The notes under the pieces: generated by a model | The model's database searches: none | The model's input: the letters and a program-made list of their open reading frames with translations, nothing else | Told to the model about the DNA's origin: nothing | Virus record (IMG/VR): IMGVR_UViG_3300037628_000326 | Location: 1-64,000 of that record | DNA from: a virus | Strand: one strand, 5' to 3' | Length of the DNA stretch: 64,000 nt | Made by a program: the position numbers and the translations under genes | In this document: piece after piece, positions 1 through 64,000 of the stretch | Layout of the letters: the number at the start of each line of letters is the position of its first letter | Numbering within the stretch: position 1 is the stretch's first letter

Positions 1-146
1 TCTTCCGCCAGGTTCTTCAGCCCGTTCTGAATCTGCTCGTCAGTGAGCCGCTCAATAGCCTGCTTCCAGAGCATCGGTGGCGCTGAGCCATACTCCCGAT
101 AGAGCGCCTTACCGTAGACCTCAGCCAACTGGACCCACACCAGCAT
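1..146 (-). CDS. Replication protein P-like helicase loader (partial)
   Basis: Only the first 48 codons are present; the gene runs off the left edge. The translation contains WVQLAEVYGKALYREYG, then PPMLWKQAIERLTDEQIQNG. This resembles the N-terminus of lambda P-type replication proteins, which recruit the host DnaB helicase. Its ATG lies four bases after the stop of the DUF1376 gene, so the two form an O/P-like pair. The assignment rests on N-terminal similarity and position only. Confidence 0.55.
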   Translation of the reverse strand, partial: MLVWVQLAEVYGKALYREYGSAPPMLWKQAIERLTDEQIQNGLKNLAE

Positions 147-150
147 GGCC

Positions 151-918
151 CTAGTCGAGTCCGGCTTTCTCTCGGTTCCGGGCGTGAATGTCGTCAAATG
201 TTTCGGCATGACTGCGCTGAGCTTTTTCACCAGCGGTTTCCTTTTGGATTGGATCGTCCCATCGATCCTGGTTGATGAACGTCAGCGGGTTTGGCACGAA
301 CCCCCGCAGCCACAGGCTGTCGCCTTCGATGCGATCTCTGACGTTCTTGATTATCTGGTCAGCCAGGCGGTCTAACCGTCTCGCTTTCCATTTTGCCGAA
401 CAGGGTTTTTTGCCGGTCTTCTTCGGGTAGGCCTGCCAAAATTCTTCGAAGCGGTTGGTTGGTTTGTCTTTACTCTGGTTATGGTTATGGCTCTGGATCG
501 TTGCCGTCTCGTTGCTCTCCCGTTCGAACGGGAAAGGAACGCCCGTTCGATGTTGTTGTTTCTTGGAAGATTTTCGGCGTGATTCTCCAGACTTTTTCCC
601 TGCCTGGCGACGCTGTTCGGTGGCCGCCAGCACCTTGTCCCTCTCAATTTGAAGGCGCTTGTTCCGGTATGAAGTGACAGAGCCGTCATCAAATTTCTCG
701 AAGCACTGCCCGACCTCGTTCTCCCAGCATTCCATGAACTGATCGTGCGAGCAGCCGGCGATTCTGATCATCATCGGCTCGCTGCCCGGAACCTTTCCGT
801 TGGTCCACTGGTAGATCAGCAAGCGGATGTAGATGCCGATCGACTCCACCGACATGTGCCTGGTGTCGCCGTCGAAATCCGAAACGTAGAACGGAAAGTA
901 CGGATAATTATTTGCCAC
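151..918 (-). CDS. DUF1376/YdaU-like phage replication initiation protein
   Basis: A 255-residue protein starting at GTG (918). Residues 1-85 show the DUF1376 pattern: YPYFPFYVSDFDGDTRHMS, then a helical segment ending LLIYQWTNGKVP. A basic, low-complexity linker follows at about 95-150. The C-terminal domain (about 155-235) has FEEFWQAYPKKTGKKP and LRGFVPNPLTFINQDRWDD, which is typical of phage O/DnaT-like replication proteins. It probably binds the phage origin and hands over to the P-like product downstream. A perfect 16-bp palindrome lies in its linker-coding region at 518-533, as lambda O carries its origin inside the gene; that origin role is inference. Confidence 0.75.
   Translation of the reverse strand: MANNYPYFPFYVSDFDGDTRHMSVESIGIYIRLLIYQWTNGKVPGSEPMMIRIAGCSHDQFMECWENEVGQCFEKFDDGSVTSYRNKRLQIERDKVLAATEQRRQAGKKSGESRRKSSKKQQHRTGVPFPFERESNETATIQSHNHNQSKDKPTNRFEEFWQAYPKKTGKKPCSAKWKARRLDRLADQIIKNVRDRIEGDSLWLRGFVPNPLTFINQDRWDDPIQKETAGEKAQRSHAETFDDIHARNREKAGLD
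518..533. repeat. 16-bp perfect palindrome inside the replication gene
   Basis: TCCCGTTCGAACGGGA reads the same on both strands. A further CCCGTTCG follows at about 543-550. It lies in the region coding for the linker of the DUF1376/O-like protein, where lambdoid phages often carry origin iterons. The sequence is seen directly; binding by the initiator is inference. Confidence 0.5.
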
Positions 919-940
919 TGATCGCCCAATTTTATTGTTC

Positions 941-950
941 TGTTACCCTC
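941..950 (-). repeat. GAGGGTAACA motif, minus-strand copy
   Basis: GAGGGTAACA lies upstream of the GTG of the replication gene, and the same ten bases lie on the plus strand at 1031-1040 upstream of recT. The two copies form an outward-facing inverted pair in the divergent intergenic region. A third near-copy (GAGGGTAACGA) is at 6935-6945, just before the secreted-protein gene. It is a possible operator or conserved leader. Confidence 0.4.
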
Positions 951-994
951 AGGAATCCAATCTATCTGATACCCCGCCATAGATCAAACCGCTG

Positions 995-1023
995 TTGCCG
1001 TAAGCCGTGCTGTGCTGTATCTT
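995..1023 (+). promoter_or_regulatory. Candidate early promoter for the recT operon
   Basis: TTGCCG (995-1000), a 17-base spacer, then TATCTT (1018-1023): four of six matches to each sigma70 box. It lies 35 bases upstream of the RecT ATG. The spacer and -10 region contain CTGTGCTGTA (1010-1019), which recurs in the promoter candidate of the right-hand early block (60138-60147). Confidence 0.4.
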
Positions 1024-1030
1024 TGCTGTC

Positions 1031-1040
1031 GAGGGTAACA
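1031..1040 (+). repeat. GAGGGTAACA motif, plus-strand copy
   Basis: This is the partner of the copy at 941-950 on the other strand. It lies between the candidate promoter and the recT ribosome binding site, so it would be within the 5' leader of the early transcript. Both copies are downstream of their own divergent start regions, which fits either an operator or a leader element. Confidence 0.4.
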
Positions 1041-1057
1041 AGAATAAGGAGCGGTCT

Positions 1058-2125
1058 ATGCCTCAGCAAAATACCATGGTGGTGGTCGAGCAGGCCATCG
1101 CCCACATCCAGCCAGCCTTCGAGAAAATCGCCCGACCGATGGGCAACCTGGTCCGCTACCAGGAAGAGGCCGGATATGCCCTCCAGATCATGCGACGTAG
1201 CCCCTACATGCAGCGTTGCATCCCCCAGACCATAGAGGACGCCGTCATCAATGTCGCGGCTATCGGCCTCTCGTTGAACCCGGTGCTGCAGCACGGCTTC
1301 CTTATCCCCCGAAGGCAAGGTAACCATGTGATCTGCTGCTTCGATCCGGGTTACCGAGGGCTGATCAAGCTCGCGACAGACGGCGGCCTCGTCACCCTGG
1401 TGCAGGCTGCGGCCGTGTATGAGGAGGAGGAGCGGCTCGGGAATTTCAAGCTCACCCGTGGTACCAGTCCGCAGGTACTCCACAACACAGACCCGCTGAT
1501 GAAGCTCTCCGACATGGGCGAGATCATCGGCGCCTACTGCATCGCCTACGTCAAGCACGCGCCAGTTCCCCATGTCACTTGGATGCCGATCGATGACATC
1601 ATGAAGGCAGCCTCCAAGTCCGAATCATTCAACCCACGGGACAAGAGCAAAAAACCGAGCGGCCCGTGGACCACCGACTTCCAGGAGATGTGCGTGAAGA
1701 CCGCCATCAAGCGCGGCCGGAAGCAGTGGCCAGGCGGCAACGAGCGGCTTGATCGGGCGATCAATTTGTCCAACATCGCCGAGAGTTATATCGCACCGGA
1801 CGAGTCCGATATCGAAGGCCAAGCGGTCGAGATGATCGACAAGGATCAGGCCAGCCAGTTGCGAGTGCTGTGCAAGCGCGCGCACATGCGTGTCGCCAGG
1901 GTGTACGACAAATTCGAATGCCGGGTGATGGAGGAACTGCCGGCCAACCAGTTCAAGGAATGCCACGACCTGCTGCTGCAGGCGGTGGCGCATTACGATA
2001 TCAAGAATGCCAAGAAGGATGACTCGCTATTCGCATCCGACTATGGGCTGACGCTGCCGGAACTCACAGACATCGCCGCCACCTACGAATCACCCGCCAC
2101 CCTGAGGAGTAACCGAGATGGGTAA
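1058..2125 (+). CDS. recT: RecT-family single-strand annealing protein
   Basis: A 355-residue RecT-type recombinase. Landmarks are IGLSLNPVLQHGFLIPRR (about 69-86), CFDPGYRGLIKLA (about 94-106) and MCVKTAIKRGRKQWP (about 211). RecT proteins coat ssDNA and anneal complementary strands with a partner exonuclease, which here is the YqaJ gene two positions downstream. The frame stays open to 1007, but ATG 1058 is preferred because AAGGAGCGG lies just upstream. The C-terminal part (about 265-355) diverges from the core and probably contacts partners. It is the first gene of the rightward early operon. Confidence 0.9.
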   Translation: MPQQNTMVVVEQAIAHIQPAFEKIARPMGNLVRYQEEAGYALQIMRRSPYMQRCIPQTIEDAVINVAAIGLSLNPVLQHGFLIPRRQGNHVICCFDPGYRGLIKLATDGGLVTLVQAAAVYEEEERLGNFKLTRGTSPQVLHNTDPLMKLSDMGEIIGAYCIAYVKHAPVPHVTWMPIDDIMKAASKSESFNPRDKSKKPSGPWTTDFQEMCVKTAIKRGRKQWPGGNERLDRAINLSNIAESYIAPDESDIEGQAVEMIDKDQASQLRVLCKRAHMRVARVYDKFECRVMEELPANQFKECHDLLLQAVAHYDIKNAKKDDSLFASDYGLTLPELTDIAATYESPATLRSNRDG

Positions 2126-2348
2126 TAAAGTCACCAAAGTAAATTTCACGCCTGAGAAACCCAGCATTATCATGGGTGCCGAGATCGGAAAGCTAATGAT
2201 CGATGACAATGCCGGCGAGGGTGAGGTCATCGTGGACCCAAGATTCATCGACTGCAGCTATGAGATGCAAGTCGATGTTGTGCAAGACTGGATTGGTTTA
2301 CTGCAGCGGTTTTTGGAGGGGATAAACGATGCCGAAGCAGAAAGCTAA
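2118..2348 (+). CDS. Hypothetical protein between recT and exonuclease
   Basis: A 76-residue acidic protein that I do not recognise. It overlaps the end of recT by 8 bp and the start of the exonuclease gene by 20 bp, so it is translated as part of the recombination cassette. There is no signal peptide or cysteine cluster. Co-location suggests a recombination accessory role, but nothing in the sequence shows it. Confidence 0.65.
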   Translation: MGNKVTKVNFTPEKPSIIMGAEIGKLMIDDNAGEGEVIVDPRFIDCSYEMQVDVVQDWIGLLQRFLEGINDAEAES

Positions 2349-3045
2349 AAAGAAAAAATTCGCCGAGCTTGAAGACAAGCAACGGACAGTCGAGTGGTTC
2401 GCCACCCGCATGGGACACATCACCGGGTCCCAGCGGATCGGCACATTCATGTCGAACCTCGGCAACCCGCATACGCTGAACCGCCTGCTGGATGAACTGG
2501 CCGACGAGCTTACCTGGTCGACGCAGCAGGTCGCAGACCAGTTTGAGAAAGAGCAGGCCGACGCCAACGAGTTCATGCGCTGGGGGTCCGCTCACGAGCT
2601 TGACGCAGCGAAGACCTACCAGATGGTGAACAACGCGGACATCATCTACTCACCTGGTTTCAGGGAACATCCGAAGTGGCCGTGCTTCGGCGTCTCCCAG
2701 GATTTCATCGACACCACCAACAACTGGTGCGGTGAGATAAAATGCCCAGGCAAGGAAGGCAATCATGCCAAGACCATTCAGTACGGGATGGGCAAGTGGC
2801 ATGTCGACCAGACGCAGTTGCAATTGGAATGCACGCCGGAAACGGACATGCTGATCTTCGTGAGCTATGACCCGCGGCACCCGGTGAAAAAGGATGTGCT
2901 GTTCCAGCAACTGCAGCAACGCAATGACGAGTGGGTCGACAGGTTCAGATCGAAAGCGGGGGACTTCAATGAGCATCTCAAAGCAGGAACCAGGTTCCAG
3001 CACGCGGTCATCCAAAACGCAGAGGGAGTCCCTCAGTTATTTTAA
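2329..3045 (+). CDS. YqaJ-type viral recombinase (lambda-exonuclease-like)
   Basis: A 238-residue protein with a PD-(D/E)XK exonuclease pattern. It has VEWFATRMGHITGSQ (about 21-35), RWGSAHELDAAKTYQ (about 84-98), the core GEIKCPG (about 134) carrying the catalytic E-x-K, and QLQLECTPETDMLIFVSYDP (about 163-182). Such enzymes resect dsDNA 5' to 3' and load the cognate annealase, here RecT. The N-terminus is lysine-rich. Start ATG 2329 overlaps the previous gene. Confidence 0.9.
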   Translation: MPKQKAKKKKFAELEDKQRTVEWFATRMGHITGSQRIGTFMSNLGNPHTLNRLLDELADELTWSTQQVADQFEKEQADANEFMRWGSAHELDAAKTYQMVNNADIIYSPGFREHPKWPCFGVSQDFIDTTNNWCGEIKCPGKEGNHAKTIQYGMGKWHVDQTQLQLECTPETDMLIFVSYDPRHPVKKDVLFQQLQQRNDEWVDRFRSKAGDFNEHLKAGTRFQHAVIQNAEGVPQLF

Positions 3046-3238
3046 GAATCTCAGGCCGATGACCACCGCCCAGGAAGGCATGTTCCACGCGAACAGAATC
3101 GACACGGAAGCCCAGAACACAGCGGCCTATATCAACTGGCAATACCGAATGAGGAATTATAAAAATGGCCCAAGAATTGATTGTATCGACAGCGACATTG
3201 GCAGTGACGGTGACGCAGGGACTGGAGAAAGCGAATGA
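2969..3238 (+). CDS. Possible small overlapping protein
   Basis: An 89-residue frame starting at ATG 2969 inside the 3' end of the exonuclease gene, preceded by the strong Shine-Dalgarno-like GGGGGA. It fills the otherwise empty 3046-3164 stretch, then overlaps the start of the next gene by 74 bp. The middle (QEGMFHANRIDTEAQNTAAY) looks protein-like, while the C-terminal overlap looks less so. A shorter start at ATG 3060 is possible. No family recognised. Confidence 0.4.
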   Translation: MSISKQEPGSSTRSSKTQRESLSYFKNLRPMTTAQEGMFHANRIDTEAQNTAAYINWQYRMRNYKNGPRIDCIDSDIGSDGDAGTGESE

Positions 3239-3884
3239 CCTGCTTGAGCAGGCAGGCAGAGCAGAGATCGCAGAGCGAAAAGATTACGAGAACGGAACCG
3301 ACTTCCGAAAGGTCGTGTCCGGAATCAGGAAGCGCCTCGAGGACCAGCGCAAGGAGCTTGTGGATCCGTACGGCAAACGGGTGCGCTCTATCAATTCCGA
3401 ATTCAAGAAGGTCCGCGATGTACTCGACCAAGCCGACGACCAGGTCAAAGGAAAGATGACGATCTGGCACAACGTCGAAGAGAAAAGGCAGCGGGAGCTA
3501 CAAGAACAACAACGAAAGGAGGCCGAAGAAGCGGCTCTCGCTGCCGCCGAGGAGGCCGAGGAAGCCGGCGATGCCGCAACCTCGGAGGCCATCCTTAACA
3601 TGGCGTCCGAGGTCCCTGAGCCTGAGGCCAAGCCGGCGATCGGCCGAGGCTCACTCACGGGGGCCGCAAGCGTAGCCAGCAAGGTCTGGACTGCGGAGGT
3701 CCGTGACCTCAAGCTTGTCTTGCATGCAATTATTAGAGGCGACCTGTCTGATATCTTAATCGAGTTCCCGAAGTCCCGTCTCAATGCCCTTGGCAGAGAA
3801 TGGCATGAACAGCATCCCGAGCTCGACGAGATCAACAAGTACGGCATCACCGTCAAGGGTGAGACCAGGCTGTCGGTCAGGTGA
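3165..3884 (+). CDS. Coiled-coil hypothetical protein in recombination operon
   Basis: A 239-residue protein. Residues about 60-150 are a highly charged E/K/R/A-rich coiled coil. The C-terminal part (about 170-235) has VWTAEVRDLKLVLHAIIRGD, then a segment resembling the end domain of phage proteins found beside recT/exonuclease pairs. It ends at TGA 3882-3884 within a GTGA overlap with the next gene. It may be a recombination or nuclease-regulating accessory; function unproven. Confidence 0.75.
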   Translation: MAQELIVSTATLAVTVTQGLEKANDLLEQAGRAEIAERKDYENGTDFRKVVSGIRKRLEDQRKELVDPYGKRVRSINSEFKKVRDVLDQADDQVKGKMTIWHNVEEKRQRELQEQQRKEAEEAALAAAEEAEEAGDAATSEAILNMASEVPEPEAKPAIGRGSLTGAASVASKVWTAEVRDLKLVLHAIIRGDLSDILIEFPKSRLNALGREWHEQHPELDEINKYGITVKGETRLSVR

Positions 3885-4276
3885 AGGGATCGCTCAGGGT
3901 CCTGAAGGTACCGGTGCCGAACTCCAATCACTTCGCCATCCGGGTGAAGGGTCACCTGGTCGAGTGCCTCGAGTTCCAAGCGCAGATATTCAAGGACACC
4001 AACATCCTCATGTCCAAGGGCGAGCAGATTCAGAAGATCGCCGTGTTCGTGTGGTGCCTGATCATCGAAGACGACCAGGAAGAGACGCACGAGTTTGTCA
4101 TGGTGAAGACCGGCGAAGACTTTCCAATGATGGACGGCGACATCCGGTACGTCGCAAGCACGCTGGTGCCAGTCCCCGGCGGCGAGATCGAGATGCACCT
4201 GTTCCACGCCGGCATCAACGAAGAGATGGGGAAAATAGATATTCCGTTTCCTGAGGAGGCGAACAACGATGGGTAG
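3881..4276 (+). CDS. DUF7352-like hypothetical protein
   Basis: A 131-residue protein starting at GTG in a GTGA overlap. Its arrangement recalls the small DUF7352 family: an N-terminal beta segment, then [11 protein letters not shown], then [20 protein letters not shown], ending with [10 protein letters not shown]. That family match is moderate. It overlaps the SSB start by 8 bp. Function unknown. Confidence 0.6.
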
Positions 4277-4736
4277 CTTGAACAAAGCAATGATCATCGG
4301 ATACCTGGGGAACGACCCGGATGTCCGCTACATGCCGAGCGGCGAAGCCGCGGCGAACTTCAGCGTGGCGACCACCAGCCGGTGGAAAGACAAGGCATCA
4401 GGCGAGCCGAAAGAACACACCGAGTGGCACCGCTGCGTGGCCTTCGGCAAGAACGCCGACACCATCGCCGAGTACCTGAAGAAGGGCGCCCAGGTCTACA
4501 TCGAGGGCGAGCTTCGCACCAACAAGTACGACGACAAGGAAGGCATCACCCGATACTCGACTGAGATTCGGGTGCTGCGCTTCAGTTTTCTGGACCGCAA
4601 GGGTGATAGCACTCGAGCTCCGCATCCCGCAGACCGACCGAAGTCCGATGCTCCTCCTGCAAACAAGGACCCGAAGGGTGACCCCGATGATCCGGGTGCA
4701 TCAGAGGAAGACTTCGATGACGATATTCCATTTTAA
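4269..4736 (+). CDS. ssb: Single-stranded DNA-binding protein
   Basis: A 155-residue SSB. The OB fold spans residues 1-105: [69 protein letters not shown] Pro/Asp-rich linker leads to the conserved acidic tip DDDIPF, which in bacterial SSBs recruits replication and repair proteins. The tip suggests interaction with host factors. It coats ssDNA alongside RecT and the exonuclease. Confidence 0.95.
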
Positions 4737-5185
4737 TGGCACGACAAACAGTCCTTGCCCTAGCGTCTACCGGTGTCGCGCCGGTACAGGGTGTGAACAA
4801 ATCGTGCGCCGGCTGGGCTGGGATGAATTTCATCAGCAGACGGAAAGCGGCCAAGTGTCGCGAGGTACCTTTTATGGCTGACCCGACCGATGGCCCGCTG
4901 GAATACGAGGAAGAGAAGCCGCTTGATCCGATGTTCATGGAGGTGCTGCGAGAACTCTCCAACCCGAACACCATCCTGTTCACCGCGAAGGCAGGTGGAC
5001 CCGGTGCACTCATGACCGCACTGGGATTCGCTACGCAAAAGATTCCACCGCAATGGATCAAGATTCTGGTCAGGAAAGCGCTCATCGCTCCGCTGACCAA
5101 GGGCAGCAACAAGGTGGCGTGCATGGGCTGGATTCAGTATGTGCTGACATACGAGGGCCAGCAGGTCCTGAATCGGGGGCGCTGA
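4736..5185 (+). CDS. Hypothetical early protein
   Basis: 149 residues if translation starts at ATG 4736, which overlaps the SSB stop codon as TAATG. A second in-frame ATG at 4874 would give a 103-residue protein beginning MADPTDGPLEYEEEKPLDP. The C-terminal part (FATQKIPPQWIKILVRKALI, then GWIQYVLTYEGQQVL) looks helical. No family recognised. The next gene starts on the base where this one stops. Confidence 0.6.
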   Translation: MARQTVLALASTGVAPVQGVNKSCAGWAGMNFISRRKAAKCREVPFMADPTDGPLEYEEEKPLDPMFMEVLRELSNPNTILFTAKAGGPGALMTALGFATQKIPPQWIKILVRKALIAPLTKGSNKVACMGWIQYVLTYEGQQVLNRGR

Positions 5186-5409
5186 TGGAACTACTTATCC
5201 GACCTATAGCAAGCAGCAGGGAGAGCGCCGAGTCCTACCGACCACCGGCTGCCTGGGTAACAGAAGCCGAGGACGACTTGCGTTGGCACTTTACAAGCCA
5301 CCACCTGGTCATCGCGATCGCTAATCAGTGGCGCGCTTACGAGTTGCGCATCACACGAGAAGAGGCCGAACAATTGATCAAGGAGATTAAGACGGCATGG
5401 GAACTGTAG
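5185..5409 (+). CDS. Small hypothetical early protein
   Basis: 74 residues. ATG 5185 overlaps the upstream stop as TGATG. The pattern of a beta strand (LVIAIANQWRAYELRI), then a helix (TREEAEQLIKEIKTA) is common in small phage accessory proteins. Its end overlaps the next start by 13 bp. Function unknown. Confidence 0.6.
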   Translation: MELLIRPIASSRESAESYRPPAAWVTEAEDDLRWHFTSHHLVIAIANQWRAYELRITREEAEQLIKEIKTAWEL

Positions 5410-5747
5410 TCGACGAGCTATTCGCCTTTATCACCACGGGCGACACCGGAGACGAGGGCGTGATCGCTGTGGAACTGGTCGGCAGCGACTCGGTGATGCC
5501 GCTGGTTGCGGCCGACCTGGAGCGCATACATCAGATGATTCCCTTCGCTGAGGCGATCCGCCAGCAGACCGGACACGAATACAAGCTGAAACATTTCACG
5601 CTACTTGGAGAGGTGAGCGATGAATACCTCAAGCAATTTGCAGAGCCACCCGAACCTGCCGACGATGATCCAGGGCCAGAGAGTGATGACAAACGACTGC
5701 CTGACGATTCGCGGAAAGGAAACGGAAGTGGAGAGGACGTTTCATGA
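5397..5747 (+). CDS. Small hypothetical early protein, acidic tail
   Basis: 116 residues. An alpha/beta region (residues 1-75) is followed by an Asp/Pro/Ser-rich disordered tail. The tail-coding region is shared with the start of the next gene in another frame. No family recognised. Confidence 0.6.
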   Translation: MGTVVDELFAFITTGDTGDEGVIAVELVGSDSVMPLVAADLERIHQMIPFAEAIRQQTGHEYKLKHFTLLGEVSDEYLKQFAEPPEPADDDPGPESDDKRLPDDSRKGNGSGEDVS

Positions 5748-5922
5748 TCGCTGGTTCAGCTGGCCGTGGCGACCATGGGTCAAGACCTGGATGTACGCGC
5801 CGCAGATTCCGGATCCACGCATCTACAAGATGTCAGACATGCTCGATGGCCAGGTGTGGCTGATGCATTCGGAGACGCTGAAAGACTTGGTCACAATCCT
5901 GGAGGCCTGCAACGATGGCTGA
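5686..5922 (+). CDS. Small hypothetical early protein, Trp-rich
   Basis: 78 residues from ATG 5686; an earlier in-frame ATG at 5620 would add 22 residues. It has a tryptophan-rich core (WFSWPWRPWVKTW) followed by YAPQIPDPRIYKMSDMLDG. It overlaps the preceding gene substantially, so the true start is uncertain. No family recognised. Confidence 0.55.
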   Translation: MTNDCLTIRGKETEVERTFHDRWFSWPWRPWVKTWMYAPQIPDPRIYKMSDMLDGQVWLMHSETLKDLVTILEACNDG

Positions 5923-6061
5923 TTCGTGCCCCGGCGCTGACGGGCTTATGTGTGTTGACGGGTGGCTGTACTCACAGGTCCGCATGATGATTTTCCCGGC
6001 CAATAAACGCTGCCCGATCTGTAATGCGCCGGCAGAAAAAGAGGACACAAAAGATGGCTGA
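5915..6061 (+). CDS. 48-residue Cys-containing protein
   Basis: ATG 5915 overlaps the upstream stop (ATGGCTGA). The 48-residue product has C5, C13, and a CPIC pair near the C-terminus (KRCPICNAP), suggesting a partial zinc-binding knuckle. It ends in the same ATGGCTGA arrangement with the next gene. The overlap geometry on both sides supports translation. Confidence 0.5.
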   Translation: MADSCPGADGLMCVDGWLYSQVRMMIFPANKRCPICNAPAEKEDTKDG

Positions 6062-6239
6062 CGATGACGAGGTCGCCCTCGAGGGAATCCTGAAGCAGGT
6101 GATCATGGACCACCGGGACGACGAGATCGATGGCGTCCTAGTATTCGTGTTCGTAGACGGCGAGGCCAGCGTCTACAACTCCGGCGTCAAGCAAGAGATC
6201 GTCGACCAGCTGGCCGATATCCTGGCCGTGCATCACTGA
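6054..6239 (+). CDS. Small acidic hypothetical protein
   Basis: 61 residues from ATG 6054 (ATGGCTGA overlap). A short helix (EVALEGILKQVIMDH) is followed by strands (GVLVFVFVDGEASVYN). The in-frame upstream extension to 6024 overlaps the previous gene and is not needed. Function unknown. Confidence 0.55.
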   Translation: MADDDEVALEGILKQVIMDHRDDEIDGVLVFVFVDGEASVYNSGVKQEIVDQLADILAVHH

Positions 6240-6248
6240 GGAATAAAA

Positions 6249-6821
6249 ATGAAAGCAATCATCTACGACTGCGAAATCAAGAACGCGATACCCGACAAGA
6301 ACGAACCGCTCCGGCCGAACATTCATTACTGCAAGGGCTGGACTGATCACCTGGGCATGGGCATCTCGGTGATCGGCGTGTTCGATTATCACGTTGGCCA
6401 GTACAGAATTTTTTGCGAGGACAACCTGAACGACTTCGCAGCCCTGGTCGACGACTCCGACCTGATCATCGGCTTTAATCAGATCCACTTCGACAACAAA
6501 CTGATCGCTGCCCACGGCATCGACTTCGATCCCCGGAAGAACTGGGACCTATACGTCGAGGCGAAGAAGGCTGCTGGCGCCGGCAAGTACGACAAGGGCT
6601 ACAAGCTCGACGACTTTGTCCGGGTCAACTTCAAGGTCACCAAGAAGCAGAGCGGCGGCCTGGCCCCCATCCTGTGGCAGCAGGGCAAGATGGGGCAGGT
6701 GATTGACTACTGCCTGACCGACATCTGGCTGACCAAGAAGTGCATCGATCTGATCGTGGATACCGGGGCCATCATGGATCCGAGAACTGGTCGCCGGTTA
6801 TCGTTAAGTATACCCTTGTAG
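6249..6821 (+). CDS. DEDDy 3'-5' exonuclease (RNase H-like fold)
   Basis: 190 residues with three exonuclease motifs in order. Motif I is YDCEI (residues 6-10, D-x-E), motif II is GFNQIHFDNKL (75-85, N-x-x-F-D), and motif III is YCLTD (about 154-158, Y-x3-D). A Tyr in motif III marks the DEDDy branch of DnaQ-like nucleases. The protein is stand-alone, with no polymerase domain, so it is likely a processing or degradation nuclease of the recombination module. Start ATG follows GAGGAATAAAA. Confidence 0.75.
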   Translation: MKAIIYDCEIKNAIPDKNEPLRPNIHYCKGWTDHLGMGISVIGVFDYHVGQYRIFCEDNLNDFAALVDDSDLIIGFNQIHFDNKLIAAHGIDFDPRKNWDLYVEAKKAAGAGKYDKGYKLDDFVRVNFKVTKKQSGGLAPILWQQGKMGQVIDYCLTDIWLTKKCIDLIVDTGAIMDPRTGRRLSLSIPL

Positions 6822-6855
6822 ATGTAGTGATGCTGTGGTAAAAAGGGACTGTAAA

Positions 6856-6920
6856 TCATTGGGATAGGGGTTGGCAACGGCCTGTTAATCGCGCTGTTCC
6901 CCGAAAGCCATTCCCAATGA
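6856..6920. repeat. Inverted repeat before the secreted-protein gene
   Basis: TCATTGGGA (6856-6864) and its exact reverse complement TCCCAATGA (6912-6920) flank 47 bases. Inner GGGG (6867-6870) and CCCC (6899-6902) extend the possible stem. It sits in the only sizeable non-coding stretch of the early operon (6822-6946). There is no terminal T-run, so it looks more like an operator or a leader stem-loop than an intrinsic terminator. Confidence 0.5.
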
Positions 6921-6946
6921 CCTATTGTAAATTTGAGGGTAACGAC

Positions 6947-7420
6947 ATGATCAGAAAATTCACGCTCCTGGCAATCTACCTGGCCTTGGGATTCGCTGCA
7001 GTTGAAGCGGATCAGGGCCGTCCCCCAGTCACCCCAGTTCTGGGCTTCGCCGGCTACGAGTACGGCTCCGGCATCAATGGCATCGCCAACGACATGAAGT
7101 CCGAGGGCTACACGCTCATCGACAGCACCGACTCAGCGCTGTGGTATAGCTCCACATTCTTGGGGATCGACTGCGAACTCGGCTACATCTTCTCCAGCAA
7201 TAGGCTGGTCGGCGGCTCCTTCATTCTGAAGTCAGCCACCGAGAGAGACTTCGCCATGGTTAGCAACCATCTCAACCGAACCTACGAGGTCACATCATCC
7301 ATCCAAATCAAAGAGGATGGCGTTGTCGTCGCAACTATCGATGCACCAGATAGCGCGATCACGCATATGCTGAACCTAAATCAGAACACCCACGAGGTCA
7401 CCTATATCCGTGAGGAATAA
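6947..7420 (+). CDS. Secreted hypothetical protein in early operon
   Basis: 157 residues starting at ATG 6947 after GAGGGTAACGAC. It has a classical Sec signal peptide: basic MIRK, hydrophobic FTLLAIYLALGFAAV, and a probable cleavage after EA. The mature part (SGINGIANDMKSEGYTLIDS, then WYSSTFLGIDCELGYIF) looks like a small alpha/beta periplasmic domain. An exported protein among recombination genes is odd; a role in superinfection exclusion is possible but unproven. It is set apart from upstream genes by the inverted repeat at 6856-6920. Confidence 0.65.
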   Translation: MIRKFTLLAIYLALGFAAVEADQGRPPVTPVLGFAGYEYGSGINGIANDMKSEGYTLIDSTDSALWYSSTFLGIDCELGYIFSSNRLVGGSFILKSATERDFAMVSNHLNRTYEVTSSIQIKEDGVVVATIDAPDSAITHMLNLNQNTHEVTYIREE

Positions 7421-7421
7421 C

Positions 7422-7664
7422 ATGAGCGAGAAGAAAGAGATCAACTGGAAGGGCAAGCCACCACCGCCAGACAGCCGTGGTAAATACTCGCCGTATCCAT
7501 TCAGAAGTTGGGATGTCGGTGACACTGAGGCATTCCCGATAGATGAATGGGACGCAGTCAGAAATGCTGTCGGCAACCTGAACCGAAACAAGAAGTGGCG
7601 CTTCCGATACGCCACGGTAGAAGAGCGAGGTCGTCAGCGTGTCCGAGTCTGGCGAGTCGAATAA
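7422..7664 (+). CDS. Small basic hypothetical protein
   Basis: 80 residues from ATG 7422, one base after the preceding stop. A Pro-rich N-terminus (KGKPPPPDSRGKYSPYPF) precedes a C-terminal basic half (RNKKWRFRYATVEERGRQR). It may bind nucleic acid. No family recognised. Confidence 0.55.
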   Translation: MSEKKEINWKGKPPPPDSRGKYSPYPFRSWDVGDTEAFPIDEWDAVRNAVGNLNRNKKWRFRYATVEERGRQRVRVWRVE

Positions 7665-7682
7665 CTAAAAACGGAGAGCGAT

Positions 7683-8204
7683 ATGCAATTCAATGTCAGC
7701 CGCATCAGTGCGGAGTTTGGAATTATCAATGTACGGAAAGAACGCCGAGGCAAAGACGAGACGGTCGAGGCCGAGGATATCCCATTCAAAATTCTTGGAG
7801 GTCCCGAGGTTCTGGACATGCTGTTTCCCCACGAGGTAGACGAGGAGGCGCTCGCCAAGGTGCTGTTCAGTGAGCAGGGGCATGTCACCATCCCCACCCT
7901 GAAACTCGTCTCCAAGCGCAAACCAGAAGGCCTGACCATCAAAATCTATGACGGCCCAAAGGACCAGCACATCGAACTCAAGGGCTGCCGGCTCACGCCA
8001 CCTGAAGTGGAGATCGGTACGCCATACCAGGTGACATTGAACGCCAAGATTCAGATCGCCGAGCCGACCGACGACACCATGAACCGGCTGCGCCGGCTGA
8101 TGGACGAGACAGCAGAGATTGAAATCGAATCAGAGAACAGGGACTTGTTCGACGGCACACCAGACGACGAGATGGACGTCGATGTCGATGCCGATGGAGA
8201 TTAA
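7683..8204 (+). CDS. Hypothetical early protein, acidic C-terminus
   Basis: 173 residues with beta-rich character. The C-terminus is strongly acidic (DDEMDVDVDADGD). ATG follows GGAGAGCGAT. It overlaps the next start by 11 bp. Acidic tails of this kind occur in DNA mimics and in proteins that displace SSB partners, but no such function is shown. Confidence 0.65.
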   Translation: MQFNVSRISAEFGIINVRKERRGKDETVEAEDIPFKILGGPEVLDMLFPHEVDEEALAKVLFSEQGHVTIPTLKLVSKRKPEGLTIKIYDGPKDQHIELKGCRLTPPEVEIGTPYQVTLNAKIQIAEPTDDTMNRLRRLMDETAEIEIESENRDLFDGTPDDEMDVDVDADGD

Positions 8205-8433
8205 GCAGGTCATTAGGCGCCAGTACCTTGTGACCTTTGAAGAGGAGGAAGCCCAGTGCATTCGGAGCTACCTCGATGGTTTACAGGAGAGTGATTACGA
8301 TCAACCGTTCAAACGGAACCGGGTGGAAGCTCGGGAAGAGCAGCAGGCAATCAAGTCAGCGCTGAGCAATCTTAAGGAAGCGCTTCGACTGGCCCCCGTT
8401 GCTCATTCAGAGTCCGACACTCGGCATTCGTGA
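8194..8433 (+). CDS. Last gene of the early operon, hypothetical
   Basis: 79 residues. ATG 8194 overlaps the previous gene; an ATG at 8188 is the alternative. Helical throughout (EEEEAQCIRSYLDGL, QQAIKSALSNLKEALRL). Its 3' end converges on and overlaps the outer-membrane spanin gene on the other strand by 62 bp, so early and late transcripts are antisense here. No clear terminator is visible between them. Confidence 0.55.
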   Translation: MEIKQVIRRQYLVTFEEEEAQCIRSYLDGLQESDYDQPFKRNRVEAREEQQAIKSALSNLKEALRLAPVAHSESDTRHS

Positions 8434-8752
8434 CCCACTCTTTCTCCAGTGTGATCGCCAGCCCTTCGGCCCAATCGTCAAGTTGCCCCACGGGTAACCT
8501 GCCCTCTGACGAGAAAGGCTGTGGGGGCTGGTGATCCTTAAAGCACCTCTCCGGCAGCGGCACCCGCACCCCCACCTTCACTTCCCTGATCTCCGTCTCC
8601 ACCAAGGGAGGCGGCGCGGAAGCGCAACTCGTTAGCCCAGTCAGGGCAAATGGCATCCATATCAAGATCGCGAAGCTCCGCACAGTCGGGGTCACGGAAA
8701 ATCTCTTCGCGCCTGATCTCGACTTCGCGAGATCGTATTTCAAGTCGTGCAT
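8372..8752 (-). CDS. Outer-membrane spanin (Rz1-like lipoprotein)
   Basis: The reading frame spans 126 residues and is largely embedded, in another frame, in the i-spanin gene. A hydrophobic segment RSFAILIWMPFALTG leads to the lipobox LTSC, followed by a Pro-rich ASAPPPLVETE, the hallmark of Rz1-type o-spanins. The first ATG gives a long basic leader, so internal GTG starts about 18-22 codons before the lipobox are plausible. After lipidation it would sit in the outer membrane and pair with the i-spanin to fuse the two membranes in the last step of lysis. Confidence 0.75.
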   Translation of the reverse strand: MHDLKYDLAKSRSGAKRFSVTPTVRSFAILIWMPFALTGLTSCASAPPPLVETEIREVKVGVRVPLPERCFKDHQPPQPFSSEGRLPVGQLDDWAEGLAITLEKEWVTNAECRTLNEQRGPVEALP

Positions 8753-9002
8753 AGCGAGCCTCCAGGTTGGCTACGGTCACTTCGTTTGCGGCCTTGTCGA
8801 CAGCGAACTCGTCGACGCATGCGGTGAGTTCACCATTCACCCGGTCGAAGTTCTTGATGTTGGTCTTGTTGGTCAGCGCGGCCTGGTCGAGCGCCTGCTC
8901 ACTGGCACCGAGGTCTTCCTTCAGGTTCCCATTCTGGTTGAATAGAAACACGGTGATGAGGATGGAGATGCCCAGGCCGATCCCCAGACCTTGGCTAAGC
9001 AT
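8538..9002 (-). CDS. Inner-membrane spanin (Rz-like)
   Basis: 154 residues. An N-terminal membrane anchor GLGIGLGISILITVFLF (residues 5-21) is followed by a long periplasmic helical region with a coiled-coil pattern, then AICPDWANELRFRA near the C-terminus, as in Rz proteins. The o-spanin frame overlaps the C-terminal half, which is the classic nested spanin arrangement. It overlaps the upstream gene by 8 bp. Confidence 0.75.
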   Translation of the reverse strand: MLSQGLGIGLGISILITVFLFNQNGNLKEDLGASEQALDQAALTNKTNIKNFDRVNGELTACVDEFAVDKAANEVTVANLEARYARLEIRSREVEIRREEIFRDPDCAELRDLDMDAICPDWANELRFRAASLGGDGDQGSEGGGAGAAAGEVL

Positions 9003-9405
9003 CTTCGCACACGCCCTTGTCGCTGATGTTCTCGTTCAGCAGGCAATCCTTTTTGTCTTCAAGCTGCCTCGCCCTGGTGACGAGGTCACCCAGCCTGGCA
9101 GTAGCGATCGGGTTCTCCCCGTTCGCTGCAATCCACAACTGAGTCTCCTGAATCTGATTGGCAACCAGCACGATCTGCTCGTTGACATCGCGAATTTCCT
9201 GCCGCTGGATGTACGAGTACAAGACCTCGGTGTTCGCCTGCACCGCATCGGCAAGCTCCGAGGCTGCCGCATCAGTGAAGAAAAACTCATCCAGGACCTC
9301 GATCGTGAAGTCCTGCGCTTTGTAAGCGCCGACTGCCACCGCAAGGATCAGTATCAGCGGTACCGTGACCTTGGTCTCACCTAGTTTCGAAACGTCAAAA
9401 GCCAT
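8995..9405 (-). CDS. Membrane-anchored hypothetical protein near lysis genes
   Basis: 136 residues. One N-terminal transmembrane segment (VTVPLILILAVAVGAYKA, about 13-30) is followed by a helical soluble domain. It overlaps the i-spanin start. Its position beside the spanins suggests a lysis function, such as a holin partner or antiholin, but a single TM segment does not decide it. Confidence 0.6.
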   Translation of the reverse strand: MAFDVSKLGETKVTVPLILILAVAVGAYKAQDFTIEVLDEFFFTDAAASELADAVQANTEVLYSYIQRQEIRDVNEQIVLVANQIQETQLWIAANGENPIATARLGDLVTRARQLEDKKDCLLNENISDKGVCEDA

Positions 9406-9409
9406 TGGC

Positions 9410-9598
9410 TTACCCTCCGTTCTTCGCCTTCTGCCAGTCGGTCGCCGACTGTCCGGTCAGATAAGCGCCGTATAGTAACCCGAGCGCTGTCGAATATGCG
9501 CCGAAACTCTCCGGCTCTCCGCCGAAGAACCCGGCGAGCAGCGCTGCGGTAGCGACCATGAAACTTAAGAATCTTTTCCCTCGATAAACTCCGCTCAT
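9410..9598 (-). CDS. Small membrane protein, holin candidate
   Basis: 62 residues with a basic start (MSGVYRGKRF) and two hydrophobic stretches (LSFMVATAALLAGFF and FGAYSTALGLLYGAYL), ending in a charged tail (DWQKAKNGG). Size, topology and location between DUF5675 and the spanins fit a class II holin. No sequence family was recognised, so the call is by features. Confidence 0.5.
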   Translation of the reverse strand: MSGVYRGKRFLSFMVATAALLAGFFGGEPESFGAYSTALGLLYGAYLTGQSATDWQKAKNGG

Positions 9599-10056
9599 GC
9601 GTAGTCCTCCACCGTGATCCAGGCCTCGCCGCCCTCTTCAAGCTGGGCTGCGATTCTTTCGTACAGCCTCTGATAAGCGCCCACCGAAGTCGTGACCATG
9701 CCACGTTCGATTACATTCGACACCTGACCGTCGCCGACCAGGAGGCAGCCATCGGTATCGTCATCCTTGTTGCCCACATGGATGTAAATAAACTGGAAGT
9801 CCGGCACCATCTGCAGCCACAGCATCCCGCGGTGCCAGGGGAAACGCTTCTTGTAGCGCTTGATCATGCCGCCCTCGTCGCGGAACATGATCTGGTATTT
9901 GCCCGGCGGGATTCGGGTCTCGCCCTTGATCTTCGGTTCGTTGAACTGGTCCTCGAGTATGTAGCACAGGAACTCGGGTTCCTCGGTCACATCGAACAAC
10001 GTGCCGAGGGTGGACTCCTCGCCGGATGAGATGCGTCTGTTCAGTAGCTCAAGCAT
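9595..10056 (-). CDS. DUF5675 family protein
   Basis: 153 residues matching the DUF5675 pattern: FLCYILEDQFNEPKIKGETR, then IPPGKYQIMF, then FIYIHVGNKDDDTDGCLLVG. The His/Asn/Asp/Cys-rich motif suggests an active site, but the activity is not established. It lies between the giant virion protein and the holin candidate, where many phages place lysis functions. No other endolysin-like gene is recognised in the window. Confidence 0.75.
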   Translation of the reverse strand: MLELLNRRISSGEESTLGTLFDVTEEPEFLCYILEDQFNEPKIKGETRIPPGKYQIMFRDEGGMIKRYKKRFPWHRGMLWLQMVPDFQFIYIHVGNKDDDTDGCLLVGDGQVSNVIERGMVTTSVGAYQRLYERIAAQLEEGGEAWITVEDYA

Positions 10057-13000
10057 TTAATCGCTCCACAAAGTCAGCGCCTGGATTCACCGGCAACAAC
10101 CGGATCAGGTTCGCCGTCGCCGGATAGCCTGCCTTGTTGAATTGCTGGACTGCGGCCAGCCGCTGCTTACCCGGTAACTGCGGATTCATGGCAGTCTCTT
10201 CCCTGCGCTGCCGGCGCTTCTCCATGATCTGGTTGTAACGCTGGTTGAATTTGTTCATCAACTTCGTCTTCCGCAGTTCGATCTGCTCCTCCTTCTCCTT
10301 CTTCCAGTCATCGTCGCGCTTGCTTTGCCGCACTGCCTTACGCAGCGCATTCAAATCCGTGAGGCCTGTCTGCACCAGTCGCAGCGCCGTCTTTAGCGCA
10401 GCATCCGCCCGATACTGCTCGAAGATGCGTGCCCGATTCTTGATGGCATCGGCGCGCTCTGCCTGGGTACCGGAGAGCTTGAGCTCTTCCTCGGCAACTT
10501 TGATTTCCTGAACGGCATACTCGATCTTGGTGCGGTTCTCGTAGTACCTGTTGCTCACCGCTCGCTCATCTGTAGTGCCAACGAAGCGCCTGGCAAACGG
10601 CACCTTACGCCAGTCAATCTCGCCTTCTTGGGCCATGACCCCGAGTTCAATTGAGTTGGTAACGAAGCGACCAAGGCCTCCAGTCGCGAAGTCTTCGATC
10701 AACTGGATAGTCTCGGGTGAGATGTCCAGTGGTGAGATTGGTGCCGGCCGCGCTTTCGTGCCACCACCGAGCTTGTTCAGGAACTCGGCCAGGGCGATCG
10801 CGTGCTTGGGTACGCTGCGGTAGTACTGCTGCGATTCAGGTTCCGGCGCCGGGTCGTACTTGTTCGCCTCCGGCATGACTGGACCACCGTGCCAGGCGAT
10901 GTTCTCAGAGATCTGCACGAATGGCGAGAGGATCGTCGGTGAGATTGTCTGCAGTGGCGTGGGTCCGGTGCCGATCGGGTTGAAGCTGCCGAGGGCCGCC
11001 GCAAGTATCTCGAACGTATCCTCGAGCGGTGACCATTCACGCTTGTTACCAATACCGGTGTAGTCGATGATGCCGCCGATCTTCTGCCCGAGAACGTGCA
11101 ACATGTTGTAGCCATAGGGCAGCGGAATCGTAATGTAATGCTCTGTGAAATCATCCGGCGACTGGCTGCGGAAGCGCTCTGGAATCATGATGATCATGTT
11201 CCGCTCTTTCACCCAGGCTGGAATCTTGTCGTAGCGGTTCTCGCCATCGTCATCGTCGCCGGCCATGAACCGGTTGAGTATCTCAAGGGTGGCAGCAAAC
11301 GCCACGATCCCGTACATGACCTTGCGAACCTTCGGTGACTTGGCCGCCTTGTACATGACCGCCATGCCCTGGATCGATGCGTTGTAGAACAGGTAGACAG
11401 CATTCAGTTGCGTGCCGATCTCACCCTTGCGGTTGAAGTTGACCGTCAGATTCTTGGCCAGCGAAGCAGACTTACGGGGACTGAGGCCAGCCGTTTTCGC
11501 ATGCTTGAAGGCCGACAGGCGTACCGCATTTTCAACCGCCTGGTTCTCCGCCTCGATGAACCTGCCCAGTTTCCTGAGCATGGACCATGACATCGTGCCG
11601 GAACTCTTGTCCTGCATCTGGCGATAGAGCGATTGCTCAAGGTCCTGAACATCCTTGTAATTGTCGAGCCACCCCACCTGGCCACCGAGATCACGGTACT
11701 CCTCAAACTGCTCGCGCCAGTAGTCAGCGGACTCCGGGTCCTTGAAGCTCGGTAACTCAAGGAACCGGCGGATGCCGCGGTGCGCTTTGAAGACATCCTT
11801 CAGGATCGCCATCTTCATGTTCTGGGCATCGGTCGAGTTCAGATTGATCATCGCTGTCTGCAGGTCACGCACCAGGTTGGAGACGATGAACTCCGGGTTG
11901 TAGCTCGTGTTGACAGCCGACAGGATTCGATTCAGCTTCAGCAGGCTGGTGAACATCCAGTTCATTTCCTGCGAGCTCAGGTTCTTCATCGAGGTCGCTA
12001 TCCGCATCGCGACATCGCTCTCCTCGTTGAAGGTGATGTGGTAGTCCTTGCCCTCGATCTTCACCCGGAGGACGTTGTCCCTGAGTTTGTAAGTCGGGTC
12101 TACTGCGGTGACAACCAGGCCACTCTTCGGGTCCAGTCGCTTCTTGGTCTCGATCTGGTTGGCGGTCCAGAGGTCCGGATTTGGATTCTCCTGCACCATC
12201 TTGAGCAGCGTGCGGCCAACCTTTGCTTTCTCTGCCATGACCACCGTCGACTGGTGCTGTGCCACGATGTTGGCCAGGATGTTAGCGGCCATTGATCGGC
12301 GCCCGAGCCGGCGCTGATTCAGTTTGCCGCCCGTGTCATAGCCCTTGCCCTTCTTCGGGAAGAACGTCGTGTTCATCGGGCCGTCTTTCCAGCCCTTGAG
12401 CGGGACGTAATGGTTGTACGCCTTCTCCCAGGCATCGATCGTTGACTGCTCCTCGAGGCCTTCGTTGACCATGATCTCCCGGTTGCGCGCGGTCATGCTG
12501 TCAACCCGGGAAGCGATCGCCTCAAGCTGACTGATGTCGCCCTTCTCCCTGAGCGCCTCCATCGCGAAGGCCGCATCCGCATTGCTCATGCCGGACAGTG
12601 CCAGCAGACCAGGGTCTTCTTTGACCCGCTCCTGCTCGCGCTCGCGGAATGAAACATCAGCCTCTTCGATCTCGGCCTGGTAGGTGAGTTCGTAGTCGGC
12701 GCGAACGTACTTGTATTTCGATTCCAGCTGGGCGATGCGCTGGTTCTTGCGCGATTCGGCTCGCTGAATCTTCCTGACCTTGGCCGCCTCAATGCCTTCG
12801 CGCCGTTTCTTCTGCCGCTCTTTCGACCGGCGCATCTGTGACCGGTACTCGGACTCGATGACGGCCAGTCGCTGGGTATGATCGGCCTCGATCTTGTTGC
12901 GCTGCTTGGCTTTGTTCTCGTCTATCCGGATGATGCGATTCTCAAGTTTCGCCTCGGCTTTCTTCTTCACCCTGTCGCGCGCACGCCGCAGCGCGCCGGA

Positions 13001-16000
13001 TCGGTTGATGCGATAGAGCCGGCGGTTAGCCTCAGGTGCATGCCTGGCGTACAGGAACCACTCGACCTCGTCCCAGGTGTACTCGCTATCGTCGATCGCT
13101 TCGGTGAGCGGCCTGATGTAGTCCTTCTCGAAGTGATCGACACGCGACTTCACGCGGCCATGGAATAATTCTTCGGCCAGGTAGGTGTCAACCTCCTCGC
13201 TGATCGGCCGGCCGGTCTGTAATTCGATCGCCTTCTGCACATTCAGCAGATCGATGAACTTGTCCTGCGCTTTGTAGACCAGGTAGTTCCAGGCGCGACT
13301 GGTCTTCGACCCCTCCTCGATCGTGAAGTTTTCGAACAGGTCGCCGGACTCGATGGCATCTGCCCGACCGTTGTACTCGTCGACATGGAATGCCACGCGG
13401 TTTCCGAGTTCGCGTATTTGATTCAGCAGCCCAGCCTTGTCGATGTACGCAGCTTCTGCCAGGTAGAAGACCAGCGGCTCCGCATCCGCCTCGGTGATAT
13501 TGCCGGCACGGATTTGCGCATTCAGTTCCTTGCGATACATTGCGGCCGAACCTGAGTTCGACACACGATCGTTGTTGATCGCTTTCCACAGGTTGGCGAA
13601 CATGACCGGTGCCTTACGGGCCGGCAGCAGCCCCGGTGATTTGTTTGCCGGCGTGGCGACAAACATCCGCGCCTTTCTGATCAGCCGTTGGATGTCGGCG
13701 TCGGACATCTGGACGCCCCTCAGGCGAGCTATGGCAATCCGTATGGCCTCGACCAAGCGCTGGAGTAAGGATGCCTCTCGGGCTGGTAGCTTCTGACCAG
13801 CGAGCACACGCTGCGCCCTGTACGCAATAAACTCTTCCGCGGCGATGCGTCGCTGCGACGGGATCCTGACATCCAGGCCGTTCCGCCGGGCGGCTGCCAT
13901 GACTTTCTGTTTGTGAGATTTCCAGACCTGGTCCATGATCGTGTCGTACTCGGCGCCCAGGATAGACCGCACGCCGTAGTGACCCACCGTTTCGTGCAGG
14001 TAGATTTCTACGGCCTGCTTCATGTTCCTCAGGTTGCCGGCGATCAGATAGACGTCGCCGGTCTCCGGGTCGAACATGCCACCGATCCTGCCCTCCATGC
14101 CGGCGTGCTTGATCTCGAGCAGTTGCCGGCGTGGCAGGTGCGCTTCGGTCGGCGCGATCTTCACGTTCGGCGACCCCGGATACAGGTCCAGGATTTCGCT
14201 GATCACGCTCTGCAGGTTAGCGATTGGCACACCAGCAGCAGGCTGCCGTGACACGGCAAACAGTGACAGGCCATCCGTGATCAGGCGCTCTCGCATCTGG
14301 TCAGAGATGTCGACTAAATGGACAGCCTCAAGATCCTCAAGGTCTCGTTTGGCCGCTCCCTCGATCGCTTCTTCTTCGCTGGAGTACGGACCCGTCCACT
14401 CATCCGCTTTATTTTTAATGCCCCACTGGTCGCCAACCACGCGCACGGGCGCAGACACAGCCGCATCAGGCATACCCGCAAACATCCTTGCCATTCTGAG
14501 GCCTGCATCAATGTCGTCGCCAACACTTCGGGGTTCCCGATCTACCCATCGTTCCCACGACAAACGGGGCAGCAGATCGTTAAGCTCGGCAGAGAATGCT
14601 TCCATCGAAGTCCGCGCTCTTTGTGAGTCGGGATCTTCATCGTCTATTCGCCTCGCGTTTTGCGCCGTGTTTTCAAGCCTGGCTACCGCCTCAGGCGTTA
14701 TCGAAAATGCCTCCTCTTCTGCCAAGGCGATGCCAAGTTTAATAGCGTCATAGACGCTGACATGTTCTGCATCGGTGTCCTCCTCCCATGTTTCCCAGGC
14801 ATAGGTAGGCAGGACCTCCTCCAGCAATTTCGTGAATCTGTCGAACGCCTCGTTTTGTTCTGTCGATCCCTCGTCAGCAGTTTCCGTTGGCCGTGCCGCT
14901 CGTCCCGCAACTTGAACCCTGGAATAATCTTCATCCGAGATTACCGTTCTCGGCGCTGCTGGTGCTTCCACATCTGGTGACTGCCCGACGACCATTGATA
15001 AGCCGGTGTCGATTAGCTCAAGCTGCCCCTGATCACGATCGGAAGAGATATCGTCAAGCACGGACATCTGGTCTTCGCTGATGTATTCATATAGCTCGTC
15101 AAAGAATGCGGTTTGCGCAGCCTGTTGCCTGACAGAATCCTCGTCAGCCGCATTGCGAGGCCGAGCATTTTCGGCCAGCAGACCGAGTTGCCCCATCTCT
15201 CCGTGAGTGACAATAACCGGCGGAGCATCCTCAGCAGCCAACTGCATGCCGTAGGAGACCATCTCCTCCGGGGTTGCCCGATGTGCGTAGTCTTCAAAAT
15301 TCTCCCATTTCTCAGGCGACAAGATCTGTTGCAATGTATACGTGAAATTGTTCTGGGCAGTGATCTGCCTGTCGGTACCATAGTCTGCTTCGTCGATCGG
15401 CCTTGCCGCTGCCGCAAGGTCTGCCATCTGAGCATGTTGGACCCGAGCTACTTGGACCACAGGCGTTCCGGGCGGAGGCGATCCAGGCCACCGACCTACC
15501 GTGTATGGACCACCGCGGCCTTCGCTTGTGTCGATCCTGGTGCTGCTCGTCTTTACTCCCTTGTCGAGCTTCTTGACGACCTTGCTGACTAGATTGCGAA
15601 TCGTCCTGTCGTAGAACGACTTCATGCCCTGACCGCCGACATCAAGATTCTCTGCCGCAATCTCCAGGCTTTCTTCGGTCTCCATGATCTGCTTTGCCAT
15701 GGGAGTACCGACAACCTCCGAAAGTTTTTTCTTATCGAATTCGGCCTGGTCCGACCCGTCGATCATGCCGTCGGCTGTGACATGAAGCTGTATCGAGTTG
15801 CCCATGTGCGGATCCAGCCAGACGATGCGTACATCAGGCCGCCCCTCCAGGGCAGCCGGCAAAACTTTAATCGTGTTGAGTACCCTGCTCAGGCTGTATC
15901 GTTCTGCCTGTTGCTCGCCCGTCGTCCACGCAACCGAATCGTATCCCTCTTCAGCCGCAAGGCGCATGACCCGTTTGATCGCGAGCTCAGCCCAGGCGTT

Positions 16001-19000
16001 GCCTTTGAACGGTGCATCAGGAACGGCTCCCCGTTCTTCCCTTTCAATTCGAGTACGAATCTCCTGTTCCTGAGTCAGTCGCTGATAGCCCTCATCAATG
16101 GCAGCATCCTCGTCTGGGAGAACGCCATCCGTAGCAGTGATGTTGACAACAAATTGCCCGACCTTCGTTCTGATTTCCCAGTAGTCGGCCGTGTCGGTAA
16201 GCGGTTTCTTGATCGCCTTGAGATCGTCTCTCTCGGGCATGATGCCTTTGGGTCGATCTCGGTATCCGGAGGTCCTGCCTTGCTGGTGCCAGTCGCTCTG
16301 AAACTCCTCGACAAACATGATGCGCTCACCGTCTTCACCGATACGGTCGTCAACGCGAATGCTCGCCAGGATGTTCGCGTAACTGCCCCAGTGCGCAGCG
16401 TGGTAAGTTTCTATCGGTCGCCGACCTGCAGGCGCTTGCTTGACCGGGGGCGTTGTGGTTGGAGCCTGCAGGGCCGCAAGGCCATAAGGTCGGATGGCAT
16501 AGGTGATCCGGTCCAGCATCTGGGGAGACACGCCATCAATATAAAACTGAAGCGCCTCGTCTTCCCAGGTGGCGTTCTGATCAGTAAGTCCGATCTCGTA
16601 GAGCTTCTTGTTTACTAGCTCCCATGTGTCTTGGCTGTAGCCTGGTGGGAACTGGATCGTTCCATTGACCTTGTCCGGACGCGGCACTGTCTCCTCGGGG
16701 GCACCGCTTACGACCGCCACCCCATGCCGCCGCGATAGTTCATAGACCTGATCGTACTGGTCAGCATCAAGATTCTCGAATTCAAATCGTGCGTCTTCTC
16801 GTACCCAGCCCCATTCAGAATCTGCGAGAGGCGTATCTTGCAGTTCCGTGATAATTAGATCTGAAAGATCGTCTGTGCCTGGGCCTTGCTCCAGTTGAAG
16901 CACCGTCATCGAAACAGGACGGTGGATCTGACTCCTCGCCATCGTGACATCAAGGCCAAGCCGCGCCTCCCAGTCATCAAGCATTCCCAATATCTCTACC
17001 GACGATCCTCCGGTCAGGAGATCACGTTGTTCAACATCCATGCCCTCGTTGAATTTCTCGCGCATCTGCCGATCAAGATCGCGAACGGCTGCATCGGTTG
17101 GCCATCCTGTTGCCGTACTGACGGTCGGCCTATCAATAGATTTTTCTGGCAGCCTCAGCAGAATCTCGCGATAGTTCTTGCCACCGGGTAGCGATACGCT
17201 GTCGCCACCATATTCGGTCCCCAGTGTGGCTGCGCCTGTCGCGTCCACTTTGTAAACGATTCGGGAAAATTGGTTCTTCTGACCTTCGGTCATGCTCTCC
17301 CAGGTGACGTACTCATCGCCCTTGTCTTCAATCACCTCCATTTGTTCGTCAGTTAATGTGTTTGCGCCGATGTCATGCACGGAATCCTTTAGGTCCATGA
17401 CACCTCCGATCTCACCGGCCTCATAGGCATCCTGCACCCGCTTCCAGTCGACATCTTCGGGCATGTCTCCACGCCCCCGACCTCTGTAACCGAGGGTCGT
17501 TTCCTCGATCCGCACACCGTTGGCATCGATGAATGCGATCAGTTGGTCCTTGGTTACGGTCTCCTTGGCCCTCAGGTATTCCGGCACTCCGGTCCAGTCA
17601 AGTTCCTCCGCCTTGACGCCTGGCATCTTGGTCAGCATGGCCAGCATCTGCTTGCCGGTCCCTTTCTCCTGCTTCAGGTTTCGGGCCGCTCGAGCGAGAC
17701 CGGAATAGAATCCTGGGAAGACCTCATCCTCGATCGTGGCGAAGAGTGGGGCGTCCCTGCTCATCAGGGCAGCATCGAAGACAGCGATGCCCTTGGGTCC
17801 GAAGTCATCCTCGACCATGTACACGGAGTCATGGCCCATGCCCCGGATAGCCTCCAGCACTGCCGGCGACTCGAGCGTCTGGTAGTTGCCCATCTCAAGG
17901 CCGACATTGAAGTACTCACGCACATCGTCCATGGTGCCTTCGCCACCCAACCAGGTGCGCTTGCCGCCATGTACCACATCCAGTGCCTGCGCGAATTTCA
18001 TCAGTTGGGCATTGGTCCTGAACTGCGCCTTCAGCGCCTTGGCATGCTCCGGGTTTTCATAGTCGAACGGGTTCTGCACATGCAGCGTCACCTCGCTGAC
18101 CGGGCCGAAGGCGCTTGCCGTTTTCTCCGAGGTCGAGGCATGCACGATGCCGGTCTCCCGATGCAGTCTGATCTGCTCATGCTCGGAGCCGCGGTACCAC
18201 TTCGTGTCTGCCGGCACGCCAGGCACGACAGAGAAGAGCGGCTTGTCAACTGGCGCACGGCTCTGCAGGTCGATTGATTCCTGCAGCGCCTCGTCGTTGA
18301 TCGGGTTGTAGGTTGCGAGGTCGATGCCCTCGGTTGCTTCGCGTCCCTGGTCTTCGGCCAAGGCCTGCTCGGTTCGCTCGATGCCTGTGAGTACAGCCTT
18401 GATGCTCGGCGCGATGACTGATGGTCGGAACCCGAACTCGCCGGCATCGGCAAAGTCGCCGGTCACGGTACGGAATACCGCATCGGACAGGTTGACGTTG
18501 TATTCCTGATTGAAAACAGAATCGGGAATCCTGATGCCCATCTTGTCCAGTAGGATTCGCTGGACCCGGAAGGCGACATCCTCCCACTCGATGGCGCGCT
18601 GCGCCTGCATCAGTGTCAGCGGCTCAAGCTCGACCTCCACACGCTTCGGCGGCTTGCCACGCTCACCCATCATCGTCCGGCCCAGGCGACCGTATCGCTT
18701 CGAATCGCCGTAGCGCTCCTGCATCAGGCGCTCGGTTATTCCATGGGCGATCTCATGGCTGACACGCCATGCTCTGGTATAGGTCTCGTCTTTGAATGAC
18801 CCATGCTCGGCCGCCGGATCGTAGATCCAGACGGTTCCCTCTTCGTAGTTTTTCTTGCCGAGCCTGGGCAGGCGGAAGTTCTCAGCCTCAAACGAAAACA
18901 CTTCGATCGTATAGCCGAACTGGTCGGCCAGCCGATCGGTGATTTCAGGGTTCTCTACGACCGGGGTGAGGTCATAGAACTTGAGTTCTTCGGTGGTATC

Positions 19001-22000
19001 TCTGGTGCGATCTACTGACCCGAATCTTTGGAAGACGGCGTCTTCGGTCGCGGATCGGTCGTCGAGTCGAGCCACGGGTACCGGTGCGGCTGCCCCTGCC
19101 CTCGGCCTGGCATCGGCCTTGAGGAAGTCGCGGGTGATGCCTTGCGCACTCTTCCGCCAACCACGAACCCGTTCGAGAAGATCCGGTGGTCCGCGGGTGC
19201 CGGCGTAGTCTTCAATCGCCGCTTCAAGTTTTTGGCCATTGGGGTCAGTCTCCCAGTCATGCGTTAAGTAGTTACCCTCAGCGCCGAAGCTGTAGCTTTT
19301 TACAACTCCCAGATCGGCTCCGATATTATCCAGTATTTTGTCGATTTTCTCAATGAATTCAGCAGGTTTAAGGCCAGAAACTGTGACGCCCTTCTCATCT
19401 TTGAAGTCGATTATTACCAGTTGATCTTCGCCGACCATGCTAAATCCGGCATCCGGGCCCAGCGCCTTCCGCAGGGCATCGAATAGCTCGGTCTCCTGCT
19501 CTTCGTTGAGCGGACCCTGAAGATCCCAGTTAATGCCCTGCGTGTACTTTCGCCCAAAGTCTCCGGTCGCCTCGCTGGTCTTGGCCTTGCGCTCTGCCCG
19601 AAACCATGGCACTGCATCCTGCGTGTAGATGTACTGCATGATGGTCGAGAAAATATCTACCGTCGGCCTGTCAATTTCAGCGCCACCGACCATGACGATG
19701 TTCGAAATCTCGTTCGGGTTGATCATGCCCTGATAGCCGCCGATCGCTGTGGCGGCGTTGTAGAGCGGCACGCCGAGCGCCTCCATCACGACATGCGTAT
19801 TGTTCTCTGCCAAGGCCTCGCGCTGGCGTCGGCCAAGTTCCTGCTTCTCCTCCCGCGGTAAGGCTTCGACCTGGCGGCCTTCTTTGGTAGCCTTCGACGG
19901 CACCGCCTCGTGCGTGACTCTTGCGGTCACGGCCTCGATATGCTCAGCGAACGCATCGACCGGCGTTACTTTGCCGGCGTACGCCCCTGACTTCTTGGCA
20001 AGAGAATCCTGCGAACGCTCGTGTACCCAGAGTGCCGCCTGGGCATGGCGTGGCAGCCAGTTCGTTCCATTCGCTGCGTTGTAGCGTGCGGTGGCGTCCT
20101 GGAAAACCTTCCGGGCGTAGTCGTACTGAGTACCCTCGACAGTGTCGCCCTTGAACCCAAGATTGCGGACCATCCATCGATCAATTGTGACATCGCTGTC
20201 ATACAGATTCGTATTGTAGGTAGCATCGTACAGGTTCCGATAGAAGCTCATCACCTTGGAGCCGATCCCAGGCAATTGATTGGTGATCTCTTTGGTCTCC
20301 AACTCGCGCATCGTTTCGATGTTGGGTACTGCGGTGGCCGGATACATGCCCGTATCGATCTTCTCGCCCTTAGCGATTTGATATGCCGCCTTGATCATGA
20401 AGGTCGTGTTGGCTCCGACACCAACACCCTGCGATGTGGCCGCTAGGATTTTAATAACGTCGTGTATCAGTTCCGGATCATTGCGCGCGATCTCGCGAAT
20501 CTTCCGCCCAGAGTCCTCGTACCAGGTCCAGGCTTCATCCGGAATAAGCTTCGAGTCCATAAGGATGTCGAATGTTTTCTGTATTTGCCCATCCACGCCG
20601 CGCAGCGAGTAGCCGGCCTTCGCCGGCATTCCAATCACTTTCTTGCCGCGCATCTTGTAGCGTTCGGCCGTCGGCTTGGTCTCGTCGATCGTCGCGAATA
20701 CCGGCGCTTTCTCATAGCCCTCGCGCGTACCCAGCGTGAGCGGGCGCGTGTGTTCCGGCAGATCAAGCCATGCCTTGAATTGAGCAGGCTGCATGGAGAT
20801 GCCCTCGACCTGCTGATCACGGGCCGGCGCATAGTCAGCCTGGTAAGCTTCGATCGCTGCCTCCAGTGATGGGTAGCCGACCATGACCTTATGCTCGTCG
20901 AAGTTCTCACCGACCGCCTCAGCGCTCGGGTCCTTCGCCTGGTTGATCACGTAGACAGTCGGCGTGTTCAGGTCGGGCCCGAAGTAAGCATCGACGCCCT
21001 CGGTCGGTTCACCCTCGACAGTGTCGGCACCAGGTTTCGATGGGAAGTAACCGTAGCCAGAGCTCATGACCTGCGACCAGGCACGACCCTGCTCGTCGAC
21101 GCCAGATCTTGTTTCGCCGGCAGGAGTTTCGATTGCAAGCGGGATGTTGTTCCACGTGAAACGCCCCTTCCGATAATTGCCGCGACCTTTCTGTCTCTCT
21201 GTCGCATCAAGATCGGTGTCGACCTCGGCCGCATGGAACGCTGGTTCCATCTGCAGAATTTCAATCGTCGGATCAAGCTCTTCATCACTGACACCGCGAG
21301 CGCGGAGCGCTGCCTTCTTGCGCCTGCGATTGACTTCGACCTGTTCCCTGGCTACCCGACGCCGAGCTTTCGGCAGCGCCTTGATTGTGCCGTCGTCATT
21401 GATCTTGATCAGTTCCTGCTCTTCAAGCGCTGCGAGGTCTTCGGTCGAAATATCTTCCAGCTGGGAATTGATTACTTTGTCCAGCAGTTCCGTATTCGCC
21501 TCAAGGACCTCAAGCGCTTCTGCCTCCTGCGCCTCCTTTGTCATGCTGAGATGCAGTGCGTCCATGTGCTGCTCGTACTTGCTTTCCTCCACGACGGCCG
21601 GCGTACTCGCCCGATCGAGCGCCGAGACACTGGCCCCCATGCCACCACCGACACCGAAGCCGATGATGCCGGCATCGACCAGGCGCATGAATGCTTCGCC
21701 CATGGTCATCTCGTCGTTGAGAATGCCGACGTCGTAACCAATCTGCAGAGCTTCAGTGATCGGTTCTTGTATGCCCTCGGCGCCGGCACCAGCGAAAATT
21801 CGCTTCAACCCGGTGAAATTATTCCTAGTGAGAACACCCAGCGAGATTCTCTCGGTAACCGTCTCGGCAAGTGCTGAAAAGACAGCAGCCGATCTCGCCT
21901 GAGAAGGTGAATACCCACGATCCAGCATCGCCCCGTACGTCTCGCCATAGACCTGACTTCCCATGATGGCAGCACCGACCATGGGGTTCTTAGTCAGGAT

Positions 22001-23377
22001 AGTTGCCGCCATCGCCGGACCCATATTGATGAAGGCATCCAGTGATCCAAACGCATAGAATTTCAGGCTGTGCGGCTTTACGAGAAGCTCGTTCTCTTTG
22101 AGCTTGCCGGTCTCGGCATCCCAGATATCCTGGGCGATGATCGCCACCGGAGTTTGTGCTGCTACCAGTTCTGTTTCGCCCCGTCCATCAGCAGTCCCGA
22201 GCCACTCCACAAACGCATCCACCGGATGAACGCCCTCAGGTACCCGGTCGGATCCCTCCACAAATCCCCACTCTTTGGCGATCCGGTTATTCTCGATTGA
22301 ATCCTGGATGCGGCCGGTGCCGGTGATCATCTGCTCAGCCGCAGCATTGCGCTCAAGATCTTCCGCGGTGGGCGGATTGCCACCACGCATACCACCGATA
22401 ATCTGCCTCCTGTATTTCGGCAGTTGGCTGTCTAGCGTCTTTGAAAAACCTTCCCCCCAGTTATCCTCTTCGACGCCCTCCCAGGCCGCATCTTCAAGCT
22501 CCTGCATTTTTTGTTTGGCGCGTGGATATTTCTGCTCAAGTACTTCCTGCTTGGACGGCAACCCGAGTATTCCACCACCAGCGGCCTCAGATGTCATCTG
22601 CTCCCATGGCCTGGTCTTATATCTTTCCTGCAGTTCCGCAGCCTCTTCTGCGTCTGGACGCCGGATCATTATCGACTTGCTTGCTTTCGGCTGCTCAGAC
22701 CCGAGCGCCTTCTCGAGTTCATCCAGTTCCTTTGTGAATCCCTCGCCGAACGGCAGGTCCTCACGAGACCAGTTAGCCATGGTCGGCATGCTGGGATCCT
22801 GAGCGAACAGGTAACCGCCTATGACCTGGTCGAAGCGGGACTGGCTATGCCAATCGGCGAAGCTGCGCTCCTCTGGCTCGCCACGGTCCTCGGCCTCTTG
22901 CTTGGATAGTCGGTACGATTCCTTGGCCCACTTCATGTACTCCGGACTATCGGCCGCTGCTCGCTGCAGTCTCCTGTAACGATCGGGATCGACGTTCTTC
23001 AGGTTATGCAACGACTCGCCCAGGAGCGCCTTGCCTTCGTAGCCACTGGCGCCGGCATCCTGAAATTTCTGGTGATTGATGTAGACCGTGGGCTTTTCCG
23101 GGTCGTCGTCGAACTTGGTCTCGCCCCAGCGAAAATCGTCGGGTGCGAACTCAGTGCTCGGATCCGATGCGACATTGACACTGGACAGCAGGCGCTGACG
23201 CAGGCTCGACTCGGCACCCGGAACAGGGTCCAAGTTCTGCACATCGAACTGGTCACCATAGGTGGCCTTCGAATAATCTCCGAACGCCACCGGCACCTGC
23301 TCGCCGTACTTCAGGCCGTTCTCGTCCTCTTCCTCTTCATCTCGAACAGGGAACTGTGCGCCATAAGTCCAAGCCAT
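10049..23377 (-). CDS. Giant polyvalent internal virion protein (4442 residues)
   Basis: A single uninterrupted frame of 13.3 kb. Domains in order: hydrophobic Gly-rich region (about 446-585); inorganic-pyrophosphatase-like polyvalent domain with GVDAYFGP and FDEHKVMVGY (about 750-860); HhH-GPD-like region with LPGIGSK and TIDRWM (about 930-1160); zinc-protease motif HEIAH (about 1541); ADP-ribosyltransferase-like polyvalent region starting KWYRGSE (about 1724-1870); conserved polyvalent region FYSGLARAARN (about 1888-1970); EFQSDWHQQGR to RYSLS region (about 2356-2496); four tandem repeats (about 2650-2970); second metal motif HETVGH (about 3127); coiled coil (about 3466-3590); and an LPD38-like C-terminal region with hydrophobic segment IVAFAATLEILNRF (about 4020). 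Proteins of this type are packaged in podovirus heads and ejected with DNA. Individual enzyme activities are inference. Confidence 0.9.
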   Translation of the reverse strand: MAWTYGAQFPVRDEEEEDENGLKYGEQVPVAFGDYSKATYGDQFDVQNLDPVPGAESSLRQRLLSSVNVASDPSTEFAPDDFRWGETKFDDDPEKPTVYINHQKFQDAGASGYEGKALLGESLHNLKNVDPDRYRRLQRAAADSPEYMKWAKESYRLSKQEAEDRGEPEERSFADWHSQSRFDQVIGGYLFAQDPSMPTMANWSREDLPFGEGFTKELDELEKALGSEQPKASKSIMIRRPDAEEAAELQERYKTRPWEQMTSEAAGGGILGLPSKQEVLEQKYPRAKQKMQELEDAAWEGVEEDNWGEGFSKTLDSQLPKYRRQIIGGMRGGNPPTAEDLERNAAAEQMITGTGRIQDSIENNRIAKEWGFVEGSDRVPEGVHPVDAFVEWLGTADGRGETELVAAQTPVAIIAQDIWDAETGKLKENELLVKPHSLKFYAFGSLDAFINMGPAMAATILTKNPMVGAAIMGSQVYGETYGAMLDRGYSPSQARSAAVFSALAETVTERISLGVLTRNNFTGLKRIFAGAGAEGIQEPITEALQIGYDVGILNDEMTMGEAFMRLVDAGIIGFGVGGGMGASVSALDRASTPAVVEESKYEQHMDALHLSMTKEAQEAEALEVLEANTELLDKVINSQLEDISTEDLAALEEQELIKINDDGTIKALPKARRRVAREQVEVNRRRKKAALRARGVSDEELDPTIEILQMEPAFHAAEVDTDLDATERQKGRGNYRKGRFTWNNIPLAIETPAGETRSGVDEQGRAWSQVMSSGYGYFPSKPGADTVEGEPTEGVDAYFGPDLNTPTVYVINQAKDPSAEAVGENFDEHKVMVGYPSLEAAIEAYQADYAPARDQQVEGISMQPAQFKAWLDLPEHTRPLTLGTREGYEKAPVFATIDETKPTAERYKMRGKKVIGMPAKAGYSLRGVDGQIQKTFDILMDSKLIPDEAWTWYEDSGRKIREIARNDPELIHDVIKILAATSQGVGVGANTTFMIKAAYQIAKGEKIDTGMYPATAVPNIETMRELETKEITNQLPGIGSKVMSFYRNLYDATYNTNLYDSDVTIDRWMVRNLGFKGDTVEGTQYDYARKVFQDATARYNAANGTNWLPRHAQAALWVHERSQDSLAKKSGAYAGKVTPVDAFAEHIEAVTARVTHEAVPSKATKEGRQVEALPREEKQELGRRQREALAENNTHVVMEALGVPLYNAATAIGGYQGMINPNEISNIVMVGGAEIDRPTVDIFSTIMQYIYTQDAVPWFRAERKAKTSEATGDFGRKYTQGINWDLQGPLNEEQETELFDALRKALGPDAGFSMVGEDQLVIIDFKDEKGVTVSGLKPAEFIEKIDKILDNIGADLGVVKSYSFGAEGNYLTHDWETDPNGQKLEAAIEDYAGTRGPPDLLERVRGWRKSAQGITRDFLKADARPRAGAAAPVPVARLDDRSATEDAVFQRFGSVDRTRDTTEELKFYDLTPVVENPEITDRLADQFGYTIEVFSFEAENFRLPRLGKKNYEEGTVWIYDPAAEHGSFKDETYTRAWRVSHEIAHGITERLMQERYGDSKRYGRLGRTMMGERGKPPKRVEVELEPLTLMQAQRAIEWEDVAFRVQRILLDKMGIRIPDSVFNQEYNVNLSDAVFRTVTGDFADAGEFGFRPSVIAPSIKAVLTGIERTEQALAEDQGREATEGIDLATYNPINDEALQESIDLQSRAPVDKPLFSVVPGVPADTKWYRGSEHEQIRLHRETGIVHASTSEKTASAFGPVSEVTLHVQNPFDYENPEHAKALKAQFRTNAQLMKFAQALDVVHGGKRTWLGGEGTMDDVREYFNVGLEMGNYQTLESPAVLEAIRGMGHDSVYMVEDDFGPKGIAVFDAALMSRDAPLFATIEDEVFPGFYSGLARAARNLKQEKGTGKQMLAMLTKMPGVKAEELDWTGVPEYLRAKETVTKDQLIAFIDANGVRIEETTLGYRGRGRGDMPEDVDWKRVQDAYEAGEIGGVMDLKDSVHDIGANTLTDEQMEVIEDKGDEYVTWESMTEGQKNQFSRIVYKVDATGAATLGTEYGGDSVSLPGGKNYREILLRLPEKSIDRPTVSTATGWPTDAAVRDLDRQMREKFNEGMDVEQRDLLTGGSSVEILGMLDDWEARLGLDVTMARSQIHRPVSMTVLQLEQGPGTDDLSDLIITELQDTPLADSEWGWVREDARFEFENLDADQYDQVYELSRRHGVAVVSGAPEETVPRPDKVNGTIQFPPGYSQDTWELVNKKLYEIGLTDQNATWEDEALQFYIDGVSPQMLDRITYAIRPYGLAALQAPTTTPPVKQAPAGRRPIETYHAAHWGSYANILASIRVDDRIGEDGERIMFVEEFQSDWHQQGRTSGYRDRPKGIMPERDDLKAIKKPLTDTADYWEIRTKVGQFVVNITATDGVLPDEDAAIDEGYQRLTQEQEIRTRIEREERGAVPDAPFKGNAWAELAIKRVMRLAAEEGYDSVAWTTGEQQAERYSLSRVLNTIKVLPAALEGRPDVRIVWLDPHMGNSIQLHVTADGMIDGSDQAEFDKKKLSEVVGTPMAKQIMETEESLEIAAENLDVGGQGMKSFYDRTIRNLVSKVVKKLDKGVKTSSTRIDTSEGRGGPYTVGRWPGSPPPGTPVVQVARVQHAQMADLAAAARPIDEADYGTDRQITAQNNFTYTLQQILSPEKWENFEDYAHRATPEEMVSYGMQLAAEDAPPVIVTHGEMGQLGLLAENARPRNAADEDSVRQQAAQTAFFDELYEYISEDQMSVLDDISSDRDQGQLELIDTGLSMVVGQSPDVEAPAAPRTVISDEDYSRVQVAGRAARPTETADEGSTEQNEAFDRFTKLLEEVLPTYAWETWEEDTDAEHVSVYDAIKLGIALAEEEAFSITPEAVARLENTAQNARRIDDEDPDSQRARTSMEAFSAELNDLLPRLSWERWVDREPRSVGDDIDAGLRMARMFAGMPDAAVSAPVRVVGDQWGIKNKADEWTGPYSSEEEAIEGAAKRDLEDLEAVHLVDISDQMRERLITDGLSLFAVSRQPAAGVPIANLQSVISEILDLYPGSPNVKIAPTEAHLPRRQLLEIKHAGMEGRIGGMFDPETGDVYLIAGNLRNMKQAVEIYLHETVGHYGVRSILGAEYDTIMDQVWKSHKQKVMAAARRNGLDVRIPSQRRIAAEEFIAYRAQRVLAGQKLPAREASLLQRLVEAIRIAIARLRGVQMSDADIQRLIRKARMFVATPANKSPGLLPARKAPVMFANLWKAINNDRVSNSGSAAMYRKELNAQIRAGNITEADAEPLVFYLAEAAYIDKAGLLNQIRELGNRVAFHVDEYNGRADAIESGDLFENFTIEEGSKTSRAWNYLVYKAQDKFIDLLNVQKAIELQTGRPISEEVDTYLAEELFHGRVKSRVDHFEKDYIRPLTEAIDDSEYTWDEVEWFLYARHAPEANRRLYRINRSGALRRARDRVKKKAEAKLENRIIRIDENKAKQRNKIEADHTQRLAVIESEYRSQMRRSKERQKKRREGIEAAKVRKIQRAESRKNQRIAQLESKYKYVRADYELTYQAEIEEADVSFREREQERVKEDPGLLALSGMSNADAAFAMEALREKGDISQLEAIASRVDSMTARNREIMVNEGLEEQSTIDAWEKAYNHYVPLKGWKDGPMNTTFFPKKGKGYDTGGKLNQRRLGRRSMAANILANIVAQHQSTVVMAEKAKVGRTLLKMVQENPNPDLWTANQIETKKRLDPKSGLVVTAVDPTYKLRDNVLRVKIEGKDYHITFNEESDVAMRIATSMKNLSSQEMNWMFTSLLKLNRILSAVNTSYNPEFIVSNLVRDLQTAMINLNSTDAQNMKMAILKDVFKAHRGIRRFLELPSFKDPESADYWREQFEEYRDLGGQVGWLDNYKDVQDLEQSLYRQMQDKSSGTMSWSMLRKLGRFIEAENQAVENAVRLSAFKHAKTAGLSPRKSASLAKNLTVNFNRKGEIGTQLNAVYLFYNASIQGMAVMYKAAKSPKVRKVMYGIVAFAATLEILNRFMAGDDDDGENRYDKIPAWVKERNMIIMIPERFRSQSPDDFTEHYITIPLPYGYNMLHVLGQKIGGIIDYTGIGNKREWSPLEDTFEILAAALGSFNPIGTGPTPLQTISPTILSPFVQISENIAWHGGPVMPEANKYDPAPEPESQQYYRSVPKHAIALAEFLNKLGGGTKARPAPISPLDISPETIQLIEDFATGGLGRFVTNSIELGVMAQEGEIDWRKVPFARRFVGTTDERAVSNRYYENRTKIEYAVQEIKVAEEELKLSGTQAERADAIKNRARIFEQYRADAALKTALRLVQTGLTDLNALRKAVRQSKRDDDWKKEKEEQIELRKTKLMNKFNQRYNQIMEKRRQRREETAMNPQLPGKQRLAAVQQFNKAGYPATANLIRLLPVNPGADFVERLNA

Positions 23378-23379
23378 AA

Positions 23380-24750
23380 TTACCGCACCAGTTGACTCTC
23401 AGATACCTTGGTCGCCTTACCGTTCTTCAGCATCCAGTATTCGGTGATGCCGGCGTCATTCGTGATTGCCGTGGCAATTCCCTCGACCAGTCTTGATTCA
23501 TCAGGGACTGCTCCATCAGAGGAATTGCCAGCCATAAACGAATCCGCATACTCAGCAATCAGCCTGCGCTTCATAGTCAGCCGCTCTTCGGTGTCGGCCA
23601 AGTTGTAGTCCGTGTCTTTGAGTAATTCCGGAACAGCAAGCTTGGTCGCGTCGCGAACTGCCTCAGCCCGAGTGTAATTCTTGACACGATTCGCATACTC
23701 CAGCCCGTCCGACTTGGCCTTCCAGAGGTCCGTGCCTGTCTTCGGCGTGCCGTCCGGCCATGTGCTGTGGACCGCCATGTACATGTTCATGCGAACCTCA
23801 CTGTCGAGGCGCCGCTGCTTATTCGCAATCGCGTCCTTGTGGGCCTTCTGCGGCTTGCCATTGACCATGACACGACGGCCTTCATCGGTCTGGGCGTTGT
23901 AGGTAAACCAGTAGCCATCTTCTCCGATGTAATTCTCGAATGTTCCGATAGGCTTATCGAGTGCTACCTGCACACGCTGCCGCTCAAGTGACAATCGCTC
24001 AAGGGTGGCCGACCGATCAAACTTCTTATCAAGCCTACCTTCTGCTCGCTCCTGGGCAGCAATCCGCCGCTCTTCTGCCTGCGCTAAGCGCTGCTCATGC
24101 TCGACATCACGTTGCCTGCCAGTAGCCATAGCCGCCTTGGCTGATCGGCCGACCGCCTCGAATGAACTCAATTCTGCCGGCGCCGACGCCAGGTTCAGCC
24201 CGAACTCGAGCAGGAACTCGCCAATCTTTTCTTTCTTGGTACCGCGGGGCGGTGGCCTCCCAGTCTGCTGCTCGTAAAGGTCCTCCACGGACCTGCCAGT
24301 ATTTTGCTCAAGGAGATCAATCACCTTCGAGATCGATTCGGGATCCGCTTCCTTGTACATGTCGCCAAACCCCATCTGCGGCGGCCCCTCGTCTTTGCGC
24401 GGCTTCGGTGCTACGCCAGTCGTCGCCGGCTGAGTGGCCGGAGGCGCTGCTCCTGGTGCCGGCGGTTGCATGAATGGCATATCGAATGCCGCTGGCTGTG
24501 CCCCTTGAGCCGTCGCCAACTGTTCTGGCGTGGGTTCAGGAGCAAACGCGCCCGAGTAATCAGTTGCCCCTTGCGGAAAGGCCGCCTGCGGTGGCGCCGC
24601 TGCAGGCTGTGGTCCAAACGCCGGCTGCGGCGCACCAGGTGCACCGGGCGTTCCAGGTATTGCCGCTGGTGGTATGCCTTGCCCTGGTCCGGCAAGCGCC
24701 TGCAGCGTGCGGGAATTCGCCTCAATCCATTGCTCTAATTGCTGTCCCAT
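23380..24750 (-). CDS. Internal virion protein, Pro/Ala-rich N-terminus
   Basis: 456 residues. The first 140 are a disordered Pro/Ala/Gln/Gly-rich region (GTPGAPGAPQPAFGPQPA). The rest is helical, including EHEQRLAQAEERRIAAQERA at about 215-235. It lies directly upstream (transcriptionally) of the giant protein and downstream of another internal protein, as in podovirus core-protein cassettes. No specific family recognised. Confidence 0.65.
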   Translation of the reverse strand: MGQQLEQWIEANSRTLQALAGPGQGIPPAAIPGTPGAPGAPQPAFGPQPAAAPPQAAFPQGATDYSGAFAPEPTPEQLATAQGAQPAAFDMPFMQPPAPGAAPPATQPATTGVAPKPRKDEGPPQMGFGDMYKEADPESISKVIDLLEQNTGRSVEDLYEQQTGRPPPRGTKKEKIGEFLLEFGLNLASAPAELSSFEAVGRSAKAAMATGRQRDVEHEQRLAQAEERRIAAQERAEGRLDKKFDRSATLERLSLERQRVQVALDKPIGTFENYIGEDGYWFTYNAQTDEGRRVMVNGKPQKAHKDAIANKQRRLDSEVRMNMYMAVHSTWPDGTPKTGTDLWKAKSDGLEYANRVKNYTRAEAVRDATKLAVPELLKDTDYNLADTEERLTMKRRLIAEYADSFMAGNSSDGAVPDESRLVEGIATAITNDAGITEYWMLKNGKATKVSESQLVR

Positions 24751-24759
24751 GATTTTCTC

Positions 24760-25764
24760 CTATGCGACTTGGACGGGCTGGTAAGCGCCAGGGGTGTAAG
24801 GCTGCTGCGGGAAAGCAGGCGAGTATGGGTCTTGCGGTGGAGGCGGAGGCCCGTAGCCTGGCGCGTTGTATCCACCGCCTGCGCCGGTACCGCCCTGTTG
24901 GACCGGATCGATCGGTGTATCGGTTGCGCTCTCCGACGGCTTGCCGCCAAAGAATGCGCTTGCTGCCACCGATGCCACTGAAAGCACCGCATCGAACATG
25001 CTCTTCTTGGCGGTCTGCGTCGTGGTCTTGGTGTAGGGAACCGTCGACAACGTCTCGAGCAGCGGACCCAGGTTGGTGATATCCCAGTCACGCGCTTCGA
25101 TGAACTGCTGGTAATCGAAGTCAAGGCCTGCCTGTTCCAGCTGGCGCTGCATTCCGCCGGTCGTCATCAGGGTACCGATGTCATCCATCAGTTGTCGCTG
25201 ACCCTGTGCGCCAGTCGCCCGGAACTGCTCGGCACCCCTGGCGAATGCGTCCCTGTCGGCGTTGAACTGTTCACGGGCCGACTCAAAGGCCTGCTGGTAG
25301 CCGCGGCCGTACAGATCGCCGATCGCCTCCAGGCCGCCGCGGCGGCCTTCGGCCTCGGCAATGCCGTGACGAGCGCCACCAAACGCGCCCTGCATGCCGG
25401 CTCTGCCGCTGATGCCTTGCTGCTGCCTGGCGATTTCCTCGCGAAGCTCGCGTGCTGCCGGATCCAGCGCGCCCGAGATGTAGGGACTCATGTAGCCTTC
25501 CATGTCGGCATCGGTAAATGCCGTCGCACCCTGCTCGGTTAGCTCACGCGCCCGCTCCAGGTCTGGCCGCCAGGCACCCTCTTCTTGCATGGCAAGCTCT
25601 GCAGCACGCTGCTCCGCCGGGGAAAGATCAGCAAAGCGCTGACCTTCGTACGGCGTGTACTCCCGCTCAGCTATTCCTTTGGCAAGCTCTACCGCTTGCT
25701 GACTACCTGACTCAAGCCACTCGGGAATTTCTTGCGTCGTCGTCTGTTTCTTGGTCCTGCTCAT
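24760..25764 (-). CDS. Internal virion / DNA-transfer-like protein
   Basis: 334 residues. The pattern MEGYMSPYISGALDPAAREL, then GMQGAFGGARHGIAEAEG and AIGDLYGRGYQQAFESA, recurs in podophage proteins annotated as internal virion or DNA transfer proteins. A Gly/Ala-rich hydrophobic stretch (VLSVASVAASAFFGG, about 255-270) could insert into membranes, and a Pro/Gln/Tyr-rich tail follows. It overlaps the GNAT gene by 53 bp. Confidence 0.75.
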   Translation of the reverse strand: MSRTKKQTTTQEIPEWLESGSQQAVELAKGIAEREYTPYEGQRFADLSPAEQRAAELAMQEEGAWRPDLERARELTEQGATAFTDADMEGYMSPYISGALDPAARELREEIARQQQGISGRAGMQGAFGGARHGIAEAEGRRGGLEAIGDLYGRGYQQAFESAREQFNADRDAFARGAEQFRATGAQGQRQLMDDIGTLMTTGGMQRQLEQAGLDFDYQQFIEARDWDITNLGPLLETLSTVPYTKTTTQTAKKSMFDAVLSVASVAASAFFGGKPSESATDTPIDPVQQGGTGAGGGYNAPGYGPPPPPQDPYSPAFPQQPYTPGAYQPVQVA

Positions 25765-26296
25765 AGCGTGGTGCCCTCACAAAATTACCACCGCCATTGA
25801 CATACCCGAGACCCGTCATGAATTTGTTCTTGAGGCCGGTCTGCTGGCCGCTCAGCATGCCGACAACCATCGGCATTCTGGGCTTCGCCTTGTCGTTCCA
25901 TGGGTTGATGTCCGCATCAGCCCATTTCTCGACAGCCTTCAGCAACATGATCGCGATATCCGAATCGCGAAACTGCGGCAATACATAGAACCATTCATTG
26001 ACCAGACCGAAATCAAAACTCCACTCCGCCATCTGGGTCGCATGCATTCCAATAGCGCCGAGCAACCGTCCATCGAGATCGGCAACGTAGACGACTCCGG
26101 CCTTTGTCATACCTCTGACATGATCGGAAACCATCTGCTTGCCAAGCTCACCCTCGGGTACGCTCGGATAATAGATAAGCTGGTCCTTCTCTTCTCGAGC
26201 CTGGATCAGCATCTTAGTGAGATTGACGACGTCATACGCGACCGCTCTCCGAATAAGCAGCTTTCGTGCCTGCTCAATTTGTTCGCTCTTTTCCAT
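25712..26296 (-). CDS. GNAT-like acetyltransferase in the virion cassette
   Basis: 194 residues. AGVVYVADLDGRLLGAIGMH, then NEWFYVLPQFRDSDIAIMLL and KAVEKWAD, match GNAT strand 4, strand 5 and the acetyl-CoA loop region, although the R/Q-x-x-G-x-G/A loop is degenerate. GNAT-like proteins are common between tail and core genes in podophages, with unknown targets. It may be structural or enzymatic. The C-terminus overlaps the next gene in another frame. Confidence 0.65.
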   Translation of the reverse strand: MEKSEQIEQARKLLIRRAVAYDVVNLTKMLIQAREEKDQLIYYPSVPEGELGKQMVSDHVRGMTKAGVVYVADLDGRLLGAIGMHATQMAEWSFDFGLVNEWFYVLPQFRDSDIAIMLLKAVEKWADADINPWNDKAKPRMPMVVGMLSGQQTGLKNKFMTGLGYVNGGGNFVRAPRYEQDQETDDDARNSRVA

Positions 26297-26329
26297 GGTG
26301 ATACTCCGTACAACCCTGCTCCAAAAAAA

Positions 26330-26989
26330 CTACACCTTCGGTTTCGACTGGTCTTCCAGTCTCAGGAAGCCGTAGATGATGACATCCATCGCATCGATGC
26401 CGGTGATGTCATCCCGTACTCTAAGGACCAATTTTTGCAGCGATCCGTTTCGAAACTCCAACCCCCACCTGAATCCGAAAGTGTCCTTGAGATCCAGTAC
26501 TGGGATAATACCCTCTGAAATGAAATCTACGTTATTCGCAATGAACGCAGTAGTCCCGTCGCCAAAAGACGGCAGGCCTGAACACAGCCGAACAATGTCG
26601 AAATTCGTTTGCAATGCGTCGGCAATGTCGACCTCACCCAATTCATCGGTGTAGAACAGCCGCAGTCCGTTGGTCAGCGCAGCGATATTTCCGAAGTTTT
26701 GCAGCGACATATTCTGATCGACCACAATGAACGATACCCTGGTGATGTAAAGATCCCTGTCTTGCGGTGCTTCCACAAAAAAATCGACCGGCGTCACGCT
26801 GCCGTCTACCAGCATATCCGAGTTGCCCGTCGCCGTTCCATCGTCTGTCAGGAACTGCCGAAACGGGCGCACATTCTGCTGCACACCGAACGGCGGGAAC
26901 GGCCGTTCGACTACGCTCATCGCGCCTGATTTTTCAACCCCAACCTCAGTGCGCTCAGGGCCGGAACCAATTATCTTGGTTCTGATCAA
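26330..26989 (-). CDS. Structural protein (tail or receptor-proximal)
   Basis: 219 residues, beta-rich. Features are ERPFPPFGVQQNVRPFRQFL, a central DRDLYITRVSFIVVDQNMSL, and VLRVRDDITGIDAMDVIIYG near the end. Proteins of this form occur in podophage tail modules near the fibre genes. No catalytic motif. Role inferred from context. Confidence 0.55.
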   Translation of the reverse strand: MIRTKIIGSGPERTEVGVEKSGAMSVVERPFPPFGVQQNVRPFRQFLTDDGTATGNSDMLVDGSVTPVDFFVEAPQDRDLYITRVSFIVVDQNMSLQNFGNIAALTNGLRLFYTDELGEVDIADALQTNFDIVRLCSGLPSFGDGTTAFIANNVDFISEGIIPVLDLKDTFGFRWGLEFRNGSLQKLVLRVRDDITGIDAMDVIIYGFLRLEDQSKPKV

Positions 26990-27538
26990 TTACAGATCCT
27001 CGTAGTAGCCTCGCATTCCAACATTTGCGATACCCGTTGTGCCGACCTCATACTGGAAAGCGATTGCGGTATCAGGCGGCAAGATTACTGCGTCATCTAA
27101 GACGACAAGCACCCCACCACCAGCCCCATGACCGGCTATCGCAGTTTCACCTTGCGAGGTTATTCCGGTCACGTTTTCCTGCAAGGCTTCAGCTTCTGCC
27201 AGGATGCCTGAACCGAAATTCAGATTAACTGGCAGTACGGCTCCGCCATCAGATGTTGGCGTACCAGTGACCTTGTGGATCTTCCAGGTTGCTGCGTTAG
27301 CGCCTCCAAGACGAGCGAGTTCGACGACGAAGAATCGGCTCTGTGAGGTATTCCTGAAATACGCCACGAACTCTCCGGCTACCGCATTGGCATCCTCAAA
27401 TATCGAGTTGAAAACCCGCTGTTCATCTCGCGACACATAGAAACTTCGCTTGCGAGATTGCGCGTCAACGAGCGCCCTACCCTGATCGTCTATAAGCAGC
27501 TTGTTGCCATCGGCTGCACTTTCAATTTCAAGTCCCAT
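26990..27538 (-). CDS. Beta-rich virion protein
   Basis: 182 residues. The C-terminal half (VLVVLDDAVILPPDTAIAFQ, then NVGMRGYYEDL) resembles small beta-sandwich tail proteins. It abuts the preceding gene and overlaps the next by one base. Function unknown, probably tail decoration. Confidence 0.55.
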   Translation of the reverse strand: MGLEIESAADGNKLLIDDQGRALVDAQSRKRSFYVSRDEQRVFNSIFEDANAVAGEFVAYFRNTSQSRFFVVELARLGGANAATWKIHKVTGTPTSDGGAVLPVNLNFGSGILAEAEALQENVTGITSQGETAIAGHGAGGGVLVVLDDAVILPPDTAIAFQYEVGTTGIANVGMRGYYEDL

Positions 27539-27723
27539 TACAGTGGCTCCTCAATGTGTTGGTCGTTCAGTATTCCAAGATGCAGATTCGTAATCCGAAA
27601 TTCTCGGAGCGCCGCTTCCTGCTGCGAACTCAAACTTGCTATCCTTGTCGATATTGTCTCAAGCTCGACCAGGACATCAGCATTATCCTCTTTCTCGATC
27701 CCTTCAGATGTAAAAACCTTCAT
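27538..27723 (-). CDS. Small hypothetical virion-module protein
   Basis: 61 residues, mostly helical (VLVELETISTRIASLSSQQE). It shares one base with the preceding stop and overlaps the next gene by 4 bp, consistent with translational coupling. No family recognised. Confidence 0.55.
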   Translation of the reverse strand: MKVFTSEGIEKEDNADVLVELETISTRIASLSSQQEAALREFRITNLHLGILNDQHIEEPL

Positions 27724-28040
27724 GCTAGTTCTGCCCCGGTGATCGTGAAGTCGACCTGGTTTGCGTTGTCTGTCTCGGCCTGGATGGAATCATTGGCAGA
27801 CAGCACCCACACCTTGCCATCGGATAGCACCTCGGCAAACTCACCTTCCCGCAGGTCAGCCCTCCCGACCTTCCTGGTCGTCGACCCGTCTCGGAGAATA
27901 TAGACCACGACATCCTGCCGCGCGGAGCCATCATTGAAGACATCGAACGAACGAATGATCGTAGATACCGTCGCGGTGAATAGCGTACCCACCGTGTCCG
28001 GAAGCTGACCATCTGCAAGTGACGCTCCAACATAGGGCAT
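27720..28040 (-). CDS. Small Ig-like virion protein
   Basis: 106 residues. GTLFTATVSTIIRSFDVFND, then QDVVVYILRDGSTTRKVGRAD and GKVWVLSAND, is a beta-sandwich pattern frequent in phage tail accessory proteins. It ends next to the 28041 gene. Likely structural. Confidence 0.55.
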   Translation of the reverse strand: MPYVGASLADGQLPDTVGTLFTATVSTIIRSFDVFNDGSARQDVVVYILRDGSTTRKVGRADLREGEFAEVLSDGKVWVLSANDSIQAETDNANQVDFTITGAELA

Positions 28041-28343
28041 TTACATTCCCCACTCGAGGAAGGAATCGGACTCGTCCTGACCCTCGAGGACGGCAATCCT
28101 GATTTCGTGATCAGCCAGGGTTATGCCGATCGCGGCAAGCGCAGCCGTCAACCCGGTGATCGCGCTGATCGGGTGCGCGTCAGGTGCATCACGGCCAGGC
28201 AGATCGTTGTGTTGAGTAGCAAGAAGCGTCGTGAGTACCGCCTGCGTCGAACCAAACTGACGTACGAGATCGTCGACCAGGGCACGCATCTTGTAGACAT
28301 CGTAGTCCGGCTCGAACTGTACAGTGGTAAAGGGAAAAGCCAT
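28041..28343 (-). CDS. Small tail-associated protein
   Basis: 100 residues. An N-terminal helix is followed by the phrase PDAHPISAITGLTAALA, which recurs in phage tail fibre and appendage proteins as a flexible junction, then a short helix. It may attach to a larger tail protein. It overlaps the upstream gene by one base. Confidence 0.55.
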   Translation of the reverse strand: MAFPFTTVQFEPDYDVYKMRALVDDLVRQFGSTQAVLTTLLATQHNDLPGRDAPDAHPISAITGLTAALAAIGITLADHEIRIAVLEGQDESDSFLEWGM

Positions 28344-30985
28344 CAGTTACCGCGCCTCCCCTTCCGCTTGAATTGTGCTCGCCAGGTACCCATGCGCCAG
28401 TCGTCACCAAGCGCATCCGATTCAATCCGGAACGAGATCTGCCGGCCCTTGATTCGTGGATTCACAAAAGGTGTGGTCGGTGCGATCGTGAACGGTCCCT
28501 TGTTGACCACCTCCACACCGCCGCTCGACGGGTAGGCCTTGGCTGTCAGCGACAAGTCTACCGAACCAACGAGCCGCTTGAAATCTGGAATCATCTTCCG
28601 TATGAGCGCGTGATAGGTCCCCTCGTCGACATCCATGTCGTAGCTGTCGATGAACGACAGCATTGGCGTGACATTGTTCTCCGGATCCGTCTCGTCGACG
28701 CCGGTCTCGTGGATAAAAATCTTGCCGTCAAAGGTGCCGTACGGCTTCTGATTAAACAATGCCGAGCTATCGTGGAAAGCGCTGCGCTCAATCGTGCCGA
28801 AATCCCAGACCTTGTCGTAGTAATTGTATTTGACGTAGCGATCATTGGCCTGCGAACCCTCGGCTGAATAGACCCACCAGACCTCCGTGAACAGCTTGTT
28901 CACCGATGCGTAGGACTTCCGCCCCTGGTCCAAGTTGATGTCGTCGAAGACCGTGTTGCGGACCTCGCACTCCATGACCCGGAGGACGCCGTCGTACATC
29001 AGGAAATCGTCCTCGCCCATGAACATCATGATGCCGTTCACATCGATCGCAGCGTTTGGCCCGATGACGGTGACTGACTGTCCCAAGTGCCGCAGGGCGA
29101 ACACAAACTCGCCCGAGATGAACTGCATTGCATGCAGTGACTGGTCGGTCATAGTCAGGATATCGCCACGAGATTCGATTGCGGTAATGATCTCAGACCC
29201 CACATCAAGCCGGAGATCGCCGGCCGTGTTCGTGGACAACGGAGTCCAGTCGGTGAAATCTTCCGAGCTTGCCCACCTGATCAGCAAGGGGTCTGGGTCT
29301 CCGGGCGCTGCAGCCGACCCAGTGCCAGCGCCGAATGCAATCACATGTCTGGCTGTCGGCGAGATCAGCATACGCTCGATGGTGTTCGGTGCCTCAGGAA
29401 CCAGCACCGCCCTGACGTTTGGGCCACTGGTGCGATCCCAGTGATACAGCGATCGGCCATTCGGCGATGCGAGCAGGTCCTCACCAAAATTATCCAGCGA
29501 CCAGGTTCTCAGATTGCCGATGATGCCGGCGCCAGCTACAAAACTGCCAACGCCATAGGCGCCCAAGCCATAGGCGCCGGTACCGTAGCCCAGCAGTATC
29601 TGGGTGTCTTGCAAGCCGACCTGAATCTCATACGCAAAGTCGACAGTCCCGCCGCCGTTAGCGGTCGAGGTCGGCGGTACCGGAGAGCGGATGATGTACA
29701 TGTCGTTATCGACGATGAACTCAACCCGGAACTCGTCATTGAGATCCAGACCACCAACGATGTCGGCGTTCTCGAAATGCACAAAGTTGCCAACCGCAAG
29801 GCCGTGGGCCGCGTCTGTGACCTGCACAAAGGTCGGGTCATCTCCGCCATCCGGGTCGAACGCCCCGGTGATGTCAGTATCGAATGGATCGATCAGGGTA
29901 CCTTCTTGAGCGAACGGCGTGATGTCGAACAATAGGCTGTTGTTGACGATGTAAAGCTTCAGGTTGGTGCCGATGGCCAGCCACTTTTGGCTGTCCAGGC
30001 TGGACCAATCCCACAGCGCCCTGGACACCCCGAGGTAGCAGGTCTGCACTATATTCTCGGCCGGCAGAATCACCAGGCCATCAGGGAATGCTGCTGGCGC
30101 GCCGATGGCAAAGTCCGTGACCGGCAGGATGTCGAGCGAGGTGACGCTGCTCTGATCGCCGTCAGCGCCAGTCAACTGGAATGGCCGGATATCGATATCA
30201 AGACCGTCGGCATCTTCAGGCAGCGACTGGGTGAGCATGACCTCGGTAGCAGCCGCAATGTCGAGATTCAAAAACCGCACGATGTAGCTCTGGGTATCGC
30301 TCCTGATGAAAGACTCATCGGCATAAAAGAACACGTTCGGCGTGCCGGCCTGGATGTCATCGATCAGGGGATCGGTCAGCGTGAACACAGTCGCACCGGT
30401 TGAATGGTTGGCGGCCAGCGAGTTGATCTGCTCCCCGGAGTCTGTCAGCAACCGAACGACCGTTCCTTCGCGCAGGTACTTTGTCACCGCAACCGAGACA
30501 ACGATGGTCTCCGAGTCTTTGACTCCGCCGCTGTTGACGTTGGCGCCGCCGCCAAACTCCTCCGGGTAACTGATGATAAACGCATCGCCGGCTGTGGCCG
30601 TGACCGGAGAGTCCAGGTCGAACACGAACTCATCCTGGAGTGCGGTCGGATCATCGATGGTACGGCCGCCGAGACCGCCGACCAGGGAATCATCGAACAG
30701 CCAGACCGGATCCAGATCGAGAACGGTCACCGCACTATCGAGGACGATCGCCGCTGCCCCAGCCGAGTAGCCGGCGTTCGCGCTGCGCTGCTGGCTTAGC
30801 TCCTCACTGATGCCGTCGACCTCGGTACCCAGCGAATTAAGCACCCAGCCGCCGAGCTTCTCCGGCAAGCGCTTCCTGAACCTGATCTTGTCGCCATCCT
30901 TGAACCGACCTTTCGCGCCACGGTCTGTCTCCTCGGTCATGATGCCAGGGAGAAAATCGAGCGGAATGTCGGGCAGTCGGCTCAC
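28343..30985 (-). CDS. Large podophage tail structural protein
   Basis: 880 residues. The start DIPLDFLPGIMTEETDRGAK and KIRFRKRLPEKLGGW is the signature of a podophage tail family that begins FxPGI and DKVRFRKGxPEKIGGW. The second half has GYGTGAYGLGAYGVGSF, RWASSEDFTDWTP and LTMTDQSLHAMQFISGEF, repeated beta strands suggesting a propeller-like body. It is longer than usual because of extra domains at about 60-350. Probably a tail hub or tube-tip component; the role is by family context. Confidence 0.75.
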   Translation of the reverse strand: MSRLPDIPLDFLPGIMTEETDRGAKGRFKDGDKIRFRKRLPEKLGGWVLNSLGTEVDGISEELSQQRSANAGYSAGAAAIVLDSAVTVLDLDPVWLFDDSLVGGLGGRTIDDPTALQDEFVFDLDSPVTATAGDAFIISYPEEFGGGANVNSGGVKDSETIVVSVAVTKYLREGTVVRLLTDSGEQINSLAANHSTGATVFTLTDPLIDDIQAGTPNVFFYADESFIRSDTQSYIVRFLNLDIAAATEVMLTQSLPEDADGLDIDIRPFQLTGADGDQSSVTSLDILPVTDFAIGAPAAFPDGLVILPAENIVQTCYLGVSRALWDWSSLDSQKWLAIGTNLKLYIVNNSLLFDITPFAQEGTLIDPFDTDITGAFDPDGGDDPTFVQVTDAAHGLAVGNFVHFENADIVGGLDLNDEFRVEFIVDNDMYIIRSPVPPTSTANGGGTVDFAYEIQVGLQDTQILLGYGTGAYGLGAYGVGSFVAGAGIIGNLRTWSLDNFGEDLLASPNGRSLYHWDRTSGPNVRAVLVPEAPNTIERMLISPTARHVIAFGAGTGSAAAPGDPDPLLIRWASSEDFTDWTPLSTNTAGDLRLDVGSEIITAIESRGDILTMTDQSLHAMQFISGEFVFALRHLGQSVTVIGPNAAIDVNGIMMFMGEDDFLMYDGVLRVMECEVRNTVFDDINLDQGRKSYASVNKLFTEVWWVYSAEGSQANDRYVKYNYYDKVWDFGTIERSAFHDSSALFNQKPYGTFDGKIFIHETGVDETDPENNVTPMLSFIDSYDMDVDEGTYHALIRKMIPDFKRLVGSVDLSLTAKAYPSSGGVEVVNKGPFTIAPTTPFVNPRIKGRQISFRIESDALGDDWRMGTWRAQFKRKGRRGN

Positions 30986-31371
30986 GGATTATCGATCTTA
31001 TTGTGAATCGCAGCGGCCACCGCAGCAGGTTGTAGATCTGGAAGCGCGTGCAGCGCCCGAAGAGTATTGATCTCATCGGTCACCCAGGCCACCACTGCCT
31101 GCAACTCAGCATTAGCGTCGAATTTGTTCTTTTTGACTGTGTCCTTCCTGCCTTTCTCGAAGTCTGCAAACGCCTGATCAATGCCGGCCTGGCCAGCGGT
31201 GTATGCAACCAACTGGCCATCAAGCTGGCCCTGGTTGCCAGGTGGAACTGGTATTTGATATAGCCGAGTGGCCGGATCAAAATAATGGATCTTGTCCTGG
31301 TTATTCGCGAAATTGTTGAAAGCTTCCAGGTTAGCACCCGGTGGAAGGGTCACTTCAGCCATGACTGTCAT
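30982..31371 (-). CDS. Tail fibre-associated small protein
   Basis: 129 residues with a 4-bp overlap at each end. It has a beta N-terminal part (HYFDPATRLYQIPVPPGNQG) and a helical C-terminal half. It sits directly after the tail fibre gene, so it may be a fibre assembly chaperone, but no family was recognised. Confidence 0.55.
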   Translation of the reverse strand: MTVMAEVTLPPGANLEAFNNFANNQDKIHYFDPATRLYQIPVPPGNQGQLDGQLVAYTAGQAGIDQAFADFEKGRKDTVKKNKFDANAELQAVVAWVTDEINTLRALHALPDLQPAAVAAAIHNKIDNP

Positions 31372-32648
31372 TCGACTATCTCCATCTCAAAGAAGGCACC
31401 GTTCGCTTGTGTCGTCTGGATGCCGGCCTGCGTCAATATGTAGCATTCAAAATAATCGGTACCGTTGCCGGTTGTATTGATGATTCCAGTCTGCGCCGTA
31501 ACCCAACCGTGATCACTTCCAGTTCCGGACTGATTGTCGTGACTAAAAAGCGGAATCCAACTCGCTTGACCAGGATCGATTGTTCCCGCAGTGGCGCCAT
31601 TCAGCCTGATCAGAGCATGCTTCACACCAACACTGCTGCCGCCTTGCCCCAACTGCGGATTGAAGGCAACACGAATTTTAATTTTCGTGACGCCTGACGG
31701 GACAACGAAGCGGCTGTTCAGCGTCGAAATGTCATGGATGCTATCGGTATCGAAAACCTCCGCATTGTAGGCGACCGCTGCCGCTGCATTCGTTGGTCCG
31801 GTGAATGTGGCGTTCGGCGCATCATCTCTTGCCCAAAGAATAGATCCGGTCTGGTACGCCTTACATCCTCGATACGCAGGCTGGCTGGGCGTCGTGGTCG
31901 CCAATTTCAGCGGCGTCACAAACTTGGTGTCGTTAGTTCCAGCATCCACCTCAGTCTGATCGGCAATAGCTGAAAGACCTGTCAGAGATTCAGTTGCGGC
32001 ACGACCCTCGAGCTTCAGCGGACTAACGATCTTGTCGTCAAGTGAACCATCGTCAGTCTCCGCTTGTGTCGCGATCTCAGCGACACCCGCTATGTCCTCT
32101 GTCGCCTGGTTCACAGCCGGGAACGCCGTCAGCTTCAGCGGAGTCACGAAGCGCTCGTCATCCGTGCCGGCATCTACCTCGGCCTGGGTGGCGATCTCAG
32201 CAACACCTTGCACTTCCTCGGTGGCCTGGGGGACATCGCCGATACTGAAAACGTCATCGGCAACCGGGTCCACAACTACCGCCACCCGTGTCGCAGGCCT
32301 TACGATCACGCCCGCATTGGCGACGGTTTTGATCGTCATGTCAAAGCCAGGACTGCTCTCGTTCGATACGATGTAGAGCTTCGAGGTACTCGGCACGATG
32401 ATCTCTTTGTCTTCGCCAGGGTTACCGGTGAGAGCAATGATCGCGTTCCTTGACTGATCAACATCACCGTTCTGTGAGAGAAGCGTTACCGGATTTGTGG
32501 CCGGCGTGACATCGAGGTCCAGGCGAGCAGCGATCGCATCCTCAAGCAGGTCGATGGCGCTTGCGTTGTTGATGTCGCCCCAGATATTCTGGTTGCCGCC
32601 AGTCTCCTGAAGGACGAGCCGTAGTAATGATGTGAATGTGTCAGCCAT
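31368..32648 (-). CDS. Tail fibre with three collar repeats
   Basis: 426 residues. The N-terminal 130 form the attachment region. Three repeats follow, at about 137-170, 181-216 and 219-251, on the scheme GVAEIATQAEVDAGTDD then FVTPLKL, the well-known phage fibre repeat. The C-terminal part (about 260-426) is a beta-sandwich with GVTKIKIRVAFNPQLGQGGS and TGIINTTGNGTDYFECYIL, resembling a TNF/C1q-like trimeric head. Likely the receptor-binding fibre. Confidence 0.8.
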   Translation of the reverse strand: MADTFTSLLRLVLQETGGNQNIWGDINNASAIDLLEDAIAARLDLDVTPATNPVTLLSQNGDVDQSRNAIIALTGNPGEDKEIIVPSTSKLYIVSNESSPGFDMTIKTVANAGVIVRPATRVAVVVDPVADDVFSIGDVPQATEEVQGVAEIATQAEVDAGTDDERFVTPLKLTAFPAVNQATEDIAGVAEIATQAETDDGSLDDKIVSPLKLEGRAATESLTGLSAIADQTEVDAGTNDTKFVTPLKLATTTPSQPAYRGCKAYQTGSILWARDDAPNATFTGPTNAAAAVAYNAEVFDTDSIHDISTLNSRFVVPSGVTKIKIRVAFNPQLGQGGSSVGVKHALIRLNGATAGTIDPGQASWIPLFSHDNQSGTGSDHGWVTAQTGIINTTGNGTDYFECYILTQAGIQTTQANGAFFEMEIVE

Positions 32649-33124
32649 TAGCCTGATGTCCTTATGATTGCGAGGGTCGGATCAGTCGGGTCCGGAAAGC
32701 GCACAGTAAATGTCCCGTTGTTGATGGCGCGGGGCGTTCTAAAACTGATGACCCACATGACCTTATTCTGCTGTGGTCCTGCTGTAGTGTTATAGATGAC
32801 GGCGCCCAGCGCTGCCTCAGGATTTGATGGGCCTATTCCCCAGGTCGCTCCTGGCCCGAAGACCAAGTCAGCGAAATCGATCGATGGCCGCTCCGGTTCA
32901 CCCGGAGTGTAGATAATTGTCTGCGTCAGTTGCTCGCCGCCGGCTGTGTACCCGTTGCCGACAAGCTCGTCAGTGATCGATGCCTGGTCATCGACGGTTA
33001 CCGGATCGATATCCGCCAGCGTCGTGTACATGGCAAAAAACAGCACATCGTTCCTGACATCATGGATGCCCTCGATGCACTGATCGTTGAGGAACTGGAA
33101 GGCTGTGCCGGTTTTAATACTCAT
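32648..33124 (-). CDS. Hypothetical virion protein
   Basis: 158 residues, beta-rich (GAVIYNTTAGPQQNKVMWVI). It shares one base with the fibre gene downstream and the adaptor gene upstream. Probably a small tail protein; no family recognised. Confidence 0.55.
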   Translation of the reverse strand: MSIKTGTAFQFLNDQCIEGIHDVRNDVLFFAMYTTLADIDPVTVDDQASITDELVGNGYTAGGEQLTQTIIYTPGEPERPSIDFADLVFGPGATWGIGPSNPEAALGAVIYNTTAGPQQNKVMWVISFRTPRAINNGTFTVRFPDPTDPTLAIIRTSG

Positions 33125-34500
33125 CAGACCAGACTCGTCGTTTTAGCTGAGGATTTGACTGGACTATAATCGCCGCGCCACTGTCGTCGGAGCTCGAGCT
33201 TTCTCGCCGGCATCACTTCAGTGTAGCTCTGCCGCCATGCCTCAAGGTCTGCGGGATCGGAGATCAGGAACTCGTCAGAGGCGATCAGGCAAGCGTACAA
33301 GAGCAGATCGCCGGCATTGTCACCAAGCCATGTGTTCTGGTTACCCGGCGCCAGGGCGTCAGGTGTTTGTATCTGACGCAGTTCGAAGCCATACGCGAGG
33401 TCCGGTGGCGGCACCACGAAGAACTCGGTCTCGGTAAACTCAGCGTAGTATTTCGGTTCGGCCGTCGCGGTCTCATCAGGTTCGAAGTCAAGACACCACT
33501 CGTAGGTCCTGCGCTCAAGGTAGCGTCTCAGTCCAGCTGAGCCAGATGTTGGAAATGCCTGAGTCGGAGCCGTGAAATTGGCTGTCGTGTATCGAGCCGT
33601 GCCGACCGTAACGCGAACTTCATCGATAATCGCATCTGCATCTGAGGTGTTTGGACTCGCGCCACTGTTATTTCTTGAGCCGATGTTGATCGCCACCGCT
33701 CCGGTGCCTCCGATCGTTATTCCCGTTACATCAAATGTGGCACCAGATTTCACGCCATCTACATGCGCGAACAGATCGTTGCCTAGCCGCGTGATGGCAA
33801 TGTGCTGAAAAGTGCTGTTCGGACCCAACGAGCCAAAGGTCCTGAAGACATTAAAACCGCCGCCTGCAGTTGAATAATTAAACGTCAAAGAGCCGTTTGC
33901 ACTTTCCACTTGCCAGTTCGTGGTCCCGGTACCCCCATCACCGTGATTGATGTAACCATGGCCGCCAACCTGGTCAAATGTGTTGATCTCCATCTCAATC
34001 GTGAAATCGCCTGCGAGTACCGGAAAGGCTGCATTGTGAGGAATTTCGAGAAAGTCCAAAGGATCACCAGTATCGGCATCGAGCGCCGCTGTGCCGAATT
34101 TTTTGATTAGAGTCTTTAAGTCGATGGCTCCCTGGAAATTCACTGTGTTATTGAGTATCGAGTCATCGACCGCAACCGTGGCGCCATTCACACCATCCAT
34201 GCTCAGCAACAGCACTACGTCGGCAAAGTCAGCATCAGCACTAGCGTTAGGATCTCGGAGATGCAGCGACCTGGTTCCCTGCCAGTCCGATGGCTTGATC
34301 GCTTGCTCGTACTGATCCGCTGTCAAAGAGCCTGTGACCACCCGGTCGAAGATTTCAAAGTTCAGATCAGTTGCCAGGCGACTCTCGCCCATGGAAACGA
34401 TCGTACTCTGATTGTCGATGAACTCCTCACTGCTCTCCTCGAGCCAGGCACTGAGGGCCGCGATCAGGTCGTCGTAACTAAATGATGTCGATGAAGGCAT
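33124..34500 (-). CDS. Tail adaptor with inserted LamG-like lectin domain
   Basis: 458 residues. The ends form one family. N-terminal FSYDDLIAALSAWLEESSEE and RLATDLNFEIFDRVV (1-85) pair with C-terminal RYLERRTYEWCLDFEPD, KYYAEFTETEFFVVPPPDLA and GDLLLYACLIASDEFL (about 335-458), the two halves of a podophage adaptor that is normally about 220 residues. Between them (about 95-325) lies a concanavalin/LamG-like jelly roll: DFADVVLLLSMDGVNG, FGTAALDAD, FTIEMEINTFD, FQHIAITRLGNDLFAHVDG, AIIDEVRVTVGTARY. The insertion would display a glycan-binding-type module on the neck or tail. Confidence 0.75.
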   Translation of the reverse strand: MPSSTSFSYDDLIAALSAWLEESSEEFIDNQSTIVSMGESRLATDLNFEIFDRVVTGSLTADQYEQAIKPSDWQGTRSLHLRDPNASADADFADVVLLLSMDGVNGATVAVDDSILNNTVNFQGAIDLKTLIKKFGTAALDADTGDPLDFLEIPHNAAFPVLAGDFTIEMEINTFDQVGGHGYINHGDGGTGTTNWQVESANGSLTFNYSTAGGGFNVFRTFGSLGPNSTFQHIAITRLGNDLFAHVDGVKSGATFDVTGITIGGTGAVAINIGSRNNSGASPNTSDADAIIDEVRVTVGTARYTTANFTAPTQAFPTSGSAGLRRYLERRTYEWCLDFEPDETATAEPKYYAEFTETEFFVVPPPDLAYGFELRQIQTPDALAPGNQNTWLGDNAGDLLLYACLIASDEFLISDPADLEAWRQSYTEVMPARKLELRRQWRGDYSPVKSSAKTTSLV

Positions 34501-34512
34501 ATTAAATTCTCA

Positions 34513-35673
34513 TTAGGGCGCGTCGTACAGATCGTACCGCCACGCCGAGCCATTACTAGCGCCGCCAGTCGGCCATGTGAGGTACAGCTTGAAGCCGCCC
34601 GATGGGTTTGCCCATACGAACAGCGAAAGTAAGGCTTGGCTTAATGGAGTGACCGTAATTCGTTTGCCACTGTAGACAGCAGTGTTCACATCGTATGCCG
34701 TGCTTAAATCGTACTGAGCAACACGAAGCGTGCCGCCATCGTCACCTAGTACAAAGAGCTTGCTTCCATCAGGCGTGTATATGATTCCAAGTAGTCGAGT
34801 TGCAAACTCGCTGCTCGCATCTAACGCTTGGCCTTGAGACGTAGCAGTGCCCGCATCTCCCGCCACGCTCATCTGATAATGGTAAATCGCACGGTCGCCA
34901 GGGTCGATAGACTGTACGAATAGATTCAAATCGTCGGGTGTTACGACGAAAGAAACGGGTGACGTAGGAGTGCCGATGGCTGCCTGTCCTGATACACCTG
35001 TCAAGACTTCCGGGTTCCCGCCAGCAACCTCGCCAAGTTCCGTAACAGAGAACGGATCGGCCGACATAAAGAAGTCGCCTGTAGTACTGACCGTGCGTAT
35101 CTTGTAAGCCTTACTGCGATCTTTATTTAGTGTAAGACCCCGCTGGAATTGGGTATTTGCACCCCATTGATGGGTGAGTTCAAATGACAACGACGCGAGA
35201 TTACCCGGCGTTGACATGCTGTATTGCCATGTCTCCCACGATGTTGACCTGGAAAAGTAGACTCTGTCTCCGGCGATATTGAAAATCGGAGTCAGGTGGT
35301 TGTTGCCAGAAATCGTGAAAGGGATATCAGCGGTCGTGAGGGTGTAGGCGTCAATATCCGGGTCTGGGGCTGGTATATCATCCACCGCATCAATCGAAAG
35401 ACACCTTATCGCGAACCCGGTGAACAGCGTGTCCTCTGGTCGAAACCTAAGCGTTCCACCTGACAGATCGCGTTCCGGCGCCGGTCGCCACAGCGTCACC
35501 GGATCCTCGATCTCCGGCAATGATTCCTGCGGGTGCTTGCCTTCGTACCAGGCCGGATCCACCACCAAGCTCGGGTAATAGCCATCGGACGTCATGTCCT
35601 TCAGCAGCATTTTCCTGCCGGACCTGGCGCATTCGCCTACCGCAAATTTTCCCTTGGCGTATCGCTTCGGCAC
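34513..35673 (-). CDS. Podophage structural domain fused to beta-propeller-like repeats
   Basis: 386 residues. Residues 1-75 (GKFAVGECARSGRKMLLKDM, then WYEGKHPQESLPEIEDP) match a short podophage structural domain with the SG...KHPQ pattern. The rest consists of repeated four-strand units (PIFNIAGDRVYFSRSTSWET, FVVTPDDLNLFVQSIDPGD, GIIYTPDGSKLFVLGDDGG) like a YncE/WD-type propeller. The fusion adds a possible ligand-binding platform to a small neck protein. Confidence 0.6.
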   Translation of the reverse strand: MPKRYAKGKFAVGECARSGRKMLLKDMTSDGYYPSLVVDPAWYEGKHPQESLPEIEDPVTLWRPAPERDLSGGTLRFRPEDTLFTGFAIRCLSIDAVDDIPAPDPDIDAYTLTTADIPFTISGNNHLTPIFNIAGDRVYFSRSTSWETWQYSMSTPGNLASLSFELTHQWGANTQFQRGLTLNKDRSKAYKIRTVSTTGDFFMSADPFSVTELGEVAGGNPEVLTGVSGQAAIGTPTSPVSFVVTPDDLNLFVQSIDPGDRAIYHYQMSVAGDAGTATSQGQALDASSEFATRLLGIIYTPDGSKLFVLGDDGGTLRVAQYDLSTAYDVNTAVYSGKRITVTPLSQALLSLFVWANPSGGFKLYLTWPTGGASNGSAWRYDLYDAP

Positions 35674-35677
35674 GTAT

Positions 35678-36337
35678 TCACCTCAGCATCCGACGTCTGG
35701 ATCCACCGCTACCTAAAGCTCGAGCCATGCCGCCTCTGCGGGCCGGCGGTCCCTGCCTGCCAGCAACCCGCTGCGCAACGGCTTGTCCTCGTGGCGGAGC
35801 AAGTGCCGCAGGTGCAGCCGCTCGCTGGCCCATGACCTGCCTTCTGGCGCCGGCTGTTGCCTCCTGCAATGCCGGCGTGCCGCCGCCCCGACTTGCGAAG
35901 CCGAACGTGCCGGCTGGCGGCCGTGGCTTGCCGGCAACCGCGCCAGCCGTGCCAGGACCTCGCCGACCTGCCGGGCCACCCATCACTCCACCTCTCGGCA
36001 TCCTGCCACCAGGAACAGCAATCTGTGCCAGACCTCTTCGTGGCTTTCCACCGCCTGGAGTCATCACTGGGCCTCGAGGACCTCGGGTAGGACCAGAAGG
36101 ACCACGCTGCAGCTTCGGACCAGGGTTGTATCGACCTCTGGCTTGCCCAGCCGCTTTGCCAACCCTGCTCAACATGCCGCCCCTTGTTGGACTGGGAGCG
36201 CCACCTGCCTTGTCCCTGGCTTGCTGAAACGCTCGGCCAACCATGCCCGACCTGCCGCCCCCGGTTGGATTCCCACCTCCACGCCTCGCCATTGCAGAGT
36301 CGTGCATAAGATTCTTCATTGATCGTGACAGTGCCAT
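35678..36337 (-). CDS. Gly/Arg/Pro-rich low-complexity virion protein
   Basis: 219 residues from ATG 36337, which overlaps the preceding stop as TAATG; the open frame extends further but inside the upstream gene. The sequence is dominated by RGG/GRP/PRG stretches (RGGGNPTGGGRSGMVGRAF, RGPSGPTRGPRGP), is very basic and is probably disordered. It may bind DNA in the head or act as a flexible linker. Base composition is extreme but the frame is intact. Confidence 0.6.
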   Translation of the reverse strand: MALSRSMKNLMHDSAMARRGGGNPTGGGRSGMVGRAFQQARDKAGGAPSPTRGGMLSRVGKAAGQARGRYNPGPKLQRGPSGPTRGPRGPVMTPGGGKPRRGLAQIAVPGGRMPRGGVMGGPAGRRGPGTAGAVAGKPRPPAGTFGFASRGGGTPALQEATAGARRQVMGQRAAAPAALAPPRGQAVAQRVAGRQGPPARRGGMARALGSGGSRRRMLR

Positions 36338-37035
36338 TACGGTCTCCCGTGTAATCTTGAGTAGTTCGCGGACACGACAAGCGGCGCCGTATCTCTGTCC
36401 TCGTCGTGCGCTAGGGTCCACTCTTCCATGGCCAGACCCTTGAGCGCAGCAAACTTTTGCTCGTTGTATTTCAGTGCCACCCTGGACGCCAGTTCAGCCA
36501 CGAAGGCCTCCTGGAATCTGAATGGAATATCGAGCGTGTTCTGTGCGTTGCCGACATCCTCCGCCTGCTTGTAAACATTCATGATGATGATGTCGGTGGT
36601 GTTCTCGCCGGCCAGCCAGAAGAACACCTGGACGTTGTTGACGCCGATATCGGTATCCCGACGCCGATCCACGAAGTATCTGTCCGGTCGCCCGATCAGG
36701 TTTTTGTCATGCAGGACCAGGTAGTCCTCTCTTGAGATCGGATAAATCTCGGTGTCAACGCCATTCCGGCGAACCACCGCAGACTGGACCTCGATCGTAC
36801 CCACCGGCAAATCGAAGCTCACCTCACCGGGCGTAACCGTGTGCTCAATTTGTTCGAACGTCCACTGCCTGTGTCCGCGGTTCGACCAGGATGAAAGCGC
36901 GAAGCCGGCCGATCGCCTGATCGAAATGATGTGCTCGCCCGTGATCTCCTGCAGGTTTATGCCGGCGCGCTCGACCGCCTCGTCGCAGATCACCGCGAGG
37001 TTCGGATCGAATAAAAATGAGCCTGTGGTTGCCAT
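36337..37035 (-). CDS. Podophage head-tail adaptor-like protein
   Basis: 232 residues. LFDPNLAVICDEAVERAGIN, then IISIRRSAGFALSSWSNRGH and QWTFEQIEHTV, is a conserved podophage pattern found beside portal and adaptor genes. The C-terminus (RVALKYNEQKFAALKGLAME) is helical. Likely a neck or tail adaptor bridging portal and tail. Start ATG 37035. Confidence 0.7.
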   Translation of the reverse strand: MATTGSFLFDPNLAVICDEAVERAGINLQEITGEHIISIRRSAGFALSSWSNRGHRQWTFEQIEHTVTPGEVSFDLPVGTIEVQSAVVRRNGVDTEIYPISREDYLVLHDKNLIGRPDRYFVDRRRDTDIGVNNVQVFFWLAGENTTDIIIMNVYKQAEDVGNAQNTLDIPFRFQEAFVAELASRVALKYNEQKFAALKGLAMEEWTLAHDEDRDTAPLVVSANYSRLHGRP

Positions 37036-37037
37036 CG

Positions 37038-37739
37038 TTATAACCTCAGGCCGCTTTCAGCGCCGGCCGGACTGTTGAGCGGCGTGCCATTGACCTGGCC
37101 TGGGCCAGAATCTTTTGTCGCTCCAGCCCCGGACGCTGTAACCCCAAAGCCAAACTCTCTGAGTTGCCACCTGTGCAGCAAGCCATGGACAATGGCATCG
37201 ACTCCACGCAACGTCCACATGGTTTCGATCTCAGCGGCCGACAGGGCACGATCATAAAGTCGTACGTCGCCTACACGCGCATTGATCTCCTGCTCTGGGC
37301 TGGCAGTCCCATTGACAGCGGCAATGCTTGTCGCTTTCGCGCTGCTCACGACATTGCCTGTCTCCGCTCCCGTAGCATCCAGCGCTCCATCGATGTAGAT
37401 TCTTTTGTTCGCACCATCGTAGGTCGCTGCCACGAATCGCCAGCGGAAAAGCTGCCCGATGCTGGTGTTGCCTGTCAAACGAACACCACCAGACCCAGTG
37501 TTTAATACGAACTCTATGTCTGCTGGCCCGGTGCCGTCATATCCTAATGACCATTCCTTACCGGCATCAGCGATAGTGTCACCCTTACAAACAATTGCCG
37601 TCCTATCAGGACCACGCTGGTTGAGAAAAATCCAGAAGGTGATCGACATCGCTCCACTAAATGCCGGACTCAACGTACCCAGATCAATCACCTCATCCTG
37701 TGCTGGAGGAGTGTTGACACCTGGAAAGTTGGTAGACAT
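37038..37739 (-). CDS. Stand-alone LamG/concanavalin-like domain protein
   Basis: 233 residues. Residues 1-185 form a LamG-type jelly roll: MSITFWIFLNQRGPDRT, FVAATYDGANKRIYIDGALD, INARVGDVRLYDRALSAAEI, ending with a WxLR-type helix. The C-terminal tail is Gly/Ser-rich. It would bind surface glycans or decorate the capsid. It is the second such domain in the virion cluster, the first being inserted in the adaptor at 33124. Confidence 0.75.
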   Translation of the reverse strand: MSTNFPGVNTPPAQDEVIDLGTLSPAFSGAMSITFWIFLNQRGPDRTAIVCKGDTIADAGKEWSLGYDGTGPADIEFVLNTGSGGVRLTGNTSIGQLFRWRFVAATYDGANKRIYIDGALDATGAETGNVVSSAKATSIAAVNGTASPEQEINARVGDVRLYDRALSAAEIETMWTLRGVDAIVHGLLHRWQLREFGFGVTASGAGATKDSGPGQVNGTPLNSPAGAESGLRL

Positions 37740-38323
37740 TAGCTGAATTCAATCGTGAGATTCAGCAATGCCCAGTCATCAACAAGCTCGGTACCGCCTG
37801 TAGGATTGATTCTGGTCAGTTCAAACTGCGTCAGTTCTCCTGCCGTGACCCCCAGTGTCGCCAGGGTGATGGTCTGCGAGTCCACCTGGAAAAGATTGTT
37901 ATTCGGAATGTCGATGTCAGTGAGTTGCGTTCCAGCACTCCACGAATCGACGGCTAAATTGTCCCGAACTCCACGCTGATACAGATTGAGTCCAACAGTA
38001 CGAGCGGCTGCCGGCGCTACCACCGCCCTGGACTGCAAGCCAATTATCAGATTGGTTGCCCCGGAAGGAACTACCATCTCAAAACCGACACCCTCCTCAG
38101 TCGTATCATCGAACAGCCTTACGGTCAGGCCGGCGTTGATATTGTCGGCAGCGGCAGGCGCTAACGCATTGACAGCCCAGTCCGAATTGACCGGGTTATC
38201 CAACTGCAATGGACCGAATTGAAACAGCCCAGCAGTAAGTAGAGCAGCACTGATGGCATCATCGATCGCACTCTGAACAGCACCGCTGGTGAGTTCTTCA
38301 AGGCCTCCGCCACCGAGAGCCAT
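37739..38323 (-). CDS. Hypothetical virion protein
   Basis: 194 residues. A Gly-rich start and a short helix precede a beta-sandwich (GLTVRLFDDTTEEGVGFEMV, then TNLIIGLQSRAVVAPAAART). It abuts the LamG gene. It resembles small decoration proteins; no specific family. Confidence 0.55.
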   Translation of the reverse strand: MALGGGGLEELTSGAVQSAIDDAISAALLTAGLFQFGPLQLDNPVNSDWAVNALAPAAADNINAGLTVRLFDDTTEEGVGFEMVVPSGATNLIIGLQSRAVVAPAAARTVGLNLYQRGVRDNLAVDSWSAGTQLTDIDIPNNNLFQVDSQTITLATLGVTAGELTQFELTRINPTGGTELVDDWALLNLTIEFS

Positions 38324-38326
38324 GAC

Positions 38327-39019
38327 TTAAGCTCCGTGCGAGGCTTGGACAACCTCGAGCGACACATCGTCGCCTGTCAAGACCGCATTCGACTTCAGCC
38401 TAATTGCCCTCACCGGAAACGCCAGGTTGCCTGTCACATCCGCGGTCACGTTCACCATCGTGTCGTGATCGAAGATATTGATGTCAGGGAAGAACAGATC
38501 AAACTCACTGCCGAGCCACGAGCCAACCTGTGGCTGCGGATCGTTACCCCGGCGAGCCAAGATGTTGGACAATGTCAGTTCGACCGTGAGGTCGGCTGTC
38601 GCTCCACCTACGGCGATACCCATCGCTACCTGGAAGTCAGTCCGCAGATAATCAAGCGGCAGCCAGTTGCTCGAGACAATCGTCGCTGTGCCAACCTCGA
38701 TGGCTCCGGTCGTATCGTCGTCGACCCTGACCGAGGTCACCGTCGTGAAAGCCTGCACCGTTGACACAGTGCCAGTATCCACACCGACAACCGCCTCGGA
38801 GCGGAAGTTTCCTTTCTCGTCAGTGCCTTCGACTATAAACCTGCGGGCCGTCTCATCGGCGGCCGTAGTGATCACGACCTGGCGTCGGAAATCCAGCGTA
38901 ACCGGATCAGCCGTGAGCGTCAGTTCCTGAATACCACCAGCGGCTGGCGTCTGAGCTACCGCAATCAGATCAGCATCAGCAGCAGCGTAGGGCGAGATTG
39001 TTAATACTCTTGGCCTCAT
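38327..39019 (-). CDS. Beta-rich virion protein, paralogue of its neighbour
   Basis: 230 residues. The segment QVVITTAADETARRFIVEGT, then DEKGNFRSEAVVG and VTSVRVDDDTTGAIEVGTA, parallels a segment of the upstream gene product (39045-39809). The fold is probably an Ig-like decoration or minor tail domain. Duplication with divergence is the simplest explanation. Confidence 0.6.
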   Translation of the reverse strand: MRPRVLTISPYAAADADLIAVAQTPAAGGIQELTLTADPVTLDFRRQVVITTAADETARRFIVEGTDEKGNFRSEAVVGVDTGTVSTVQAFTTVTSVRVDDDTTGAIEVGTATIVSSNWLPLDYLRTDFQVAMGIAVGGATADLTVELTLSNILARRGNDPQPQVGSWLGSEFDLFFPDINIFDHDTMVNVTADVTGNLAFPVRAIRLKSNAVLTGDDVSLEVVQASHGA

Positions 39020-39044
39020 GATGTGGCCCTCCTATTCGCTGTGA

Positions 39045-39809
39045 TTAGATCGCTGACGGTACGCGCTGTCTCGAGTCGGTGTAGTTCTCGCCGATGCCCT
39101 CTTTGGTGAGATCCGCCAGATACATTACCTCGATGTCTTCAGTGAGGGCGATAGGCAGATAATCCGCACGTTGGTCCGCGTTGATCGCAGTTTGCGTAAC
39201 GGTATTGCCGGGATCGTAAGTGCCAGTGATCACAACGATATTACCCTCAACAGCAAGGTGCATTTGTCCACGAGGGAGAAAAGTTTGTGGCCAGGACAAC
39301 GCTCGCCTTCTTAGGCCGCGAGGTCCGGTTTCGAGTTGACCGACAGAAATGACAGCGGCTGTATCGGCATCGACGATGACGCGATCGATCTTGGTGAAAT
39401 GCTTAATACCCTCGACCGTGGTCGTGTTCGGGCCAGTGATTTCTTCGGCCTGCGGTCTGCCGTTGGCATCACGGCCAAGGACCGTGAACAGCCTGCCGTT
39501 ATCGACTCCCGCTGAGGTGATCGACACACGACCGCAAAAACGCTGAATGCCAACACCATCGACAACACCAGTGCCGTTGATCAGCAAATCCTGATCTGCC
39601 GTGCCAGCCGCTGGCTGTTGGTTGGCCGCGTGCAGTTGGGTGTCGCTCCCGCCGCCCTGAATAGGCTCGACAACCATGACGCCGATGCGTAGTCCTCGCA
39701 TGGTGTTGTCAAGCTCGTCGCCCATCCCGAAATTAGAATCACCGAGATTAAAGGCAACGCCGTCGCCGGCCAGTATTTGTGATGCATGGGAAAGTGTATG
39801 TTTACTCAT
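39045..39809 (-). CDS. Virion protein, decoration-like
   Basis: 254 residues. Residues about 85-150 (RVSITSAGVDNGRLFTVLGR, DANGRPQAEEITGP, IDRVIVDADTAAVISVGQL) are the counterpart of the adjacent paralogue. This is the first gene after the major capsid protein, separated by a 107-bp non-coding stretch with a GC-rich hairpin. A high-copy decoration or cement role is plausible. Confidence 0.6.
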   Translation of the reverse strand: MSKHTLSHASQILAGDGVAFNLGDSNFGMGDELDNTMRGLRIGVMVVEPIQGGGSDTQLHAANQQPAAGTADQDLLINGTGVVDGVGIQRFCGRVSITSAGVDNGRLFTVLGRDANGRPQAEEITGPNTTTVEGIKHFTKIDRVIVDADTAAVISVGQLETGPRGLRRRALSWPQTFLPRGQMHLAVEGNIVVITGTYDPGNTVTQTAINADQRADYLPIALTEDIEVMYLADLTKEGIGENYTDSRQRVPSAI

Positions 39810-39864
39810 GACAGCCCTCCTTAGGGGCAGCGGCGCTTTTAAGCCGCGTCAGTTGTCGTAAAGG

Positions 39865-39890
39865 TCCCGGGGAGACCATTCCCCCCGGGA
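39865..39890 (-). terminator. GC-rich hairpin after the capsid gene
   Basis: TCCCGGGG (39865-39872) and CCCCGGGA (39883-39890) form an 8-bp stem with a 10-base loop. On the minus strand only a short CCTTTACG follows, so there is no full T-run. It lies in the 39810-39916 gap and may attenuate transcription so that capsid mRNA is favoured. Confidence 0.45.
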
Positions 39891-39916
39891 ACTGTTTCCT
39901 ACTCGTGGTTACTTGC

Positions 39917-40831
39917 TTAGGTACCACCTCCTGGTGATCCATAGGCACCACGCCAATCAGACCAGCCGTAGCTGTAGCGCTCACGAGCCTTGTAGCGCAG
40001 GTTGCCAGTCTCGAAGTCGCCTTCGATTCCTCGCTGCACATTCTTGCGCACAAAATGCTTTGTGCCATCAGGGCAATCGGTCAAAAGAAACCAGGCATCC
40101 GGATCGGTGAATCGGTGATTCACGCAGAACCCGTCGGCCACTGTTCCCAGTGTGTTGATTGCATTGATGTCGTTATCGCCTGTGCCGGTTCGATATGGCG
40201 ACTGCAGGATTCGTGTTGCCACGAATTGCAGTTGCGTCGGCACCGCCATCTTCTTGATCTGACAAGCGATCGGGATTCCCCGATCATCGTCAAACTCAGA
40301 GATGTCAATGGCTGCTTGCTCCAATGAAGCCTCGGACAGATCAGCCGCGACTGCCAGGGTGTTAGCCTGGACGCCACCGCCGAACTGCGGATGCGATGCA
40401 CTAAACAGCGGCACACCGTCGCCACCTGGGAAGGTAGCGTCGAAGCCGTTGTTAAAGATGTCCGCACCCTTAACTTCTTTGGTCTGTTGCAGTGAGCGAG
40501 CGAGCGCTCGAGCGTATTTGCTACCGATAGAGCCGTACAAGCCGTCCTCTTCAGCTTCCTCGGTTATTGAGAAAGCCAATGCGATCGTCTCATGCGTATA
40601 TCGGGCAACGTAACTCTCAGCCCCCTCGTCGTACGCGACACCCTCACCTTCAGGCTTGACCGGTGCTGCGTCGAAGCCAGCGAGCAGGACATCTTCCTCG
40701 AAGGCCTTGACCGACCGTTCGATTGCGAAAAGATATTTCCACTCTTCGGGGTAGCGTGCGTACTCCATGCCAAACACCGTGTTCAGCCCTTCCTGTAGCT
40801 GCTTCCTAAAGTCAGCGCGATTCATAGCCAT
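39917..40831 (-). CDS. Major capsid protein (gpT-like)
   Basis: 304 residues. The pattern NRADFRKQLQEGLNTVF (4-20), YTHETIALAFSIT (78-90), RALARSLQQTKEVKGADIF (108-126), VPLFSASHPQFGGG (140-153), DLSEASLEQAAIDIS (164-178) and the end SYGWSDWRGAYGS matches the Mu gpT / podophage major head subunit family, an HK97-fold protein. No protease or delta domain is evident; the separate scaffold gene lies upstream. Segments of this protein recur in two small Tat-signal proteins (52050 and 56149). Confidence 0.9.
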   Translation of the reverse strand: MAMNRADFRKQLQEGLNTVFGMEYARYPEEWKYLFAIERSVKAFEEDVLLAGFDAAPVKPEGEGVAYDEGAESYVARYTHETIALAFSITEEAEEDGLYGSIGSKYARALARSLQQTKEVKGADIFNNGFDATFPGGDGVPLFSASHPQFGGGVQANTLAVAADLSEASLEQAAIDISEFDDDRGIPIACQIKKMAVPTQLQFVATRILQSPYRTGTGDNDINAINTLGTVADGFCVNHRFTDPDAWFLLTDCPDGTKHFVRKNVQRGIEGDFETGNLRYKARERYSYGWSDWRGAYGSPGGGT

Positions 40832-40843
40832 GTTGCGTCTCCC

Positions 40844-41440
40844 TTAGATCGCAGTTACCGCGGCTCTGTTCTCATGTTGATCTATGAGAACCAGGGCGTC
40901 AGCAAACTCGCCAAAGTCGTTGTTGACCGCGGGGCCAGCAAGCCCCAGAATCTTCAGCGTGCCTGTCGCACCAATACTTCCTTGGCTCAACTCGAAGGCA
41001 CTACGACCTGTGAAATCATTCCCCGCACCGACCAAATAGTCGGCCTTTTGGCCAACATTCGCTGCGATCAGTCCGGGCGAGCCTGATACCTGGATCACGA
41101 ATCTCATATCCGGATCGTCGTATACCAGAGCCTCTACCGGGCTGCGGGGGTCCTCTTGTACTACTGTGCCTCCAATCCATCGAGGCCGGAACTGCTGTTC
41201 GCCATTGCTATCGACGTAGCGCACGCCTGCGAATACGCCTACGGCGACATCGCTGCTTCCACAAACATCAATAAAAGCTCGACCATTCAACGCACTTGCG
41301 TCACCCGTCGTCTTCACCGGATCACCGGAAAAGATGTCGTTTGCGTGCTGGTCAGCAATGGCGTAAGCGGTCAACCTGCCAGGTGTACCGCCCGTTCCAT
41401 GCCTTCTTGGGATGAGACCATTTGGTCTGTCCACGTTCAT
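40844..41440 (-). CDS. Capsid-associated structural protein
   Basis: 198 residues. The start MNVDRPNGLIPRRHGTGG and the central GDPVKTTGDASALNG, then VAVGVFAGVRYVD and EALVYDDPDMRFVIQV, match a family encoded immediately before major capsid genes in many podophages. It is probably a capsid cement or minor head protein. Confidence 0.7.
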   Translation of the reverse strand: MNVDRPNGLIPRRHGTGGTPGRLTAYAIADQHANDIFSGDPVKTTGDASALNGRAFIDVCGSSDVAVGVFAGVRYVDSNGEQQFRPRWIGGTVVQEDPRSPVEALVYDDPDMRFVIQVSGSPGLIAANVGQKADYLVGAGNDFTGRSAFELSQGSIGATGTLKILGLAGPAVNNDFGEFADALVLIDQHENRAAVTAI

Positions 41441-41480
41441 TCGGATAAGCCCTCCGCTATATCGTCATGAGGTTAATTGA

Positions 41481-42230
41481 TTAAAAGTCGTCGTCGGCTG
41501 CCTCTACTTGCCTGGCTGTACCTTGGGCGACTCTTACCCTGGAGCGCGACGCTGACCGGATGTTTCCAAAACCAATGTGGTCCTCGCTATGCACTCCCTT
41601 GACTTGCCGTTCGACCGCGCCAGTTTGCCGAGCTTGCTTACGCTTGTAGAAGCGTTCGCGTTGCTGAGCGACACGTTCAGGCATTTCCATCAGGATCAAA
41701 TCCTCTGCGCCGATATAGTCCCCGTCGCCCAGGCTGTCGTGTTGGATGATCGGCAGTGAAAGACCACCCATGGCCGAAGCCTTGACTGGTCGCCATCCCT
41801 CACGCATTGCCTTCCTCAGGCGAGCGGTGTCTCGGACGTTTCCAAGACGTATCCGAATCCAACGCTGGACCATGCCCGGCCTTGCCGGCGGGGCTTCCAG
41901 GTCTGACGGCCTGATCCACTCGGTGACCTCGTTATCGAGATCGGCCGTGTAGTCAGATGCCGCTGCTTGGTCAGTGTTTTCATCATGCGGTGCCTCGTGC
42001 CCGGATCCGGCTGGATGCACCATCTGATCGCCAGTGTTTCTCTGGCCTTGCTTCTCGGCAGCCTTACGCTTCTCGAGCGCTTTACGCTTGCCATCCTGCA
42101 TTCTCTTGACCGCCGCCTGCTGGGCGGGAGTCCTTTCTGGTTTCTCTGCCTCGGCTACCTGGGGATCAAATTCCTCAGCAGCATCGACATCGACATCAAA
42201 CACGCTGTCGCCTTGTCCAGGTCCCGTCAT
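41481..42230 (-). CDS. Head-module protein, scaffold-adjacent
   Basis: 249 residues from ATG 42230, overlapping the scaffold stop by 4 bp. The N-terminal half is charged and helical. The C-terminal half (EWIRPSDLEAPPARPGMVQR, RIRLGNVRDTARLRKAMREG, EDLILMEMPERVAQQRERFY) is typical of a phage head-gene family found between scaffold and capsid. Probably an assembly factor. Confidence 0.6.
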   Translation of the reverse strand: MTGPGQGDSVFDVDVDAAEEFDPQVAEAEKPERTPAQQAAVKRMQDGKRKALEKRKAAEKQGQRNTGDQMVHPAGSGHEAPHDENTDQAAASDYTADLDNEVTEWIRPSDLEAPPARPGMVQRWIRIRLGNVRDTARLRKAMREGWRPVKASAMGGLSLPIIQHDSLGDGDYIGAEDLILMEMPERVAQQRERFYKRKQARQTGAVERQVKGVHSEDHIGFGNIRSASRSRVRVAQGTARQVEAADDDF

Positions 42231-43264
42231 GACGCTCTCCTTTCTGCATCTCGCCTGTTGGTTTCGGCTACCTGCTTGGCGTACTCGGCGCAATGCTCAG
42301 CGTTCTGGGGATCCAGATGGAACCTGACCATGTTGGCCTTGTGCGCTGCAGTCAGCACGACCTTCGAACCACCACCTTGACCGTTGTCGCCGCGCTTCGT
42401 GCCACGCCGCTGCCCGCCGGCACCGCCGGGTTGAGCAACTGGTGACTTGCGGCGGCCCCTGCCCGGATCCGGCTCGAGATCAATATCGATATCGTCCGGA
42501 TCTGGCTCACGAAGGCCTTCGTACTTCTTGTCAAAGTTATGGTTGAAACGAGTCCAGTAGGCTTCGCTGTCCGGGTTGAAACCCATCCCAACGAGCTTTT
42601 TGTCAAGCTTCCTGGCGTACACAACAGCATCTTCATGATCGGGATCGGACCACCATTCCTGGTTGTCCCGAATGAATTGCATGGCGCGTTTGTTTACTGG
42701 CAGTTCGCCAGCCCTGTCACCCTCCAAGTCCTCGATGATTGACACAGAGGCCTCAGCGGCAGCCTGCTTGGCCTGCTTCTCGCTGTTGAGTGCGATCAGG
42801 TCGGAGTTCAGCTTGGACTGGGCTTTGGTATCGCCTTCCTCCATCGCTGCTTCCATCTCTTCAGTCAGCCGCGTTTCTTCTGCAGCGAACTCATCTGCGA
42901 TGGCGTCGATTTGCTTGCCGGCCTTGAGCTCCGCAACTTCCTTCTTGAGCGCGTTGACCTCGCCGGCAACGACCTCGCTGGCTTCCTCGAGGTCCACCTC
43001 CAACTGATCTACTTTGCGACGGTCCAGTGCTTCGCGTCGCTTGTCCTTCGGGCTACTGTCCCGATCGCCTGCGGACGTTGCGTCGGCATCGTTATCGGCA
43101 GCGCTCACAGCTTTCCCGGGGTCTTCCTCATCAAGGTCGACCTCCACAAAAGCCTCGTCTGGATTCTCAGGGTCCTCGACCATGTCCCCAAACCCAGCGG
43201 CAGATACCGGCGTGTTTTCACGGCGGATATCTTCGAACTCGTAGTCGAATTGTTTCTTAGGCAT
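42227..43264 (-). CDS. Scaffolding protein
   Basis: 345 residues from ATG 43264. An acidic N-terminus is followed by a long coiled coil (about 80-180: VDQLEVDLEEASEVVAGEVN, ALKKEVAELKAGKQ). Then come a NKRAMQFIRDNQEWWSDPDH region and a basic Gly-rich linker before a C-terminal helix (LTAAHKANMVRFHLDPQNAE), which in P22-like scaffolds contacts the coat. Position between portal and capsid genes agrees. Confidence 0.75.
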   Translation of the reverse strand: MPKKQFDYEFEDIRRENTPVSAAGFGDMVEDPENPDEAFVEVDLDEEDPGKAVSAADNDADATSAGDRDSSPKDKRREALDRRKVDQLEVDLEEASEVVAGEVNALKKEVAELKAGKQIDAIADEFAAEETRLTEEMEAAMEEGDTKAQSKLNSDLIALNSEKQAKQAAAEASVSIIEDLEGDRAGELPVNKRAMQFIRDNQEWWSDPDHEDAVVYARKLDKKLVGMGFNPDSEAYWTRFNHNFDKKYEGLREPDPDDIDIDLEPDPGRGRRKSPVAQPGGAGGQRRGTKRGDNGQGGGSKVVLTAAHKANMVRFHLDPQNAEHCAEYAKQVAETNRRDAERRAS

Positions 43265-43324
43265 GCTGCCCTCCAGCGGCCTGTGCATGAAACTTACAGA
43301 GTCACGCGCGCGTTGTCACGATGA

Positions 43325-43843
43325 TTAGATCGCTAACGTGTCGAGTCTCTCCGGCTCATCGGTCACACCCCATACTTCGGTGTCGGTGATTAGCACGAAC
43401 TGCAGGCCGTCAATCGTTCGAAAACGAGTGCCGGCGTTCTTGTAGAACACTACCTTGTCGCCCAGCTTCGGGTTGTCCTCGCGACTGAGCCGAAGCCCCG
43501 CGCGCGTGACAGCCTTGAAGGCGAGCTTCCCGTGTGCAACGACCATGCCGACGTACGTCAGGTACGATTCGATGTCCGTTGTTTCACGCATGAACTTGAA
43601 TCCCCACTCCGTAACGTCCTCAGGCTCGCGAATCATCACGAGCAGGCGCCAATACTTCGGCACCATTGGTACATGCGGAGCGACTGGCGTCTGCCAGGGT
43701 CTTAGGAAATTCCACAGCCTCACTTGCCAGCGTCTCTGGTTTGCGCACCATGCAGCGATCTCGTCGTATATGGCATTAGCTGCCTTGGCTTTCGTGTCTG
43801 ATGCGACGACCAGGTCAACGACTTGTTCAGCAGTTTCACTCAT
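43325..43843 (-). CDS. GroES-like co-chaperonin
   Basis: 172 residues. The C-terminal 115 residues track GroES: a first strand (YWRLLVMIREPEDVTEWGF), a mobile-loop-like stretch, VGMVVAHGK, NPKLGDKVVFYKNAGTRF (compare the GroES GDKVLFxKYxGT), and FVLITDTEVWGVTDEPE. About 55 N-terminal residues are extra. Phages such as T4 (gp31) use their own co-chaperonin to fold the capsid protein. Its position immediately before the scaffold and capsid genes fits. Confidence 0.7.
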   Translation of the reverse strand: MSETAEQVVDLVVASDTKAKAANAIYDEIAAWCANQRRWQVRLWNFLRPWQTPVAPHVPMVPKYWRLLVMIREPEDVTEWGFKFMRETTDIESYLTYVGMVVAHGKLAFKAVTRAGLRLSREDNPKLGDKVVFYKNAGTRFRTIDGLQFVLITDTEVWGVTDEPERLDTLAI

Positions 43844-44037
43844 GTCGGTAGTTCCTCCAGTTCATCCTCGTCGACATCATCGTCCGAGAGTTCCACGATC
43901 CAGGAACGCAAATCACTGAGCTCCTGGTTGGCGCCGACCTTGCGCATGTACTTGCAATACTCGAGGCCGGAGTCCATTGCATCGTGGTTGTCTGAGACCT
44001 TGCTATCGATGCGATTCAGAATGTGCCGTTTGTTCAA
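43840..44037 (-). CDS. Small acidic hypothetical protein
   Basis: 65 residues with an acidic C-terminus (SDDDVDEDELEELPT). It overlaps the GroES-like gene by 4 bp, so it is probably co-translated. No family recognised. Confidence 0.55.
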   Translation of the reverse strand: MNKRHILNRIDSKVSDNHDAMDSGLEYCKYMRKVGANQELSDLRSWIVELSDDDVDEDELEELPT

Positions 44038-44070
44038 TGCATATAGCCCTCGTGACCAAGGCGGTGGCGG

Positions 44071-44292
44071 TTACCAATCGGATGCGCCACCGTCCCCGGT
44101 CTTTTGGTTTTTCCCCATGGCACCGATCGCGCCGTCATTAGATGACTTCGCTCCGAATCCCATCGTGTTGCGAGCCATGCTCGGTTTGCCGTGATGAAGC
44201 TTCGACTTCTCCTCGCCTGACTCGCCCCCTCCTTGGATGTCGGTACTTTTGGACGGTTTCTTATCCGGCCTGCCTGCAGCTTTCTTATGCAC
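44071..44292 (-). CDS. Small Gly/Lys-rich disordered protein A
   Basis: 73 residues of low complexity. Its end (GAIGAMGKNQKTGDGG) matches the neighbouring protein B (GTMGKAQKTGDG), so the two are paralogues. Likely disordered; perhaps virion-packaged or nucleic-acid binding. Function unknown. Confidence 0.5.
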   Translation of the reverse strand: MHKKAAGRPDKKPSKSTDIQGGGESGEEKSKLHHGKPSMARNTMGFGAKSSNDGAIGAMGKNQKTGDGGASDW

Positions 44293-44294
44293 AG

Positions 44295-44495
44295 CTAGTA
44301 CCCCATCTTCTTACCGTGTCCGGGGTTGCCCCCTTTCTCGTTTTCCATGCCATCGCCCGTCTTCTGGGCTTTGCCCATGGTGCCGTCGGCGGTGTCCTGC
44401 CCTTTACCGGTCATAGCATCGCTCACTTTCGTGGCTGACCGGCCAGCGTCCATGTCTGGTGATGGCTGTGGATGCTTCAGGTATGTGGTTCCCAT
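44295..44495 (-). CDS. Small Gly/Lys-rich disordered protein B
   Basis: 66 residues. It shares the MGK-QKTGDG motif with protein A, which begins two bases downstream. Start ATG 44495 is preceded by AAGGAGGACTTCGGTT, a strong ribosome binding site, which supports expression. Function unknown. Confidence 0.55.
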   Translation of the reverse strand: MGTTYLKHPQPSPDMDAGRSATKVSDAMTGKGQDTADGTMGKAQKTGDGMENEKGGNPGHGKKMGY

Positions 44496-44541
44496 AACCG
44501 AAGTCCTCCTTGTTGCGCGCTGATCTTTGCCGGCTCAGCGC

Positions 44542-44760
44542 TTACCGTACTTCTCGCTGCAGCAACTCGTGGATCGCCTGTTGCTGTCCCTGACCTCCGG
44601 CATACAGTCGCCTGATGTAGGCGAGCAGTTCCCGAAAGCCCATGTTCAATTCCTTCGCAGCCGCTGCGAATGGCCGTGGTTGTAGCGGTGGCCGCACTCC
44701 TCGGCGTTGCAGGAATGCCCTCGCCGCTCTGATCTCAGCTGGCGTTGGCGCTTTGGCCAC
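44542..44760 (-). CDS. Small helical protein after portal
   Basis: 72 residues, basic and helical (AEIRAARAFLQRRGVRP, then MGFRELLAYIRRLYAGG). It overlaps the portal 3' end by 26 bp. It may be a head-assembly accessory; no family recognised. Confidence 0.55.
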   Translation of the reverse strand: MAKAPTPAEIRAARAFLQRRGVRPPLQPRPFAAAAKELNMGFRELLAYIRRLYAGGQGQQQAIHELLQREVR

Positions 44761-47269
44761 TTGACTTCTTCTTCGGCGGCCTGTTGGTCTCGCGTTCCGG
44801 AGTCCGTGACCTGCTCGACGGTGCCTGCACTAACGCTCTGCGTTTAGCCGCAGCGAGCTTTTCCTCGCGTTCGATGTCGGCTGCGTTTTCGGTGTTCTTG
44901 CGTCTCTCCTCGGCCGTGAAGGCCTCCTGCTTCTGCACCATCTCCTGCGCATGCTTGTCGGCTGCCTGGCGCTGCTTCTCCTGGTGCTCGGCTTTCATGC
45001 GCTCGAGCTTCTGGATGGTCTCAGCGTCCTTGGCGTCCTCGATCGCCTTGGCCTCAGCCTCTTCAGGTGAAAGCGGCGGGCCGCCTCGCTCTTGCTCTTC
45101 CTGCTGCTTCTTCTGCCGCTGCTTGGCAGCGATGGCCTGGCTGAGCATCTGCTCGATCTCAGGTGGCAGGTCCTCGGTCTCGGCCTCGTCGTACAGGTCG
45201 AACGGTGGCAGGTCCATGCCCAGCATCTGCTCGACTTCCTTGCGGTACTGGCTGACCAGGTGCTCCATCTTGTGCGACATGAACACCGGCTCGACCTGCT
45301 TCCATAGGTCCGGATCACCGATCGCCATCATCTCGGCAAATGTCTGATGTACCGCCATGTGGGCATCATCGTCTTGGGTGGTCATCACCTGCACCGGCAA
45401 CCCGGTGGCCATCATCTGGTTCTCGCTGACTGGGTCCAAGTTCTTCGGCGCCGAATCCTCCGGCAGTATCTTGTCGATCTCGGGTACCTTGAGCGCCTGC
45501 AACATGCGACGGTGCGCTTCCTTGCGGCCCTTCTCGCCGTACAGGTCAGGTGCCGACTCGACAAGCTCAAGCACGCCTTGCGATTGGGCGATGCGCTGCA
45601 CGCTTGAGAAAATGTTCGGGTCCGATACCGGGATGACGTCGACGCGGCCATCGAAGTCCTGCTTCAGCACCACCTTGCTCTCGCCGCCAAGCTCGTACGG
45701 GTACTCGTCCCGATCCATAAGCTCGTAGTTCAACTGCGCCATCAGCGAAAGCTCTTCGCGCAGCGCTTTGTGCAGGCGCTTGTGGATGGCTGACTGCGGC
45801 TTGCCGGCCTGTTCGATCAGCGCCAGTGTAGTGCCGACGGGTCCGCGGTTGTCGGCGCCACCGGTAATGACCTCGGTGACCCCCATGAATTCCTTGCCAC
45901 GCTGGATCAGGTTCTCGTAGGTAGTGGCCAGGGCTGGGCTTGGCTCGTTGACCGGCAGCGGCAGGAACGCCTGCTGCAGGTCCTCAGGTGACATGTCGAT
46001 GTCGCGGAACTCACCCAGCGTGAAGCGATGCTCGCCACTTATCTTGGCTTTCTTGGACTTGAAGCCACCAGGGAGATTAGATAGTGCTGCTGTATCAAGT
46101 ATTGCGCGTAGAGATCCAGACGCTGCTTTCGCCAGAGCGCCGATGATATGGAGATACCCGAAACCATAGAAACCCAGACCAGGCAGGAACTTGTAGTGAG
46201 AGAACCAGACTCGCTTGCGGTACTTCTGGTCGCCTTTCTTCCAGTTGCGCCGGACTGACAGGACCTCACGGCTCTCCTCCTCGATGGTGACGATGTATGG
46301 CGGCGCGATGTCTGTGTCGCCGACCTCCGGATCCTCGAACGGCATCTCATAATCGATGTGGTACTCGTAAAGCTTGTAGACCTCGTCGTCCTCGTGGACC
46401 ACCGGTACGCGATCGTCGGCCACATCCTCCATCGTGTCATCGGCAAAGCTCACGTTCTTATCGGACGCGATCTGCGGGCTGGGGATCAGGAAGGCATCGG
46501 CCAGGAACTGCCCGTCGACCTGCGCGCGCTTGATGTTGTTTCCTTCCATGGTGTATTCATGCGCGTACCTGGTCGCCGACTGCAGGTCCTTGCAGTAGTA
46601 CGGCACAATGAAGTCCTCGGCCGTCACGTACCGGGCGGTGGTCATCTCCGTGACCGGGTCGATGTAAATCTTCTTGAACGCCGATCCCGACATCGGCAGG
46701 TAGAACAGCATCTGATCAACGTCCCAGAAGTAACCCTGGTCCTCGACCGTCAACTGGTAATTCATGTAGTCCTCGAGGCGCTCGGCTTGCTGCTCTTTCT
46801 CCTCGGTGACCTCGCCCAGGATGGCTGCCTTCACTGGGCCGTCGGCAGGGAAAAGCTCCTCGATCGCTCGCGACTGGAACTGCACGACTGCTTCGCCAAT
46901 GAGCGGGTCCGTGACGGTAGCAGCGCCGTCGAACGGAGTGTCAGATTCCGGTAGGTCCTTGAGACCGAGGAGCTCAAGCCCGTCCTTGATGCGGCGGAAA
47001 TGGTGTTCGCGGACTTGCTTGTCCAAGACGACGTACTCAAGGAACTGGTCGGCGATGGCGTGGCGTTCGGTACTGGATAACTGGTCAGCGAGATTCGCGT
47101 GCCAGTCCGGATCCATCTCTGGGGCTTCGAAGGGTACGGCGTCGTCAGGCTCAAGATCGACGATCGTGTCTTCACCCTGCTGGGTGATTACTGCGCCATT
47201 CGCCCGTTGAACTTTTGGTTGTGTTGCTGGTAGCTCTTCAACAAACGAGCCAACGTCTTCACGCGCCAT
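44735..47269 (-). CDS. Portal protein
   Basis: 844 residues from ATG 47269; the frame is open to 47311. A P22/podovirus-type portal: LPESDTPFDGAATVTDPLIG, FYLPMSGSAFKKIYIDP, NLPGGFKSKKAKISGEHRF, GVTEVITGGADNRGPVGTTL and IHKRLHKALREELSLMAQL are spread along the core. The C-terminal 170 residues are a long charged coiled coil and basic tail (QRQKKQQEEQERGG, KLERMKAEHQEKQRQAADKH), resembling the portal barrel. It forms the 12-mer DNA channel. Confidence 0.85.
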   Translation of the reverse strand: MAREDVGSFVEELPATQPKVQRANGAVITQQGEDTIVDLEPDDAVPFEAPEMDPDWHANLADQLSSTERHAIADQFLEYVVLDKQVREHHFRRIKDGLELLGLKDLPESDTPFDGAATVTDPLIGEAVVQFQSRAIEELFPADGPVKAAILGEVTEEKEQQAERLEDYMNYQLTVEDQGYFWDVDQMLFYLPMSGSAFKKIYIDPVTEMTTARYVTAEDFIVPYYCKDLQSATRYAHEYTMEGNNIKRAQVDGQFLADAFLIPSPQIASDKNVSFADDTMEDVADDRVPVVHEDDEVYKLYEYHIDYEMPFEDPEVGDTDIAPPYIVTIEEESREVLSVRRNWKKGDQKYRKRVWFSHYKFLPGLGFYGFGYLHIIGALAKAASGSLRAILDTAALSNLPGGFKSKKAKISGEHRFTLGEFRDIDMSPEDLQQAFLPLPVNEPSPALATTYENLIQRGKEFMGVTEVITGGADNRGPVGTTLALIEQAGKPQSAIHKRLHKALREELSLMAQLNYELMDRDEYPYELGGESKVVLKQDFDGRVDVIPVSDPNIFSSVQRIAQSQGVLELVESAPDLYGEKGRKEAHRRMLQALKVPEIDKILPEDSAPKNLDPVSENQMMATGLPVQVMTTQDDDAHMAVHQTFAEMMAIGDPDLWKQVEPVFMSHKMEHLVSQYRKEVEQMLGMDLPPFDLYDEAETEDLPPEIEQMLSQAIAAKQRQKKQQEEQERGGPPLSPEEAEAKAIEDAKDAETIQKLERMKAEHQEKQRQAADKHAQEMVQKQEAFTAEERRKNTENAADIEREEKLAAAKRRALVQAPSSRSRTPERETNRPPKKKSSGQSANAS

Positions 47270-47330
47270 CGCGGTCGCCCTCCGCACCGGTTTCGCGAAG
47301 TGTACACGCACGCAATGCGCTGCAGCAAAT

Positions 47331-47858
47331 CTATCGTCTGCGATGGTCCGCTAATGTGATGCCGTCCAGGTGTTCGATCTCGTGTTGGATGCACGCGCCT
47401 TTCCAGTCCGAACCTTTCGTGCAGATGCGGCCCCATGATTCATCGAAGCCCAAGACCTTGATGCGCTTGTGCCGGTGTACGCGCACCGTGTCGCCGTCAC
47501 GCAGCTTGCTCATGTCCTGGGCGTACTTCGGGCAGGTCTCGGGAAATGACAGGCAGCCCTCCCAGACCCAGCGCATCTGATCCGATGCTTTGGTGATCAC
47601 CGGATTAACGATGATCAGTTCCTCGACCATGATAATGCGCCACATCTCGCCGATCTGCGGTGCAGCAAGCCCCATCCCCCGATGGTCCTCCATCACCCGG
47701 AGCATGTTGTCAATGATCTCGTTGCAGTCCATGCCAAACGGCACGGGTGCGCAGGTCTCCTTCAGCCTTGGATCAGGCCAGAGGACGAGCTTGCTTCCCA
47801 CTTCAGCTTTCGCTGCAGCGGGTGATTGTCCACTCTCGGTCTCGACTTCGTGTTCCAA
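47331..47858 (-). CDS. def: Peptide deformylase
   Basis: 175 residues with all three deformylase motifs: GMGLAAPQIG (about 59-68), EGCLSFPE (about 99-106, metal Cys) and QHEIEHLDG (about 157-165, HExxH). It removes N-formyl groups from nascent proteins. The start is TTG at 47858 preceded by AGGAGGAGGAAG; the N-terminal 22 residues are extra relative to the core, and a GTG at 47801 is the alternative. It overlaps the XF1762-like gene by 97 bp. Phage deformylases are known in cyanophages and Vibrio phages. Here it lies between packaging and portal genes. Confidence 0.9.
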   Translation of the reverse strand: MEHEVETESGQSPAAAKAEVGSKLVLWPDPRLKETCAPVPFGMDCNEIIDNMLRVMEDHRGMGLAAPQIGEMWRIIMVEELIIVNPVITKASDQMRWVWEGCLSFPETCPKYAQDMSKLRDGDTVRVHRHKRIKVLGFDESWGRICTKGSDWKGACIQHEIEHLDGITLADHRRR

Positions 47859-48223
47859 CTTCCTCCTCCTGCCTCGCCCAGGAGACGCCAGCCGGCACCC
47901 CGGAGAGACGCGCCGCCCTCCTCAGGCAAAGTGTAAGTGATCAGACGCAGGTATCCCATGGCCCTGGCTGCGCGCCAGCAGGCTGCATAGAGCATGGAAC
48001 AGGCGTTCTTGGTGCCGTCGGTGCAGACTCGGGTGACCTCGGCCGTCCAGGTATCCTGAGCGGCCCGCGCCACCGGGCGACCGACGACGGCGACGCCGCA
48101 GATGTAGCCATCCGGATGTGAGATGCCGATGGCAAAGATTCCACCGCGGGACGGCTTGTGATGTCGGTGCTTGGCCTCGACAAACGAGTGCGCCTCACGC
48201 AGCGTGATCGGCGTGAGAATCAG
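47762..48223 (-). CDS. XF1762 family (GNAT-related) protein, non-canonical start
   Basis: About 153 residues. ILTPITLREAHSFVEAKHRH, FAIGISHPDGYICGVAVVGR, AEVTRVCTDGTKNACSMLYA, MGYLRLITYTLPEEGGASLR and GAGWRLLGEAGGGSW reproduce the XF1762 family along its length. However, no ATG, GTG or TTG occurs between the in-frame upstream stop and the conserved start. The best-placed initiators are CTG (48223) or ATT (48220) over the stop codon of the upstream gene, just after GGAGGA. Function of the family is unknown, with a GNAT-like fold presumed. Frame and conservation are clear; the start is inferred. Confidence 0.7.
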   Translation of the reverse strand: MILTPITLREAHSFVEAKHRHHKPSRGGIFAIGISHPDGYICGVAVVGRPVARAAQDTWTAEVTRVCTDGTKNACSMLYAACWRAARAMGYLRLITYTLPEEGGASLRGAGWRLLGEAGGGSWNTKSRPRVDNHPLQRKLKWEASSSSGLIQG

Positions 48224-48435
48224 TCCTCCGATGCTTCCTCTTCCTCTTCAGGCTCAGGCTCAGGCGTGTTGGCAACGATGATGTCCTCCTGATGCTGCGG
48301 GCTGCAGGCATCTACCATCTCAATTCCCTGAACGAAGCTCGACCAGCCATCTGGCGGTACATGGCCCTTCTCTGTTGCTCGGCCGGCTCCCTTGCTGACG
48401 CAACCAGCGGCGTCACAGTAGTAAATCACACTCAT
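48220..48435 (-). CDS. Small Cys-containing acidic-tail protein
   Basis: 71 residues. The N-terminus has C7 and C12 (YYCDAAGCVSKG), and a further Cys follows. The C-terminus is Glu-rich (PEPEPEEEEEASED). Start ATG 48435 follows GAGGAGAAATCG. Its stop overlaps the unusual start of the XF1762-like gene. Function unknown. Confidence 0.6.
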   Translation of the reverse strand: MSVIYYCDAAGCVSKGAGRATEKGHVPPDGWSSFVQGIEMVDACSPQHQEDIIVANTPEPEPEEEEEASED

Positions 48436-48556
48436 CGATTTCTCCTCGTTGTGCGGCGACCAGTGGCTCCAGGCCGCGCTTGTCCCTGATAGTACCCTTT
48501 TCTGGTGTACTTACGGCGCGCATGCCGCCATACCTTCCGGCCGCCGCGCGCGCATT

Positions 48557-48925
48557 CTAATCCTCATCTTGTGCTGCCAAAAGAGTTTTGAGAAACGCGC
48601 CGAAACTATCGAGTTCCTTTTCACGAATATAAACTCTGCCCCTCTGACCACGGATTCTGTAGCCAGGCAAAAAGCCATACGTGTATAGCCCTACGATCAT
48701 TTGTGTCGACATCTTCATGCCGTTCTTATGAAATTTCTTTGTCGCTGCTTCGGTGTCGATGTATCCAGGCCTTGGGTGACCTTGCTCCTTGCCTTGTCGT
48801 TTCTTTCTGGCTTCCTCAGACCTCAAATTGCAAGCAATAGCTTTGTCAATCGACAGATGCTTGTGCTGCCGGTCGCAAAGCCAACGATGCTCAACCCACG
48901 AAGTTTCCTCAATCTGATTGGTCAA
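48557..48925 (-). CDS. Putative DNA-binding protein
   Basis: 122 residues from TTG 48925, which overlaps the upstream TGA as ATTGA. The C-terminal half (AATKKFHKNGMKMSTQMIVG, then GYRIRGQRGRVYIREKELDS) looks like a winged-helix/excisionase-type domain. The N-terminal half carries Cys/His residues and a basic stretch. It could be a regulator of late genes; evidence is moderate. Confidence 0.5.
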   Translation of the reverse strand: MTNQIEETSWVEHRWLCDRQHKHLSIDKAIACNLRSEEARKKRQGKEQGHPRPGYIDTEAATKKFHKNGMKMSTQMIVGLYTYGFLPGYRIRGQRGRVYIREKELDSFGAFLKTLLAAQDED

Positions 48926-49170
48926 TGTGTCTTCCTCTTGAGTGCTTGGTCGACGGCATTCGCCGCGCCCTTCACGAAGCCGACCAGCCACCGGGTGTAC
49001 TCCGGATGTCTGGTGTCAATGTACGTTGTCTTGCCGATCCTCGAGACATACGGCGCCATCGGGTCCGGCTCGATGTCGATCAGGAATGCCTTCTGCCAGT
49101 ACTGCAGCGGCACCTTGCCGCCATGCCTCTGCGAGATGCGGTCTGAATCTTTACTGGGTTCGGCCACTGG
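48922..49170 (-). CDS. Hypothetical protein
   Basis: 82 residues if started at GTG 49170; an earlier TTG at 49191 would add 7 residues. Contains GGKVPLQYWQKAFLIDIEPD and RHPEYTRWLVGFVKGAANAV. It overlaps the neighbouring genes at both ends. No family recognised. Confidence 0.55.
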   Translation of the reverse strand, partial: PVAEPSKDSDRISQRHGGKVPLQYWQKAFLIDIEPDPMAPYVSRIGKTTYIDTRHPEYTRWLVGFVKGAANAVDQALKRKTH

Positions 49171-49342
49171 TAACCATTCCCGTGATCTCAACTATCAGCC
49201 CGTGCTTTCTCGCGATATCGAACCGGCCTGCGACCAGTTCCTGCGCCCTCTCGATCTCTCCCTCGTCGATCGCTGCCTCGATGGCATCAAGCAGCGTGGA
49301 GACCTCGCAGAACAGCGCTTGGTAATCTACCTCGTCAGCCAT
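49151..49342 (-). CDS. Small helical hypothetical protein
   Basis: 63 residues, amphipathic helices (LFCEVSTLLDAIEAAIDEGE). ATG 49342 overlaps the upstream gene by 8 bp. Function unknown. Confidence 0.55.
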   Translation of the reverse strand: MADEVDYQALFCEVSTLLDAIEAAIDEGEIERAQELVAGRFDIARKHGLIVEITGMVTSGRTQ

Positions 49343-49574
49343 GGCGCTTGCTCAGATATTTCTCAAGCTCGGGATCGTCTTCTAATTCCACGCCGAACCT
49401 AGCCAGCACCTTGTCGAGCTTCAGGCTGTATCCGAGGCACCAGCCTCCGGTGAAAGCGCGCCAGTCGTCAGACATCTCATGCCAGCGACCGCGCAGCGAT
49501 TCCATGGCCACGCACGCATCGCTCCTCGCGAACATGATCTCAGCGTCACTGATCATGGCCGTCGACCGGCTCAT
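49335..49574 (-). CDS. Small hypothetical protein
   Basis: 79 residues with a Trp-containing core (MSDDWRAFTGGWCLGYSLKL). The ATGA overlap with the upstream gene is intact. No family recognised. Confidence 0.55.
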   Translation of the reverse strand: MSRSTAMISDAEIMFARSDACVAMESLRGRWHEMSDDWRAFTGGWCLGYSLKLDKVLARFGVELEDDPELEKYLSKRHG

Positions 49575-49882
49575 ACGGGTTTGCGCGTCAGCTTAATCCA
49601 GCGCATGCGCCAGCGATTCTTGAAGAGCCACCATCGAGTCTTCCGCCTACCCCACCAGTTCGGCCTCAGCGCCATCATGCCGGCGGCGCCCATGGAGATG
49701 TTGATCTCGGCCACACACTCGCTTGGCAACTCGTGGAGTTCAAGGCTGCGTGGCAGATTTTCGTTGAAGTCGCGCTCGTGCTCGAGTTCGACAATCTCGA
49801 GGGAGCCATTGTCGCCCGGCGTGAAGAGATAAACGAATCGTCTTCGCGGGCCGTCCCAGTTCTTGACCAGGCCAATTTTCAT
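49571..49882 (-). CDS. Hypothetical basic protein
   Basis: 103 residues. A beta-rich N-terminal half (RRFVYLFTPGDNGSLEIVEL) is followed by a very basic, Trp-rich C-terminus (WWGRRKTRWWLFKNRWRMRW) that could bind nucleic acid or membranes. It is the first gene after the intrinsic terminator at 49908-49944, so it probably belongs to a new transcription unit or read-through. Confidence 0.55.
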   Translation of the reverse strand: MKIGLVKNWDGPRRRFVYLFTPGDNGSLEIVELEHERDFNENLPRSLELHELPSECVAEINISMGAAGMMALRPNWWGRRKTRWWLFKNRWRMRWIKLTRKPV

Positions 49883-49907
49883 TGCATCAGACCTCTCAGG
49901 CGTGATT

Positions 49908-49944
49908 CAAAAAGCGGCGCCGGGGAGATGACAAATCCGGCGCC
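49908..49944 (-). terminator. Intrinsic terminator, minus strand
   Basis: On the minus strand GGCGCCGG (from 49944) pairs with CCGGCGCC (to 49916), a perfect 8-bp GC stem with a 13-base loop, followed by GC and then TTTTT (49913-49909). This is a textbook rho-independent terminator. It would end or attenuate transcripts coming from TerL and the ParB-like gene. Confidence 0.75.
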
Positions 49945-50030
49945 ACTCCGTGCCATGGTGACTTGGAGATGAATTGCGTTCTGGACTCCAGGACACCTGC
50001 TTCGCTTGGGCCCGATCAGTATAGCACCGC

Positions 50031-50450
50031 TCAACCGTTCAGATAGTACCGCTCGAACAGATCCAAAGATGCCGTTGGCATGGTCACGGGTATGGCTTTC
50101 ATTCCCAGATTCAGCAGTACGCGGGTCCTGTGGCGACCATCCCTGAATCCGATACGCCCACCTGCAGAGACGTATACGTTGGCGACTTCGATGGCTTCAT
50201 TCTCGGCAAGGAATTTCTCAAAGAGTTCAAAACGATGATCGCCCAGGTATTTGCCATTGCCATTCGACAAATCTGGTGCGATATAGCCTGGTGCCGTGGA
50301 CCAGCCAGCTTCAAAATCCTCGGCTTTGATCAGGGCCATTTCTAATCCGAACTGCTTACGCAATCGCGAATAAGCGTTCTTACCTGCTCGCGATCTCACG
50401 AACTTCCGCTCTCCGATTGTCGGTACATCGAGCACCAGGAAATCAGCCAT
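50031..50450 (-). CDS. ParB/sulfiredoxin-like fold protein
   Basis: 139 residues from ATG 50450, overlapping TerL by 8 bp. NVYVSAGGRIGFRDGRHRTR, then VLLNLGMKAIPVTMP, is the ParB/Srx GxxxxxDGRHR signature. In ParB-like proteins this pocket binds nucleotide (CTPase or nuclease). Stand-alone phage versions are often of unknown function. Its location just after TerL suggests a link to DNA packaging or processing. The terminator at 49908 follows. Confidence 0.65.
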   Translation of the reverse strand: MADFLVLDVPTIGERKFVRSRAGKNAYSRLRKQFGLEMALIKAEDFEAGWSTAPGYIAPDLSNGNGKYLGDHRFELFEKFLAENEAIEVANVYVSAGGRIGFRDGRHRTRVLLNLGMKAIPVTMPTASLDLFERYYLNG

Positions 50451-52047
50451 ACGGCGACTTCGGCTTCGGCCTGCTCCAGAGACTAAGCTCGTTGCCCTTC
50501 TCATCATCCGGTAGCTCGATGTCGCCCATCCGCCGCATGAACGCCCAGGCGATCACGCAGGTGGCGACCAGGTCATCATGCTCAACCAGCGGGAACTTGG
50601 CGCACTGGCTGATGACATCGAACGCCCAGTCCCTCGAGACGTACCAGACCAATCCGGAGCGGAGGATGCCAGAGACCATGTGCGCTCGGTAGGCGAGGTC
50701 CTCGGGGCCGGCCTTGACTTTCCACACTGGGATGCCGCCGGCTTCGAACTCCTGAATCAGGCTGATGCCCGAGGCCTTGTCCTCGATCAGCGTGTGGTCA
50801 GGATTCCAGCCCTTCTCGTGGCGGATCGCCGATTCGCGAAGCTCTCCGAACTCCATGCGCTCGTTCATTCGCTCGAGCAGCATGGCATTGAGCTTTACAT
50901 CCTCCTGCCGGCCGGTGTGCGAGTGAAAGAACAGACCCCAGCTGGTGCGCGCGGAGTAGTCATTCTCCTGCCCTTTCTTGAACGCCGTGTCATACACCGT
51001 GATGATCTGCTCCCAGTCCGGATACGGCATCTGCTCGCCGGCCTTGGGATGATTCGGCGGGTACGCCCAGTTCTGCCACCACTTGCGCTTCAGGATCAAA
51101 CCGCCGCCGGCCTCCGGGTCCTGGTTGTACTGGGCGTGATAGTCGACGGTACCCATGGCCGACTTCTCTGTCTTGGTCTCCTCCTCGCCGAAGCGCTGTG
51201 GATTCAGCAGCACCTTGGGCTTCTGCCGCTCGTCCTCGTAGATCGGCTCGACCTCGTCCTTGCGCATCTGCTCGTAGTCGAGGTTCTTGCCCTTGGGATT
51301 CGCGAATGTCACGCAGTGGCGCTTCGGGTCGTACTCGTTCGGCAGCATCAGCACTACCCAGCGCCCAGCCTCGCCGTCCAAGATGTGGCCGACCAGGTCC
51401 ATATCGTGAGACCGCTGGCAGATGATGACCTTCTGGCCTGTGGTTGGGTCATTTAGACGGGATCGCCACGAGTTGTCGTACCAGGACAGGGTGGAGTGGC
51501 GCCTCGGGTCCGAGTGAATATCTGACATGTTGTGCGGGTCATCGATGCACAGCACATCGCCGCCCTCTCCGGTGGTCTTGCCGCCGACCGAGGTCGAGAT
51601 GCGGTAGCCGTGCTTGTCATTGACATAGCGGTGCTTCTGGTTCTGCCCCGGATCCAGATAGAACTTGCCGCCGTAGCGTTCCTGGTACCAGCCAGACTGG
51701 ATGATGTCGCGCGCCTTGACCGCATCACGCAGCGCTAGGTCGTGCGAGTAGCTCGAGTACATGAACTGGATTTCTGGTTCATCGGCCCACCACCAGGTTG
51801 GCCAGATGACTGAGACCGTCAGCGACTTGGTCTGCCGGGGTGGAACATTGATGATCAGGTTGCGGATGTCGCCCAGCGTGACGTACGCCAGGTGATCGCA
51901 GATGGCATCGATGTGCCAGTTGTTCTTGAACTCCCGAGCTTCGACCAGCGGCCAGACTTGCGGGACGTAGCGCCTCAGGTCACGCCGCAGCCATTCGGCC
52001 TCCATCTCCGTGAAGGTGGCCTGCTGCTGCGTCTGGTTCAACGACAT
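50443..52047 (-). CDS. terL: Terminase large subunit
   Basis: 534 residues. The ATPase domain has Walker A VPPRQTKS (about 68-75) and Walker B VLCIDDPHN (about 164-172). The RNase H-like nuclease domain has VYDTAFKKG (about 350), LIEDKASG (about 415) and EHDDLVATC (about 489), supplying the acidic triad. It packages DNA into the procapsid through the portal and cuts it. TerS is about 7 kb away (59186-59851), an unusual separation. Confidence 0.9.
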   Translation of the reverse strand: MSLNQTQQQATFTEMEAEWLRRDLRRYVPQVWPLVEAREFKNNWHIDAICDHLAYVTLGDIRNLIINVPPRQTKSLTVSVIWPTWWWADEPEIQFMYSSYSHDLALRDAVKARDIIQSGWYQERYGGKFYLDPGQNQKHRYVNDKHGYRISTSVGGKTTGEGGDVLCIDDPHNMSDIHSDPRRHSTLSWYDNSWRSRLNDPTTGQKVIICQRSHDMDLVGHILDGEAGRWVVLMLPNEYDPKRHCVTFANPKGKNLDYEQMRKDEVEPIYEDERQKPKVLLNPQRFGEEETKTEKSAMGTVDYHAQYNQDPEAGGGLILKRKWWQNWAYPPNHPKAGEQMPYPDWEQIITVYDTAFKKGQENDYSARTSWGLFFHSHTGRQEDVKLNAMLLERMNERMEFGELRESAIRHEKGWNPDHTLIEDKASGISLIQEFEAGGIPVWKVKAGPEDLAYRAHMVSGILRSGLVWYVSRDWAFDVISQCAKFPLVEHDDLVATCVIAWAFMRRMGDIELPDDEKGNELSLWSRPKPKSPYG

Positions 52048-52049
52048 CG

Positions 52050-52406
52050 CTAAACACGGTCAGGGCTGCCCCCACCCCCGACCGATCTCCGTGCGCCCTC
52101 GCTCGAATAGAATTCATTGATGCCGGCCTGCTCGACGCTGTCGTAATTCAACGTCATCTCCAAGGTATCACCGAACGCCCGATTGAACACGTTGGCTGCC
52201 ATGACCTCCCTAGTCTGCATCATCGACCTGGCCAGCGCCGCGGCCATGCGCTGTCCATCCATGCCTGGCGTGGCAAGCGCGTAGGTCTTGTGCGTGTACC
52301 CCATCGGTTGCCACTCGTTGGCTGACAGATAAGGATTCGCCGCGCCTGGCAAGGCAGCGCTCACCGCGGCAGCGACCGCGCCCTTGATGAATGTGCGCCT
52401 CTTCAC
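52050..52406 (-). CDS. Tat-signal protein carrying capsid-derived segments (A)
   Basis: 118 residues from GTG 52406, coupled to the upstream TGA as GTGA. The N-terminus KRRTFIKGAVAAAVSAALPG (2-21) is a twin-arginine-type signal. The rest follows the major capsid protein in order: YTHKTYALA (37-45) matches MCP 78-86; ALARSMMQTREV and NVFNRAF (57-78) match MCP 109-130 with 13 of 22 identical; INEFYSSE then GGGG match MCP 139-154. A gap of about 11 residues separates the first two blocks. It is too short to form a capsid subunit. Function unknown. No longer in-frame start keeps a natural N-terminus. Confidence 0.7.
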   Translation of the reverse strand: MKRRTFIKGAVAAAVSAALPGAANPYLSANEWQPMGYTHKTYALATPGMDGQRMAAALARSMMQTREVMAANVFNRAFGDTLEMTLNYDSVEQAGINEFYSSEGARRSVGGGGSPDRV

Positions 52407-52654
52407 CAGCCGAACGCTATGTGCCCGGTGAACCAGGCCGCAAGTGCCCAGAACGATCCCCGTCTCGCTCGCATGCCCCAGCCCTGCGCTGTCTGGCGCT
52501 TGGAGAAGCCGAACATAAACCGCACGACCTCGCTCCAAGTGTCGCCCTTCTCTTTGTTGAACAGCGCTTTGAACTCGACTGCAAAGAACTGCGCGATGAT
52601 CAGCACCCAGCCAATCTCTTGGGTACCCATTTGTTCCAAAATCCAATCCATCAT
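52403..52654 (-). CDS. Small membrane-associated protein
   Basis: 83 residues with two hydrophobic stretches (IGWVLIIAQFFAVEF and FWALAAWFTGHIAFG) around a polar loop (NKEKGDTWSEVVRFMFGFSK). It lies next to TerL, where some podophages place holin-like proteins. No family proven. Its stop overlaps the start of Tat protein A. Confidence 0.55.
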   Translation of the reverse strand: MMDWILEQMGTQEIGWVLIIAQFFAVEFKALFNKEKGDTWSEVVRFMFGFSKRQTAQGWGMRARRGSFWALAAWFTGHIAFGW

Positions 52655-52911
52655 GTGATCTCCCCGTCGTCTTTTCGCCAGCGTAACATCTCGCTCAAAT
52701 CCATAGCCACGAACGGCATCGCCTTGGCTACCTCTTCAGTCCGGGTGGTCATCAGCCAAATCGCAAACAGGAAGCCCAGGAAGCCGGCGCTCTGGTCGAT
52801 GATGCCCTTGCCCTTGTGGCGCACGAACCGATAGCCGGCATAGATGATAAACAGCCCGAGCGTGATGACCGGCGCCACCAGGAGCAGCGCCAGTGCATAC
52901 AGCACGATCAC
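52651..52911 (-). CDS. Small membrane protein
   Basis: 86 residues from GTG 52911 in a GTGA overlap. N-terminal hydrophobic segment VIVLYALALLLVAPVITLGL and a second one (GFLGFLFAIWLM). With its neighbour it could form a membrane pair involved in lysis. Function unknown. Confidence 0.55.
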   Translation of the reverse strand: MIVLYALALLLVAPVITLGLFIIYAGYRFVRHKGKGIIDQSAGFLGFLFAIWLMTTRTEEVAKAMPFVAMDLSEMLRWRKDDGEIT

Positions 52912-53225
52912 GGGCTGATCTCTACCGTCGGATTCTCGACTGCAGCCAGCGGCGTGTCGTCTGGGATGTTGAACGGCTCCTCGCTTGAGGCACCGCGGAC
53001 ATCGTCCATATCGATCGGCACATAGCGGCACAGGTAGTCACCGGGCGTTAGATCGGGAATCACGAGCTCCAGCGTATTCGCCGGCACCATCGGCTCGAGA
53101 ACCGAGAACGGCCCACCTGCGACCGCCAGCGCGATCTCCGTACCCTGAACCTCCGCCGGATCCACCGGCAGGCCACTCTGCCGCTTAGTCGGCAGTCCCC
53201 ATTTCGCTGTCGCTGTTCTCGCCAT
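52908..53225 (-). CDS. Small beta-rich protein
   Basis: 105 residues from ATG 53225, after GGAGAGAGCG. The middle (NTLELVIPDLTPGDYLCRYV) looks like a fibronectin III-type strand pair. The leader just upstream (53228-53267) is duplicated upstream of the 54309 gene. Function unknown; perhaps virion or cell-surface. Confidence 0.55.
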   Translation of the reverse strand: MARTATAKWGLPTKRQSGLPVDPAEVQGTEIALAVAGGPFSVLEPMVPANTLELVIPDLTPGDYLCRYVPIDMDDVRGASSEEPFNIPDDTPLAAVENPTVEISP

Positions 53226-53331
53226 CGCTCTCTCCAACCTCTACAGATGCATTCTCAACTGGTCCCAGCGGATCCTTCCTGCAGAACAGGCCGAGCCGTC
53301 GGCACAGCCAGTCGCGAATCCACTCCCACAT
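53185..53331 (-). CDS. 48-residue small protein
   Basis: ATG 53331, two bases after the upstream TAA. The product starts MWEWIRDWLCRRLGLFC, a Trp/Arg-rich amphipathic segment, and ends with an acidic tail that overlaps the next gene in another frame. The ribosome binding site is weak. It fills an otherwise empty 106-bp gap. Confidence 0.4.
   Translation of the reverse strand: MWEWIRDWLCRRLGLFCRKDPLGPVENASVEVGESDGENSDSEMGTAD
53228..53267 (-). repeat. Duplicated 40-bp leader, copy 1
   Basis: On the minus strand the stretch runs from CTGGGACCAGTTGAGAATGC through CATCTGTAGAG to GGTTGGAGAGA, immediately before ATG 53225. It is nearly identical to 54314-54354. The shared part includes the Shine-Dalgarno GGAGAG and may include promoter-like elements. 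Confidence 0.5.
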
Positions 53332-53333
53332 TC

Positions 53334-53891
53334 TTACGAACAATCAGCAACCACCACGGGTGGCTGCACATTGCCAAACCATGCGACCAGGTCGCTCGGC
53401 ACGCCGTAGTGGCCATTGACTGTCTGGTTCGGATCACACTGCGTACCGGCCGGCACAGTGCCAACGGCCAGCAGGATGTACTTGTCTTTCTGCTTCACGA
53501 CATCGAACGCCGTCAGGTTCTGCACCGTCAGCATTGTCGGCGGCATCGGCACCAGCGGCGGTATGAGCTTGCTGACCTCGTTGCTGAAGTCGCTCTCCTG
53601 CACCGGATTGGCGCTATTGAATGCCGTCGTTACGAAGAAGTACGTCGTCCCCTCAGCGAGGCCTGGCACCACAAATGTCGTCGTCGTCGGATTGTTGATC
53701 GTGATGCTGACATCGCCATACGGTCCACCCTGCACAAGGCCGGCGTAAATCTTGAACCCGGCGAGATCAGTCAGCGCTGACCCGTCAGTGTTCTGCGTCG
53801 GTGCCGTCCAGGACAGCGTTGCGTCGCCGGCATGCGTAATTTGAGAGAACGCCAGTACTGCTAAAGCCGCTAAAATTGCTAATCGTTTCAT
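53334..53891 (-). CDS. Secreted fibronectin type III domain protein
   Basis: 185 residues. Sec signal peptide MKRLAILAALAVLAFSQITHA, then one FN3 domain (about 25-105): ATLSWTAPTQNTDGSALTDL, GFKIYAGLV, TTTFVVPGLAEGTTYFFVTT, SDFSNEVSKL. A second short beta segment follows (VQNLTAFDVVKQKDKYILLA). FN3 modules in phages are usually on virions, so an exported one may act at the cell envelope. It overlaps the next gene as ATGA. Confidence 0.7.
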   Translation of the reverse strand: MKRLAILAALAVLAFSQITHAGDATLSWTAPTQNTDGSALTDLAGFKIYAGLVQGGPYGDVSITINNPTTTTFVVPGLAEGTTYFFVTTAFNSANPVQESDFSNEVSKLIPPLVPMPPTMLTVQNLTAFDVVKQKDKYILLAVGTVPAGTQCDPNQTVNGHYGVPSDLVAWFGNVQPPVVVADCS

Positions 53892-54094
53892 GATTCATCT
53901 CCAGTGCAAACGAGGGCGTACTCGTCCTGTGTCACTTCGCGGTAGCAGCGCTCGAAGACATCCTTCGGCGACCAAGAGAGGTAGCCATCCTCGTACACGA
54001 CCTTGTAGCCTGCCGCCGGCTCTTCTTCTCCAGGTGGATTTGGATCGTCCATTGGCTCTGCATGCACGATCTTCGTGCCGATGTAGGCCTTCAT
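53888..54094 (-). CDS. Conserved small phage protein (YIGTK-type)
   Basis: 68 residues. MKAYIGTKIVHAEPM then GYKVVYEDGYLSWSPKDVFE and RCYRE match a widespread small phage protein with the MKxYIGTKxxxAxPM ... DGYxSWSPKxVFExxYR pattern. Function unknown. Here the usual EYNxYRGW insert is replaced by a Pro/Glu stretch. Confidence 0.65.
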   Translation of the reverse strand: MKAYIGTKIVHAEPMDDPNPPGEEEPAAGYKVVYEDGYLSWSPKDVFERCYREVTQDEYALVCTGDES

Positions 54095-54309
54095 GTCGCT
54101 GCGTTCGGGATCGGTGCCCAGGCGATCACATCAGTCAACTCTGCCGTGCGGTCGGCGGAATCCCAAACCTCGCCGCGGGAGTCGATGCATTTACGTGATG
54201 CCGTCTCAACTAAGCGCCTGGGACCTCCAGTGTCTCTGGTCACCATCACCGACACCCCGAAGCCTGGTAGGGCAGTTGTCACTCGAACCCACGTTAAATC
54301 GTCAGCCAT
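54091..54309 (-). CDS. Small hypothetical protein
   Basis: 72 residues from ATG 54309, after GGAGAGAGGATA. It ends RTAELTDVIAWAPIPNA, a short form often seen in phage single-domain proteins ending DVIAWxPIP. The frame is open upstream through the duplicated leader, but ATG 54309 is preferred. Confidence 0.6.
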   Translation of the reverse strand: MADDLTWVRVTTALPGFGVSVMVTRDTGGPRRLVETASRKCIDSRGEVWDSADRTAELTDVIAWAPIPNAAT

Positions 54310-54313
54310 TATC

Positions 54314-54354
54314 CTCTCTCCAATTTCTACAGATGCGTTCTCAACCTGGCCCAG
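54314..54354 (-). repeat. Duplicated 40-bp leader, copy 2
   Basis: On the minus strand it begins CTGGGCCAGGTTGAGAACGC and ends AATTGGAGAGA, directly upstream of ATG 54309. It matches copy 1 at 53228-53267 with a handful of differences. Confidence 0.5.
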
Positions 54355-54358
54355 GTGA

Positions 54359-55168
54359 TCATACACCGCACATCCCTTCGCAATCTTCGTTAAACATGTC
54401 CGCTTGGCCAACAGCGGCCGCTGTGTCGAACCTGACCTCGTCGATCGGCAGTAGCTTCCGGTGCAAGTATAGCTGCTGTGTCGTCCCCCGGACGCCGGCA
54501 CGGATCAACTGGTCGATCTCAACGGCCTCAGCGAAGGCCTCCGGATGATTGGATTTCAGGTCATACCACTCACGATCGCTGTGGTACGGGCAATAGGTGC
54601 AGGCTGAGCGGCCTGGTTCTGGATATCCGCGCGCTTTCATCCAGTCAAGGCAGTCCTGGCGGTGCATCCCGAGCTCGACCAGCGGCCAGGTATGCTCGAT
54701 CCATGGCGACCTCGAGGGCCGCATGCGCAACGACTCGTCGTAACTGATGCCGATGTACTGGGTGACTAGGGTCTTGCCCTTTGGCGCGCGCTTGCCAGGT
54801 TCCAGGCCGACCATCTCCCTGAGCTTCCGGGTGATCGGCTGGACTTTGAACTCCCTGGTGCATTGCCGGCGAAGCTGCCCCTCGCGCTTACCGTTCGACT
54901 CAGTGTAGAACGGGGCGCCGGCAAAGCGCTGGCCGGCGATCGAGTCCTTGATGTTGGCGGTCAGGCCTTCCTTCCACATCACCCGGTGCACCGGGAACGG
55001 CAGCATCGTCTCCAGCCAGTCGAGCCAGGTGTAAACATAGGCCGGCTCGCCGCCCGTGTCAGCGAAGATCGCTGCATCCGGCATCGGCTGCTGCATTCTG
55101 CCGCCCGCAAACATCAGCGCTAGGGTGCTGGACTGCACGCCGGCACCGAGGCTGAGCACATGAATCAC
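54359..55168 (-). CDS. PP-loop ATPase (PAPS-reductase-like)
   Basis: 269 residues. The N-terminal PP-loop HVLSLGAGVQSSTLALMFA (3-21) matches the adenine nucleotide alpha-hydrolase / PAPS reductase-like fold. Cys residues follow: RRQCTREFKVQPITRKLREM (about 98-117) and SACTYCPYHSDREWYDL (about 188-204), which could bind a metal or Fe-S. The family includes PAPS reductases and DndC-type enzymes, and phages use relatives in nucleotide or DNA modification. Substrate unknown. It sits among small membrane and secreted genes between TerS and TerL. Confidence 0.75.
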   Translation of the reverse strand: MIHVLSLGAGVQSSTLALMFAGGRMQQPMPDAAIFADTGGEPAYVYTWLDWLETMLPFPVHRVMWKEGLTANIKDSIAGQRFAGAPFYTESNGKREGQLRRQCTREFKVQPITRKLREMVGLEPGKRAPKGKTLVTQYIGISYDESLRMRPSRSPWIEHTWPLVELGMHRQDCLDWMKARGYPEPGRSACTYCPYHSDREWYDLKSNHPEAFAEAVEIDQLIRAGVRGTTQQLYLHRKLLPIDEVRFDTAAAVGQADMFNEDCEGMCGV

Positions 55169-55317
55169 GTGTTCCGCCTTAGTACGCTTGAGACGATCGC
55201 ATCAACGAACCAGGCCTTCAGCCGTTCCTGCTGCTCTTCGGTCAGTGGTTCATCGGTACACAGGTCATCGAGGATGATGACCTTCCGCCCGAAGGCCGGG
55301 CAGGCAGCCTCATGCAT
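55165..55317 (-). CDS. 50-residue hypothetical protein
   Basis: ATG 55317 (TGAGATG with the upstream stop) to 55165, overlapping the PP-loop gene start by 4 bp. MHEAACPAFGRKVIILDDL then LTEEQQERLKAWFVDAIVS. The longer frame upstream overlaps the 64-residue gene and is rejected. Function unknown. Confidence 0.5.
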   Translation of the reverse strand: MHEAACPAFGRKVIILDDLCTDEPLTEEQQERLKAWFVDAIVSSVLRRNT

Positions 55318-55318
55318 C

Positions 55319-55513
55319 TCAGGCGCACTCGTCGAATTCTTGGAATCCCTCGAGGTAGATGACCTGCTTGGCCGGCAGATCGCCGTTAAGCTTTTGGATA
55401 ACGTGGATCTCGTCGTCTGGAATCTCTTCATCAATGACAATAGCGTACCCTCCGAGCAGCTTGCTCAGTTCACGTAGCTCAGCCCTTCGCTGATCATTGC
55501 CCCTGACTTCCAT
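55319..55513 (-). CDS. 64-residue hypothetical protein
   Basis: The stretch MEVRGNDQRRAELRELSKLL, then YAIVIDEEIPDDEIHVIQKL, forms a helix-strand pattern. Start ATG 55513; the 3' end abuts the next small gene. No family recognised. Confidence 0.5.
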   Translation of the reverse strand: MEVRGNDQRRAELRELSKLLGGYAIVIDEEIPDDEIHVIQKLNGDLPAKQVIYLEGFQEFDECA

Positions 55514-55532
55514 CGAACTCTCGTAGCGTCGT

Positions 55533-55730
55533 TCACGCTCTACGGCTCCTACTTCTGCCTACCGGTAACCCACCTGCGTCTATTTTACCCAAGTAATGAC
55601 CGAGACAACAACCGAAGAAGAGTCCAATCATGTTTCCCCAGGTGACCAGGTCGAAGAGATCAACGGCTATGCGGCCCAGTAGCAGGTAGATCAGGATGTA
55701 GTAGACAACGACAACCCGAAGCCAGTTCAC
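55533..55730 (-). CDS. Small membrane protein
   Basis: 65 residues with a hydrophobic N-terminus (LRVVVVYYILIYLLLG) and a second hydrophobic stretch (WGNMIGLFFGCCLGHYLG), then a basic tail. Possible holin-like or inner-membrane protein. Start overlaps the upstream stop by 4 bp. Confidence 0.55.
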   Translation of the reverse strand: MNWLRVVVVYYILIYLLLGRIAVDLFDLVTWGNMIGLFFGCCLGHYLGKIDAGGLPVGRSRSRRA

Positions 55731-56152
55731 TGCACGATGTTCCCGTCTTTGGCCAGCGGGTTCTGGTCAGCGCAGCCCGTGCTGTGCAACTGTCCGTAGC
55801 TCGCACCGCAGCAACTGCAGGTCTTCGGCAGGCCGTCGCAGCCTATGTTCACCGGGTGGTTGCCATCGCAGTCATAGCAATACGGTGCCTTCATGGGGCT
55901 GTTCTGGTGATGTTCTGGTACGTTGGGCCCGGCGAGTTGTGTTTCAGGCCACCCTGGTGGCCGCTTTTGAGGCAATTCTGCCCGATTTACGGTGATTGGG
56001 AGCGAATGATGCTGCCTGGCGAGTAGTCCGACCCAGTCCTCAGGGACCTCTACATCCTCCCCTTCGACGATCACAGCCACCTCGACGCCACGTGTATGCA
56101 TGACGTCGATCTGCCCGTCGTCAACGTAGATCAGGACCTTGGGGGTAATCAT
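55727..56152 (-). CDS. Zinc-ribbon-containing hypothetical protein
   Basis: 141 residues. The C-terminal part has two Cys pairs, YCYDCDGNHP and CSCCGASYGQ, suggesting a zinc ribbon. The N-terminal part is a short beta domain (PKVLIYVDDGQIDVM). The middle is Pro/Gln-rich. Function unknown. Confidence 0.6.
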   Translation of the reverse strand: MITPKVLIYVDDGQIDVMHTRGVEVAVIVEGEDVEVPEDWVGLLARQHHSLPITVNRAELPQKRPPGWPETQLAGPNVPEHHQNSPMKAPYCYDCDGNHPVNIGCDGLPKTCSCCGASYGQLHSTGCADQNPLAKDGNIVQ

Positions 56153-56511
56153 CCGGGCTTTGGCCAGTCGTCAGGCTCGTAATCGGCGTACACCTCCTTG
56201 AATGCTTTATTGAGGCCATCGGCCATCTGCTGTGAGAACTCGGACCTGGTCAGGATACCGCCGCGCTTCTTGACGTCTACGCACAACTGCTCGAGTGATG
56301 CCTCGGTCAGGTCGTACGGTATGGTCGCGCCTTCAGCTTTGAGCGGCGCCAGGCCGAAGCCTTCGGTCAGGTCATGGTGTGCGGCATCGTGCAGCAGGGC
56401 TGGATGTTTCATGCTGCCCAGCGCCACACCGTCATCAGGAATGAGCTTCTCGCTCACTACCGCAGCGGTGGCTACGCCGGCCAGGCGCTTCAGGAATCCT
56501 CGTCTCTTCAT
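56149..56511 (-). CDS. Tat-signal protein carrying capsid-derived segments (B)
   Basis: 120 residues from ATG 56511. The N-terminus MKRRGFLKRLAGVATAAVV carries the canonical twin-arginine consensus RRGFLK. Three segments align to the phage's own major capsid protein but out of order: GFGLAPLKAEG (51-61) to MCP 52-62; DLTEASLEQLCVDV (67-80) to MCP 164-177; and RSEFSQQMADGLNKAF...W (89-116) to MCP 5-31, with 12 of 28 positions identical. So a rearranged capsid mosaic is fused to an export-type signal. ATG overlaps the downstream gene as ATGA. Function unknown. Confidence 0.7.
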   Translation of the reverse strand: MKRRGFLKRLAGVATAAVVSEKLIPDDGVALGSMKHPALLHDAAHHDLTEGFGLAPLKAEGATIPYDLTEASLEQLCVDVKKRGGILTRSEFSQQMADGLNKAFKEVYADYEPDDWPKPG

Positions 56512-56539
56512 GTCGTGACCTCGTCTGGACTTGAACGAC

Positions 56540-56579
56540 CGTTCGGTTCTCGTTCGCGTTTCGTTCAGCTTTCGTTCGG
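56540..56579. repeat. Four 11-bp iterons (CGTTC)
   Basis: CGTTC occurs at 56540, 56551, 56562 and 56573, each 11 bases apart, about one helical turn. The units are CGTTCGGTTCT, CGTTCGCGTTT, CGTTCAGCTTT and CGTTCGGTCCC. The array spans the gap upstream of Tat protein B and runs into the 3' end of the preceding gene. The CCGTTCG core also occurs in the palindrome at 518-533. Confidence 0.6.
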
Positions 56580-56816
56580 TCCCTCGACCTCGCGGCGAAT
56601 CTTTTCCTCGAGGTACCTTCGGCGCTCAGTAGCTGGCTTCGCTGGCTTCGTTGGCTTCTTTGCCTCTGGCTTCTTGGGCGGTGGCTTGGGGGCCGGCGCT
56701 TCGCCGTACTCCTCCTCGCGGCGCTTACGTCGAGCTTCGCGCTTCGTTGCTACCTTGCACGAGATGCCCTTCGGGTCTTCCCGGCAAATCTCTTTGGCAG
56801 ACCGCGAAGAGGGCAC
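56565..56816 (-). CDS. Basic Lys/Pro-rich protein
   Basis: 83 residues with repeats such as PKPPPKKPEAKKPTKPAKPA, typical of a disordered, nucleic-acid-binding linker. The C-terminal residues are encoded by the iteron region. It overlaps the upstream gene by one base. Confidence 0.5.
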   Translation of the reverse strand: MPSSRSAKEICREDPKGISCKVATKREARRKRREEEYGEAPAPKPPPKKPEAKKPTKPAKPATERRRYLEEKIRREVEGPNES

Positions 56817-57160
56817 TACTGCTCCCTCTCCACGGCTTCATCCGTGTCCTTGCCTCGGTCCCGTAGCGTGTCGATCGTGGACCGACCAGGCGTGCCGATA
56901 GTAGTCGGCTGTGGCTTGGGTGCTGCTGCTGTCGCCACCTCTGGTTCATCGCGTGCTTTTTCGCTGGCGTCTTTGCCTTCCTGGACGCGACGTTCAATCT
57001 CGCGGCGTCTGGTTGCAGCATCGGCCGGACCCACTTTGGGGCGCGGTCGTGTGCTTGGCTTAGGTGTAGACAGTGGCGCACCGTGAGCAACAACTGGTTT
57101 CTCTGCCGGCTTGTCAGGCCTGCCTGCATTCGCCCTACGATCTGCCCTTCGATCGGCCAC
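56816..57160 (-). CDS. Basic Ala/Pro-rich protein
   Basis: 114 residues, disordered and highly charged (RRADRRANAGRPDKPAEKP, then ATRRREIERRVQEGKDASEK). It shares a single base with each neighbour. Composition resembles the adjacent 83-residue protein. Function unknown. Confidence 0.5.
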   Translation of the reverse strand: MADRRADRRANAGRPDKPAEKPVVAHGAPLSTPKPSTRPRPKVGPADAATRRREIERRVQEGKDASEKARDEPEVATAAAPKPQPTTIGTPGRSTIDTLRDRGKDTDEAVEREQ

Positions 57161-57432
57161 TACTTCTGCGACGGTGCTGACCGAACCTTGCCGTAGCGAG
57201 GATCGTCGTAGCCGCCGCTCTCCGCGTTGCCCGTGCGTTCGCTGCGTAGCTCAGCGGATGAACCTTCATCGGCTGCTCTGGTCGCGTACGGCGGGTCATA
57301 CGGTGGGAAGTGTGGATAGTCCTCCATCTTCCGCATCCCGAATTCGACATCGCCTTCTTCGGGATAGGTGTCAGCAGGATTGTCTTCAGTGGGCGTCTCG
57401 TGAAGCTGCCCTGGTTTCAATCGCTCGTCCAT
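57160..57432 (-). CDS. Pro/Tyr-rich disordered protein
   Basis: 90 residues with DYPHFPPYDPPYATRAADEG. Low complexity and acidic N-terminally, basic at the end. Function unknown. Confidence 0.5.
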   Translation of the reverse strand: MDERLKPGQLHETPTEDNPADTYPEEGDVEFGMRKMEDYPHFPPYDPPYATRAADEGSSAELRSERTGNAESGGYDDPRYGKVRSAPSQK

Positions 57433-57483
57433 TGTAGCCCTCCAACAATGGTGATTTGCGGTTTTTGCTGCTCGCGGAGTCTA

Positions 57484-57693
57484 TCACCCTCGAGCTTTGT
57501 GTGTCTTGGTCGGGTTGCCGCTGGGCGTCACGCAGGCCTCGCCTGGTTTAGCCCCGCACTTCGGACAGTCATTCCCGTCTGCCGGGTCAGCGGCCGCAGT
57601 ATCTCCGCCAGTTGCTTGTGCTTCGCGCTGTCTGTTGCGCGCCGTGCCGGCACGGTTTCCCTGCCTGCGTTTGAGGTCTTTCCTGCGGCCCAT
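57484..57693 (-). CDS. Zinc-finger protein
   Basis: 69 residues. The basic N-terminal half (MGRRKDLKRRQGNRAGTARN) precedes CPKCGAKPGEACVTPSGNPT and H, a Cys3-His finger like that of small actinobacterial and phage DNA-binding proteins. It may regulate late genes or bind DNA. Confidence 0.6.
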   Translation of the reverse strand: MGRRKDLKRRQGNRAGTARNRQREAQATGGDTAAADPADGNDCPKCGAKPGEACVTPSGNPTKTHKARG

Positions 57694-57702
57694 AGCTGTC
57701 TC

Positions 57703-57891
57703 CTAAGCTGGTATTTTGTCGATGATTTTCTCGGCCATTTTCTCGACTGGATCGTAGAGGTTGCCGATGATGATGCCAGCGGCCATGCCTCCGAAGAATA
57801 ATGTCGTGGCTCCAGGCCACACGAAAAACAGCACCAGAGCAACACCGCCAGCGAGTATCGCTTGCTTGCCCATCTTCTTGAGAAAGTCCAT
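57703..57891 (-). CDS. Small membrane protein, holin candidate
   Basis: 62 residues from ATG 57891, preceded by GAGAGGAGGACACGC. A short amphipathic start (MDFLKKMGKQAILAG), then hydrophobic GVALVLFFVWPGATTLFFGG and GMAAGIIIGNLY, and a charged tail. Shape is holin-like. A longer frame extends upstream into the gene-poor gap and is rejected. Confidence 0.55.
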   Translation of the reverse strand: MDFLKKMGKQAILAGGVALVLFFVWPGATTLFFGGMAAGIIIGNLYDPVEKMAEKIIDKIPA

Positions 57892-58269
57892 GCGTGTCCT
57901 CCTCTCAGTGATCGAGGAGCGCGATCGACGTAGAGAGCCTATTCCCCAACAGAGTCGATGGCTGGGTACCGTACGGTTTCCCATTCCCCAGCGGCGTCTT
58001 GCGGTCGCTCCAGCTTATCTTGTCGGAGATCAAAGGCGCGCCAACGTCTCCATCCAAGTCATGCAAGCCATCTCTGCGAACCGGGCCGTTCCTTGCCAGG
58101 CACCATACGGTGCCCTTCATCGCTCAACGCAGTTTGTTTGCTCTCGTCGAACGCGCTCACAAAAACCCTCAGGAGTTCTCGTACCCACGGTCCAGTCATA
58201 TGCTCGGTTCTTGACCTGACTGGCCCCGGACTGCATAACGCCCGTTGCCCGAGGGTTTTTGTCAACGCG
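57892..58269. other. 378-bp gene-poor stretch with nested inverted repeats
   Basis: No gene is convincing here. A 71-residue minus-strand frame (57905-58120) and a 68-residue one (58059-58265) exist but lack ribosome binding sites and family resemblance. The stretch holds an ACCGTACGGT palindrome (57968-57977), a GGCACC-GTAT-GGTGCC hairpin (58099-58114, minus-strand loop), an outer inverted repeat (58150-58173 with 58248-58271) and an inner one (58189-58198 with 58217-58226). It looks like a structured RNA or regulatory region. Confidence 0.45.
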
Positions 58270-58271
58270 CT
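58150..58271. repeat. Nested inverted repeats
   Basis: The 24-bp outer arms (58150-58173 and 58248-58271) match at 20 of 24 positions, with an exact 12-base core ACAAAAACCCTC. Inside, GGTCCAGTCA (58189-58198) and TGACTGGCCC (58217-58226) pair at 9 of 10. The whole could fold as a long hairpin with a closed inner stem. Confidence 0.55.
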
Positions 58272-58578
58272 ACACTCTAGCGGCTACTCGTCTCGCTCGC
58301 TTCTCCTTCCTGCCCGCGGTATCAGCATCCAACAGCGCCTGGCGGTCTGCCTTGGCTGCGGCTGCTGCCTCCTCGGCTGCCTCAGTATCCCAGCCGATCG
58401 TCTTGCCCCATTCCTCCATGATTTTCGCTTCGTATTTCTCGCGCAGTTTCGCGAGCGCCTTGTGCGCGCGCTTCACGAGTTTGGGGTCTGGTTGCAAGTC
58501 CTTGCGGCTGGCCCTGTGGATGCCGGCAGAGATGGCCAGGCTCAGGCTGAACTTGCCGCAGTCGCGTCTAACGCCCAC
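58270..58578 (-). CDS. Basic helical hypothetical protein
   Basis: 102 residues from GTG 58578, overlapping the upstream gene by 11 bp. A helical, charged region (KLVKRAHKALAKLREKYEAK) and an Ala/Glu-rich stretch (DTEAAEEAAAAAKADRQALL) end in a basic tail. Function unknown. Confidence 0.55.
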   Translation of the reverse strand: MGVRRDCGKFSLSLAISAGIHRASRKDLQPDPKLVKRAHKALAKLREKYEAKIMEEWGKTIGWDTEAAEEAAAAAKADRQALLDADTAGRKEKRARRVAARV

Positions 58579-58738
58579 GGCCCTTGCCCTTCATTGCTTT
58601 GGATAGTCGGCCGGAGCGCTGGTCGGCTTTGTTATATTCTTGCGCGACCTTTCGGGTGACGCCGGCCTTCCGAGCTTTCTCCGGATTGTGCGCCATCATC
58701 GCCATGTATCTGGCTTGCTTGTTCGACCTGCTCGGCAT
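58568..58738 (-). CDS. 56-residue basic phage protein
   Basis: ATG 58738 to TAG 58568. MPSRSNKQARYMAMMAHNPE then GVTRKVAQEYNKADQRSGRL, ending in KGKGRGR. This resembles the small, basic phage proteins of the form MPAxSKAQQRFMxMxxHxPxxA...KKVAKEF. Function unknown; possibly nucleic-acid binding. Confidence 0.6.
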   Translation of the reverse strand: MPSRSNKQARYMAMMAHNPEKARKAGVTRKVAQEYNKADQRSGRLSKAMKGKGRGR

Positions 58739-58777
58739 CACGGTACCCTCCGTGCGTTTGCCGGAGTTTAGCGATGG

Positions 58778-59074
58778 CTATTGCCTGTGTCCAGCGAGAA
58801 TCCTGATCTCGCATGCTCGGCGGCGAAATCTGCTGCGGTCGTAGTGCCTCACGACAGGCAGATAAACTGGGGATCGAGCCGGCGAATACACCGGGGTGTA
58901 CATCTGGCGATGGCCGTAGGTCGCGCTCCACAGCGTGTACCGCAGTGGATCCTGAACGTAGAGATAGGCCTCCGGCATCGGGTAGGCATACCAGAACGAA
59001 TCGTGCTCGGCATGCGCGACATTTAGCCCGAAGGCTAAATTTAGACAGGCGAGTAAAGCGATCTTGATTTTCAT
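58778..59074 (-). CDS. Secreted hypothetical protein
   Basis: 98 residues from ATG 59074. Sec signal MKIKIALLACLNLAFGLNVA, cleavage probably after HA. The mature part is Tyr/Arg-rich (YAYPMPEAYLYVQDPLRYTL). It overlaps the upstream small membrane gene as ATGA. Unknown envelope role. Confidence 0.6.
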   Translation of the reverse strand: MKIKIALLACLNLAFGLNVAHAEHDSFWYAYPMPEAYLYVQDPLRYTLWSATYGHRQMYTPVYSPARSPVYLPVVRHYDRSRFRRRACEIRILAGHRQ

Positions 59075-59175
59075 GTGTGGCCTCCCTGGAGAGCCATCAT
59101 GGCTCCGGTGCCAAAGATGTAGATCATGCCCAGTAGGATGACGATGATCACAATTCTGATTATCCATTTTGCCAT
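59071..59175 (-). CDS. 34-residue membrane peptide
   Basis: ATG 59175 preceded by AGGAGGAAATC, a strong ribosome binding site. The product MAKWIIRIVIIVILLGMIYI then FGTGAMMALQ is one transmembrane helix with a short tail. It is coupled to the next signal-peptide gene. Strong ribosome binding and coupling support real expression. Confidence 0.6.
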   Translation of the reverse strand: MAKWIIRIVIIVILLGMIYIFGTGAMMALQGGHT

Positions 59176-59185
59176 GATTTCCTCC

Positions 59186-59851
59186 TCAGGATAGGGCACC
59201 AGTCTCATTATCGATGGTCGCCGGGGCGCCCTTGTCTGGCAGTTTCGCATGGCTCTGGAGCTCAGCCATCCACTTCTCAAGAATCTCGTCCGGCACCTGC
59301 GACAAGTCCACCCGGTAGGTCTTGGTGATGCGCTGCTCGAGGATGAGCTTCTCGTTGAACATGCCGAGATGCTGACCCATGTCGCGCAACGATTGGCGCT
59401 TGTCGTAGAACGTGTAGCGGTAATCGAAATCGTAGCCGCCATCGATCACGACTTTCTGCCGGTCCCAGCTGGCGACCGCTTTCGCCTGGTCATCAGTCAA
59501 TTCATTCGGCGCCTTGCCGATCACCATCGGTGTCCCGCGGTACTCGACTACCCGAATGTAATTCTTGGGATTGATGAATCCCATGGCAGCCAGTTCCTCG
59601 ACGACGGCGTCGACGGTGACATCAAAGTTGCGCTGGATAACCTCGGCCTTCGCCTCTCGCAGATGTGCGATGTACGGCGCAAGTTGTTTCACGAGCGTGG
59701 GGACTTTCTTCTTGACCGTCGTCTCTGCATAGCCAGCCTTCCGGCCGGCGTCGACCGGACTTAGGCCATCGACAACGAGCGCCTGGCACAGCAGGTCCTG
59801 CTGCTTGGTCTTCGGCCAGCCACGGCCATTGTGTCGCTCAATCTCAGCCAT
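59186..59851 (-). CDS. terS: Terminase small subunit
   Basis: 221 residues from ATG 59851, which overlaps the upstream stop as ATGGCTGA; 18 more residues are possible upstream. The N-terminal helix-turn-helix (SPVDAGRKAGYAETTVKKKV, about 31-50) binds pac/cos DNA. IQRNFDVTVDAVVEELAAMG and YDKRQSLRDMGQHLGMFNEK follow, as in terminase_2-type small subunits. It pairs with TerL about 7 kb away. Confidence 0.8.
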   Translation of the reverse strand: MAEIERHNGRGWPKTKQQDLLCQALVVDGLSPVDAGRKAGYAETTVKKKVPTLVKQLAPYIAHLREAKAEVIQRNFDVTVDAVVEELAAMGFINPKNYIRVVEYRGTPMVIGKAPNELTDDQAKAVASWDRQKVVIDGGYDFDYRYTFYDKRQSLRDMGQHLGMFNEKLILEQRITKTYRVDLSQVPDEILEKWMAELQSHAKLPDKGAPATIDNETGALS

Positions 59852-60089
59852 CTTGACCGATCCCGAATACCTGAGAGACGCGATTGTCATCGCCGGGGAA
59901 CTCATGCCAGATCATCAGGGATTGCTCCTCAGTCACGGGCCGTACTTCAATCCGATTGGCACCCTCAACCAGCAGCCCAATGTCCTCCAGGACCTTGCCT
60001 GCGGCCTCCATTCGCGTCCAACCAGGTAACCGAGCCATACAGTTAGGCACCTGAATCTCCACCGTAGCGCCGATACTGGTCACGATCAT
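59844..60089 (-). CDS. First gene of the late operon, hypothetical
   Basis: 81 residues from ATG 60089, 10 bases after GGAGGT. Contains GWTRMEAAGKVLEDIGLLVE and EEQSLMIWHEFPGDD. It overlaps TerS as ATGGCTGA. A TTG at 60107 would add 6 residues. Function unknown. Confidence 0.55.
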   Translation of the reverse strand: MIVTSIGATVEIQVPNCMARLPGWTRMEAAGKVLEDIGLLVEGANRIEVRPVTEEQSLMIWHEFPGDDNRVSQVFGIGQDG

Positions 60090-60125
60090 GCCACGAATTA
60101 CCTCCAAATTTCACTCCCCAGTCCC

Positions 60126-60154
60126 TTGACTGATGTACTGTGCTGTAGTAACTT
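60126..60154 (+). promoter_or_regulatory. Candidate promoter of the right early block
   Basis: TTGACT (60126-60131), 17 bases, TAACTT (60149-60154), upstream of ATG 60197. CTGTGCTGTA (60138-60147) is shared with the recT promoter candidate. A minus-strand TATAAA at 60158-60163, with a weak -35 (TGTTAT), could serve the divergent late operon. Confidence 0.4.
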
Positions 60155-60196
60155 CCTTTATAGGGTAGCAAATCACATCATAACAGGAGCATTACC

Positions 60197-60493
60197 ATGG
60201 CCAAACGGATCACACCGAAGCTAATCCAGGCTTCCGATGACCTCGGAACAATCCTCGCAGAGATCGCTGCGCTTCAAGAGCAGAAGGGCGATCTTCAGAA
60301 AGTCCTCATCGACTCAGGTTTTGACGAGATCGATGGCACTTTGTTTCGCGCCACCGTCAGTCACAGCGTCCGCAAGCAGGTCGCGTGGAAGCGCATCGCC
60401 GAGAAGCTCGGCGTATCGAACCAGCAGATCGCTGCTAACACCACCAAGATTGACATCGACACCGTTCGCGTCGTCGCAAGGAAAGCTTCGTGA
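60197..60493 (+). CDS. Small coiled-coil hypothetical protein
   Basis: 98 residues with helical LGTILAEIAALQEQKGDLQK and a C-terminal helix-turn-helix-like RIAEKLGVSNQQIAANTTKI. ATG follows ACAGGAGCATTACC. It is the first gene of the right-hand rightward block. Function unknown. Confidence 0.6.
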   Translation: MAKRITPKLIQASDDLGTILAEIAALQEQKGDLQKVLIDSGFDEIDGTLFRATVSHSVRKQVAWKRIAEKLGVSNQQIAANTTKIDIDTVRVVARKAS

Positions 60494-60759
60494 AAACCAA
60501 CGCCGCCGTCGCCGCTTTCGACAATCCTCGCTACAAGCATGACGCGCACCACATTCGCGTAGTCACCAAGACCGGTTGCGAATACGCAGTCTCTATTGAT
60601 GTGATCGATGTCGCGACCGACGGCTTTTGGCAGGACGATGGCTACATCTACGGCACACGAATCAACGGCACAAAAGGTGGACCATTCCGGCGCGGCACTC
60701 AAGATCAGTTGCGCTGGTTCTACCTTAGGAATGTATCACTACATGAGGGCAAATCATGA
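60490..60759 (+). CDS. Hypothetical protein
   Basis: 89 residues; ATGA-type overlap with both neighbours. A beta-rich region (IRVVTKTGCEYAVSIDVIDV) is followed by IYGTRINGTKGGPF. No family recognised. Confidence 0.55.
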   Translation: MKTNAAVAAFDNPRYKHDAHHIRVVTKTGCEYAVSIDVIDVATDGFWQDDGYIYGTRINGTKGGPFRRGTQDQLRWFYLRNVSLHEGKS

Positions 60760-60905
60760 AAGACTACATCGCAATCTTCACCACCAAAACACGGACGGCG
60801 ACCGTCGTTCGATTCCATACGTTCAGCAAGCAACTCGCGCAGGCTGCCGCTCAGCGGTACGCGCGGGACTTCTCGCTTCACCTTGATGCGGTTACCTCAG
60901 TATGA
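60756..60905 (+). CDS. 49-residue hypothetical protein
   Basis: ATG 60756 overlaps the upstream stop (ATGA); the end overlaps the next start by 4 bp. MKDYIAIFTTKTRTATVVRF then FSKQLAQAAAQRYARDFSLH has strand-then-helix form. Confidence 0.5.
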   Translation: MKDYIAIFTTKTRTATVVRFHTFSKQLAQAAAQRYARDFSLHLDAVTSV

Positions 60906-61237
60906 GCAATCACATCAAACTGACCTCGTGCTGCAACGCACACTCCACCTTCGACGAGAACGGCGAACTCTACTGCAAGCGCTGTTACGAGGTCGTGCCG
61001 ATAGGCGAGGGCGATGGCAGCGTAGAGATCAAAGACCCGTGGGTCATCCTTTGCGAAGTCTGGGGTGGCGTCACGGGCAGCCGCAAGGCCTTCTACAAGT
61101 ATCACGACACCATCGTCGTGTACGAGGGCAAAGAGGCTGCCGAAGAACACGCCAAGCAGTTGGACATCACGGTGAATTCGAATCCGAATCGCTGCGCCAA
61201 CTTCAGGTACACCGCCGAAGCGGCCGAGGATATCTAA
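60902..61237 (+). CDS. Zinc-ribbon hypothetical protein
   Basis: 111 residues. N-terminal CCNAHSTFDENGELYCKRC (residues 10-28) forms a Cys4-type ribbon, followed by a beta domain (WVILCEVWGGVTGSRKAF). It may be nucleic-acid binding. It overlaps the 49-residue gene as ATGA and the next gene by one base. Confidence 0.6.
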   Translation: MSNHIKLTSCCNAHSTFDENGELYCKRCYEVVPIGEGDGSVEIKDPWVILCEVWGGVTGSRKAFYKYHDTIVVYEGKEAAEEHAKQLDITVNSNPNRCANFRYTAEAAEDI

Positions 61238-61461
61238 TGGCGCTGCTGTACATCAGACCAATAGTCCACACCTCAAGTTTCGCCAGAGGCCAGTTGGCCT
61301 TTGGCGATCTTCAGGCGCTCGGATACCTCACCAAGGAATACATCTCAACGGGCGAACCCGACTACCACGACATCGAATGGCGGGTGGTCGGATACATCGA
61401 ATTCGACGATTCAAATGGCAACCACTGGCAACAGGGCGACGTCATCACTTGGAGCAAATGA
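61237..61461 (+). CDS. Hypothetical protein
   Basis: 74 residues from ATG 61237, overlapping the preceding TAA. Contains LGYLTKEYISTGEPDYHDIE and WRVVGYIEFDDSNGNHWQQG. Function unknown. Confidence 0.55.
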   Translation: MALLYIRPIVHTSSFARGQLAFGDLQALGYLTKEYISTGEPDYHDIEWRVVGYIEFDDSNGNHWQQGDVITWSK

Positions 61462-61462
61462 A

Positions 61463-61840
61463 ATGGAAATCAAGAAAATCACACCGGCTATCTGCAAAAA
61501 GATACGCAACCAGATCAACGAAGACCTCGCCGCACTGGGCAAGGAATACGGCCTCACGATTCACGCTGGCAACGCATCCTACGATGCCAACGCAGTGACC
61601 TTCAAAGTCGAATGCGCTCTCGCTGACTTCGACAGGAACAAGGATGATTTCGACAAGACCCACTTCCTGTTCGACCTGCCGGCCGACGCATACGGCAAGG
61701 AATTCACCTTCGGCGGTCGCAAGTACACGCTGGTCGGATTGAAGCCGAACCGTCCGAAGTTTCCGATTCTTGCCGCCCGTGATGGCAGCAATTACAAACT
61801 ACCAGAGAAAGCGATCGCATCGCTGCAGGAGAAATCATGA
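61463..61840 (+). CDS. Hypothetical protein
   Basis: 125 residues from ATG 61463, one base after the upstream stop. A helical start (PAICKKIRNQINEDLAALGK) precedes a beta domain (NAVTFKVECALADFDRNKDD, then TFGGRKYTLVGLKPN). No family recognised. Confidence 0.55.
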   Translation: MEIKKITPAICKKIRNQINEDLAALGKEYGLTIHAGNASYDANAVTFKVECALADFDRNKDDFDKTHFLFDLPADAYGKEFTFGGRKYTLVGLKPNRPKFPILAARDGSNYKLPEKAIASLQEKS

Positions 61841-62094
61841 CCGTTCAAATCAAACTATGGAAAGACAACAAGCGCTCACAGGAGTGGACGCTGGAGGCCG
61901 AGGAACTGGCCAAGCGGTTCTGGAAATGGAACCTCAAGGAACGCATCACCGACACTTGGCCACTGGACCGATGCGTTCGTGCATTCGTTACTGATAGCGA
62001 GGCCGAGGGTGGCCTGCAGAGCGTCTTCGATGAAGATCAGTACAACGATATCTACAGCACCGTTCGCAACGCATGGCCGGAGGATCAGCAGTGA
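61837..62094 (+). CDS. Hypothetical protein
   Basis: 85 residues in an ATGA overlap, Trp-rich (AEELAKRFWKWNLKERITDT). Its end overlaps the GTG of the next gene. Function unknown. Confidence 0.55.
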   Translation: MTVQIKLWKDNKRSQEWTLEAEELAKRFWKWNLKERITDTWPLDRCVRAFVTDSEAEGGLQSVFDEDQYNDIYSTVRNAWPEDQQ

Positions 62095-62309
62095 GTACTT
62101 ACAAGATCGTCCGGTTCTTTCACGGGAAAGCAGGTGCCGATGGGCATCTGCAGTCCACCAAGCGGACCATCGAAACTGGCCTGTCTCTGGATCAGGTGCA
62201 GGCACACTGCAGTAATCCAGAGACCGCAGCCAAGACCTGCACCAGCGCAGCAGGGCGCGCACGGACGCGCAAGCACGGCGACTGGTTCGACGGCTACTAC
62301 GAGGAGTAA
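62091..62309 (+). CDS. Hypothetical protein
   Basis: 72 residues from GTG 62091 in a GTGA overlap. Contains YKIVRFFHGKAGADGHLQST and a C-terminal RARTRKHGDWFDGYYEE resembling small phage proteins of the FDGYYE type. Function unknown. Confidence 0.55.
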   Translation: MSTYKIVRFFHGKAGADGHLQSTKRTIETGLSLDQVQAHCSNPETAAKTCTSAAGRARTRKHGDWFDGYYEE

Positions 62310-62312
62310 ATC

Positions 62313-62531
62313 ATGGGCAGCAGCAACATCGAATACATGGCCAAAGAGATCGCCGACAAACTGGTCGGTGCCAAAATCACGGGGGCGATTGAGTCACCCG
62401 GTAACGATTTTTCCGAAGGCAGCTTCGGTTTCAACGTGACCGCCAAAGGCGGCAAGAAGCTGCAGGTCTGGGTTGACATGGACCCCGAAGGCAACGGGCC
62501 AGGCTGGCTTCAAATTTGCGAGGAGACGTAA
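62313..62531 (+). CDS. Hypothetical protein
   Basis: 72 residues: helix (IEYMAKEIADKLVGAKITGA), then a beta sheet (FGFNVTAKGGKKLQVWVDMD). The stop overlaps the next start as TAATG. Function unknown. Confidence 0.5.
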   Translation: MGSSNIEYMAKEIADKLVGAKITGAIESPGNDFSEGSFGFNVTAKGGKKLQVWVDMDPEGNGPGWLQICEET

Positions 62532-62743
62532 TGGATATCGATTTCCAAGTCCTGAACGCAGTCAACATTTTTATTCTGTTTCCAATCACTGAGCGGGCTG
62601 ACAACTGGGTAAGCGACAACATCCAGATCACCGACGAGACTCAGTACTGGGGGCAGAAAGGCATCGTGATTGAGCATGGCTACATCGGCTCAATCATGGA
62701 AGGAATTCTTAACGATGACCTCACCATGGAGGCGGCAGCATGA
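62531..62743 (+). CDS. Hypothetical protein
   Basis: 70 residues from ATG 62531. Contains FQVLNAVNIFILFPITERAD and GYIGSIMEGILNDD. It overlaps the next gene by 4 bp. Function unknown. Confidence 0.5.
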   Translation: MDIDFQVLNAVNIFILFPITERADNWVSDNIQITDETQYWGQKGIVIEHGYIGSIMEGILNDDLTMEAAA

Positions 62744-63210
62744 TGTATCAATTAGAGATTCAGACCGACGGCCAGTTCGTACCAGTGGCGCAGAGCCGAG
62801 ACCCAGACACGCTCTGGAAGCGCAAAGAGAAGGAACGCGCCATCCAGTTCCGCTCCACCGGGCACAGAATTTTTCGCGCCGATCGTAAGCGCCTGAAGAA
62901 TGGCGAGCTTGCCGGTGCGCCGAGGGCCGCAGCGCGTCGCGTCTCACCCGGTGTCTTGGATGTTCAGCGCCAGGCCAAGCTTGCCGCCGAACATATCCGC
63001 AGCGCCGAGCATAAGGGCGTCCATGTGTTCCCGCTGGGCAAGGGCCACGCTCATACATCGAACCAGTTCCGCAAGTACCTGTTCGGTGAACTCACCGGCC
63101 GCACCGGGTGGCTTGACGACAGCGATCGGGTGAAGGCTGAGGCCGCAGCCGAGCGCCTCGGCTACATCATCATCGAAGTCGATCCAGATGACTACCGGAG
63201 TACCTCATGA
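62740..63210 (+). CDS. Basic hypothetical protein
   Basis: 156 residues. Very basic centre (RKRLKNGELAGAPRAAARRV), then PLGKGHAHTSNQFRKYLFGE. It is one of the two largest products of this block with the 122-residue protein at 63559. Possibly nucleic-acid binding. Confidence 0.55.
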   Translation: MMYQLEIQTDGQFVPVAQSRDPDTLWKRKEKERAIQFRSTGHRIFRADRKRLKNGELAGAPRAAARRVSPGVLDVQRQAKLAAEHIRSAEHKGVHVFPLGKGHAHTSNQFRKYLFGELTGRTGWLDDSDRVKAEAAAERLGYIIIEVDPDDYRSTS

Positions 63211-63401
63211 AATATCGCGTACAAGTAAACACCTACGGCGATCCCGAGGATTCGTGGGCTGGCAATGCCATCACTCACGCCTCCAGGGCGCAAGCAAAAA
63301 TCGCCGCAGAGGATTTGGCCAGCCGCTGGACGGCGGTCAAATTCTGGCGCGTCATCGATCAGAACGACAAGGTCGTCCTGTCCAGTCAGGACCCGTCATG
63401 A
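63207..63401 (+). CDS. Hypothetical protein
   Basis: 64 residues: strand (MKYRVQVNTYG), helix (SRAQAKIAAEDLASRW), strand (KFWRVIDQNDKVVLSSQ). ATGA overlap at both ends. Confidence 0.5.
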   Translation: MKYRVQVNTYGDPEDSWAGNAITHASRAQAKIAAEDLASRWTAVKFWRVIDQNDKVVLSSQDPS

Positions 63402-63562
63402 AGCGAATAATCATCACGGTCAAAGACGATCACGAGGTCGAGATTATCAATCAGGTTCTCCACGAGGCCGAGGAATGTGACCCCGCACTCCAGTTCCCGT
63501 TCGACTTCAAAGTGGAGGATGTCGACGACGTCATCCACCCCTATTTTGAGGATGGAAAATGA
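63398..63562 (+). CDS. 54-residue hypothetical protein
   Basis: ATG 63398 in the preceding stop. MKRIIITVKDDHEVEIINQV then an acidic end (FKVEDVDDVIHPYFED). It is coupled to the next gene by an ATGA overlap. Confidence 0.5.
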   Translation: MKRIIITVKDDHEVEIINQVLHEAEECDPALQFPFDFKVEDVDDVIHPYFEDGK

Positions 63563-63927
63563 TCGAATTCACAGAAGACACCATTGGCATATGGTTCGTT
63601 GGTTTGCCAGACAGCGATTGGCTCGCGTCCATATTCATGAAGGATGGCAAGGCCTGCCTGGTATACAGATTTCGTTATCACGTTGACGACAAGACCTTCG
63701 AATCCAAAGACAAAAAGAACTGGTACACGATGGAGCCGAATGCCAGCAGAGATGGCGACTTGGATAAGTTGCTGGAGGTCGTGCGCTCCATCGCCGGCCT
63801 GATGGCCGCTAAGGCTGACACCGAAGTGTACGAGATCATGATGGAAAATTTCGACGACATGGGCGCGTTCTTGGAGGAGTTCAGGAAGGCACCATTCGTG
63901 ACAATCGAAGAGGAGAAACTACATTGA
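63559..63927 (+). CDS. Hypothetical protein
   Basis: 122 residues in an ATGA overlap. A beta N-terminal half (IGIWFVGLPDSDWLASIFMK) and a helical C-terminal half (LDKLLEVVRSIAGLMAAKAD). The last codons overlap the TTG of the next gene. Confidence 0.55.
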   Translation: MIEFTEDTIGIWFVGLPDSDWLASIFMKDGKACLVYRFRYHVDDKTFESKDKKNWYTMEPNASRDGDLDKLLEVVRSIAGLMAAKADTEVYEIMMENFDDMGAFLEEFRKAPFVTIEEEKLH

Positions 63928-64000
63928 ACAGGAAACCGCTGCTCAATCCGATGTCGCTGACGCAGGCGTTTACCGACATCCAGGTGCGAAGCGATCGCGA
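63924..64000 (+). CDS. Partial gene at the right edge
   Basis: It starts at TTG 63924, coupled to the preceding TGA as ATTGA and preceded by GAGGAGAAACTACA. The visible part reads LNRKPLLNPMSLTQAFTDIQ and is cut by the window edge. Unrecognised. Confidence 0.45.
   Translation, partial: MNRKPLLNPMSLTQAFTDIQVRSDR

Follow-up and report, generated by a model that had tools for sequence, protein, structure and literature searches.

Several bacterial defence systems detect the phage major capsid protein (MCP), and in two described ones capsid sequence is what triggers the response. CapRel is activated by newly made MCP (PMC9712102). Sau-Thoeris responds to the capsid protein in its hexameric form; both E-loop and P-loop matter, and one of the capsid mutants that escape is changed in the E-loop (PMC11312562). 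Capsid sequence is likewise the common element of the two small phage proteins described here, A and B, but where those triggers are whole MCPs, A and B are separate leader-bearing fragments, for which antagonism of such systems is suggested by analogy. With respect to export, the Tat pathway moves signal-less partners as hitchhikers, as in PaoABC, where the Tat signal of one partner carries the others (PMC4273604); the analogy to A and B is a mechanistic one only. Tab, the tail assembly blocker, is also a phage-encoded accessory protein and acts on a virion protein of a rival (PMC10884400), but Tab is a prophage product directed against the tape measure protein, whereas blocking by A and B is a proposal by analogy. 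Finally, T4 RI is a periplasmic antiholin with a cleavable signal peptide (PMC8385771), and it serves as the comparison for a periplasmic regulator. Neither an equivalent design (Tat leader plus capsid fragments) nor exported capsid-mimic proteins were found in the databases and open-access papers searched.

The window, by which we mean the whole stretch of viral DNA analyzed (64,000 nucleotides), encodes both proteins close to its terminase genes (Table 1). Protein A lies directly upstream of TerL, its GTG start overlapping the stop of an upstream 83-aa gene (GTGA), and protein B is located between TerS and TerL, its stop overlapping the ATG of the next gene. The source of their modules is the group of Phage_capsid_4 and Mu gpT-like MCPs (PF25209, PF10124; PHROG 371), to which the MCP of the window belongs. 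In contrast to these, A and B have only 118 to 120 residues, bear leaders and cover only a minor part of the MCP, with nothing from beyond about position 181, and the segments of B are permuted; A and B are not capsid proteins. As judged from their sequences, modular, permuted and exchanged MCP pieces behind twin-arginine-type leaders form an accessory phage protein family, and we consider this RR-leader-plus-MCP-module architecture, together with the capsid origin of the A/B family, as close to certain.

Table 1. Coordinates of proteins A and B, their modules and reference genes in the window
Feature	Coordinates	Strand	Sequence and MCP counterpart	Remarks
MCP (major capsid protein)	39917..40831	minus		304 aa; Pfam Phage_capsid_4 52.3 bits, Mu-like gpT 25.7 bits
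TerL (terminase large subunit)	50443..52047	minus		synteny anchor
Protein A gene	52050..52406	minus		118 aa; GTG start 52406, TAG stop 52050; purifying selection
Protein A tail	52053..52106	minus	SSEGARRSVGGGGSPDRV	last 18 residues; abuts TerL; not capsid-derived
Protein A module d	52173..52256	minus	GQRMAAALARSMMQTREVMAANVFNRAF = MCP helix about 102-130	
Protein A module c	52272..52298	minus	YTHKTYALA = MCP YTHETIALA (about 78-86)	
Protein A leader	52335..52406	minus	VKRRTFIKGAVAAAVSAALPGAAN	twin-arginine type; uncharged run 22
Protein B gene	56149..56511	minus		120 aa; MCP modules e, b, f, a in permuted order behind RR leader; purifying selection
Protein B module a	56164..56250	minus	TRSEFSQQMADGLNKAFKEVYADYEPDDW = MCP N-terminus, about 4-31	
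Protein B module f	56272..56310	minus	LTEASLEQLCVDV = MCP LSEASLEQAAIDI (about 164-176)	
Protein B module b	56311..56361	minus	GFGLAPLKAEGATIPYD = MCP about 51-67	
Protein B module e	56401..56436	minus	DDGVALGSMKHP = MCP GDGVPLFSASHP (about 137-148)	by eye; weak by HMM in B
Protein B leader	56452..56511	minus	MKRRGFLKRLAGVATAAVVS	twin-arginine-like; short uncharged run (11)
Conserved leader DNA before B	56512..56576	minus	palindrome GAACGGTCGTTC	almost identical in sister phage without B

The sequence-only reading had taken the 118-residue frame led by KRRTFIKG for a piece of the phage's own capsid protein, in unchanged order, joined to an export-type leader. The frame exists, the motif lies within its twin-arginine-type leader (also given as KRRTFIKGAVAAAVSAALPGAA), and the fusion was read correctly. 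Against its own MCP, protein A reaches a Smith-Waterman local score of 97, compared with a maximum of 56 in 2,000 shuffles and with 43 for the next-best ORF of the window. Using an HMM built from 126 MCPs, protein A scores 31.7 bits over positions 64-135 and protein B 31.2 bits, far above the best value (5.9 bits) among 4,600 shuffles made of A and similar proteins, which shows the common descent of these segments. The count of 13 identities in 22 positions of one helix is exact (ALARSMMQTREVMAANVFNRAF versus ALARSLQQTKEVKGADIFNNGF). A further match had been seen in GGGG, which is spurious: it belongs to the tail that abuts TerL, and we reject it as capsid homology because the DNA of this tail, upstream of TerL, is also retained in phages without A. 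The G-rich stretch at 52050-52108 (minus), read as SGEGARRSVGGGGSPDRV, is kept with or without A and may be a mini-ORF or a DNA element. An extra f module noticed by eye in protein A (LNYDSVEQAGINEFY) has 3 of 13 identities to the phage's own MCP and is not claimed.

Searching 50,697 phage records with protein A (tblastn) gave six matches, five of them annotated as capsid or head proteins; the sixth is a "hypothetical protein" whose coordinates fall inside an MCP gene also found by the MCP search. Protein B had no match in the same records, which are those of named phages, and scans of genome contigs yielded no prophage or cellular homologues, their single match (L261) being a full-length MCP. 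Neither A nor B has a Pfam capsid match, and both resemble the Phage_capsid_4 model in segments only, not over its full length; this independent model does match the relative L131 (E = 8e-4, under the curated cut-off), which also scores on the Tat model. No DNA-level similarity is left between the genes of protein A and the MCP, and a recent DNA copy of the latter is thereby ruled out as the source. When the mature parts of A, B and their relatives are compared with the ORFs of more than 110 aa in 18 records, they match MCPs and nothing else, save in one case: the RR-leader ORF of G004 at 12914-13336 (L217) resembles, in its mature part, the virion gene that follows the MCP gene (score 72, shuffle maximum 48), so the phenomenon may extend beyond the MCP.

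Protein B differs from A in the order of its parts. Its HMM segments run 52-74, 166-181 and then 4-31, which places the capsid N-terminus at the C-terminal end of B, and A and B draw on almost nonoverlapping parts of the MCP. Colinearity, then, stands for protein A and does not extend to the family, in which modules often change order and pass from gene to gene. In viral contigs, an RR leader and MCP modules occur together in 24 distinct small ORFs from 17 records (HMM segments with E below 0.02), and the related phages keep the capsid similarity along with the gene. HMM segments are out of MCP order in 8 of the 24, for instance 256-290 before 4-42 (L041, G004) and 128-152 before 103-135 (L130, G007), and by eye L105, L106 and L112 are permuted as well; in these, the helix precedes a segment resembling YTHKTY or YTYRTY. 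L112 and L104 combine an RR leader with a segment like the MCP C-terminus, which in L104 was seen by eye at a nonsignificant HMM score. In L085 and L088, where no protein B was found, the b module sits in the A-locus gene, so modules seem to move between genes. Two further ORFs (L001 4938-5189 and L099 7945-8337) lack an RR leader and instead end in a hydrophobic helix, preceded by the C-terminal module of the MCP. G005 60-539 joins an RR leader and, by eye, e- and f-like sequences to a non-MCP segment with CxxC, and RR-leader proteins of 166 to 233 aa without a detectable virion-protein match occur at G002 44734-45531, G010 32575-33276 and G011 13335-13919.

The leaders resemble those of Tat substrates (PF10518, TIGR01409) in sharing (K/N/D/T)RRx(F/L)(L/I) followed by an uncharged, Ala-rich stretch, but most lie just under the curated cut-offs, and the cargo is a capsid peptide instead of a folded enzyme. 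Protein A scores 20.6 against 22.7 (PF10518) and 15.2 against 16.7 (TIGR01409), protein B, with its MKRRGFLKRLAG leader, 14.3 against 16.7, and L131 21.5 against 22.7; L130, of the same architecture, passes TIGR01409 (20.9 against 16.7). RRx(F/L)(L/I) is found near the N-terminus of each of the 28 ORFs examined, a set for which the motif was part of the selection, and RR is invariant in alignments A3 and A5. Of the uncharged residues after RR, which should number about 13 or more in a Tat substrate, protein A has 22, most relatives 13 to 22, and the window's B and its near homologues only 11. The RR leader pattern occurs in 24 of 11,778 small ORFs (six-frame set, 18 genomes), as against 24 of 26 small ORFs with short MCP modules (a wider set, MCP fragments left out), the other two ending in a hydrophobic helix. 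This contrast supports envelope targeting, and real Tat or membrane targeting of the family proteins is, as predicted from these leaders, likely.

With respect to gain and loss, dN/dS is mostly 0.3 to 0.6 for both A and B, indicating purifying selection, while the sister phage G001 (MCP 98% and TerL 95% identical) has neither and otherwise keeps the TerS-TerL gene order of the window. A and B therefore look functional but accessory or dispensable, and genes of the family come and go as cassettes. Of the roles listed by the sequence-only reading (decoy, receptor mimic, regulator of assembly, domesticated paralogue), that of an essential assembly regulator is argued against by the absence of both genes despite 98% MCP identity. 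At the B locus the edges are precise: G001 and the window match as far as the last base ahead of the ATG, and G001 resumes at the next gene; the conserved leader DNA upstream of B is possibly a regulatory element; at the A locus, neighboring small genes are missing from G001 as well. No such proteins were seen in G003, G006, G016 and G017, some of these records being partial.

Nine genomes encode two or three family proteins each. Within them, 2 of 13 protein pairs share MCP positions (9 in one pair, 11 in the other), compared with 81 of 177 pairs between genomes. An overlap as low as that observed within genomes arose in 85 of 20,000 permutations, in a test that ignores shared ancestry, which inflates the result, and that counts one G002 protein without HMM coverage as nonoverlapping by default. 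Different genomes reach nonoverlap through different module combinations, and MCP positions of about 191-250 appear by HMM in none of the family proteins, although this stretch may be less conserved and could be missed by the HMM. The phage's own capsid is also not the nearest relative of every module: the b module is nearer, on average, to a different MCP lineage (<46% identical to the own one) in 14 of 14 cases, and for f and a the own lineage comes closest, so that the mosaic mixes sources. The b modules probably stem from one ancestral capture.

Capsid mimicry in conflict with the host or a rival is the likeliest reason for this design, and by analogy with the capsid-triggered defences the family proteins would be capsid mimics directed to the cell envelope, probably serving as decoys for whatever binds capsid protein, be it a defence sensor or a rival. 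Their modules would capture partners that otherwise attach to nascent or assembling capsid protein, whether host defence sensors or factors of a rival or satellite, and the Tat leader would carry the bound partner to or across the membrane by hitchhiker export, blunting capsid recognition. Accessory and variable mimics of capsid segments would fit antagonists of capsid sensors, and hitchhiker carriage of signal-less partners would explain the leader. Module-shuffled, envelope-targeted capsid mimics acting on capsid-binding proteins are the best explanation overall, to which we give a little less than even credence. More tentatively, we propose that capsid sequence of the own and other lineages, dismembered, shuffled and distributed almost without overlap over two or three exported or membrane-anchored proteins, amounts to modular mimicry directed at capsid-binding host or rival proteins. 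The decoy mechanism itself, drawn by analogy, is doubtful for the A/B family: a mimic of a cytoplasmic sensor's target should stay cytoplasmic, hitchhiker export being only a way round this, and targeting is weakened by the leader of B, which is short and under the Tat cut-offs. If the proteins are decoys, they would form a new counter-defence class pointing to which capsid surfaces are recognized, and A and B are small proteins that can be tested directly.

The main rival to the decoy reading is that the modules are dominant-negative capsid pieces which poison head assembly of co-infecting or superinfecting phages, kept in store or tethered at the membrane by their leader. Such a role would suit modules that come from MCP parts making lattice contacts by HK97-fold analogy (N-arm, E-loop, spine helix), the central stretch of about 191-250 never being detected, as well as the b modules nearer to another lineage, and Tab sets a precedent. 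Yet assembly is cytoplasmic whereas the leader exports, modules f and a, closest to the own lineage, would harm the phage's own capsid, and the 14 b modules probably go back to one ancestor; we consider assembly poisoning unlikely, though if real it would be a novel way for phages to compete. Anchored by the leader, the capsid-like modules could instead dock in the inner membrane and there help to nucleate or hold procapsids, as both leader types, including the two C-terminal helices, point to the membrane and A and B lie beside or between the terminase genes. A Tat topology would, however, place the modules in the periplasm, and the sister phage and the four further genomes without such proteins count against docking, making it a distinctly unlikely explanation. 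The A region encodes small membrane-like proteins and an fn3 protein that looks secreted, which, along with the signal peptide of T4 RI, would agree with a periplasmic regulator of lysis or superinfection that uses capsid sequence as a mere binding module, but this leaves the capsid source of nearly all modules, and their partitioning, unexplained and is improbable.

Two rivals deny the family any function or any capsid origin. Illegitimate recombination can produce ORFs in which MCP fragments are joined to a leader and then drift, and the family ORFs are indeed mosaic, variable and missing from close relatives. That they are nonfunctional debris is nevertheless very improbable: there are 24 open, RR-conserved ORFs in 17 records, the dN/dS values and the start and stop overlaps that couple the genes speak against drift, and with no DNA similarity to the MCP left the ORFs are old, yet their modules are conserved. 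Chance similarity of alanine-rich helices is hardly credible. The relative L106 does give a subthreshold AAA_25 match as well, but real proteins reach up to 48 bits where same-composition shuffles stop at 5.9, and several different MCP segments recur beyond the alanine-rich helix; for protein A, the shuffle controls of alignment and HMM rule chance out. Permuted virion-protein modules behind an export leader represent an unusual gene-origin route in phages.

AlphaFold models of A and B contain helices only and are unreliable (mean pLDDT of 51), too uncertain for fold comparison, so no binding surface can be argued from them. A PDB sequence search with the MCP returned only chance cellulase-like and similar matches, and the domain names used above (N-arm, E-loop, spine) are therefore given by analogy. 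The annotated genes of the window include RecT, YqaJ exonuclease, SSB, RusA, a DNA methyltransferase and TerS. A gene at 53334-53891 (minus), encoding a signal-peptide-like N-terminus and an fn3 domain, is conserved between TerS and TerL in relatives, and an open frame of 4,449 residues extends over 10052-23398 (minus).
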